From a virus, in IMG/VR virus record IMGVR_UViG_3300009164_002647, positions 1 to 36,100 of that record: a DNA stretch of 36,100 nucleotides. The stretch is one strand, 5' to 3'. This document shows, piece by piece, positions 1 to 36,100 of the stretch. The position numbers were made by a program, and so were the translations under genes. Under the pieces are notes generated by a model that had not been told where the DNA came from, ran no database searches, and was given only the letters and a program-made list of their open reading frames with translations. Every line of letters starts with the position of its first letter. Positions within the stretch are counted from its first letter, which is position 1.

Positions 1-708
1 ACAGTAAGAAAGATTTATTTTGCTGGAGGCGAACCTTTATTGATGCCAGAACATTGGCAGATATTAGAACTTTTAGTAGAGAACAAGAGATTTGATGTAA
101 AATTAAATTATAATACTAATGCTTCTAATTTAACATATGGTGGGAAGAATGTTTTAGATTATTGGAAACAATGGGAATATGGTAAGTTAGAAGTTTGGCC
201 TAGTATTGACGAGATAGGAGATCGTGCCGAACTTATACGTTCAGGAACTGTCTGGTCTAAAGTAGAAGATAATCTAAAAGAAATTTCTAAGTTTGAAAAT
301 ATCATTATACGTCCGGGAATTACAGTTGGTGCTTGGAATGTTAATAGATTACCTGAGATCATATATCATCTAGTTGATATTGGGGTCATTAGACCAACAT
401 TGAAGCATAAGAATTTCTTTTTAAATCTATTATCTCATCCTACACATTATCACGTACATATATTATCTGATGATTATAGGAAATCTACGATTGAAAAATT
501 AAAAAAATTTATGGTAGATTATGATAGAAATTATGGAACTAATATCGAGCCATTGTTTATTCACATTTTGCATGAACTTGAAAAACCATTTTCTCCTTCT
601 GCTGCTAAAAAGTTTTTAGAAATTACAAAACAAATAGATACGATTCGTGATGAAGATATCTTTAGAGTTATTCCTGATTTAGAAGACATACGGAGAATAA
701 ATATATGA
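1..708 (+). CDS. Radical SAM protein, N-terminal-twitch type, 5' truncated by window edge
   Basis: The reading frame is open from base 1, so the gene begins outside the window; the first ATG at 40 is internal. The first residues include FAGGEP, the conserved radical-SAM GGEP motif that contacts the methionine end of S-adenosylmethionine. The CxxxCxxC cluster motif would lie upstream and is not visible. The remaining part lacks cysteines for a C-terminal auxiliary cluster. Its C-terminal region (RDEDIFRVIPDLEDI) lines up with the ends of the genes at 13104 and 17110 (minus), which place the auxiliary cysteines before the radical-SAM core, so I group the three as one family. The stop overlaps the next start by 4 bases (ATGA), indicating translational coupling. 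The substrate is unknown. The family call is secure from the GGEP context; the exact chemistry is not. Confidence 0.8.
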   Translation, partial: TVRKIYFAGGEPLLMPEHWQILELLVENKRFDVKLNYNTNASNLTYGGKNVLDYWKQWEYGKLEVWPSIDEIGDRAELIRSGTVWSKVEDNLKEISKFENIIIRPGITVGAWNVNRLPEIIYHLVDIGVIRPTLKHKNFFLNLLSHPTHYHVHILSDDYRKSTIEKLKKFMVDYDRNYGTNIEPLFIHILHELEKPFSPSAAKKFLEITKQIDTIRDEDIFRVIPDLEDIRRINI

Positions 709-1712
709 TTAAGACGGATAAAGCATTAAAAGTAAATGCTATTAATTCTAAAAATAAAAATATGTTAGAATTAGAGTATGCGATACTGGATATTGATATA
801 TCTGATCGATGGATATCTCTTATTAATAAAAATAACGATCTTAAACGTACTTTAAGATATAATTATCGTAGAATTTTAACAGATTTAGAAGTTGAAGAAA
901 AATTTCAAGATTTTAAAAATAACATTCTTTATATAAATGATCATTATGATAGGAAATTAACTGATATAATTTCTTTAGATTTCTTACATGGAAACCAAGA
1001 TATATTAAATGATCTACATGAAGAATATGAGATTTATGGAGATAGGCTAGCAGAATTAGTAAATGACAGATATTTTGATGATCCTATGAAGAGTGTATTT
1101 TTTAATCCTATCTGGCCCGGAATAAGACAGAATAAAATTTTACACGAGGGATTTCTTTTATTAAACGAACAGATACATAATTTTGAAGCAATATTTCGTT
1201 CATATGGAAATAATAAAAGATTCTTATGCACTTGTTTGTTTGATTTTATGCCATCTGGCATACATGAAAATTTAAAACCAGAAGATTTTATGTTATTTTC
1301 TCCCGAGTCACAATGGGGATGGGCATATTTAGGATATAACACTTTAGGAAAACATTGGGGTAGTGCGTGTCATGATAATGATATAGAAGCAGTAAAAAGA
1401 AAAGCCATTAGACCACAACAAAGATTTGCTGCTGAAACTTACTTGAATTTTAATTTAAATTCTGGAGGATATTCAACCCGTGTTAAATTATATAAATGGT
1501 GGTTAAAGAATAATTTCAGTGAAATACATGATCCAAATATGAGATTGAATGAATTTTGTTTAGGATTTATTCCAATTGCAAAATTTACTGGTTATAAGAT
1601 TAATAATCTCAATTGGACTACAATTGATGAAAAAACCAATCAAGAAGAATGGAATGCTAGTGTTTGGAGTTTATTTGATACTATAGATTCTGTAGAGATA
1701 ATTACTAGATGA
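705..1712 (+). CDS. Unknown protein, 335 aa, between two radical SAM genes
   Basis: I do not recognise this protein. It is soluble-looking, without signal peptide or membrane segment, and rich in aromatic residues in the middle (for example FFNPIWPG near residue 128 and SQWGWAYLGYN near residue 203). Scattered His and Cys residues (CTCLFDF, GSACHDND) could bind metal but form no motif I can name. It is coupled to both neighbours by 4-base ATGA overlaps, so it is probably made together with the radical-SAM proteins on either side and may be a partner or substrate-handling protein. A GGAG ribosome site lies about nine bases before the start. Confidence 0.7.
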   Translation: MIKTDKALKVNAINSKNKNMLELEYAILDIDISDRWISLINKNNDLKRTLRYNYRRILTDLEVEEKFQDFKNNILYINDHYDRKLTDIISLDFLHGNQDILNDLHEEYEIYGDRLAELVNDRYFDDPMKSVFFNPIWPGIRQNKILHEGFLLLNEQIHNFEAIFRSYGNNKRFLCTCLFDFMPSGIHENLKPEDFMLFSPESQWGWAYLGYNTLGKHWGSACHDNDIEAVKRKAIRPQQRFAAETYLNFNLNSGGYSTRVKLYKWWLKNNFSEIHDPNMRLNEFCLGFIPIAKFTGYKINNLNWTTIDEKTNQEEWNASVWSLFDTIDSVEIITR

Positions 1713-2656
1713 ACCAAGAAAAGATTATAAGAGTAGAACAAAGTAAAGATAGTCCATTATACCTAACATGGATTATTAACAATATTTGTACTAATCAATG
1801 TAGTTATTGTCCAACATCACTTCATAACGGAACAAATCATAATTACAGTTGGGATAATGCTAAAAAGTTTTTTAAATTGTTATTTGAAAGATATCCAAAA
1901 ATTCATTGTTCAGTAGCAGGGGGGGAACCAAGTGTTAGTCCATTTTTTCCAGAATTTGTAGAAATTTTTCGTAAAAATAATTCTACAATAGGGTTAACAT
2001 CAAATGCTGCTAAAACTGTTAAGTATTGGGAAAGACTTGCCCCTGATTTACAATATATTTGTTTTAGTTGGCATTCGGAATTTATAGATAAAGATTTTGA
2101 TGAAAAAGTAAAAGTTGCATCACAATATACTCCAGTAACTGTTAGGATAATGATGCATCCTGCTCACTGGGAAAAATGTGTAGAAAAGTTTAATAGTTAT
2201 AAAAAACAAAATTCTGTTTTCTTTGAAGCTGTCCGTATACATTATTGGGGCGGCGGCTCTGATCTAAATGCGTCTATATATACTGATGATCAGTTACAAT
2301 GGTTTAAAGAAAATGATAATGATAAATTTAAATTTATAATACCTAATTATAATAAACCTCCGTTAATTATGAAATCAATTTTTTATTTTAATAATGGAGA
2401 AGTTATTGAATACGGTAACACTGTGAAATATATTAATAATGGTCTTACTAATTTTAATGGGTATAATTGTGCTATTGGTCTCAGATCATTATTTATTGAT
2501 TATCAGGGACAAATTCAGAGAGGAAATTGTTCAGTTGGTGGATATATTGGAAATATTAACGATTCGGATAATATTCAATGGCCTACTGAACCTGTAAAAT
2601 GCAATATAAATCTTTGTCATTGTACAACAGATGTTGAGATTGAAAAATGGATTTAG
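1709..2656 (+). CDS. Radical SAM/SPASM-like protein (family A)
   Basis: The N-terminal radical-SAM cluster motif is C27-x3-C31-x2-C34, followed by AGGEPSVSPFF for SAM binding. The C-terminus carries a compact auxiliary-cluster module: a Cys in NGYNC, a second about 18 residues later (GNCSVGG), and a final C-x4-C-x-C near the end. This is one of five window paralogues of about 300-330 aa that share the layout (also at 6146, 7129, 14377 and 16112 minus). Proteins with twitch/SPASM domains usually modify peptides or carbohydrates with a 5'-deoxyadenosyl radical, but nothing here reveals the substrate. The gene starts in a 4-base overlap with the upstream gene and ends 10 bases inside the hydroxylase-like gene at 2647, so the radical enzyme and the oxygenase are probably co-translated. 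Confidence 0.9.
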   Translation: MNQEKIIRVEQSKDSPLYLTWIINNICTNQCSYCPTSLHNGTNHNYSWDNAKKFFKLLFERYPKIHCSVAGGEPSVSPFFPEFVEIFRKNNSTIGLTSNAAKTVKYWERLAPDLQYICFSWHSEFIDKDFDEKVKVASQYTPVTVRIMMHPAHWEKCVEKFNSYKKQNSVFFEAVRIHYWGGGSDLNASIYTDDQLQWFKENDNDKFKFIIPNYNKPPLIMKSIFYFNNGEVIEYGNTVKYINNGLTNFNGYNCAIGLRSLFIDYQGQIQRGNCSVGGYIGNINDSDNIQWPTEPVKCNINLCHCTTDVEIEKWI

Positions 2657-3312
2657 ATTTTCCAAAAGAATTAATGGAATTTTATGAAGCAAATAAATCG
2701 TTTTCGTCTCCTGTACACGATAATGTTATATCGTCACGAGACGATATAAATTGCGCATATTATCCTATAAAGTTTAATTTTGATACAGAATTACTTTTAG
2801 AAGAATGTAAGAGCGTAGATCATTTATATTTTAATCATAGAAACCAAGATAAGAAAAAAGGATATGGTCATCGAGGTTGGCAGAGTCTTACATTGCATGG
2901 AATAGACAAACATAAGACAGAACATTTTATTAGATATGGATTTAATACACTAGAAGAAGCAAATTATCATTGGACTGATGTATGTGAAAATGTTCCTAAC
3001 CTTTATAAATTTTTGAGTAGTCTTCCTTATAAAATATTTGATCGTGTTAGGATTATGCGATTAGCACCATATGGTTATATAATGCCTCATACTGATGGAA
3101 ATGGTCGGATATTCAGTCCATTGAATATCGCTATAAATAATCCCGATAATTGTCATTTTGTTTTTAAAGACAAAGGAATAGTACCTTTTGTTGCTGGCAC
3201 TGGAATGATTATTGATGTAGCACAGGAACATATTGTTATTAATCAGAGCGACGAACCAAGATATCATATTATAGTTCATGGACATCAATCAAGTGAGTTT
3301 ACAAAATTATGA
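2647..3312 (+). CDS. Fe(II)/2-oxoglutarate oxygenase, aspartyl/asparaginyl beta-hydroxylase-like
   Basis: The C-terminal half shows a double-stranded beta-helix iron site: H148-x-D150 (MPHTDG), distal H195 (QEHIV) and an arginine exactly ten residues later (R205, EPRYH), the expected 2-oxoglutarate anchor in the Asp/Asn hydroxylase family. Members hydroxylate Asp, Asn or Arg side chains in proteins or free amino acids. The N-terminal 120 residues are unassigned. The gene overlaps the preceding radical-SAM gene by 10 bases and the following unknown gene by 4. The complete triad and arginine suggest an active enzyme; the target is unknown. Confidence 0.8.
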   Translation: MDLDFPKELMEFYEANKSFSSPVHDNVISSRDDINCAYYPIKFNFDTELLLEECKSVDHLYFNHRNQDKKKGYGHRGWQSLTLHGIDKHKTEHFIRYGFNTLEEANYHWTDVCENVPNLYKFLSSLPYKIFDRVRIMRLAPYGYIMPHTDGNGRIFSPLNIAINNPDNCHFVFKDKGIVPFVAGTGMIIDVAQEHIVINQSDEPRYHIIVHGHQSSEFTKL

Positions 3313-4655
3313 TGAATAAAGTTTATTTTGAAAACAAACCATTACATGGTAAATCTGTAGTTTTTGCTATCGTAGACCAAGCCAACGTCAAAATGAAGCA
3401 TTTTAATCTTTATGAAAAAATGTTAGATATAACAAAATTTTATACTAATAAATTCCAATCGATAGTTGATTGTGAAATTTTATATTTTGATAATATAGAT
3501 CAAGCATTGAATTCTTGTGATGAAACTGATATCATGATAATTCAATCTATTAGTAATCATATATTTTCAAATGTATTTGTAGAATATATTGATGATTATA
3601 TTAAAGAAAATCCTGAATTCTTCTTAATTGGATTTACCCTAGATTGGCAAGATGATCGTTGGCTTGAACTACATAATCAGATGATAGTCATGAATATGAA
3701 TAAATGGAAAGAATTAGGTAGACCTTCGTATGGTGGTTGGGAAAAGAAAGAAGAATCTTTACCTAATTACACTCGTTCTATTGAAAATTTTCATGATCAT
3801 TATACTCCGTATTGGATCAAAGGTGAACCTGGAAATACTTTATGTAGACACGGACGCCAAGGTTGGAATATTCTCAAAACAGCCTTAGAAGCAGGAATAA
3901 AGATTGATAATTTTACCCAAGAAATGCGAGATTGTAGATTATATCTATATCCAGAAGCAGATAGTGAAACATTTTGGAATTGTATACAGGCAAAGCAACC
4001 GATAGATGATATGAATCCAAATCAAAAAAAATGGATTAAAAGTTTTACCCAACCCTCGAAACAAATATGGGTTTACAATAGCGAACGCTATAGTTTTCCA
4101 CATAAAGTTGAGAATTTAAAGACCTATATCGGCCCTTGTGCTGGTTTTAAATTTTTAGATGTTTTAAAATATTCTGATAATGTAGAATTTGTCTTTTATG
4201 ATTTTAATATTAAATCTATTGAATGGCTTCAATTTCTTAGAGAAACATGGGACGGTAGAGAATTTTTAAGATTTATTAAACGGCAAGAAGAATGGAAAAA
4301 AATTTACAAATTTATTAATAAAGATATCAATGACAATCAAAGAATATTATTAGAAGAATTTGGTGGTGAAGAACAGTTGTATAATCTTTGGCAAAAATTT
4401 TTAAAATGTAAAGTTACTTTTACGGTTGCTAATCTTTACGAAAAAGAGTCATTAGAAATTTTATCTAACTATGTATCTGGAAAAACTTTATTTTATTATA
4501 GCAATATATTTGCTACAGATTATATGATTAGGCATCATATGCTAACTGAAATTATTACTAGTCATAATAAAGTTATAGATATATTTTTATCTAAAAAGAA
4601 TGTAATATTATACGGAACTAACCCTCTTTCAGAATGGAAAATACATCAAGGATAA
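3309..4655 (+). CDS. Unknown protein, 448 aa, possibly two-domain
   Basis: I cannot assign a family. The first 90 residues look like a small alpha/beta domain (VVFAIVDQANVKM, then DIMIIQSISNHIF), and a central segment carries GNTLCRHGRQGWN near residue 177. From about residue 270 the sequence GPCAGFKFLDVLKYSDNVEF followed by FYDFNIKSIEWL resembles the glycine-rich strand and second strand of a Rossmann-like methyltransferase, and LFYYSNIFATD near residue 400 could be a later strand of the same fold. That reading is weak inference. No membrane segment or signal peptide is seen. The start codon sits in a 4-base overlap with the hydroxylase gene and the stop is 6 bases before the next start. Confidence 0.65.
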   Translation: MMNKVYFENKPLHGKSVVFAIVDQANVKMKHFNLYEKMLDITKFYTNKFQSIVDCEILYFDNIDQALNSCDETDIMIIQSISNHIFSNVFVEYIDDYIKENPEFFLIGFTLDWQDDRWLELHNQMIVMNMNKWKELGRPSYGGWEKKEESLPNYTRSIENFHDHYTPYWIKGEPGNTLCRHGRQGWNILKTALEAGIKIDNFTQEMRDCRLYLYPEADSETFWNCIQAKQPIDDMNPNQKKWIKSFTQPSKQIWVYNSERYSFPHKVENLKTYIGPCAGFKFLDVLKYSDNVEFVFYDFNIKSIEWLQFLRETWDGREFLRFIKRQEEWKKIYKFINKDINDNQRILLEEFGGEEQLYNLWQKFLKCKVTFTVANLYEKESLEILSNYVSGKTLFYYSNIFATDYMIRHHMLTEIITSHNKVIDIFLSKKNVILYGTNPLSEWKIHQG

Positions 4656-4661
4656 TTTAAA

Positions 4662-5465
4662 ATGACAAAAATTCTAATTTATGGTGACAGTTTTTCTTCT
4701 TGTGAAAATTCCTTTTGTTGGTCATTTTTTTTAAAAGATCAATATAATGTAGAAGTAAGAAACAAGGCAATTAGTGGATCTAGTACTGAAAATGCTATGA
4801 TTGAATTTGAATCTTCTATTAGAAATAATGAAATAAATGATGGAGATACTATTATATTCCAACTTAGTACACCTGGTAGATTTTATTTAAAAATACAGCG
4901 TGATTACCCTGAAACTGCTTCGTTATTTTATCACCCAGTTTCTCCTACTCATTATAAATACCAATGGTGGAAAGAAAATAAAAATCATATTGATTGGTAT
5001 TTAGGTAATTTTGATAATCATGTTAACATTATAAATCATGAATGTTATATACATGTTATGAAGAATTATGCTGAATCTTTTCCTAATCAAAAAGTAATGG
5101 TTTTACAAAATACTTCTCAGGATATAAAATTTCCAATTTCACGAACACTATCAAATTTCTATATGCCTAATATAGATTTAAATAAAATTGCCGAAAACGA
5201 AATAATAGATTTTAAATCATATAACGATTGGTCAAAATATACCGGATGGGATTTTAGAGAAAATCATTTGTCTATTCCAAATAGACAAATATTAGTTAAT
5301 TTAATCTATGAAAGTTTACAGACAGGAAACACTGATAATTTTACTTATGATAGATTTCAAAAAAATATCTTTAGAAGAATGGAAAATTTAGATCAATACT
5401 TGCATTATGTTACTAATGGTTATTTAAATGATGATCCTAGAAAAAGATCATCTTTTCAAAAATAA
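4662..5465 (+). CDS. SGNH/GDSL-type hydrolase-like protein
   Basis: The N-terminus ILIYGDSFSS is the block I motif of SGNH hydrolases, with S10 as the expected nucleophile. The following AISGSSTENA matches block II glycine placement, and a late ENHLSIP segment supplies the histidine of the usual DxxH block, although the acidic residue is a Glu. The family includes esterases and acyltransferases acting on lipids and on O-acetyl groups of glycans. There is no signal peptide, so the protein should stay in the cytoplasm. It is followed by a glycosyltransferase-like gene at 5488, which makes sugar acylation or deacylation a reasonable guess. A second, more divergent SGNH-like protein lies at 15278. 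Confidence 0.75.
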   Translation: MTKILIYGDSFSSCENSFCWSFFLKDQYNVEVRNKAISGSSTENAMIEFESSIRNNEINDGDTIIFQLSTPGRFYLKIQRDYPETASLFYHPVSPTHYKYQWWKENKNHIDWYLGNFDNHVNIINHECYIHVMKNYAESFPNQKVMVLQNTSQDIKFPISRTLSNFYMPNIDLNKIAENEIIDFKSYNDWSKYTGWDFRENHLSIPNRQILVNLIYESLQTGNTDNFTYDRFQKNIFRRMENLDQYLHYVTNGYLNDDPRKRSSFQK

Positions 5466-5487
5466 ATCTTAATTAGAAAGATTACAA

Positions 5488-6165
5488 ATGTATGATATAA
5501 TTTTTATCAGTTACAATGAGCCTAATGCTGAAGAAAATTGGCAAAAATTAAAAGATAGATTTCCTATGGCTAAACGTGTAACTGGTATCAAAGGAATACA
5601 TCAATCCCATATAGTTGCTGCTAAAAAAAGTTTTACTAAAATGTTTTGGGTAGTTGATGGTGATGCTATTATTAAAGATGAATTTAAATTTGATCACATT
5701 GTATCAGAATGGGATCTAAATACAGTTCATGTTTGGCGTAGTGAAAATCCTGTAAATGGATTAATATATGGCTACGGTGGAGTTAAACTTCTACCTACTA
5801 ATTTAACTAAGAAAATGGACATATCTAAAACTGATATGACTACTAGCATTAGCAGTAGATTCAAGATAGCTAATGCGGTCTCAAATATAACAAATTTTAA
5901 TACTGACCCATTTAATACTTGGAGATCGGCATTTCGTGAGTGTGTAAAATTGTCAAGTAATACTATAGATAGATATAATCTTAAAGATAATAAGGAAAGA
6001 TTAGAGATATGGTGTACTGTTGGATCTGAAAAACCTTTTGGAAAATATGCTATACAGGGTGCTAATCAAGGTAAAGAATATGGTATTGCCAATACAGGGA
6101 ATGTTGAGATGTTATCTAAGATTAATGATTGGGAATGGTTAACAAATGAATTTAACAAACTCTAA
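5488..6165 (+). CDS. Glycosyltransferase-like protein (GT-A type)
   Basis: The protein begins YDIIFISYNEPNAEENW, the kind of first strand seen in GT-A nucleotide-sugar enzymes. FWVVDGDAIIKDEF near residue 55 supplies a DxD-like motif (D-G-D) of the sort that holds metal and the sugar nucleotide. A Trp/Arg-rich segment FNTWRSAFREC near residue 145 may line the acceptor site. At 225 aa it is smaller than typical family 2 enzymes but close to other compact phage glycosyltransferases. The end overlaps the start of the next radical-SAM gene by 20 bases. Donor and acceptor are unknown. Confidence 0.65.
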   Translation: MYDIIFISYNEPNAEENWQKLKDRFPMAKRVTGIKGIHQSHIVAAKKSFTKMFWVVDGDAIIKDEFKFDHIVSEWDLNTVHVWRSENPVNGLIYGYGGVKLLPTNLTKKMDISKTDMTTSISSRFKIANAVSNITNFNTDPFNTWRSAFRECVKLSSNTIDRYNLKDNKERLEIWCTVGSEKPFGKYAIQGANQGKEYGIANTGNVEMLSKINDWEWLTNEFNKL

Positions 6166-7141
6166 TTTTCAAAATATTCCTTGGAATGATATAACTAGTT
6201 TTGGACAAAAAACTATGTTAAATAATCCTTTATTTTCTGTTAGTTGGATATTAGGAAGATTCTGTAATTATAATTGTTCTTATTGCTGGCCATATGCTCG
6301 TAGTGATAAAGTTGATCACTATAATCTTGATTTATATAAAACAACTATAGACGAGATTAAAAAACAAGCAAGATCTAACGGATTTACAGATTTTCATTTT
6401 AGTTTTAGTGGCGGAGAACCGACTGCTTATAAAGATTTTTTAAATTTAATAGATCACTATGCTAGTGATACTGATTCTAAGTATCAAAGTTTCCATATGA
6501 CTAGTAATTGTAGTCCGGGATTAAAATGGTGGAAAAGATTAGTTAGTAAGTTGTCTCTTTTAGATAGAGCCAGTGTTACTGCTAGTTTTCATGCAGAATT
6601 TGCTAACGAAATAGAATTTAGTGAAAAATTATTATTTCTTCTTGATAATCAAATACATGTAACTATTAATCAAGTAATGGTTCCTGATCAATTTTACGAA
6701 TATTATGATCGGTGTAAACGGTTTCATGATCGTGGTATATCTGTAACCTTAAAACCTCAAAGTAATGATACAGCTACTGAAATAGTTAATGGATATACAA
6801 AAGAAATGATAGACATTATGCAGACTGGATTTCCTCAACATGTTAAGCATGATGCTGTTTATCAGATCGAATTAACAGATTTCAACGGAAATAAATATGA
6901 ATTTGATCAAGCTGAAAGATTTAATGCATTTGGATTTAATAGATTTAAAGGATGGAGTTGTAATAGTGGTTATCAAAGCATAATAATTAGAGGTAATGAA
7001 GTAAAAAGATCATATAGTTGTCATGACAATATATTAGGTACAATAAATGATAGATTTATATTATTTGATTCTCCTAAATCCTGTATAACTACTAGTTGTA
7101 TTAGTAGTGCAGATTCAAAGGTACCAAAATGGAAATTATAG
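6146..7141 (+). CDS. Radical SAM/SPASM-like protein (family A), missing one auxiliary Cys
   Basis: The radical-SAM cluster motif is C40-x3-C44-x2-C47 (FCNYNCSYC), followed by SGGEPTAY. The C-terminal auxiliary module is present (KGWSCNSG, then YSCHDN), but the final signature that reads C-x4-C-x-C in the other four family A paralogues is C-x4-C-x-S here (SCITTSCISS). The protein therefore has one fewer potential iron-sulfur ligand, which may change the auxiliary cluster or open a coordination site. The start lies 20 bases inside the glycosyltransferase gene and the end overlaps the next family A gene by 13 bases. Two family A genes in direct succession suggest that their products act in sequence or as a heteromer. 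Confidence 0.9.
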   Translation: MNLTNSNFQNIPWNDITSFGQKTMLNNPLFSVSWILGRFCNYNCSYCWPYARSDKVDHYNLDLYKTTIDEIKKQARSNGFTDFHFSFSGGEPTAYKDFLNLIDHYASDTDSKYQSFHMTSNCSPGLKWWKRLVSKLSLLDRASVTASFHAEFANEIEFSEKLLFLLDNQIHVTINQVMVPDQFYEYYDRCKRFHDRGISVTLKPQSNDTATEIVNGYTKEMIDIMQTGFPQHVKHDAVYQIELTDFNGNKYEFDQAERFNAFGFNRFKGWSCNSGYQSIIIRGNEVKRSYSCHDNILGTINDRFILFDSPKSCITTSCISSADSKVPKWKL

Positions 7142-8106
7142 AAATTAAACAAAATTGGCCAAGTGATAGACTGCTAATAAATTATGCAATACATAATGTT
7201 TGTAATTATAGATGCCAATATTGTTTTAAAGGATCTAATGAAGGAACATATCGTTGGCCTAATCTTGAATTAGTAACGTCAAATCTATTGTATCTTATTG
7301 AATATTATAGGAAAAATTTAGGAAAAACACAAATGCAATTAAACTTATTAGGCGGGGAACCAACATTGTGGCCTGAATTATCTTTGTTTGTAGAAAGATT
7401 AAAAGATAAATTAGGAAATAAGATCTCAATAATGATTACTACTAATGGATCACGTTCGGAAAAATGGTGGGAACGAAATGGATATTTGTTTGATCATGTA
7501 TTAATTAGTTGCCATCCGGAATTTGTTAATACAGCACATATAATAAATGTAGCAGATTTATTATATGAAAAAAAAGTTCATGTTGATACAAGTGTCTTAA
7601 TGGATGTAATGTATTGGGATAGGGCTGTTAATATAATTAAAGAATTAAAATCTAGCAAAAGACGATGGAGTATTATTGCTTCTCAAGTCATTTATGACAC
7701 GCCAAAATATTCTTTAGAACAAGAGGAATTTTTAAAAAAATATCTCAAAAGAATGCCTAATTTATTTTGGTTTTATAGAGTTAATAAAGAACATAATTAT
7801 AAAGTATCTATTATTGATAAAAATCATAAAGTAACAAATGTAAAGAAAAATTATTTACTAATACATAATTTAAACTATTTTCAAGGATGGGATTGTGATA
7901 TTGGTATTGATAATATTAGTATACAATTTACAGGAGATTTAACAGGCTCATGCGGAGAATTTTTATATAAATTAGATATTCCATATAATTTATATGATAT
8001 TGATTTTGCACTTAAATTTAATCCTAAATTAATATCTACAACATGTAAAAAAATAGGATGTTTTTGCGAACATGAATATAATACTAATAAAAGAAAAACG
8101 GAATAA
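7129..8106 (+). CDS. Radical SAM/SPASM-like protein (family A)
   Basis: The cluster motif is C25-x3-C29-x2-C32 (VCNYRCQYC), followed by LGGEPTLWPEL. The C-terminal auxiliary module reads QGWDCDIG, then GSCGEF, then C-x4-C-x-C near the end. It is closest by eye to the minus-strand gene at 16112: both share the aromatic LPNLFWF / MPNLFWF segment and the GSCG motif in place of the more common NCSVGG or TCRVGG. The start overlaps the previous family A gene by 13 bases, and a 12-base gap separates it from the methyltransferase gene. Confidence 0.9.
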   Translation: MEIIEIKQNWPSDRLLINYAIHNVCNYRCQYCFKGSNEGTYRWPNLELVTSNLLYLIEYYRKNLGKTQMQLNLLGGEPTLWPELSLFVERLKDKLGNKISIMITTNGSRSEKWWERNGYLFDHVLISCHPEFVNTAHIINVADLLYEKKVHVDTSVLMDVMYWDRAVNIIKELKSSKRRWSIIASQVIYDTPKYSLEQEEFLKKYLKRMPNLFWFYRVNKEHNYKVSIIDKNHKVTNVKKNYLLIHNLNYFQGWDCDIGIDNISIQFTGDLTGSCGEFLYKLDIPYNLYDIDFALKFNPKLISTTCKKIGCFCEHEYNTNKRKTE

Positions 8107-8118
8107 ACTGTAAATTTC

Positions 8119-8727
8119 ATGATAGTTGATATAGATCATATTTTATATTGGATGGATGCTATTCGTAATAGTGATGACAAATCTAGAACCTTAGAAAGTT
8201 TTTGGAAAGGTCAAATACATAGCAAGATTTGGTTAATAGATAAAATTATATCATATGTACCTCTAAAATCTATTAAGATAGTAATACATGGAGGATGGAA
8301 TGGTGTATTATCTAGTCTTTTATTCCAATCAAATATCAAAGTTGATAAAATAACCTCTATAGATATTGATCCTTCTTGTGAAGAAATAGCCAATACTATG
8401 AATAAAATAGAAAAAAAAGAACGTAGATTTCAAGCAATAACTTGTAATATGGTAGATTATGATTATAGTTTTTTTCCAGATATTGTTATTAATACTAGTT
8501 GTGAACATATAGATCAAGAAACATATGAAAAATGGTTAAAAAAAATACCTAATGGATCCATTATTGTATTACAAAGTAATAATTATTTTGAATTAGATGA
8601 ACATGTAAGATGCAGTAAAGATTTAAATGATTTTAAAGAACAGAGTAATATTAAAGTAATAGATTCTTCTATATTAGAATTATCAAAATATAATAGATTT
8701 ATGTTAATAGGATATAAAAATGTTTAA
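8119..8727 (+). CDS. Class I SAM-dependent methyltransferase
   Basis: A Rossmann-type SAM site is visible. VIHGGWNGVLSSLL (about residues 55-68) is the glycine-rich motif I, and SIDIDPSCEEIA (80-91) is the acidic second strand. DIVINTSCEHID around residue 123 is the motif IV region, and GSIIVLQSNNYF follows at a later strand. At 202 aa it is a minimal methyltransferase with no separate substrate-recognition domain and no DNA-methyltransferase DPPY-type motif, so it is more likely a small-molecule or protein methyltransferase. Its stop overlaps the next radical-SAM gene by 8 bases. Confidence 0.75.
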   Translation: MIVDIDHILYWMDAIRNSDDKSRTLESFWKGQIHSKIWLIDKIISYVPLKSIKIVIHGGWNGVLSSLLFQSNIKVDKITSIDIDPSCEEIANTMNKIEKKERRFQAITCNMVDYDYSFFPDIVINTSCEHIDQETYEKWLKKIPNGSIIVLQSNNYFELDEHVRCSKDLNDFKEQSNIKVIDSSILELSKYNRFMLIGYKNV

Positions 8728-9805
8728 ATTTAAAGAATTAAAAATTATTCACTTAGAAATTACCAATAACTGTCAAGCAAAATGTCCTATGTGTTCTAGA
8801 AATTTTCATAGCGGATTACAAAATCCACTATTAAAATTAAATGGATGGACCTTATCTGATTTTAAAAAAATTATGTCAGTTGAAGTTCTTAATACGATTG
8901 AATTTATTTACTTTTGTGGAAATTTTGGTGATCCTATTTTAAACAATGATCTCATAAAAATGTGCGAGTATGTTAAGTCTATAAATCCAAATTTAACTAT
9001 CTCAATACATACTAATGGTGGAGCTAGAAAAGCATCTTGGTGGAAAGAACTATTCCATGCCTTACCTAAAAATCATAACATTCATTTTGCTATAGATGGA
9101 TTGGAAGATACACATCATCTATATAGAGTAGGAACAACATATAATGATGTTATTGAAAATGCTTCATCTTTTATTAATGAGGGAGGTATAGCAGAATGGA
9201 CTTTTTTAAAATTCAAACATAACGAACATCAAGTAGAAGAATGTAGATCAATAGCTAAATCTTTAGGATTTAAAAAATTTGCCTTAAAAAATAGTTCTAG
9301 ATTTTTAGGAGATCCAAAATTTAAAGTTTTAGATAAAAATGGTAATATTACACATTTTATTGAACCACCAAGTGAATCGCCATTGTCTCTTATTACTACA
9401 GATATAATTAATTCTTATAAAGAATTAGTTCAAGAAGCTGATATACAATGTATAGTTAAAGAAAAAAAAGAAATTTATATTGATGCTCATAAAAAACTTA
9501 TGCCATGCTGTTGGGTGTCTTCAATTCCGTCAACATACAATGAACCAACTGGTGTTATTCCTGAATTTCTTGATAAGGAAATGAAAGATCAATATGCAAA
9601 TCTCATAAAGGACTTAAAAGGAGAGAAGTTTTTAGATGCTAGATTAGGTATAAGGAAAATAATTGATACAGAAGAATGGCAGAATGTTTGGAAAAAATAT
9701 TGGAATGAGGAAAAGATGATTACGTGTGCTAGAATATGTGGAAAGTTTAAAGAAGTTACAATTTCTCAGCCCAATGATCAATTTATAGAGACTGATTTTT
9801 ATTAA
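8720..9805 (+). CDS. Radical SAM protein with C-terminal SPASM-like domain (family C)
   Basis: The cluster motif is C18-x3-C22-x2-C25 (NNCQAKCPMC). The usual GGEP motif is altered to CGNFGDP, so the SAM-binding loop differs from the other families. The C-terminal half has PCCWVSS and, near the end, C-x3-C-GKF, typical ligands for an auxiliary iron-sulfur cluster. Its close paralogue lies tail to tail on the minus strand (9783-10844), with the cluster cysteines at exactly the same residue numbers. The 3' ends of the two genes overlap by 23 bases. A 56-base stretch (9215-9270) matches the partner gene at 53 of 56 positions in inverted orientation, indicating a recent duplication or conversion. 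Confidence 0.9.
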   Translation: MFKFKELKIIHLEITNNCQAKCPMCSRNFHSGLQNPLLKLNGWTLSDFKKIMSVEVLNTIEFIYFCGNFGDPILNNDLIKMCEYVKSINPNLTISIHTNGGARKASWWKELFHALPKNHNIHFAIDGLEDTHHLYRVGTTYNDVIENASSFINEGGIAEWTFLKFKHNEHQVEECRSIAKSLGFKKFALKNSSRFLGDPKFKVLDKNGNITHFIEPPSESPLSLITTDIINSYKELVQEADIQCIVKEKKEIYIDAHKKLMPCCWVSSIPSTYNEPTGVIPEFLDKEMKDQYANLIKDLKGEKFLDARLGIRKIIDTEEWQNVWKKYWNEEKMITCARICGKFKEVTISQPNDQFIETDFY

Positions 9806-10844
9806 ATGTTAGTATAGTTTCTTTAATACTATTATTATTATTAAATTTTCCACAGATAATCGAACAAATTGGATTTTTCCCAGAATTCATTGATTTGTTC
9901 CAAGAATTTTTTATTTTTGTAAAAGTAGTTGATTGTATTATATCTTTTATGTCATTTTTATGTAGATCAATTTCGTCTTTATTAATTGACTGGTTAGCAT
10001 GTTTAACCCAGTCATATCCCTTAGGTAAAAAATCATCTGGAATTTGCATTAATCCAGCAGTATGACAACATGGATATACTAGCCCTTCAGCAGATATGTA
10101 TATATGACTAATCTGTATTGAGAAGCAATCTATGTTAGTTAAATTTAAATAATTTTCAACTGAGATCATATCATTGAAATCTAAATTAAATCCAGAGTAA
10201 GTATAATCTGGATTTGTACTATTCTCTACTTTATTTTTTTTATTTTGTGGTTGATTTATTAAATTTCTATGAGATTTTTTTATAAAGAAATTATTGAATC
10301 CTAAGGATTTAGATATTGATCTACATTCTTCTATTTGATGTTCGTTATGTTTAAATGGTATAAATTGCCATTCTGCCATTGCTCCGGTTGAAATATAAGA
10401 TTTTATATTTTCTATCAGTAAATTCCATTTAACATTTATTCTATATATATGATTTGTATCTTCTAATCCATCAACTGCAAATATTACCTTGCCGTTTAAT
10501 TTTAAAAGATTTCCAATATCGATCCACCAAGAAGTATCTTGTACTCCGCCGTTAGTACATATGTCAATAGATATATCTGGATTATGTGTTAAAAACCATT
10601 TAATAATCTCTGGTAATTCTTTGTTCATGGCAGGTTCTCCCATTACTCCAACAAATGAGAGACAACGTAAATTCTTAACAAATTCTTTCGATAGTCGTTC
10701 TTCAAAAAACTTTTTTGTTAAATTTACTTGTTTAAAAAAAGAAAGATCACCATTTCTACTTTCTCTTAGACAATGTGGACATCTTGCATTACATCTAGAT
10801 GATGCTTCTATTTCTATTTTCTGTATATCGGAATTATAAAACAT
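9783..10844 (-). CDS. Radical SAM protein with C-terminal SPASM-like domain (family C)
   Basis: The cluster motif is C18-x3-C22-x2-C25 (SRCNARCPHC) when translation starts at the ATG at 10844. An upstream ATG at 10865 would add seven residues, but the 10844 start places the cysteines exactly as in the paralogue at 8720, so I prefer it. The SAM-binding loop reads GVMGEP. The C-terminal part has PCCHTAG and C-x3-C-GKF for an auxiliary cluster. It follows the hydroxylase-like gene 10834-11517 in a two-gene minus-strand operon, overlapping it by 11 bases. It shares long aligned segments with the 8720 product (FAVDGLEDT, FKHNEHQ, EECRSI). Confidence 0.88.
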   Translation of the reverse strand: MFYNSDIQKIEIEASSRCNARCPHCLRESRNGDLSFFKQVNLTKKFFEERLSKEFVKNLRCLSFVGVMGEPAMNKELPEIIKWFLTHNPDISIDICTNGGVQDTSWWIDIGNLLKLNGKVIFAVDGLEDTNHIYRINVKWNLLIENIKSYISTGAMAEWQFIPFKHNEHQIEECRSISKSLGFNNFFIKKSHRNLINQPQNKKNKVENSTNPDYTYSGFNLDFNDMISVENYLNLTNIDCFSIQISHIYISAEGLVYPCCHTAGLMQIPDDFLPKGYDWVKHANQSINKDEIDLHKNDIKDIIQSTTFTKIKNSWNKSMNSGKNPICSIICGKFNNNNSIKETILTFNKNQSL

Positions 10845-11517
10845 TGTATTCTTCAAAAATAACATTAAATTTTTTATCTTTTAATTTTTTTATATAAGGA
10901 TTTAAAACTGATATATTATCACAATTAATTAGCACTTCTTTTGAATTTATTTTTTCAAAACCAGTTATTAATCCTTTTTTAATAGATCTATTAAAAAATT
11001 TCATTAGTATTAAATATGCTTCATGTTTCCAATCAAATTCATCACTTTCAATTGATAGTATATATCCCGGAGATTTAAATTTAGGTAGCAATACTCTTAC
11101 ATTTAAATGTATTCTGTCTCTACTGCCAAAATTTGATGCCACATGTGTAAAACTAGTATCCATGTGATATATGGTTCCGTTGACTGGAATATGATAATTC
11201 TTATTATTATCAAAATCTATTAATAAGCAATATGGATTAGTAGTTATTGCTAAATGTAAACGATCGTCTGGATCACTGTGTGCTATATACGATTCTCCGG
11301 GAGAAAGTTTTAATAATCGTGCTTCACCGATATTACCTAGAGAATTTAACAAATCTCCCAAAGGCGAGTTTTGAAATTCGCTTTTAATATTGTAAGGACC
11401 ACTTAATAATTTACCATCTGTTTCATTTAAAATTATACTACTGTTAAACAGTCCTATATCTTTAACTTGTTGAATTATTGGAACAATATCAACTTTTGTA
11501 TCTAACTTGGTAATCAT
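10834..11517 (-). CDS. Fe(II)/2-oxoglutarate oxygenase, aspartyl/asparaginyl hydroxylase-like
   Basis: The iron-binding facial triad is H80-x-D82 (YIAHSDPDD) and H125 (FTHVASN), and R135 lies exactly ten residues after the distal histidine, the expected position for the 2-oxoglutarate carboxylate anchor. Both elements match the gene at 2647 although overall similarity is low. The C-terminal ~60 residues add a small alpha/beta tail not needed for the fold. It is the first gene of a minus-strand pair with the radical-SAM gene at 9783. The start codon is only four bases from a TAAATA motif and no Shine-Dalgarno sequence is seen. Confidence 0.75.
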   Translation of the reverse strand: MITKLDTKVDIVPIIQQVKDIGLFNSSIILNETDGKLLSGPYNIKSEFQNSPLGDLLNSLGNIGEARLLKLSPGESYIAHSDPDDRLHLAITTNPYCLLIDFDNNKNYHIPVNGTIYHMDTSFTHVASNFGSRDRIHLNVRVLLPKFKSPGYILSIESDEFDWKHEAYLILMKFFNRSIKKGLITGFEKINSKEVLINCDNISVLNPYIKKLKDKKFNVIFEEYNVL

Positions 11518-11556
11518 GAAATATTTATTTGAATATTATTACTGGGTAAATATTCC
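11518..11556. promoter_or_regulatory. Divergent intergenic region with TAAATA motifs facing both ways
   Basis: These 39 bases separate two divergently transcribed blocks. On the minus strand AATAAATA (11522-11529) lies four bases before the ATG at 11517. On the plus strand GGTAAATA (11545-11552) lies four bases before the ATG at 11557. TATAAATA is the T4-type late-promoter consensus. If used with T4 geometry (start about six bases past the motif), transcription would begin at or next to each ATG, giving leaderless or nearly leaderless messages. No Shine-Dalgarno sequence is present on either side. In DNA this AT-rich such motifs also arise by chance. Confidence 0.4.
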
Positions 11557-12414
11557 ATGGGTAGGAAAAAAATAGCATGTATTTATGATACTTCTGAACT
11601 AGAAGTTGATAGACCTCAACCCTTAACGGATTCTAAGATAGAAGAGTTAATAAACAATATTATTTCTAAAAAAATGAAACATGATATAACTGATCAAATA
11701 TATGAAGATTTTAAAATAGAAATGTGTAATTGGTTAAAAAAATCTACATTAAATAACTTAGTTGGATTAGATACTTTTAATCGAATTGATATTTGTAATG
11801 GTTGTACCCAATTTATTGATTCTATATATATGAGAACAACTCCTCAGGTTTTTTTAGGAGATTACAAATATCATGAAAGATTAAATAAAAATATCCAATA
11901 TAGTGAAACAGGAAAACTAAAAGAAAATAGTCCATTGCTAATTGCTATGCCTTTTCCATTATCTGGTTCCCCACATAGTCAAATGTCTAAAATATTAGAT
12001 GAATGTTTAGAAAAAAATATAGATGTTTATATAGATGGTGCTTGGATAACTTGTTGTAGAGATATTGAATTTAATTTTTCGCATCCAGCAATAAAAGAAG
12101 TTGCTATTAGTCTTAGTAAAGGTTTAGGATTAGGATGGAATAGAATTGGATTAAGATGGACTAAAAATATAGAGCCAGATTCAATTAGTATAATGAATGA
12201 TTTTCATATGAACAATAGAGTATTAGTTATTATAGGATTATATTTTTTAAGGAATTTACCCGTTGATTATCTTTGGAAGATACACGAAAATTCTTATTAT
12301 AAAATTTGTTCAGACTTTAATTTGACCCCAACAAATGCTATACATTTAGCTCTTAAAGATAACAGTCCTGTCGGAATAAGTCCACTTATAAGGTATTTAG
12401 AAAAATATGTATGA
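11557..12414 (+). CDS. Fold-type-I PLP-dependent enzyme (aminotransferase-like), compact
   Basis: The aminotransferase core is visible: ICNGCTQFIDSI (79-90) matches the cofactor phosphate region, VYIDGAWI (157-164) carries D160 that would pair with the pyridine nitrogen, and ISLSKGLGLGWNRIGLRW (184-201) carries K188 as the Schiff-base lysine, with nearby arginines. At 285 aa it is about 100 residues shorter than usual class I/II aminotransferases, with a reduced C-terminal domain, so partner and reaction may be unusual. It opens a plus-strand block and overlaps by 8 bases the PP-loop gene, suggesting that the two act on the same intermediate. The reaction could be transamination or another PLP chemistry. 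Confidence 0.7.
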   Translation: MGRKKIACIYDTSELEVDRPQPLTDSKIEELINNIISKKMKHDITDQIYEDFKIEMCNWLKKSTLNNLVGLDTFNRIDICNGCTQFIDSIYMRTTPQVFLGDYKYHERLNKNIQYSETGKLKENSPLLIAMPFPLSGSPHSQMSKILDECLEKNIDVYIDGAWITCCRDIEFNFSHPAIKEVAISLSKGLGLGWNRIGLRWTKNIEPDSISIMNDFHMNNRVLVIIGLYFLRNLPVDYLWKIHENSYYKICSDFNLTPTNAIHLALKDNSPVGISPLIRYLEKYV

Positions 12415-13132
12415 TAATAACATTGATAATGTAAATATACCATTTTCAAAAAAATGGAACAGTATTGCTATTGGATTAAGTGGCGGAGCAGATAGTGCTT
12501 TATTAGCATACTTATTATGTACACTTGTTGATAAGCAAATGGTACATATTATATCTCACACACGAATGTGGAAAACTCGTCCATGGCAAGGATATGATAG
12601 TATTAATGTTTTTATGTGGTTAACATCTCGATTTCCTAATATTAGATTTGAAAGACATATAAATTTTATAGCACCTGATATAGAATACGGAAATATAGGA
12701 CCTTCTATAACAGATGAATATGGAAAACTAGTTAGTGGAGATAATATACAACAACGAGCCTATGCTGAATATATTTGTCATTATAATAATATTGATGCGT
12801 ATTACAATGCTGTAACAAGAAATCCTAGAAATATAGATTTATTAGGAATGGCCGAGCGAGATATAGAACCTAACGAACAAAATCAACATTTATCAATAAT
12901 GAAACATATGGGAGTGTGGGCGATACACCCATTTAGATTTGTTGAAAAATCTTGGATAGTAAAACAATATAAAGATTATGATATTATGGATCTCTTTGAT
13001 TTAACTAGAAGTTGTGAAGGAGAATTTGAAGGTTTAGATTATAAGACATATAGCGTAGGGGAAAAAATTCCAGAATGTAGAGTTTGTTTTTGGTGTAAAG
13101 AACGTGAGTGGGCAATTGAACAAAATAAGTAA
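12407..13132 (+). CDS. PP-loop ATP pyrophosphatase, QueC/ExsB-like
   Basis: S25-G-G-A-D-S30 is the PP-loop that binds ATP pyrophosphate in adenylating enzymes. Near the C-terminus a cysteine in RSCEGEFEG is followed about 22 residues later by CRVCFWC, the same C...C-x2-C-x2-C arrangement as the zinc site of QueC (7-cyano-7-deazaguanine synthase), although the first spacing is longer. QueC converts a carboxylate to an amide and then a nitrile using ATP and ammonia. No QueD, QueE or FolE partner is evident in the window, so the substrate may be different. The gene is coupled to the PLP gene upstream and overlaps the next radical-SAM gene by 29 bases. Confidence 0.75.
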   Translation: MYDNNIDNVNIPFSKKWNSIAIGLSGGADSALLAYLLCTLVDKQMVHIISHTRMWKTRPWQGYDSINVFMWLTSRFPNIRFERHINFIAPDIEYGNIGPSITDEYGKLVSGDNIQQRAYAEYICHYNNIDAYYNAVTRNPRNIDLLGMAERDIEPNEQNQHLSIMKHMGVWAIHPFRFVEKSWIVKQYKDYDIMDLFDLTRSCEGEFEGLDYKTYSVGEKIPECRVCFWCKEREWAIEQNK

Positions 13133-14384
13133 AACTTTTTGTATGCATCCTTTTACAGGATTAGCAACAAGAGGCGACGGTGCTATACTAGCATGTTGTC
13201 GAAGCCAACCTATTGGGTGGATACAAGATAATTCTTTAGAAGACATTTGGAATAATGATACTATAAGAAGTATTCGACATAAAGTATTAAATGATGAAAG
13301 ACCTAATGAATGTTCTGCTTGTTTTAATTTAGAAGATCAAAATGTAGAAAGTTTACGACAACGACATATAAAAAATAATATTCCTGAATCTCGGGTTAAT
13401 CTTTATCCAAATGCTTTGTTAAAGTTAGAAGATGATTTTTCTATGCCTTTTGAGATCCCTACAATGGAAATTAAACTTAATAATCTCTGTAATTTAAAAT
13501 GTAAAATGTGTCATCCATTAGATAGTACTAGTTGGAATGATTGGAATCAAGTAGAATCTTTTTATAAAGACGAAGACAACTTTATGGTCGAAGCAATCAA
13601 TAATCTTAACCTCAAGAAAAAACCGTATTTAGATTTTTTTGATGATAACCCTAATTGGTGGAATAGTTTTGAAAAAATAATACCATATTTTCAAAGGGCA
13701 GAGTTTGCAGGTGGGGAGCCGTTAATGGATCCACAACATTATCGTATTTTAGACATGTTAGCACCATACGGTCATCAGATTGAAATCAAGTATGCTACTA
13801 ATATGAGTGTATTAGGAATAAAAGGTGGAAGATCAGTTTGGGACTATTGGCCTAAATTTAAAAGCGTTGCAGTAAATGTTAGTATAGACGGTATAGGTGA
13901 ATCATACGAACATATTAGAAGTAATGCTAACTGGAATATTATGGTAGAAAATATTAAACATATACAAACCATACCTAATATTACTCGTATCGTAGGTGCA
14001 GTATGTGTTCAAGCCGGAAATATAATGATATTAGACGAAATGATTGAATATTTTCTTGACGATTTAGGAATAGTATTCTACAACAATCATTGTGAGTATC
14101 CAAATCTATTATCAGCACAAGTCATTCCATATGATTTAAAAATAAAGGCTATAGAAAAATTAGAAGCAATTAAACCGAAACTTAAAGAGTTTAAATTGAT
14201 TAAAGAAAAACCAATATTGTTAGATATAACTACAAAATTAATCAACGGAAATATTAACTATCTTAAATCTAGAGATCAAAGTCATTTATGGAAAAAATAT
14301 TTAGAATTTAATAAAAAATTAGATGCAGTTAGGAATCAAAAATCTATCACAGATATTGTTCCGGAATTTTTAGATTATGTATAA
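13104..14384 (+). CDS. Radical SAM protein with N-terminal twitch/SPASM-like domain (family B)
   Basis: The chain starts at a GTG (13104) inside the previous gene. An N-terminal auxiliary module is marked by C13 (FCMHPFTGLAT), C31-C32 (ACCRSQ) and C70-x2-C73. The radical-SAM motif follows at C129-x3-C133-x2-C136 (LCNLKCKMC), then FAGGEPLMDP. Putting the auxiliary cluster before the core is the reverse of the order in family A. The last ~150 residues are cysteine-poor and end in IVPEFLDYV, resembling the truncated gene at the left edge. It overlaps the following family A gene by 8 bases, so an A/B pair is made together, as also happens at 16112-18495 (minus). Confidence 0.88.
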   Translation: MSGQLNKISKTFCMHPFTGLATRGDGAILACCRSQPIGWIQDNSLEDIWNNDTIRSIRHKVLNDERPNECSACFNLEDQNVESLRQRHIKNNIPESRVNLYPNALLKLEDDFSMPFEIPTMEIKLNNLCNLKCKMCHPLDSTSWNDWNQVESFYKDEDNFMVEAINNLNLKKKPYLDFFDDNPNWWNSFEKIIPYFQRAEFAGGEPLMDPQHYRILDMLAPYGHQIEIKYATNMSVLGIKGGRSVWDYWPKFKSVAVNVSIDGIGESYEHIRSNANWNIMVENIKHIQTIPNITRIVGAVCVQAGNIMILDEMIEYFLDDLGIVFYNNHCEYPNLLSAQVIPYDLKIKAIEKLEAIKPKLKEFKLIKEKPILLDITTKLINGNINYLKSRDQSHLWKKYLEFNKKLDAVRNQKSITDIVPEFLDYV

Positions 14385-15273
14385 AATAAATTCTAAGTGG
14401 AAGCATCAAGACTCTATTAAAATAGAATGGAATCTAGGTAAACGCTGTAATCTAGATTGCGGTTATTGTCCAGAATATATACACGATAACCACAGTCCAC
14501 ATACAGACATAGAAGTACTTAAACATACTGTGGCGGTTTTAAACGCATTAGAGAAGCCTGTACGTCTAAGTCTTACAGGAGGCGAGCCTAGCGTACATCC
14601 TCAGATAGAAGAGCTTCTAGAGTCTATAAATGCTGCCAATAATATAGTGTGGTTAAGTATGACCACTAATGCTACACGCACAGGAAAGTGGTATGTAGAT
14701 CAATCAAAATATGTAGATCAATATGTATTCAGTCTCCATTATGAAAAAAACAGTAAAACATCACTCGAACATATTATAGCATTTCATTCTGCCAAAACCG
14801 ATACAAAAATTCTAGTCCATATTATGGCACATCACAAATATATGCAAGAAGTAAAAGGTGGAGTTTTTAGTTGTAAGGCATTTGAAATTCCATATGTTAT
14901 TAGGCGGATACGATGGACAGAAGGTAATCATGATCTATTTGATGACATGAGATACGATTATCATGATTTAGAATGGATTAAACAATCTACTAAAACCGCA
15001 GAACCAAACTGTATAATCGACAATGATGAATTGTTACATGCTAATGATGTAATTAAATCACATATGAATCAATTCAATGGGTGGTCATGTAATGCGGGAA
15101 TAGAAAGTTTAATGATTAACTGGGACGGCGAGGTCCATAGAGCAACATGTCGTGTAGGGGGGTCTTTAGGAAATATCTATAATAGAACTTTTATAGTTCC
15201 TAAAGATACTATTACATGTACAAGGAATTGGTGTACCTGTGAAGCCGATATACCGCTAACTAAATGGAAATAA
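14377..15273 (+). CDS. Radical SAM/SPASM-like protein (family A)
   Basis: The cluster motif is C24-x3-C28-x2-C31 (RCNLDCGYC), followed by TGGEPSVHPQIEELL. The C-terminal auxiliary module reads NGWSCNAG, then ATCRVGG, then C-x4-C-x-C near the end, with the terminal TKWK typical of this family. It is the shortest family A member (298 aa). Part of the gene is richer in G+C than its surroundings (the line at 14581 is 28/60), which may reflect a different history from the neighbouring very AT-rich copies. It begins 8 bases before the family B gene ends, and the SGNH-like gene starts 5 bases after it stops. Confidence 0.9.
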   Translation: MYKINSKWKHQDSIKIEWNLGKRCNLDCGYCPEYIHDNHSPHTDIEVLKHTVAVLNALEKPVRLSLTGGEPSVHPQIEELLESINAANNIVWLSMTTNATRTGKWYVDQSKYVDQYVFSLHYEKNSKTSLEHIIAFHSAKTDTKILVHIMAHHKYMQEVKGGVFSCKAFEIPYVIRRIRWTEGNHDLFDDMRYDYHDLEWIKQSTKTAEPNCIIDNDELLHANDVIKSHMNQFNGWSCNAGIESLMINWDGEVHRATCRVGGSLGNIYNRTFIVPKDTITCTRNWCTCEADIPLTKWK

Positions 15274-15277
15274 TTAG

Positions 15278-16117
15278 ATGAAGATAACAAATTTAGATCC
15301 TAAGAAGTATAAAAGATTTTTTGCGTTTGGTTGTAGTTATACAAATTACATATGGCCAACTTGGGCAGATATTATAGGACAAGATATTGAATTTTATGAA
15401 AATTGGGGTCATCCTGGTGCAGGTAACTATTTTATTTTTAATAGTATAATTGAAGCGGATACTAGATATAATTTTAATTCTGATGATTTAATCATAGTAA
15501 TGTGGTCTACGAAAGAACGTGAGGATAGATATTCTAATGGAAATTGGATCCATGCTACAAATATAGGAATAGAAGAAATATATGGAAAAGAATGGGTTGA
15601 TCGATTTTATATTGATTCTAGGTCTCAATTAATTAGAGATCTTGCTTATATGAAATCTATACCTTTAATTTTAGAACATAAGAATACTAATTGGTCAACT
15701 ATGTCTTGGAATGAGAATATGAATAGTTCTTCTCTTCGACCATTTTTCCATAGATTACAAAGTAAAAAGAAAAAAGACGAAATGATAGATATATGGAAGA
15801 AAAACAGTAAAGACGTATATAATGGTAAAGATATACCAGAAATGATAGACGATAAAGATGTTATAAAATTATATCAAGATGTTTTTGTTAATATGACTAG
15901 CGTATTTGTATGGTTCCGTGATATATACTTGAAAGATCGTAAAGCACCCAACGATGATCTACATCCAATGCCACAGGAAGCATTATCATTTTTAGACTGG
16001 GTTTGGCCAAACAATACAATTAGTAATGAATCTAGAGAATATGTAAAATTTTGGAGTACGAAAATTTTTGATGAAATAGATAACACTAAACCTATCTTTA
16101 AACCTAATCGTTTATAA
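15278..16117 (+). CDS. SGNH hydrolase-like protein with GCS instead of GDS
   Basis: The N-terminal FFAFGCSYTNY matches SGNH block I with Cys replacing the usual Asp before the candidate nucleophile S20. WGHPGAGNY near residue 43 fits the glycine and Asn elements of the next blocks. A late DDLHPMP segment provides the D-x-H pair. The protein is thus a divergent relative of the 4662 product and may be an esterase, acyltransferase or non-catalytic binder. It is the last gene of the plus block that starts at 11557. Its stop overlaps by 6 bases the convergent radical-SAM gene on the minus strand. Confidence 0.65.
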   Translation: MKITNLDPKKYKRFFAFGCSYTNYIWPTWADIIGQDIEFYENWGHPGAGNYFIFNSIIEADTRYNFNSDDLIIVMWSTKEREDRYSNGNWIHATNIGIEEIYGKEWVDRFYIDSRSQLIRDLAYMKSIPLILEHKNTNWSTMSWNENMNSSSLRPFFHRLQSKKKKDEMIDIWKKNSKDVYNGKDIPEMIDDKDVIKLYQDVFVNMTSVFVWFRDIYLKDRKAPNDDLHPMPQEALSFLDWVWPNNTISNESREYVKFWSTKIFDEIDNTKPIFKPNRL

Positions 16118-17113
16118 TTTAGATTTTGTTACATGTGTATCTGGTTGGCAAGTGCAACTATTCATACTACATATACTAGATATATTAATAGGTAATTCTT
16201 GTTTAATAAAATTATCATTTAATATATTATATGATTTTGTTTTTCCAAATAATATCTGACCGCAGCTACCTTTAATATCTCCATTCCAACTTACATATAT
16301 GGCTTCTTGATTAATATTACAATTCCATCCGCGAAAATTAGTATATCCATTATTGATATAAGTTGAATTTCCTGCTTGTATTTTTTTACCATTATCTAAA
16401 GTTGCTATACTTCTAGGGTATCTAATATTATAATTAGTTAATAATTTAATATTTTTAGAAAACCAAAAAAGATTAGGTAATCTTTTTAATTCTTTTTCTA
16501 GATATATGAGTTGAGAATTGTTATATTCTATTTTAACTAATTCTGTATCAACTACTGGTTTTGCTTCGATAAACCAACTATGTTTACTATTATTTTTCAT
16601 GTAATTAATTGCTGCTACACAATCATCCCATTGATTGGGATCCATTAACACTGGAACTGTGACTTTTTTTCCTTGTTCATAAAGTATATCTGCTACTTCT
16701 ATATGATGATCTATATTAGAATCTTTTATATGGAATGACAATACAGCATTATCGATAAATTTACCATAAGTATTCCACCATCGTACAGATCTAGAAGCAT
16801 TTGAAACTACGGATATGTATATATTATCTTTTTTAATTTCTTTTAGGAATATACCAAAGTTTTTCCATAGTGTTGGTTCTCCTCCAGTAATAAAAAAATG
16901 AAAGTTAGTTTTACCTAATTTTTTTGTATATTGATCAAAAAGATGATTAAAGCTATTAACAAGCAAACTAATATTATCAATTGTTGGATGTGTCCTAGCA
17001 TTAGAATCTGGAAAGCAATATCTACAAGAGAAATTACATACGTTATTTACGCCCCATCTTACTTCTAACGTGTTATCTGGTTGTGTTGATTTTATACTTA
17101 CTGGATATGTCAT
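16112..17113 (-). CDS. Radical SAM/SPASM-like protein (family A)
   Basis: The cluster motif is C26-x3-C30-x2-C33 (VCNFSCRYC), followed by TGGEPTLWKNF. The C-terminal auxiliary module reads RGWNCNIN, then GSCGQI, then C-x4-C-x-C near the end. It is most like the plus-strand gene at 7129 (shared TGGEPTLW / LGGEPTLW, LPNLFWF, GSCG). The start codon is in a 4-base overlap with the end of the family B gene upstream (17110-18495), forming a two-gene A/B operon. Confidence 0.9.
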   Translation of the reverse strand: MTYPVSIKSTQPDNTLEVRWGVNNVCNFSCRYCFPDSNARTHPTIDNISLLVNSFNHLFDQYTKKLGKTNFHFFITGGEPTLWKNFGIFLKEIKKDNIYISVVSNASRSVRWWNTYGKFIDNAVLSFHIKDSNIDHHIEVADILYEQGKKVTVPVLMDPNQWDDCVAAINYMKNNSKHSWFIEAKPVVDTELVKIEYNNSQLIYLEKELKRLPNLFWFSKNIKLLTNYNIRYPRSIATLDNGKKIQAGNSTYINNGYTNFRGWNCNINQEAIYVSWNGDIKGSCGQILFGKTKSYNILNDNFIKQELPINISSICSMNSCTCQPDTHVTKSKL

Positions 17114-18495
17114 AATAGATGAGAAATTTCCGGAAATATTTCACGAGATTTAGTATGTCGTATGTTGTCTAAATTATTTACATATTCCTTAAAATCAGGC
17201 AATAGATATGTGTGATCCTCGGCATTAATAAACCTCAATATGGCTTCCCATCTTTTCCAACCGTAGGGATTTTCTTTCCAAAAGTTGTCATCCTGTCTAT
17301 AATTATTCCATAACCAATCTTTAAAATCATGAAACATAATTTGAATTTTTTCTTTATCTTCTTTTGGTAAAATTCTAGCACTAAGGAATGTTGGAATGTA
17401 GAGTAGATGTAAGTTTATAATACCACCACCTGCTTCATATTGATCCATTTTAAATTTGTTTATTTTTTTAAAATTTTGATTTAATTTCCATTTAGCAAAA
17501 TCTATAATATGATTAATATTGAATATTTGTACAGCACAGGCTATGTGTACATGGATATTATCGGGAGTATTATCTAAAAGTTTTAAACTTTTTTCTATAT
17601 CATTCCAATTAGTAGGGTATCTAATATACCAATTTTTTTCAAACAGCGCATCGATACTAAAGGCAAATCTAACCTGTCTAAATTTTGACCATATTTTTAT
17701 TATTTCATTGTCGACCATTATTCCGTTAGAATTGTATCTTAACATGATTTTATCACTATATCCTAGGCGTATAATTTCATCTAGAAATTTTCTATGTTCT
17801 TTGATTATTAATGGTTCACCACCTGCAAAATAAATCTGACTTATATTAGGAATTTGATCAAATATCTCTTGCCAAAATTCTGGTTTCTTATACCAGAAAT
17901 TATTAAATTCTTTTTTATCCCAACTAATCTGATTTATAACTACCTCACTCTTTGTAGCATCAATCATTTTTGAGTGATCTTCTATCCACTTACTACTATC
18001 GTGAGGACTACACATTACACATTTAAGATTACAAGTATGACCTAATCTCAAATCTAAATATCGTATAACTGGCGGAACTATTCCGTCTTCGGATGTTTCG
18101 TCAATTAATTTGTTAAAATCTAAACCTTCTTTATTCCATTCGTATAGTTCCCAAAGACGTTTACTTACAACACCATTTGATTCTTCTTCAAAACACTTAG
18201 TACAACTAGCAGGAATATTTCCTGCTAACATAGTTTTCCTAACATCTTTCATATATTCATTGTTAAAAGCATTAAGCGGTGTATCTTTTCCAAAATTAGC
18301 AGTCTCTCCGTTTTCTTTTTTAACTAATCCTACAGAATGATCTCCAGTATGTGCTCCACTAGCATTAGTAACGCAACATAGTCTAGCATCACCATTTGGG
18401 CGAGTGGCTAGATGTATCCAAGGTAGTACACAAAATGTACAAGAACCAGTTCGCTCTTTAATCATTTGACTATATTCTTTAATTTTATCTTTCAC
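17110..18495 (-). CDS. Radical SAM protein with N-terminal twitch/SPASM-like domain (family B)
   Basis: An N-terminal auxiliary module is marked by C19-x2-C22 (CTFCVLPWIHLAT), C40-C41 (RLCCVT) and C98-x2-C101. The radical-SAM core follows with C155-x3-C159-x2-C162 (TCNLKCVMC) and FAGGEPLIIKE. At 461 aa it is the longest family B member, with a larger insert between the two cysteine regions than the 13104 product. Translation starts at a GTG (18495); a downstream ATG at residue 11 is the alternative. A TAAATA motif abuts the GTG. It leads a minus-strand pair with the family A gene at 16112. Confidence 0.87.
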   Translation of the reverse strand: MKDKIKEYSQMIKERTGSCTFCVLPWIHLATRPNGDARLCCVTNASGAHTGDHSVGLVKKENGETANFGKDTPLNAFNNEYMKDVRKTMLAGNIPASCTKCFEEESNGVVSKRLWELYEWNKEGLDFNKLIDETSEDGIVPPVIRYLDLRLGHTCNLKCVMCSPHDSSKWIEDHSKMIDATKSEVVINQISWDKKEFNNFWYKKPEFWQEIFDQIPNISQIYFAGGEPLIIKEHRKFLDEIIRLGYSDKIMLRYNSNGIMVDNEIIKIWSKFRQVRFAFSIDALFEKNWYIRYPTNWNDIEKSLKLLDNTPDNIHVHIACAVQIFNINHIIDFAKWKLNQNFKKINKFKMDQYEAGGGIINLHLLYIPTFLSARILPKEDKEKIQIMFHDFKDWLWNNYRQDDNFWKENPYGWKRWEAILRFINAEDHTYLLPDFKEYVNNLDNIRHTKSREIFPEISHLL

Positions 18496-18591
18496 TATTT
18501 ACTTAGTAATTAAATATTTTTGAAGAAATAAATAATAAAATCTACCTAAATAGATAATTTATCTTCAAAAAATATTCTAATAAATACAGAT
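18496..18591. promoter_or_regulatory. Divergent control region with long inverted repeat and late-promoter-like motif
   Basis: This 96-base gap is the largest non-coding stretch in the island. It holds an AT-rich inverted repeat, TTTTTGAAGA (18517-18526) and TCTTCAAAAA (18562-18571), extendable to about 14 base pairs with one bulge. A smaller ATCTA/TAGAT hairpin (18540-18544 and 18551-18555) lies inside its loop. On the plus strand TAATAAATA (18578-18586) lies five bases before the ATG at 18592. On the minus strand AGTAAATA directly precedes the GTG at 18495. The repeat could be an operator or a structured leader. It has too little G+C and no clean T-run to call a terminator. Confidence 0.4.
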
Positions 18592-20076
18592 ATGACACAT
18601 CATGGACTTATATTTCCTTGTAATTTTTTAAATATGCAAAGATTCCTAGGAGCATATCGGATAGCATCTTTTTTACGTGAAAACAATTGGGATGTAGAAG
18701 TGATTGATTTTATGAAATTTTTTACGCTAGATGAACTGAAAGAAATCACAAAATCTAGAGTAAATTTAGAAACTAAATTCATAGGATTCTCTACATTATA
18801 TAATGTATGGAATGATACGCTAGAAGATTTTATATCGTGGATAAAACTAACCTATCCTGATATACTGATCATAGTTGGTGGACAATACTGTGAAGTCCTT
18901 AATTTGAATGCTGATTATTATGTTGGCGGGTATGGCGAGAATTCTATATTAGCAATATTAAATTATCATTTTACAAATAGTAATGAAGAATTAAAACTAG
19001 ATCCTAAGTGGTTATCGCAATCTAAAAACGTTGTTCAAAATGTTTATTATCCATCTGCCCCAATGAAAAGTCTATTGGTAAAATATGAAGATAGAGATTT
19101 TATTGAGCCAAATGAATGGCTCTTTATGGAATTTAGTAGAGGATGTATATTTAAATGTGATTTCTGTAACGTTCCAATGATGGGTGTAAAGGGAGACTGG
19201 ACACGAGATGCAGAAGATTTTGAATTACAGATGAGAGATACATATGAACGATTCGGAGTTAAAAATTATTATACTACTGACGAAACGTTCAATGACTCAA
19301 CTGAAAAACTTCAAAAATATGCCGAAGTAGTTAAAAGATTAGATTTTGATCCAATCTTTTCAGGTTGTCTTAGGGCAGATCTTTTAATCAGTAGATTGTC
19401 AGATAGAGAATTATTAGGAGAAATGGGATTTATTTCTCATTTCTATGGTATAGAAACATTTAATCATCCTTCTGGAAAATCGATAGGTAAAGGAATGCAT
19501 CCAGATAGACTTAAAGAAGGTTTATTGGATTTACAATCTTATTATAAAAAACAAGGCCCGTATAGAGGACATATATCTATGATAATTGGATTACCTCAAG
19601 AAACAGAAGAGACTATCGCACAATCTGTTGATTGGATTTTTAATAATTGGCAAGGCGAGTCAATGTCTTTCTTACCATTAGAGATATCAGATAAAACACG
19701 CAAAAATACAGTAGAAAATCATATCAGTGCATTATCTAGAAATCCGGAAAAATACGGATATAGGAAATCAAATTTAGAAATTCCTCCAGATAACTTTTAT
19801 ATAAAGAAACATCATATAAGATTAAAATTTGCTCAAACTATTTACAATTGGCACAGTGACGGTCTTTCTTATGTACGTGCTTGTGAATTAGCAGATAACA
19901 TTTTTAGAGAAAGTTTACAAAAAGATTTTAGATTAGGTACTTATAATTTACATAATCCAGGGATAACAGACATAAATGAAATATTAGAATACCCCCAAAG
20001 GATGGAAAATACATGGAAAATTGAATTAGATGCTGTCGAAAAATATAAAGAAAAAAAAATAAATTATAAAGAATAA
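18592..20076 (+). CDS. B12-binding-domain-type radical SAM protein (family D), copy 1
   Basis: Residues 1-150 resemble a cobalamin-binding Rossmann domain: HGLIFPC at the first strand, RIASFLRENNWDVEVID, and ILIIVGGQY, with GGYGEN near residue 112. The classical DxHxxG cobalamin-ligand motif is absent, which is common in this class. The radical-SAM motif is C185-x3-C189-x2-C192 (RGCIFKCDFC), followed by YYTTDETFND in place of GGEP. Relatives include B12-dependent radical methylases and ring-forming enzymes. No C-terminal auxiliary cysteines are seen. It leads the plus block ending at 24842 and is followed 4 bases later by a close paralogue. Confidence 0.85.
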   Translation: MTHHGLIFPCNFLNMQRFLGAYRIASFLRENNWDVEVIDFMKFFTLDELKEITKSRVNLETKFIGFSTLYNVWNDTLEDFISWIKLTYPDILIIVGGQYCEVLNLNADYYVGGYGENSILAILNYHFTNSNEELKLDPKWLSQSKNVVQNVYYPSAPMKSLLVKYEDRDFIEPNEWLFMEFSRGCIFKCDFCNVPMMGVKGDWTRDAEDFELQMRDTYERFGVKNYYTTDETFNDSTEKLQKYAEVVKRLDFDPIFSGCLRADLLISRLSDRELLGEMGFISHFYGIETFNHPSGKSIGKGMHPDRLKEGLLDLQSYYKKQGPYRGHISMIIGLPQETEETIAQSVDWIFNNWQGESMSFLPLEISDKTRKNTVENHISALSRNPEKYGYRKSNLEIPPDNFYIKKHHIRLKFAQTIYNWHSDGLSYVRACELADNIFRESLQKDFRLGTYNLHNPGITDINEILEYPQRMENTWKIELDAVEKYKEKKINYKE

Positions 20077-20080
20077 TATA

Positions 20081-21562
20081 ATGAAGAATCATGCACTAAT
20101 ATTTCCATGTGTTTATCCTGATAAGATACAAAGATCTTTAGGGGGGCATCGTATTGCTTCTTTTTTACGAGAATATAATTGGGATGTTGAGGTTATAGAT
20201 TATGTGTTACATTTTACTATTGATGAATTAAAAGAAATAGTTAGATCTAGAGTAACTTCTTGTACAAAATTTTTTGGATTTTCTTTTATTTTTAATGAAT
20301 ATGATCATAATTTCCTACAAGAATTTTTACCTTGGTTAAAGAAAATGTATTCGGATATTTTAATAATCTTTGGAGGACAAAATATTGTTGTAAATCCATA
20401 TCCTGCTGATTATTATGTAAATGGTTTTGGTGAAAATGCATTGATGGCAATACTTAACTATCATTTTACAAATAGTAATAAAGAATTAAAACTAGATGAT
20501 CGATGGTTATTGGTAGGAAAAAAAGTTATTACAAATAATAACTACTCTTCTGCTCCAATGAAAAGCCTATTAGTGAATTATGAAGATAGAGATTTTATTC
20601 AACCAGATGAATGGGTGTATACCGAATTAAGTAGAGGATGCAAGTTTAAATGTGAATTTTGTAATTTTCCTTTGTTAGGAGTAAAAGGTGATTGGACCCG
20701 AGATGCAGAAGATTTTGAATTATATTTAAAAAACATGTACGATAGGTTTGGAGTTAAAAAATATTATATTACAGATGAGACATTTAATGACTCAACTGGA
20801 AAAATAGAGAAATTTTCTAATGTAGTTAAAAGATTAGATTTTGATCCTATATTTTCGGGATTTATTAGAGCAGATTTATTAGTTAGTCGTCCATTAGATA
20901 GAGAATTATTAGGAGAAATGGGATTCATATCTCATTTTTACGGAACAGAAACTTTTAATCATTTAACTGGTAAGATAATAGGTAAAGGAATGCATCCGGA
21001 TAGACTTAAAGAAGGTTTACTAGATGTTAGAAAATATTTTAAAAATAATACCGTATTATATAGAGGGCAACTTACTTTAATTGTTGGATTACCTCAAGAA
21101 ACAGAAGAGACTATCGCACAATCTGTTGATTGGATTTTTAATAATTGGCAAGGCGAGGCTATAGTATTTAATTCGTTAGAGTTACAAGAATTTAATAGTT
21201 TAGATGCTAATTTAAGTATATTATCTAAAAATCCAGAAAAATACGGGTATAGAAGATCAAATATACCTATCCCCTCAGTTGACACATTTGAAAGTAAAAA
21301 AAAATATATACAGACTAAATTTTCAGACAAAATTTTTAATTGGGAAAATGATAATTTTACTTATTCTAGAGCATTAGATTTAGTTAATAAAATTTATCTA
21401 AAAGCACATAAGTTAGATTTTAGATTAGGTGCGTTTAATCTACATGTTTCTGGAGTAAATGATATAAATGAAACTTTAAAATGTGATCAGAAAGTTTATA
21501 ATTGGTCAGCATTTGATGGAAAAATTTCTAGATATAAAAACAGTAAGATAAATTATAAATGA
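20081..21562 (+). CDS. B12-binding-domain-type radical SAM protein (family D), copy 2
   Basis: The protein is collinear with the 18592 product over its whole length (493 against 494 aa), with the cluster motif at C187-x3-C191-x2-C194 (RGCKFKCEFC) and the same YYITDETFND segment. The N-terminal domain again lacks DxHxxG. A 74-base stretch (21084-21157) is identical to 19586-19659 in copy 1, while flanking regions have diverged, suggesting gene conversion after tandem duplication. Differences concentrate in the first 100 and last 130 residues, so the two copies may bind different substrates or form a heterodimer. The stop overlaps the next start by 4 bases. Confidence 0.85.
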   Translation: MKNHALIFPCVYPDKIQRSLGGHRIASFLREYNWDVEVIDYVLHFTIDELKEIVRSRVTSCTKFFGFSFIFNEYDHNFLQEFLPWLKKMYSDILIIFGGQNIVVNPYPADYYVNGFGENALMAILNYHFTNSNKELKLDDRWLLVGKKVITNNNYSSAPMKSLLVNYEDRDFIQPDEWVYTELSRGCKFKCEFCNFPLLGVKGDWTRDAEDFELYLKNMYDRFGVKKYYITDETFNDSTGKIEKFSNVVKRLDFDPIFSGFIRADLLVSRPLDRELLGEMGFISHFYGTETFNHLTGKIIGKGMHPDRLKEGLLDVRKYFKNNTVLYRGQLTLIVGLPQETEETIAQSVDWIFNNWQGEAIVFNSLELQEFNSLDANLSILSKNPEKYGYRRSNIPIPSVDTFESKKKYIQTKFSDKIFNWENDNFTYSRALDLVNKIYLKAHKLDFRLGAFNLHVSGVNDINETLKCDQKVYNWSAFDGKISRYKNSKINYK

Positions 21563-22251
21563 AAAATATAGACATAACTGACTGGACAAATTACGGAAAA
21601 TTGATAGATGGTGCATATTCAAGATCTAATCTATTATATACTCCTAAAATGAATAAAAATAAAGATATACTTTGTATGTCATGGGATATACATGACCCAT
21701 ACCAGTATAATGATGGAAAAAAAAGAGAAGGTTTAACATTAGAGTTGATGGATTTCTTTTTTGAAAGAGAAGTAAAAAATCTACAGTTTTTTAAAGATTA
21801 TGATTGGGTTCCTAAAATTTTAGATTTAGATATTTTTAATAAAAAAATATTTTTAGAATGGAATGGTGATACAGTAAATGATCTTATAAGTAAAGGATAT
21901 AACATAGATGAGATTTGTCCTACATGGAAAAATCAATTACATAATATTTTAAATGATATTTTAGATTCTGGTTATTATAAAATGAGTTTATATACACACT
22001 GTTTTTTTATTAATAATAAAGGAATATTAAAAACTTTTGATTTTTATGCCTGTGTTGAGCGCAGTTATCCTTTTATAGAAATAAAAAAATTAAAAGGAAT
22101 GATGGGAGAAGATTCTTCTGGAAGATTCCAAGAGGCTACTGTAAATGATTATGTAGATTTTGATTTTTTCTTTAAACAAGCTATTAAAAAATATATTAAA
22201 TGGCCTGATAATGCATTGATGGAATTTTATAAGGAAAAATTTAATGAATGA
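21559..22251 (+). CDS. Degenerate kinase/phosphotransferase-fold protein
   Basis: VPKILDLDIFNKKIFLEWNG (about residues 84-103) resembles the hinge strand pair of small-molecule kinases such as aminoglycoside phosphotransferase relatives. The later SGYYKMSLYTHCFFINNKG followed by KTFDFYACV occupies the place of the catalytic loop and the metal-binding Asp. The catalytic HxD Asp and loop Asn are not present; only an Asp at the DFG-like place (FDFY) remains. I infer a pseudokinase or a strongly diverged phosphotransferase. A paralogue lies at 27725. It overlaps its upstream and downstream neighbours by 4 and 8 bases. Confidence 0.45.
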   Translation: MKNIDITDWTNYGKLIDGAYSRSNLLYTPKMNKNKDILCMSWDIHDPYQYNDGKKREGLTLELMDFFFEREVKNLQFFKDYDWVPKILDLDIFNKKIFLEWNGDTVNDLISKGYNIDEICPTWKNQLHNILNDILDSGYYKMSLYTHCFFINNKGILKTFDFYACVERSYPFIEIKKLKGMMGEDSSGRFQEATVNDYVDFDFFFKQAIKKYIKWPDNALMEFYKEKFNE

Positions 22252-22819
22252 TTATATTGGTAATTGTAAAAATTTAATAGATTGGAATAAAGTTATAGAA
22301 AATTTAGAAAAATCTGATGAAGGTGAAATTTTTAACAAAAAAAGAATAGAAAAATTAATAGAAGATATATCTAAAGATGTAAAAAATTCTTCCGAAATCG
22401 AACATAATAAACAAACTTCTGTGATATGGAAAGAAAATAATTATTTTTTAGACTCGATCAATTTTAAATTATATCGACCTGGAAAAAATTACGAACATAC
22501 AATTTGTGATATAATTTCTTCTTTTTTAAAAGGAAAATATTTAACGTCGAGTATAAGTAGAGTAGATCCTGGATTCACAGTAGGAATACATAGGGATTCA
22601 ACACCAAATTTATTGTTAGATAAAACTGTTAAGAGATATGTTATTTTTATAAATCCTCCAGAAGTGGGACAAATCTTTATATTAGGAGATGAATGTTTTC
22701 ATAATGAAGAATTAGGAAATATTTATGAATGGAGAAATATGGATTTATTGCACTCTGCTGCTAACACTAGTTTTAAATCACAATATCTTTTTCATATTGA
22801 GTGTAAATTTGATATATAA
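22244..22819 (+). CDS. HxD...H oxygenase-like protein (YIGN family), no 2OG-anchoring Arg
   Basis: The N-terminus MNDYIGNCKNLIDW carries the signature of a five-member family in this window. The iron triad candidates are H116-x-D118 (GIHRDS) and H170 (LLHSAAN). In related Asp/Asn hydroxylase-like proteins an Arg ten residues after the distal His binds 2-oxoglutarate; here that position is Q180, so cosubstrate binding may differ or activity may be lost. VDPGFTVGIH and ILGDECFHN are shared with the next gene. The start overlaps the kinase-like gene by 8 bases. Confidence 0.7.
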   Translation: MNDYIGNCKNLIDWNKVIENLEKSDEGEIFNKKRIEKLIEDISKDVKNSSEIEHNKQTSVIWKENNYFLDSINFKLYRPGKNYEHTICDIISSFLKGKYLTSSISRVDPGFTVGIHRDSTPNLLLDKTVKRYVIFINPPEVGQIFILGDECFHNEELGNIYEWRNMDLLHSAANTSFKSQYLFHIECKFDI

Positions 22820-22822
22820 ATA
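22815..22822 (+). promoter_or_regulatory. T4-type late-promoter-like TATAAATA before 22846
   Basis: An exact TATAAATA overlaps the stop codon of the preceding gene, 23 bases before the ATG at 22846. A GAGG ribosome site follows at the right distance from that ATG. The geometry (motif, short leader, ribosome site) suits a T4-like late promoter inside the block, so the second oxygenase gene and the genes after it may be expressed separately. Chance occurrence in AT-rich DNA cannot be excluded. Confidence 0.4.
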
Positions 22823-22845
22823 TTTTTTATAATTGAGGATTTAAA

Positions 22846-23460
22846 ATGGCAACATATATTGGTAATTGTGCTGATCTAATTGATTGGAAAAAAATTACTG
22901 CTCCGTTGGATGATATAGTTTCGGATGAACTATATAACGCCGATACGATGAGACTTTATGAAAATCATTTTCTCAATAGCACTAATCAATTAAGTGATTT
23001 TTTAAAAGATCAAGTTGCTACGAGTTCAAGTCAAATAGATTATAATTTATTTTTAATCAAAGAATGGTCTTCAAAGTATAGACTAGATACGATTGGTTTT
23101 TCTTTATATAGACCTGGAAAACATTATGATGCTACAGTAGATAATATTTTAATAAAACTATTAGGAGGTAATATTACTACTACATCAATAAGTAGATTAG
23201 ATCCTGGCTATAATGTACCTATCCATGAAGATTATACTAATATAAAAGAACCAAACTATGATCCTAATAAAAAAGTTTGTAGATATGTTATTTTTATTAC
23301 TCCTCCAGAAACTGGACAATTCTTTACATTAGGAGATGAATGTTTTCATAATATAAAAATTGGCGAAATCTATAAATGGGATCGTCCACAACAACTACAT
23401 TGCGCTGCTAATGCTAGTTATAAGATAAATTACCTTTATCATTTACAAGTAGAATATTAA
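22846..23460 (+). CDS. HxD...H oxygenase-like protein (YIGN family), no 2OG-anchoring Arg
   Basis: A tandem paralogue of the 22244 product: MATYIGNCADLIDW at the N-terminus, LDPGYNVPIHED with H127-x-D129, TLGDECFHN, and distal H185 (QLHCAAN). The residue ten positions after H185 is N195 instead of Arg. Residues 130-142 form a short insert rich in Asn and Lys relative to the other members. It has its own GAGG ribosome site and a late-promoter-like motif upstream. The SDR gene starts 4 bases after its stop. Confidence 0.7.
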   Translation: MATYIGNCADLIDWKKITAPLDDIVSDELYNADTMRLYENHFLNSTNQLSDFLKDQVATSSSQIDYNLFLIKEWSSKYRLDTIGFSLYRPGKHYDATVDNILIKLLGGNITTTSISRLDPGYNVPIHEDYTNIKEPNYDPNKKVCRYVIFITPPETGQFFTLGDECFHNIKIGEIYKWDRPQQLHCAANASYKINYLYHLQVEY

Positions 23461-23464
23461 AAAT

Positions 23465-24289
23465 ATGAATGATTTATCTGGATTAACGGCATTAGTTACT
23501 GGCGGCGGCCAAAATATAGGATTAGGAATCTCGAAAGCTTTGGCAAAACGAGGTGCTAATATTATTGTAGCACAGCGTTCAAAAGAAATAGCAAACGATT
23601 GTGCTAAGATGATATCTAACAATTATGGAGTAAAATCTATTGCGATATCGTGTGATTTAACAAAACAAAACGATATAGACATGTTATTTAAAGAATCCCA
23701 ATTATATTTTGAAAAAATAGACATTTTAGTTAACGGAGTTGGTGGAAGATTGGGAATTGATTCTATTAAAATAGAAGATCTAACACTAGATCAAATAAAT
23801 GATAGCATGGATTTAAATTTTAAAACTGCTTTTTTATGTATGAAATCGGTTTTTCCGTTGATGAAAAAACAGAATTTTGGAAGAATTATTAATGTAACAA
23901 GCCATATCACTGAAGGTTTCCATGCCTATAGTGCTCAATACAATATAAGTAAACAGGCATTAGTTAGTCTTACAAAAACAGCAGCAGTTGAATGGGGAAA
24001 ATATAATATTACAGTTAATGCTATATGTCCTGCTGTAGGTAATGAGAAAATTAAAGTATTAGAAGGCACAGATTTACACAACCTAATACTTAAAATGATA
24101 CCCACGGGACACTTATCTACTTCTGAAGATGATGTTGGATCTATAGTTTCATGGTTAGCAAGTAAAGAGTCAAGATCTATTACAGGTACAATTCAATATG
24201 TAGATGGCGGCGTACATATAAATGGTTTAGGTTCAGATGGCGATAAAACTTTTCACGAAGCTATTAAAAAAACAACACGAGTGCCATAA
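23465..24289 (+). CDS. Short-chain dehydrogenase/reductase (SDR)
   Basis: The classical SDR layout is complete. T12-G-G-G-x3-G-x-G (VTGGGQNIGLG) binds the dinucleotide, and CDLTKQND near residue 63 is the adenine-ring loop. VNGVGG replaces NNAG at residues 89-94. S146 (NVTSHI), Y159 and K163 (QYNISK) form the catalytic set, and the C-terminus has the usual ITGTIQYVDGG. An Arg at R38 after the second strand hints at an NADP preference. It would oxidise or reduce a hydroxyl/carbonyl. Sitting between HxD oxygenase-like genes, it may process a hydroxylated product. Its frame ends 1 base before the next start. Confidence 0.92.
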   Translation: MNDLSGLTALVTGGGQNIGLGISKALAKRGANIIVAQRSKEIANDCAKMISNNYGVKSIAISCDLTKQNDIDMLFKESQLYFEKIDILVNGVGGRLGIDSIKIEDLTLDQINDSMDLNFKTAFLCMKSVFPLMKKQNFGRIINVTSHITEGFHAYSAQYNISKQALVSLTKTAAVEWGKYNITVNAICPAVGNEKIKVLEGTDLHNLILKMIPTGHLSTSEDDVGSIVSWLASKESRSITGTIQYVDGGVHINGLGSDGDKTFHEAIKKTTRVP

Positions 24290-24290
24290 A

Positions 24291-24842
24291 ATGGAAAATG
24301 TTTTATTTTTAGGACAATTTAATGAAATAAATTGGAATGATATATTGGAGGATTTAGAAAATAAAAAAGGTATTAGTATAAATCCTGATTTTTCTAAATG
24401 GAATTTAAATACACCAGGATACTTGCAAATTTATAAAATATGGAAAGATGCTAAATTTAATTCTAATGCTATTGAATGGATAAATTATTATCCCGAAGAT
24501 CACTATCCGACATCTGTTGTAGACTCAATAGCAAGATTTTTAAATGTAATTCCTTTACGATCTTGGATCAGTCAAATCAATCCTGGATATTTTGCTCCAT
24601 GGCATTGGGATGTAGACGATAATGAAACTGAATATTTAAAATTAGGAACGCCAATAAGGTATAGTTGTTTTATAGAATCTCCTTCGCATGGCCATATATT
24701 TATAATTGGAAATGATTATCTTTACAATCAAGATCAAGGGAATTTATATCAATGGATAGATTATAAAGAATGGCATAGTGGGATAAATGCCGGAATGGTT
24801 CCAAAATATATGTTTCATTTAATTGGAATCAAACGTAGTTAA
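24291..24842 (+). CDS. HxD...H oxygenase-like protein (YIGN family, divergent), Lys at anchor position
   Basis: I start this gene at the ATG at 24291, one base after the SDR stop; an upstream in-frame ATG at 24237 would lie inside the SDR gene and adds no family signature. The N-terminus MENVLFLGQFNEINW is a divergent form of the YIGN signature. The triad is H105-x-D107 (PWHWDV) and H162 (EWHSGIN); the residue ten after H162 is K172, which might replace the usual Arg as a carboxylate anchor. NPGYFAPWH and HIFIIGND match the sister proteins. Its 3' end overlaps a convergent minus-strand family member by 24 bases. Confidence 0.7.
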   Translation: MENVLFLGQFNEINWNDILEDLENKKGISINPDFSKWNLNTPGYLQIYKIWKDAKFNSNAIEWINYYPEDHYPTSVVDSIARFLNVIPLRSWISQINPGYFAPWHWDVDDNETEYLKLGTPIRYSCFIESPSHGHIFIIGNDYLYNQDQGNLYQWIDYKEWHSGINAGMVPKYMFHLIGIKRS

Positions 24843-25346
24843 TTGTAATGTGTATCTATTGTCGTATCCAATATTAACGCACCCATGATAACACAGTGGA
24901 TCTACCCATTGATATAAATCTCCTGCTTTATAATTTGTAATAATATTATCTTCCCAAACAAAAATATGTCCTGGTTTAAAATCTTCTAGAAACATAGTAT
25001 ATCTTTTTGGATTTTTAATGTCTATTAAATGCGGATCGAAATGCATCGGTTGCATTTGTCCCGGTAATAATTTAATTATCCACCAAAGAATCTGTCTATT
25101 GTCATTTGGCAATTTAGGCAATACTATATTAAATTCTTTCATATCATTGGATTTTTCATTAAACTGCTGGAAGTAATGATTTGATTGACTATAACCTTCT
25201 CTAGCCCGTTCTAACGCTTCTTCCAATAATGGATTATCTTTCCATCTATACGGTTGCCATACAGGTGTTGTGTCTCCATTGTGAGATTTTATATGACTCA
25301 TTAAATTTTCAGTTATTAATTCTTTATAATTGCCAATATATATCAT
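24819..25346 (-). CDS. Fe(II)/2OG oxygenase-like protein (YIGN family), complete motif set
   Basis: The N-terminus MIYIGNYKELIT is the family signature. The triad is H102-x-D104 (PMHFDP) and H154 (CYHGCVN), and R164 lies exactly ten residues after the distal His, so a full 2-oxoglutarate site is predicted. LPGQMQPMH and KPGHIFVWED match the sister protein at 25353. It is the last gene of the minus block that starts at 27696 and lies tail to tail with its paralogue at 24291. Confidence 0.78.
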   Translation of the reverse strand: MIYIGNYKELITENLMSHIKSHNGDTTPVWQPYRWKDNPLLEEALERAREGYSQSNHYFQQFNEKSNDMKEFNIVLPKLPNDNRQILWWIIKLLPGQMQPMHFDPHLIDIKNPKRYTMFLEDFKPGHIFVWEDNIITNYKAGDLYQWVDPLCYHGCVNIGYDNRYTLQLTTFDSN

Positions 25347-25352
25347 CTTTTT

Positions 25353-25844
25353 TTACTCGTAAGTAGCACATTGAAAAGTTAGTCTTGGGCTATAACCAAT
25401 ATTAGACGCTCCGTGTATTATATTTGGATCATCATAAACCCACATGTCTCCTAGTTTATAGTCGGTAATAAATGTTTTATCATATATGAATATATGACCA
25501 GGTTGATAATCTTGTAAAGGCATCCAATATCTAATATAATTAGTTTTATCTGGTAAAAACACATCTTTATGCATCGGCATAAAATTTCCTGGAGTCATTT
25601 TTATGAACCACCATTGCTCGTATCCTTTTGTTTGAAAAGGAAGTTTTACTTTAAATGGAAAACTACGAGAGTCATATGAATGCCAATATGTTTTTGTTAA
25701 ATCGTAACCACATTCTGATGCTATACGAAATTCTTCTGTATCAGGATTTTCGCTTTTTCCTGGTCTCTCAACGCCATCGTTTGACATTATATAATCTACC
25801 CATCTTGGATCTATCCAATTTTTAAAATTTCCTATAAATTTCAT
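25353..25844 (-). CDS. Fe(II)/2OG oxygenase-like protein (YIGN family), complete motif set
   Basis: The N-terminus MKFIGNFKNWID is the family signature. The triad is H92-x-D94 (PMHKDV) and H144 (IIHGASN), with R154 ten residues later as 2-oxoglutarate anchor. At 163 aa it is nearly a bare double-stranded beta-helix. MTPGNFMPMH and QPGHIFIYD are shared with the 24819 product. The gene follows directly on the larger oxygenase gene (sharing one base at 25844) and precedes its paralogue by 6 bases, so three oxygenases are made from one message. Confidence 0.78.
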   Translation of the reverse strand: MKFIGNFKNWIDPRWVDYIMSNDGVERPGKSENPDTEEFRIASECGYDLTKTYWHSYDSRSFPFKVKLPFQTKGYEQWWFIKMTPGNFMPMHKDVFLPDKTNYIRYWMPLQDYQPGHIFIYDKTFITDYKLGDMWVYDDPNIIHGASNIGYSPRLTFQCATYE

Positions 25845-26650
25845 TAGTAACTCTCTAAATGATCTATATTTAATTTTTTTCTAAATGAATCTGAAAATTT
25901 ACCATCAATTCTTAATCCGTAACTTTGCTCTATTATTTTTTCTCCACCATGCCAATCTTGATCATTCCACCATGCTGCTCTGGTATTTAGATAAATTTTA
26001 TTTTTTGTATTAGGGTCCCATAAGTAAAATGCTTTTTTTGTATTTGGTCTAATATGTATAAATTCATTTCTATGTAATGTATACGTTTGGTTATTTCCTT
26101 TATTTCCATCAAAATCTCTATGCTCAAATGGTATACCATCAGCTTCGCAATGAAAAAATATTACTCTTCCTATACTGTCAAAGATATTATCTTCTATCAT
26201 TTTCTCTACCCACTTAACAACATTTGGAAAATAAGCGGCTTCTTCCGTTAGTTTTCTTGGAGATGATCTTTCATCCCAACTACCTTGTTCCCATAAGAAG
26301 TAATAGATGTAAGGATCATATGCTCCCATAGCCATTTTTATATATCTAGTAAATTTATTCCTAATTCTAAAATCATGGAAGTCTTTATATAAATCAATAC
26401 CTCCTTTTTTTACAGGATTATCATCAGGGAGGGCTAAGAATTCTTCTATTGCTTTATAAATTGGTTTCCAGTGTATATTATAACTCATGTCTTTAAAATC
26501 AAAACCTGGTTTCATCCATGTACCTTCTTTAGCAAACTCTCTAGATTCGCTAAATCCTCTATATATTTCTGGTTGTAATTTTTCAAAGGTGTCCATGTCT
26601 ATATATGGTTCTATATCAAAATAAGGTTGATTATTAATCCCCTTAATCAT
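25844..26650 (-). CDS. Larger Fe(II)/2OG oxygenase-like protein
   Basis: The C-terminal third holds an HxD...H site: H177-x-D179 (FEHRDFDG) and H234 (QDWHGGE), with an Arg 13 residues later (R247, GLRIDG) as possible 2-oxoglutarate anchor. FIHIRPNTKKAFYLWD and IYLNTRAAWW look like the intervening beta strands. The first 160 residues form an additional domain rich in aromatic residues, with no family I recognise. It belongs to the same broad fold as the YIGN proteins but lacks their N-terminal signature. It overlaps the radical-SAM gene at 26647 by 4 bases. Confidence 0.68.
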   Translation of the reverse strand: MIKGINNQPYFDIEPYIDMDTFEKLQPEIYRGFSESREFAKEGTWMKPGFDFKDMSYNIHWKPIYKAIEEFLALPDDNPVKKGGIDLYKDFHDFRIRNKFTRYIKMAMGAYDPYIYYFLWEQGSWDERSSPRKLTEEAAYFPNVVKWVEKMIEDNIFDSIGRVIFFHCEADGIPFEHRDFDGNKGNNQTYTLHRNEFIHIRPNTKKAFYLWDPNTKNKIYLNTRAAWWNDQDWHGGEKIIEQSYGLRIDGKFSDSFRKKLNIDHLESY

Positions 26651-27696
26651 GGGTATCTCCTATATTTTTCAGGAATTAAATCTGGCAAAGGTAATCCTTT
26701 ATTTAATAATGCATCTCTTAAAATAACTTGATGTACTAGAGGAGAAATTGGATATCCTGGCAATATATCTGCCCACGCTTCTGTTTGTATTTCTTCTAAA
26801 TCTATAGTTCTAGCATCAGGCCATTGTATAAGTTTTACAAAAACGCCATTAATTAAAAATGGATAATGTGCCCTAATACCACTTTTTTCTAATGGAATAA
26901 TAGACCAGTTGTTTTTATATGCTATTTCCTTTGTCTTTTGCACTAATTGGCTTAGATAAATTTGTGGTTGTTTTGGATTTCTACCTATATCAGCACTACA
27001 TCTTATCCTAAAATTTGCGGATGTTTTTTTATAAAGTTCTTGTATTTCTTTTAGGCAATATTCCATTTGTGACATATCGTCTAATGTATAACTAATATCT
27101 TTTATTGTTAATCCTAGTTTAATACAATTTTCAATACCTTCTACTTGCTTTTTTCTTATTTTTAACCCGTGATAATCTGGATGATTTAATCCAATAGTCC
27201 AAATTAGTTGTTCTATCTCGGTAAATTTTTTAGCATAATCTAAATCAGATAATCTAACCCCATTTGAAAGTATTATTGTTCGTCTAGGTTGTATAGGTAA
27301 TTTGAAAACAGAATTAATTAATATATCCAAATCTTTTCTCATAGTTGGTTCTGCACCAGCTAATGCTAATCCGTATCCGTCATTTTCCCAAGACATTATT
27401 TGATCTAATATTGCATCGATTGATCTATCTTTAGACATATTATCTGGTACTTGATAACAGTGTTGACATTTAAGATTGCAATGATTTGTTATATCTATAA
27501 AATAACCTTTTGGTAAATCTATTTTATATTTGTAATTTAAATAAAACTCGGCATCGGGCTCTATTAAATTTTCGCTATAACCATGGACCGGGCAATTTTT
27601 TCCAATCCATATTTCATCGTTTTTTTCAAATTTTGTTCCAGAAATATGTCGATAACAATATTCACATAATGTCATAGTATCATTTAATTTTAACAT
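26647..27696 (-). CDS. Radical SAM protein with N-terminal zinc-ribbon-like motif (COG1964/Tes-like, family E)
   Basis: An N-terminal C11-x2-C14 ... C35-P-x-H38-G motif precedes the radical-SAM cluster C73-x3-C77-x2-C80 (HCNLKCQHC) and AGAEPTMRKDL, a variant of GGEPTxR. The C..C...CPxHG plus core layout is that of COG1964-type radical-SAM proteins, which include tetraether lipid synthases and related methylases. Those are usually 450 aa or longer, so this 349 aa protein lacks the usual C-terminal extension. It leads a minus block with three oxygenases. CATAAATA (27703-27710) lies six bases before the ATG and no ribosome site is seen. Confidence 0.8.
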   Translation of the reverse strand: MLKLNDTMTLCEYCYRHISGTKFEKNDEIWIGKNCPVHGYSENLIEPDAEFYLNYKYKIDLPKGYFIDITNHCNLKCQHCYQVPDNMSKDRSIDAILDQIMSWENDGYGLALAGAEPTMRKDLDILINSVFKLPIQPRRTIILSNGVRLSDLDYAKKFTEIEQLIWTIGLNHPDYHGLKIRKKQVEGIENCIKLGLTIKDISYTLDDMSQMEYCLKEIQELYKKTSANFRIRCSADIGRNPKQPQIYLSQLVQKTKEIAYKNNWSIIPLEKSGIRAHYPFLINGVFVKLIQWPDARTIDLEEIQTEAWADILPGYPISPLVHQVILRDALLNKGLPLPDLIPEKYRRYP

Positions 27697-27702
27697 TATT
27701 GG

Positions 27703-27710
27703 TATTTATG
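27703..27710 (-). promoter_or_regulatory. Late-promoter-like CATAAATA six bases before 27696 start
   Basis: On the minus strand CATAAATA matches the T4 late consensus TATAAATA at seven of eight positions and is followed by six bases and the ATG. With T4 spacing the transcript would start at or next to the ATG. The same close spacing appears at 11517, 11557 and 18592, which argues against pure coincidence, but function is inferred. Confidence 0.4.
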
Positions 27711-27724
27711 ATAAATTAGTTTAT

Positions 27725-28438
27725 ATGAAAACATTTAGAAATTTAAAATACAAATATTATTATAATACTGTTCCTGGAGAATCTTCTTGGAGGAATAATT
27801 TAATTTATACAAGTCTAGTGTCAGAAGATTTTAAAGTATTTGTACAATGGTATTATAACGATGGAGTATATCATGCTGGACAAAATCAAGTAGTAGATCC
27901 TGCACTTATGGATGAAAAATGGCAAAGAGAAATAAAATTTTTATCTTTAATGGAAAAACATTATCCAGATATGATTCCTAAAATATTACATATTAATCAA
28001 AAAGAAAAGAAAATATATTTAGAAATAGATGGTGTAGATTTCTGGCAACGTAGTTTAGACAGTAATTCTAGTTTTGATAAAATCTTGCCTAATTGGCAAG
28101 AGCAAATGCTTGATATAATTAAAGCACATAGAACTCTTGGTTTATACAAATATTCTATGCATCCTAGTAGTTATTTTATAATAGATGGTAAACTTAAAAG
28201 TATTAATTACTTTTTTACATACAATGAATTAGAATCTCAGATATCAATTAAAGATGTTGAAAGCCATATACATAGTAACAGACAGATAGAAATAAAAAAA
28301 CATCTAGATAAATTGGGAATTAAATGGGACATACCTCAATCTTTTGAAACACTAAATCAATTATGCTGGGAAAGTTTTAGAAAAAATTATCCTGAAGAAT
28401 TTATTGAGAAAGTTAAAAATATAGCATGTACAAAATAA
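27725..28438 (+). CDS. Degenerate kinase-fold protein, paralogue of 21559
   Basis: MIPKILHINQKEKKIYLEIDG (about residues 82-102) lines up with VPKILDLDIFNKKIFLEWNG in the 21559 product. GLYKYSMHPSSYFIIDGKL followed by KSINYFFTYNE lines up with its catalytic-loop region. Here even the DFG-like Asp is gone (INYF), so the usual metal ligands are missing. An LPNWQEQMLDI / CPTWKNQLHNI segment precedes the loop in both. I infer a pseudokinase-like scaffold. It opens a plus block, 28 bases from the divergent radical-SAM gene, and overlaps the next gene by 13 bases. Confidence 0.45.
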   Translation: MKTFRNLKYKYYYNTVPGESSWRNNLIYTSLVSEDFKVFVQWYYNDGVYHAGQNQVVDPALMDEKWQREIKFLSLMEKHYPDMIPKILHINQKEKKIYLEIDGVDFWQRSLDSNSSFDKILPNWQEQMLDIIKAHRTLGLYKYSMHPSSYFIIDGKLKSINYFFTYNELESQISIKDVESHIHSNRQIEIKKHLDKLGIKWDIPQSFETLNQLCWESFRKNYPEEFIEKVKNIACTK

Positions 28439-28992
28439 TACCTTGGTCTCCTTCTTTAGATTTAAAAGAATTTTATGCTAATGCAGCATCTAGAGGATTT
28501 GAAAATAACGCCAATCAAAAGATGTTAGTAGACTCGTTTAATACTGAACGTGAAAAGCAAGTTTGGATTTTGTATTGCGGTGATACTGCTGTCGGCAGTG
28601 TTGCTGCCCATAGTTTTGATAATGTAATGGGTAAAAATAGTTATAGGATTGCTGCTCGTACTTGTGTGTTTACTGATTTATTATCTGGAAATTACAGAAA
28701 CGCCTTACGAGGTATTAGTTGTATCACTAAAAATCAAAACCCAACAGCACAATTTTTAATCCCTACTTGTATTAATTGGGCACCTTCGGGGGCTAACTTA
28801 TACATTACTACTAATGAAAGTGAAGTTGGAACACAACGACTAGTTCATCGAATTTTTGGGCCATCTATGGAAAAAACAGGACAGATGAAACGCATTAAAG
28901 ATGTTGAATATAGGGGTGCATTACAGACAGTTTGGCAGTTATTTCCGGATAAATTTTTTGAAATTCTAAATAAATATCCTCAATGGGAATAA
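28426..28992 (+). CDS. Possible GNAT-like acyltransferase
   Basis: QVWILYCGDTAVGSVAAHSFDN (about residues 45-66) followed by RIAARTCVFTD resembles the beta2-beta4 strands of GNAT acyltransferases. The acetyl-CoA pyrophosphate loop (Q/R-x2-G-x-G/A) is not clear, so the assignment is tentative. The protein is soluble, 188 aa, and ends in a Trp-rich helix (LQTVWQLFPDKFF). It starts 13 bases before the end of the kinase-like gene. The line at 28681 is 19/60 G+C, somewhat above that of the radical-SAM genes. Confidence 0.4.
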   Translation: MYKIIPWSPSLDLKEFYANAASRGFENNANQKMLVDSFNTEREKQVWILYCGDTAVGSVAAHSFDNVMGKNSYRIAARTCVFTDLLSGNYRNALRGISCITKNQNPTAQFLIPTCINWAPSGANLYITTNESEVGTQRLVHRIFGPSMEKTGQMKRIKDVEYRGALQTVWQLFPDKFFEILNKYPQWE

Positions 28993-28995
28993 ATA
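28988..28995 (+). promoter_or_regulatory. Late-promoter-like AATAAATA with ribosome site before 29014
   Basis: AATAAATA overlaps the stop of the preceding gene and is followed by AGAGGAG (29001-29007), a strong ribosome-binding site six bases before the ATG at 29014. This is the normal arrangement expected for a phage late gene and contrasts with the leaderless-looking starts elsewhere in the island. Confidence 0.4.
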
Positions 28996-29013
28996 GTATT
29001 AGAGGAGAAAACT

Positions 29014-29943
29014 ATGAATTACTCTAAATTTCTAGAAACTATTTCTGATGTGATATATCTAGCTCCATCACGTTGCGGTAGAACTTTTTATGAATGTCGC
29101 ATTAAGGAAAATGAATCAAATATATCTGTTAGGTTTATTTTTACACAAAAATATATTGATTCCGATCATAGACTAAGAAAAGATAGACTTTTTCCTGATT
29201 GCTTAAAGATTCATGAACAGTGGCATCAAACGGGCATGGCTATTGGAACATTAGAGTATTTTTTAATAGAAAACAATATTCCTTATACAATCAATGATGA
29301 AAACGTAGAAGAATATGTTGAAGTTTTCATTGATTCAAATAACATTGAAAATGCAAGAATAAGTATAGACAAATATACCCATCATAATCATACTAATCGC
29401 GGATTTGATATATCTACTCCGGTTGATGATATTACTTTTGATAAAATAAACAAGATGATTGATGATTTTATGATTGAACATCCTGATAATTATAAAATAG
29501 TAATTACAGATAATGAAACAATTGAAAATTTATACACCTTATCTACTACTACAATGTTAGCAACTACCCAAAATTATGATTTGAAACAACAGCAAATGAT
29601 GGCTCCGTTGATAGTATCAATTCCTTCTAAAACAGTAAACAAAAGAGATTTTTACAATACAGGAAGATTATATTGCAAGATCGGGTTAACTGCACACGAT
29701 GCGGGATATCATACAGGGTATAATAATTGTTTTAATTATGAAGATCCGAGATTTAAGCGAGTTGAAGATGTACTTCATATGAAATTTAATGAAATAGATC
29801 ACGAAAATTATGTGCTAAGATGCTTTATTTCTATAGGTAAAAGATACGACTACTCAAAAGCATTTAATTGGCATCCGTTTGAAACTAGAATCATAACTAG
29901 CAGACCAAAATTATCAAAGGAATTTATAAAAGTTGAAGCATAA
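29014..29943 (+). CDS. Unknown protein, C-terminal part possibly nitroreductase-like
   Basis: The first 130 residues are unassigned. From about residue 140 the pattern DKINKMIDDFM, YKIVITDNETIENLY, QQQMMAPLIVSIPSK and then LYCKIGLTAHDAGYHTGYNN follows the order of elements in nitroreductase-family flavoproteins, where the last segment is the helix ending in a G-x-G turn. A final FISIGKRYD would match the terminal strand. The Arg-rich FMN-binding start of true nitroreductases is missing or replaced by PSRCGRTFYE near residue 18. The call is inference only. It has a strong GAGGAG ribosome site. Confidence 0.35.
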   Translation: MNYSKFLETISDVIYLAPSRCGRTFYECRIKENESNISVRFIFTQKYIDSDHRLRKDRLFPDCLKIHEQWHQTGMAIGTLEYFLIENNIPYTINDENVEEYVEVFIDSNNIENARISIDKYTHHNHTNRGFDISTPVDDITFDKINKMIDDFMIEHPDNYKIVITDNETIENLYTLSTTTMLATTQNYDLKQQQMMAPLIVSIPSKTVNKRDFYNTGRLYCKIGLTAHDAGYHTGYNNCFNYEDPRFKRVEDVLHMKFNEIDHENYVLRCFISIGKRYDYSKAFNWHPFETRIITSRPKLSKEFIKVEA

Positions 29944-29946
29944 AAT

Positions 29947-30246
29947 ATGTTAAAAGTAAGATATATTTCTATAATTTTGGACTCAAAGGCCCCAAGATTT
30001 TTTATTCATGATTCTGATTTAATAAAGTTAATTCATAGAGAATACATTGATACCGGAAAAATGATTTCTATGTTTGAAACTATATCTGATAATGATCGTC
30101 GCAAAGAAGAAATTTTTATTTTCAAATCAGAAAAAGATTATGAAGATTTTAAAAATAATGAAATAATAGCCTATATCTACAAAGTTAGGCTATTATATAA
30201 TATTCATTATCATATTGATCATGCAGTAAAAATAGAAGAAATTTAA
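29947..30246 (+). CDS. Small unknown protein, 99 aa
   Basis: I recognise no family. The protein is charged, with an alpha/beta pattern (VRYISIILDSK, KEEIFIFKSEKDYEDF, IIAYIYKVRLLYNI) and no membrane segment or cysteines. It begins 4 bases after the previous stop and is the last plus-strand gene before the convergent tail-fibre gene, 8 bases away. It is probably co-expressed with the 29014 gene. Confidence 0.6.
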   Translation: MLKVRYISIILDSKAPRFFIHDSDLIKLIHREYIDTGKMISMFETISDNDRRKEEIFIFKSEKDYEDFKNNEIIAYIYKVRLLYNIHYHIDHAVKIEEI

Positions 30247-30253
30247 TATTTTT

Positions 30254-31369
30254 TTAAGCTGCTGAACCGTTGTCGAGGTTAATCCAACTACTATTTTGAT
30301 ACCCCTGGAATTTATTAACGGTAGTATTATAGATTATCATACCATTTGCTGGAGTTAAGTTTCCTCTATTAGTAGTTGTATAAGAGCCAAATTGAACATA
30401 CCCACTAAATTTACCAGATCCATTTACATCTAAATGAGTACTTGGATTTGTTTTATTAATTCCTAAATAACCATCTGAAGTTATAATATGACCTATTCCT
30501 GAAGAAGGGTCAGATGTAGCCTGAGTAAAAAAGATAATTGATCCAGGTACTGCACCTGATGAAACAGATTTGTTTGGATCAACACAAAATACTATTCCTG
30601 ATGTGTTAATAAATGAATTACCATCATATCCTTTAGCTTGGAATTTACTAATAAAATCTCCAGAACTTAAAACTGTAGGAGAATTTAAAGTTCCTCTAGA
30701 TGATTTAAATTCTATTTGGGGCGATCCGTATGGTGGATTTATTGATCCATTAATAGAAATAACAGCATCGTCACTATTATTTTCACCCCAATACAACGAC
30801 AATTGATTATTATTTGACTTGCTACCAATTTTAATAATCTTATAATCTGTTGTTGGAAATGTTGATGAAGGAACATTACTATATAACGTAGAAGTAGTTA
30901 TACTGTAATCGGTTCCGTTAATAACTAAATTTTGACCATTTGCTATTTTATAAGTAGAAATATTTAAATCTGAAGTAAGTGTCCCACCATTACCACCACC
31001 TCCGGATACAGTACTCCAATTAACATCGTAATCGGTACCTGAAACTTTACTTAATACTTGACCAGTAGTTCCACCTGTTGGAATTCGTGTAGCTGATCCA
31101 GTATAACCAATTGGTCCTTGTACAGTGCTTGCTGATCCAACAAAACCAACATCACCTTGCAATCCTCTTGATCCAGCAAAACCAACATCACCTTGCGAGC
31201 CAACGAAACCAGTACCACCCCCACCGCTAGCAGTTACTACTCTTCCGCCGGACGTAGTTCCGTCGCCCACATAAAGCAATTTGGTATCAGTAGTATAGAT
31301 TAGTTCTCCTTCAGCGGGTGTAATCGTTACTCTTTCGCTATCGGTACCTCTGCGTATTTTAAGTGACAT
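30254..31369 (-). CDS. Phage tail fibre/adhesin-like structural protein
   Basis: The N-terminus LKIRRGTDSERVTITPAEGE with YTTDTKLLYVGDG is the short beta domain common at the start of phage tail fibres and structural adhesins. It is followed by a collagen-like stretch of GxY triplets (about residues 53-95: GFVGSQGDVGFAGSRG and similar) and Gly/Ser/Thr-rich beta repeats. The C-terminal NGMIIYNTTVNKFQGY motif is typical of phage fibre tips. At 371 aa it is short and has no recognisable chaperone domain. A GGAG ribosome site lies at the edge of a hairpin just upstream. It is the outermost gene of the minus phage operon, facing the island, and could be a target of island enzymes, though nothing shows this directly. 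Confidence 0.82.
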   Translation of the reverse strand: MSLKIRRGTDSERVTITPAEGELIYTTDTKLLYVGDGTTSGGRVVTASGGGGTGFVGSQGDVGFAGSRGLQGDVGFVGSASTVQGPIGYTGSATRIPTGGTTGQVLSKVSGTDYDVNWSTVSGGGGNGGTLTSDLNISTYKIANGQNLVINGTDYSITTSTLYSNVPSSTFPTTDYKIIKIGSKSNNNQLSLYWGENNSDDAVISINGSINPPYGSPQIEFKSSRGTLNSPTVLSSGDFISKFQAKGYDGNSFINTSGIVFCVDPNKSVSSGAVPGSIIFFTQATSDPSSGIGHIITSDGYLGINKTNPSTHLDVNGSGKFSGYVQFGSYTTTNRGNLTPANGMIIYNTTVNKFQGYQNSSWINLDNGSAA

Positions 31370-31380
31370 GAATAAACTCC

Positions 31381-31410
31381 TAGATCAGTTATTTTTATTT
31401 ATCTGATCTA
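31381..31410 (-). promoter_or_regulatory. Hairpin enclosing a late-promoter-like motif before the tail-fibre gene
   Basis: Two perfect 8-base arms, TAGATCAG (31381-31388) and CTGATCTA (31403-31410), flank a 14-base loop. On the minus strand the end of the first arm plus loop reads GATAAATA (31396-31403). The second arm runs directly into GGAG, the ribosome site of the fibre gene. A long read-through transcript could fold the hairpin and hamper ribosome access. A transcript starting about six bases past the motif would begin near 31390 and lack the first arm. A terminator is less likely because no T-run follows. Confidence 0.55.
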
Positions 31411-31417
31411 GAGATAC

Positions 31418-32287
31418 TTAAATCCACTTTGACTTAAATTCTTCTAGTTCACGCTTACTAAGATCAAATTTCTTAGCAATTCCGTCCTCATCACGAAGGT
31501 CTTCAAGTAGATCTAACCATTTTTCATTGCTAATTATGCGCTTTAGCAATGCTACTTCTAACTTGCTAACCTTAACAGAGTCTACAGCATAGTCTTCAAA
31601 TGCTTCGCAAGCTAATGGAAAATATGGTTTAGCAAGATCGTACATAGCACGAGCAAACTCCTGTATTTCCCACTGTGCATGGCTATCCATACGTAGACGA
31701 GCCATATGTAGAAAGTTCTTTAGGTTAGCCTTCCAATAGCACTCAGTATATCCACCTACCGGAAGGATCGCGCGAGCAGTTTCTCTAGCCAGGCCAAAGT
31801 CGTTGATATGACGTTCGTAGAGTTCATAGTTGTGATCCCACGCTCCGTGCATATCGTCAATGATGTGTTGTCTCTGGATGTCGTCGAGTTCACCCGCTCT
31901 ACCTTGCTTATTGGTTGTACTTTGAGGCTTGAGGTTCTGCGGTTCGGGTATATAGAATTCATCGGTAATGACCGAGTAACGGGCCGAATATTCATTTAAA
32001 CTTGCTGTCCTATGTCTAACTAATTGTCTCATCACAAAGATAGGGAGTTTAATATGGAATTTAACTTCACACATTTCGAAAGGAGTAGTATGCTCGTGCC
32101 GCATTAGATATCGTATTAGTCCACGATCACCTTGTACTTTCTTAGTGCCTTCACCGTAGCTAACACGGGCTGCTCGGACAATAGCATCGTCGCTGCCCAT
32201 ATGATCTACTAGTCCTACGAACCCGTGATCTAATACAGGAACATAAGACTTATCAGTATCAAAATTTATCTCATTGCGTAGTGTCAT
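31418..32287 (-). CDS. thyX: Flavin-dependent thymidylate synthase ThyX
   Basis: The ThyX signature RHRxxSxNExSxR is intact at residues 91-103 (RHRTASLNEYSAR). The enzyme makes dTMP from dUMP using FAD, NADPH and methylene-tetrahydrofolate, supplying thymidine during phage replication. Other features fit: RAARVSYG near 38 and HEHTTPFE near 64. The C-terminal ~50 residues form an extra charged helical tail. Its ATG has a GAGG ribosome site and overlaps the upstream small gene by 4 bases. ThyX is common in marine tailed phages. Confidence 0.97.
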   Translation of the reverse strand: MTLRNEINFDTDKSYVPVLDHGFVGLVDHMGSDDAIVRAARVSYGEGTKKVQGDRGLIRYLMRHEHTTPFEMCEVKFHIKLPIFVMRQLVRHRTASLNEYSARYSVITDEFYIPEPQNLKPQSTTNKQGRAGELDDIQRQHIIDDMHGAWDHNYELYERHINDFGLARETARAILPVGGYTECYWKANLKNFLHMARLRMDSHAQWEIQEFARAMYDLAKPYFPLACEAFEDYAVDSVKVSKLEVALLKRIISNEKWLDLLEDLRDEDGIAKKFDLSKRELEEFKSKWI

Positions 32288-32604
32288 TTCTTCCTCTTTA
32301 GGATTCGGTTAGTGCTCTTAATAACATCTTTTTTAAGTTTTTCAACATCGAGTCTAAAATCAATGTGTTCAATCTGCTCTTCGTGTAGCTGGAAGAATTC
32401 ATAAAGATTTCTAGGTAAATTACCATCATTTGAATTCTTATCAGCATCTTTTAGTACTACATGCCAGTTCTTACCATCTTTAAATGTAACCATAACACTA
32501 TGTAGGTAAGGCAACGGTACGGCTGAAAGATCAACATCTTCAAATATTTCAGGCCATTGGTCTACTATATTTTTATTGAGGGGCCTCTTCGTTGACTTTG
32601 CCAC
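32284..32604 (-). CDS. Small unknown phage protein
   Basis: I place the start at a GTG (32604), giving MAKSTKRPLNKNIVDQW, because the alternative ATG at 32637 adds a basic non-conserved-looking stretch and doubles the overlap with the previous gene. The middle VMVTFKDGKNWHVVLKD is a clear beta hairpin; the C-terminus is a Lys-rich helix. No enzyme motif is present. It overlaps thyX by 4 bases and lies within the minus phage operon. Function unknown. Confidence 0.65.
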   Translation of the reverse strand: MAKSTKRPLNKNIVDQWPEIFEDVDLSAVPLPYLHSVMVTFKDGKNWHVVLKDADKNSNDGNLPRNLYEFFQLHEEQIEHIDFRLDVEKLKKDVIKSTNRILKRKK

Positions 32605-33220
32605 GCGACTCTTTCTTCTTTGGCGGATCAAGATCATCCGCTATCTTCTTTAGTCTAGCTGCTTCCTTGTAAAGACGGTCAGCTTCACTACGATAGTCAC
32701 GGGCTGTCGTTAATTCCTTAGCAGGCTTTGGCTTAGTTTGATCATCAATGATGACGTCACTCTTGCTTGGCTTCTTGGTTAGGTCTTCAATCTGGATGTC
32801 CTGTGTCTTTGTTTCTGGACGATTTTTGTGTGGCATATCAGCCTTAATAGCAAGATCGTCGAGTGTAACACCCTTCTGTTCAGCAATCATAAGATTGAGT
32901 TCATCTAGCGGAATCTCATCCACTAATGATGGAGTCATGATAACACCGCTTGTAGCGACCTTAACAAGCTTTCCTGTCATATGAAGTTGTTCCAAGATGT
33001 TTGATCCGTCGCTAAAATAGCGACTCGAAAGGTGATCACCTAACTCGTTGGACTGTTGACCCTGTGGATTCTCTAACTCTGTCATTAATGTATTGTGATA
33101 CACTTCTGTTAACGAAGATGTTCCAATAACCAATGCAGAGAAAGCATCGCCGGGGAGTGTGCGATAAATCACGCACACCTTAGCCCCATTATGCTTCATC
33201 TTGCCTACATGCTTAAGCAT
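32573..33220 (-). CDS. Unknown phage operon protein with Lys/Asp-rich C-terminus
   Basis: I start at the ATG at 33220, which overlaps the stop of the preceding gene in ATGCTTAA. The longer in-frame start at 33286 gives a Leu/His-rich stretch that is the antisense-like reading of the upstream gene. Residues 1-130 (MLKHVGKMKHNGAKVCVIY, then PGDAFSALVIG) look like a folded alpha/beta domain; residues 130-215 are charged and low in hydrophobics, ending in a predicted coiled helix (SEADRLYKEAARLKK). I recognise no family. It may be a structural or assembly protein, but this is only operon context. Confidence 0.72.
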   Translation of the reverse strand: MLKHVGKMKHNGAKVCVIYRTLPGDAFSALVIGTSSLTEVYHNTLMTELENPQGQQSNELGDHLSSRYFSDGSNILEQLHMTGKLVKVATSGVIMTPSLVDEIPLDELNLMIAEQKGVTLDDLAIKADMPHKNRPETKTQDIQIEDLTKKPSKSDVIIDDQTKPKPAKELTTARDYRSEADRLYKEAARLKKIADDLDPPKKKESRGKVNEEAPQ

Positions 33221-33458
33221 CTGTAGGAGCAGCCTGTGGTGCAGTAGATTGTGGTGCAGCCGCCTGAGCAGCCTGAGCAGCAGCAAGGAATGCTTCTAAC
33301 TTGGCATATACTGTTCCAACTGGAACCATTTCGTTTGGCTTAAATGCGCCACGCTGGCTAGCAACGTCAATAATGCTCTTCATAGCAGCAAGATCGTTAA
33401 TATTTAATTCTGGGTTAGCGGCTGGGGTTTCTGCTGGGGTATTCGTCTCATCGACCAT
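33213..33458 (-). CDS. Small Ala/Gln/Pro-rich unknown phage protein
   Basis: 81 residues. The first 20 are acidic and Pro-rich, residues 20-60 form a likely helix pair (NINDLAAMKSIIDVASQRG, then VGTVYAKLEAFL), and the end is a low-complexity Ala/Gln/Pro stretch. It has an AAGGAG ribosome site and a sigma70-like promoter in the short gap upstream, so it is the first gene of a sub-operon leading to the downstream unknown genes and thyX. Function unknown. Confidence 0.75.
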   Translation of the reverse strand: MVDETNTPAETPAANPELNINDLAAMKSIIDVASQRGAFKPNEMVPVGTVYAKLEAFLAAAQAAQAAAPQSTAPQAAPTDA

Positions 33459-33483
33459 GTATGTCTCCTTTTGATGATGTATT

Positions 33484-33512
33484 ATTATATAACCGTTTTT
33501 ATTAATGGTCTA
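33484..33512 (-). promoter_or_regulatory. Sigma70-like promoter before 33458
   Basis: On the minus strand TAGACC (33507-33512), four of six matches to TTGACA, is followed by a 17-base spacer and a perfect TATAAT (33484-33489). The -35 element overlaps the end of the upstream gene. Position and spacing fit transcription of the 33458 gene by the host polymerase, as expected for early or middle phage genes. It lies in a 43-base gap between genes. Confidence 0.5.
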
Positions 33513-33795
33513 CCTTATTTTTGGCCAAGTACGGACAACCTAGCAAAAACATAGTGGACTCGTATGGATCTTCAAATGCTAAAGCATGGTATCCAACGAT
33601 CTTGTTATCGGATAACTTGGTTAGATATCCAAAGAAAAATCTAGACTTTAGATTTGTATAGATCCATTTTAGTATTGCGTCCTGCTGCTGATAGTAGCTC
33701 ATATCACCAACATCGATTGGATCTAGGTGAGGAGGTAGGAATCGTAGTCTCCTACTCTCCAACACGTTTAGCGGGAGTACCTTAAACTCTTTCAT
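33502..33795 (-). CDS. Small unknown phage protein, 97 aa
   Basis: The protein has a basic N-terminus (ESRRLRFLPPHLDPIDVGDM), a helix (YYQQQDAILKWIYTNLKSR) and strands (FFGYLTKLSDNKIVGYHALAF, split by a turn). No motif is recognised. The start shares ATGA with the stop of the VWA gene, so translation is coupled to it. Its position directly after the MoxR/VWA pair suggests a shared transcript, but not a shared function. Confidence 0.75.
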   Translation of the reverse strand: MKEFKVLPLNVLESRRLRFLPPHLDPIDVGDMSYYQQQDAILKWIYTNLKSRFFFGYLTKLSDNKIVGYHALAFEDPYESTMFLLGCPYLAKNKVDH

Positions 33796-35012
33796 TCCTT
33801 AAACTCATAGTGGCTGTATACACCAAAGGGTGGCTTGATAGTCTCATTACCATGGATGATGAACACTGTATCGCAATAATCAGGATCGCCCCAGCTACCG
33901 AACGGATAACCATCTGTAAACATGATGAACTTCTTAGGAACAAGATTCTCGTCCTTCATCATTTGCCAGTTACAATCAAAGTCAGTACCGCCACCACCCT
34001 TAGGCTCATAACTTTCAAACTCATGGATGCTGTCAGCAGTAATGTCAACGACATTGTAGATGTCAGTGTCAAAGCACCACAGCTTAATGTGGAAGTCCTT
34101 AAACTGATCCATGATGCCCTTGATCTCGCTAAGGAAGTCACGTGCCATCTTGTTAGAGATCGAACCACTCATATCAATAGCAACAGCAACGTCAATAGTA
34201 GTGTCGTAATTCATACCTGGAAGGATAGCATTAGTATGCCAACCTTTGCGTGAAGGACGCATCCAAGTATAGTCATTGCGGATAGTGCTCTGGATCTGCT
34301 GCTTGAGAAGTTCACGCCAATCAATCTTAGGCTCAGTGAGCTCGCTAATCAAACGACGCACACCTGAGGGGATATTACCAGCGGAACTCTGTGCAGCACT
34401 GATCATCGCTTCTTTCATCTCATCGCGGATCTTGCGTAGTTCATCCTTAGTATACTTCTTACGCTTGCTCTTGCCTTCCTTATCATCATCTCCTTCACCG
34501 TCTTGATCGAGATGCTGATCCAATAGTTCGCCAAGTTGCTGTAGTTGCTGTAGATCATACTTGCTGTGGATGATATCGTAGATCTCTTCAGCACTCTTGC
34601 CACGATACTTGTTATCTTGGAAGATTTTAACCTGTACAATCTTATCACCAATGCGATCGTCTACAAGGATCTGATTGATAGCATAGTCGCAAGCGATATT
34701 CCAGATGTCAGGCTCGCGATTGTTACGGCGACCCATATGATCAAATACATTGTGGAGAACCTCATGGCAAAACAGAAACTCTGTCTGCTTAGGGGTCAAC
34801 TTATCAACGAACGTAGTGTCGTAGTAAAAGTGACGACCATCAGTTGCTGCGGTATTGATATGTGGGTCGTCAGTACAATCTACCATACGTAACCGTGTAG
34901 CGAGATTACCAAAGAAACTATGACGGAGCAACAGTCCAACGCGGGCTGTAATAAGTTTCTCTTCGATTTTACGACCTTCAATACGTGGGGATTTAGCAAC
35001 TGCGGTAGCCAT
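33792..35012 (-). CDS. Putative metallopeptidase with VWA-like domain (DUF2201-type)
   Basis: H83-E-x2-H87-x3-DH (FCHEVLHNVFDH) is a zinc-metallopeptidase-type motif in the N-terminal domain. The C-terminal domain has VAVAIDMSGSIS near residue 273, the D-x-S-x-S metal-ion site of von Willebrand factor A domains, and IMFTDGYPFG for the later Asp. An acidic Asp/Glu/Lys-rich linker joins them. I start at the ATG at 35012, which has AGGAG six bases upstream; an earlier ATG at 35036 lacks this. With the adjacent MoxR ATPase it forms the known AAA+/VWA pair, used for remodelling or metal insertion in other systems. Its phage role is unknown. Confidence 0.88.
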   Translation of the reverse strand: MATAVAKSPRIEGRKIEEKLITARVGLLLRHSFFGNLATRLRMVDCTDDPHINTAATDGRHFYYDTTFVDKLTPKQTEFLFCHEVLHNVFDHMGRRNNREPDIWNIACDYAINQILVDDRIGDKIVQVKIFQDNKYRGKSAEEIYDIIHSKYDLQQLQQLGELLDQHLDQDGEGDDDKEGKSKRKKYTKDELRKIRDEMKEAMISAAQSSAGNIPSGVRRLISELTEPKIDWRELLKQQIQSTIRNDYTWMRPSRKGWHTNAILPGMNYDTTIDVAVAIDMSGSISNKMARDFLSEIKGIMDQFKDFHIKLWCFDTDIYNVVDITADSIHEFESYEPKGGGGTDFDCNWQMMKDENLVPKKFIMFTDGYPFGSWGDPDYCDTVFIIHGNETIKPPFGVYSHYEFKE

Positions 35013-35036
35013 GAGATTCTCCTGTGTTATATACAT

Positions 35037-35072
35037 ATAATAGCACAGTTAACTGGATTGTCAACTGTGCTA
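35037..35072 (-). promoter_or_regulatory. Sigma70-like promoter overlapping an inverted repeat
   Basis: On the minus strand a consensus TTGACA (35059-35064) is separated by 16 bases from TATTAT (35037-35042). The perfect 10-base arms TAGCACAGTT (35041-35050) and AACTGTGCTA (35063-35072) overlap both elements. The repeat could be an operator for a regulator, a terminator for the upstream MoxR gene, or both. A start near 35030 would give a leader of about 18 bases with the AGGAG site of the VWA gene. Confidence 0.55.
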
Positions 35073-35079
35073 GAATTGC

Positions 35080-36100
35080 TTACTGGTTAGCAGCGATCAC
35101 ATACTTGCCGAAGCGATCGTGAAACTCATCGAAGTTCTTCAACCTGCTAGGATCAATTGGTAGATCGTAGCTCGAAAGCGCAATCTTAGCACCCATAACA
35201 GTGAGCTCAGTCTCGAAGTTATCCATCATGAAGCGGAAGAAGTTGTCTGCCATCTCGTTCCAGTTAGGAACTTTCTTCTGATCAGCATCCTTAAGTTCGT
35301 AGCAGAGGGAGACAGTTAGCGAATACATCGCGCTAATCTCCTTGACCTTAAGTTCCTTAACCTTGCCCTTTAGGATGTCGGAAGGATTAGGCATACGTCC
35401 AGCAACCTTACGGTGTGCCATGAACTTTACACCAGTGCCCTCACCAACAGCGCCGCTAACTAGATCGGCAAGTGTAGCATCACCTAGATCATCGTCGAGC
35501 AACTCGCTAACGAAACTCCAAGAACGCGGCGTAGCAAACGAGCGGCTAGCAGTTTTAGGATCGAAATCGTACAAGTCCTGCTTGGCAAAGCTGATGTAAC
35601 CAACAACGTCCTTGTGGATCTTGTTAGCAACAGCCCACTGGAACCAGTCATCAAAGTCAACACGTAGTTCAAGATGTACGAAACGATTAGCAAGCGGAGC
35701 AGGCATACGATAAGTAACGCCCTTGTCTGCTTCACGGTTACCAGCAGCAACAACGATCACATTGTCGGGTAGTTTGTAAGTGCCAACTCGACGATTGAGA
35801 ACAAGCTGATAAGCAGCAGCCTGGACGCTGGGAGGAGCACTATTCATCTCGTCTAGGAACAAGATAACAACTGGATGCTTGGCAGCAAGTTCCTCAGTAG
35901 GAAGTTCTACGGGAGGCGCCCAGCTCATCGTGCTATCTGTTGAGTTAAAGTAAGGGATACCCTTGATGTCAGTTGGCTCCCAGAGCGACAAGCGCACGTC
36001 GATAACATGGGCATCCATCTCAGCACCAAGCTGATGAATAGCATCGGACTTGCCAATGCCTGGAGGGCCCCAAAGGAATACTGGACGACGCTTCTTGAAT
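35080..36100 (-). CDS. MoxR-type AAA+ ATPase, 5' truncated by window edge
   Basis: The frame is open to base 36100, so the true start is outside; the ATG at 36018 is internal. The bases beyond it encode GPPGIGKS, the Walker A motif. VVILFLDEMNSAP is Walker B, VIVVAAGNRE is sensor 1, and PLANRFVHLEL follows with the arginine region. This is the AAA_5/MoxR layout. The C-terminal ~110 residues form the helical lid and an extra helical tail. It is transcribed just before the VWA/HExxH gene, its usual partner. G+C here is much higher than in the island (the line at 35401 is 33/60). Confidence 0.9.
   Translation of the reverse strand, partial: FKKRRPVFLWGPPGIGKSDAIHQLGAEMDAHVIDVRLSLWEPTDIKGIPYFNSTDSTMSWAPPVELPTEELAAKHPVVILFLDEMNSAPPSVQAAAYQLVLNRRVGTYKLPDNVIVVAAGNREADKGVTYRMPAPLANRFVHLELRVDFDDWFQWAVANKIHKDVVGYISFAKQDLYDFDPKTASRSFATPRSWSFVSELLDDDLGDATLADLVSGAVGEGTGVKFMAHRKVAGRMPNPSDILKGKVKELKVKEISAMYSLTVSLCYELKDADQKKVPNWNEMADNFFRFMMDNFETELTVMGAKIALSSYDLPIDPSRLKNFDEFHDRFGKYVIAANQ

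Follow-up and report, generated by a model that had tools for sequence, protein, structure and literature searches.

How could a gene for a fibre-like protein, placed at the end of what looks like an early operon, be held back until late in infection? The question is raised by a 36,100-nucleotide stretch of an uncultured viral record (IMG/VR IMGVR_UViG_3300009164_002647; "the window" below means this whole stretch), in which such a gene directly follows thyX. A sequence-only reading of the gap between the two genes had proposed that a late promoter lies inside a hairpin that covers the ribosome site, and that the choice of promoter thereby times fibre synthesis. Judged by its sequence and by that of its relatives, the element is real and conserved, and its most plausible reading, for which the comparative evidence is unusually strong, is a late-promoter-in-hairpin switch of the T4 type. 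The decisive part of the sequence evidence for the hairpin is the conservation of its pairing in relatives.

The gap between thyX and the fibre-like gene

The name "tail fibre" has moderate support: the N-terminus of the protein matches the Mtd_N domain (Pfam E 3.3e-11), but its remaining PHROG matches are of unknown function. A search of the annotated phage collection with the protein gave no match, a DNA search for close annotated phages returned only thyX-level similarity to Rhodobacter and Sulfitobacter phages, and an Rfam search gave no match. An ORF at 29947-30246 converges on the fibre gene and carries near its 3' end an 11-bp perfect stem (ATAATAGCCTA/TAGGCTATTAT; 30163-30197, plus strand), a possible terminator region. 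Positions 1-18500 hold a long gene run in which two or more genes encode radical-SAM-type proteins (13104-14384 and 17110-18495; phrog_14086), unusual cargo next to fibre and thyX genes.

From the thyX stop codon through the 48-nt gap to the fibre start, the minus-strand sequence is TAA GTATCT CTAGATCAG ATAAATAAAAATAA CTGATCTAG GAGTTTATTC ATG, with CTAGATCAG and CTGATCTAG as the two arms of a stem (Table 1). The stem had been described as perfect and 8 bases long; it is perfect, but its length is 9 bp. As had also been claimed, it encloses the putative promoter box, GATAAATA, which is made up of the last base of the 5' arm and bases of the loop. To say that the second arm touches GGAG slightly understated the contact: the last base of the 3' arm is the first G of GGAG, and the stem covers one base of GGAG and two of AGGAG. 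The fold of lowest energy continues past a bulge, with two further bases paired in a UC/GA extension. The predicted fold has an energy of -12.7 kcal/mol (z -2.8; 2 of 200 shuffles were equally good), and among the 73 ATGs with a Shine-Dalgarno-like site on both strands of the window, the fibre start has the longest perfect stem overlapping that site (9 bp; next 7, 6 and 6).

Table 1. Features of the thyX/fibre locus and its upstream unit, in window coordinates
Feature	Position	Strand	Basis
Regulated gene, 371-aa fibre/adhesin-like protein, N-terminal Mtd_N	30254..31369	-	ORF; Pfam
Fibre start codon ATG	31367..31369	-	Sequence
Predicted late leader, 21 nt, start 31390, without 5' arm	31370..31390	-	T4-type spacing (inferred) and accessibility calculation
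Shine-Dalgarno GGAG (AGGAG 31377-31381)	31377..31380	-	Sequence; AGGAG invariant 11/11
3' arm CTGATCTAG	31380..31388	-	Sequence, fold; pairing kept in relatives
Loop ATAAATAAAAATAA, 14 nt	31389..31402	-	Sequence, fold
Late-promoter box GATAAATA	31396..31403	-	Invariant 11/11; box class enriched before gene starts
5' arm CTAGATCAG	31403..31411	-	Sequence, fold; expected in read-through transcripts only
thyX stop TAA	31420-31418	-	Sequence
thyX (Thy1, flavin-dependent thymidylate synthase), upstream, co-directional	31418..32287	-	Pfam Thy1 E 7e-55
Rest of presumed early operon: four small ORFs and DUF2201 metallopeptidase/VWA-like gene	32284..35012	-	ORFs, Pfam
Sigma70-type promoter TTGACA-16-TATTAT	35037..35064	-	Conserved before DUF2201 gene in relatives

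Taken alone, the box is unremarkable in AT-rich DNA: matches to TATAAATA with one mismatch number 233, against 231 expected. Exact NATAAATA occurs six times within 60 nt of gene starts where about 0.5 would be expected, and the same enrichment is strong in relatives (for example 22 versus 0.9 expected in G010), in which this class of box sits before baseplate wedge, head, tail and tail-fibre genes. NATAAATA is the late promoter of marine T4-like cyanophages (PMC2984593), and the present boxes resemble those promoters in sequence, in the class of late sigma factor and in their place before structural genes; the passages on these promoters describe no hairpin device.

Contig G001, whose sequence agrees with the window without a difference for 10.9 kb (window 20762-31628), carries a gene for a gp55-type late sigma factor (phrog_12791, E 4.5e-82; phrog_234, E 4e-25), as do G006, G016 and G017; the window itself, a fragment, has no copy. 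The two sequences diverge at window 20762 (G001 57597), with identity running to the end of G001, and the divergence could reflect a difference between strains, a recombination event or a join made in assembly. One relative, G006, carries T4-type portal, protease, capsid and polymerase genes. The PHROG profile for gp45 had no match on 14 contigs, an uninformative result in that the contigs are incomplete and the control was silent.

Pairing and sequence turnover in relatives

Relatives were gathered from IMG/VR by searches with the fibre protein and ThyX, which gave 11 distinct thyX-fibre junctions with the window's own copy counted in. A DNA pattern scan with GATCAGATAAATAAA returned mostly unrelated contigs among the matches listed and was kept out of the statistics. 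A hairpin is found at the same place in all 11 junctions, and only GATAAATA and AGGAG are invariant within the gap. The arms themselves are rewritten: CTAGATCAG/CTGATCTAG in the window becomes CTGGATCAG/CTGATCCAG in L018, by a compensated change, CTCCTGG/CCAGGAG in L144 and L004, TCCTGGATA/TATCCAGGA in L146, TCCTATATTGATAA/TTATCAATATAGGA in L147 and TCCTGATA/TATCAGGA in L154. Stem length ranges from 5 to 14 bp and loop length from 5 to 37 nt, with pairing retained throughout; in L157 (= L050) the hairpin is visible only when the end of thyX is included, because the 5' arm sits there.

The strength of this covariation was measured by an alignment-free permutation in which 5' and 3' halves were exchanged among the 11 junctions. 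Own arms pair at a mean of -15.7 kcal/mol, compared to -10.6 +/- 1.0 for swapped arms, and none of 20,000 permutations equalled the real pairing. L152 is a weak member of the set (-8.8 kcal/mol, own arm ranked seventh). Each 3'-arm position from -1 to -9 relative to AGGAG shows at least two pair types (for example A-T/G-C, or G-C/A-T/T-A) and zero broken pairs, a tally that describes pair diversity and is not an unbiased test, because register and arms were chosen by pairing. RNAalifold found no consensus structure in a MAFFT alignment of the junctions, because the arms are out of column register. The sequence-only reading had named non-conserved pairing in close relatives as grounds to reject its promoter-choice proposal. 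All 11 junctions keep pairing with differing arm sequences, and the proposal is supported, not refuted, by this comparison. Pairing has thus been conserved through sequence turnover, and selection for the hairpin is therefore hard to doubt.

What is the hairpin selected for? One alternative is translational coupling, in which ribosomes terminating on thyX melt the hairpin, such that fibre output would track thyX translation and not promoter choice. A hairpin over a downstream ribosome site is the usual layout for coupling, and in the window the 5' arm starts only 6 nt past the thyX stop, close enough for a ribosome that terminates there to reach it. The distance from stop to arm is not conserved, however, ranging from -12 (inside thyX) to +21 nt, and the 14-21 nt found in L147, L152, L144, L154 and L004 are mostly out of a terminating ribosome's reach. 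Considering also that coupling leaves the invariant GATAAATA, at the same place in 11 of 11 junctions, unexplained, we regard it as improbable. A DNA operator, in which a repressor bound to the inverted repeat would sit over the GATAAATA promoter, would account for arms that flank a promoter-like box, and upstream, across the sigma70-type promoter, there is indeed a palindrome of true operator type (35041-35072). A protein-binding site would keep its sequence and spacing, whereas here arm sequence, stem length and loop length all vary widely while pairing stays, and the operator explanation is accordingly very improbable.

The hairpin might instead be an intrinsic terminator, or protect an RNA end, between two transcription units, as a 9-bp stem in an intergenic gap would allow. 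The stem lacks a following U-run on both strands, the element is absent from a terminator scan of 30000-36100, the 3' arm always enters the Shine-Dalgarno site and the box is always within the hairpin, which leaves this possibility even slimmer. Least probable of all, to the point of being negligible, is a chance stem in an AT-rich gap: the composition does yield many weak stems (306 inverted-repeat pairs under loose criteria), but chance would not give the pairing and permutation results above, nor the weaker pairing of fibre homologues that lack an upstream thyX, in which the box is usually kept (median -7.0 kcal/mol over 35 non-redundant loci, versus -15.6; Mann-Whitney p 3e-6, uncorrected for relatedness).

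Proposed promoter choice and predicted accessibility

We consider it very probable that the thyX/fibre hairpin acts in cis to time expression, in the manner of T4 gene e and I-TevI. The fibre gene would be the last of a co-directional unit that runs about 3.7 kb in the window from a sigma70-type promoter through thyX. A promoter of the form TTGACA-N16-18-TA(N)3T precedes the DUF2201 gene in all seven contigs with this span on hand, the window included; in the window, a gene start at 35012 suits the promoter and a ribosome site better than one at 35036. Six of the seven have about 3.7 kb between promoter and fibre gene, G006 has 12 kb, and each span contains exactly one late box, the hairpin's own. 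Terminators after the promoter were sought in the same seven spans: none was found in the window's, and a weak candidate in G006 only. The promoter in the window is overlapped by a perfect 10-bp palindrome (TAGCACAGTT/AACTGTGCTA; 35037-35072, minus strand), which has a compensated change in G011 (TAGCACCGTT/AACGGTGCTA) and is absent from G005, G007, G009 and G010, where the promoter is kept. This palindrome may serve as an operator, or else as a terminator joined to the early promoter.

RNA from the sigma70-type promoter would carry both arms, fold and hide the Shine-Dalgarno region, and the fibre protein would be poorly translated from such read-through RNA. Late in infection, polymerase carrying the phage gp55-type sigma would initiate at GATAAATA inside the hairpin, near 31390, and the resulting RNA, without the 5' arm, would have an open ribosome site from which the fibre protein could be translated. 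The hairpin would be expected in early transcripts only, and the fibre-like protein should therefore be made only late. Computation shows the stem and its covariation, the invariant box and ribosome site, the geometry, the upstream promoter and a late sigma gene on an overlapping contig; we infer where late transcription starts, that early RNA reads through, that its translation is repressed and how the protein is timed.

The late start was placed 6 nt past the box, according to T4-type spacing. So placed, it drops the entire 5' arm in 11 of 11 junctions and lies between the arms in 10, the exception being L147, where it falls 3 nt inside the 3' arm; predicted late leaders are 18-29 nt long. 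Opening the 20 nt before the AUG is predicted to cost 9.2 kcal/mol in the window's read-through RNA versus 2.2 in its late RNA (nt -20 to -1), and across the junctions 8.0-17.8 versus 0.8-6.5 kcal/mol, with the late RNA lower in all 11. The effect is independent of the exact start, for offsets of 4-11.

How thoroughly would the ribosome site be masked? In the window's copy only two AGGAG bases lie within the strict stem and the Shine-Dalgarno sequence is partly paired; opening its four bases alone costs 4.0 kcal/mol in read-through and 1.4 in late RNA, a difference of 2.6. In L018 the Shine-Dalgarno is mostly unpaired and its surroundings are paired. Masking in the window's copy is thus predicted to be moderate, and the size of the repression is therefore uncertain. 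The same calculation gave 5.2-11.4 kcal/mol for T4 49, I-TevI, I-TevII and segB, compared to -3.0 to 2.8 for the other T4 late genes tested; T4 soc was weak at 0.5 kcal/mol, and T4 e was left unscored by the simple rule.

Known switches and possible wider occurrence

The sequence-only reading had compared the locus with T4 e, soc and gene 49, and correctly so: the same logic is described for these genes and for I-TevI (PMC3014915). Long early transcripts of T4 e fold over the ribosome site, while late promoters lie within the region of the 5' strand, such that late RNA lacks that strand and is well translated; the leader, which has two late promoters and a measured repression of about 100-fold, is conserved in close relatives (PMC3014915). 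The early fold over the ribosome site and the late RNA without the 5' strand are what is predicted here, for a fibre-like gene in an uncultured lineage distant from T4. In T4 soc and gene 49, likewise, a hairpin that covers the start codon or the ribosome site comes after the box (PMC3014915), but the 5' arm of soc begins just past the box, whereas in the present junctions the box either sits between the arms or overlaps the 5' arm. The phages syn9, S-PM2, PSSM2 and PSSM4 are listed in that paper only as lacking gene e (PMC3014915).

The logic is also described for I-TevI, I-TevII, I-TevIII, segB and Aeh1 mobE (PMC2988022), which share with the fibre gene, as it is read here, the situation of a late gene in an early or middle unit with its promoter inside the sequestering hairpin. 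Those genes, in contrast, encode homing endonucleases. I-TevI lies within the thymidylate synthase gene td and the fibre gene directly after thyX, a likeness that is positional only. The td and thyX enzymes are unrelated. In its sequence-testable features, the locus agrees with this class of switches: in 11 of 11 junctions the gene is immediately preceded by a late box that lies between the arms or overlaps one of them; the ribosome site is predicted to be in a helix on the long RNA in 11 of 11; and a gp55-type late sigma is provided by G001. Searches of open-access full text brought up no account of such a switch for a fibre gene or for this lineage.

Does the device occur elsewhere? Strong box-enclosing hairpins precede a fibre homologue in L071, L128, L142, L105, L017 and L020, where thyX is not upstream, and in close relatives of these loci the 5' arm is degenerate, which may represent gain and loss of the device. 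Among other boxed genes of these contigs, 5 of 38 pair at -12 kcal/mol or below over the ribosome site, compared to 0.6 expected from swaps (0 of 1,000). The five include two genes of G010, in which a late box lies in a long hairpin over the ribosome site before an HNH endonuclease gene (L367; 106486-106914, minus strand; GGTAGACCT/AGGTCTACC) and before a virion-protein-like gene (L364; 55860-56273, minus strand; TCTTCCTGCTCTAA/TTGGAGCAGGAAGA). We see about an even chance that promoter-in-hairpin switches recur across a large uncultured T4-type lineage, in which late genes that land in early operons would gain a fast-changing hairpin while box, ribosome site and pairing are kept, and in which the HNH and virion-protein-like genes of G010 would be guarded too.

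The switch has so far been known from a few T4 genes and mostly from homing endonucleases, and here it would serve a gene of the host-recognition type. The arrangement can be put as a sequence rule, NATAAATA between the arms with the 3' arm at the Shine-Dalgarno, by which late genes with delayed expression may be predicted in phages that resist cultivation. It would also offer a testable reason for the place of a virion gene at the end of an early operon.
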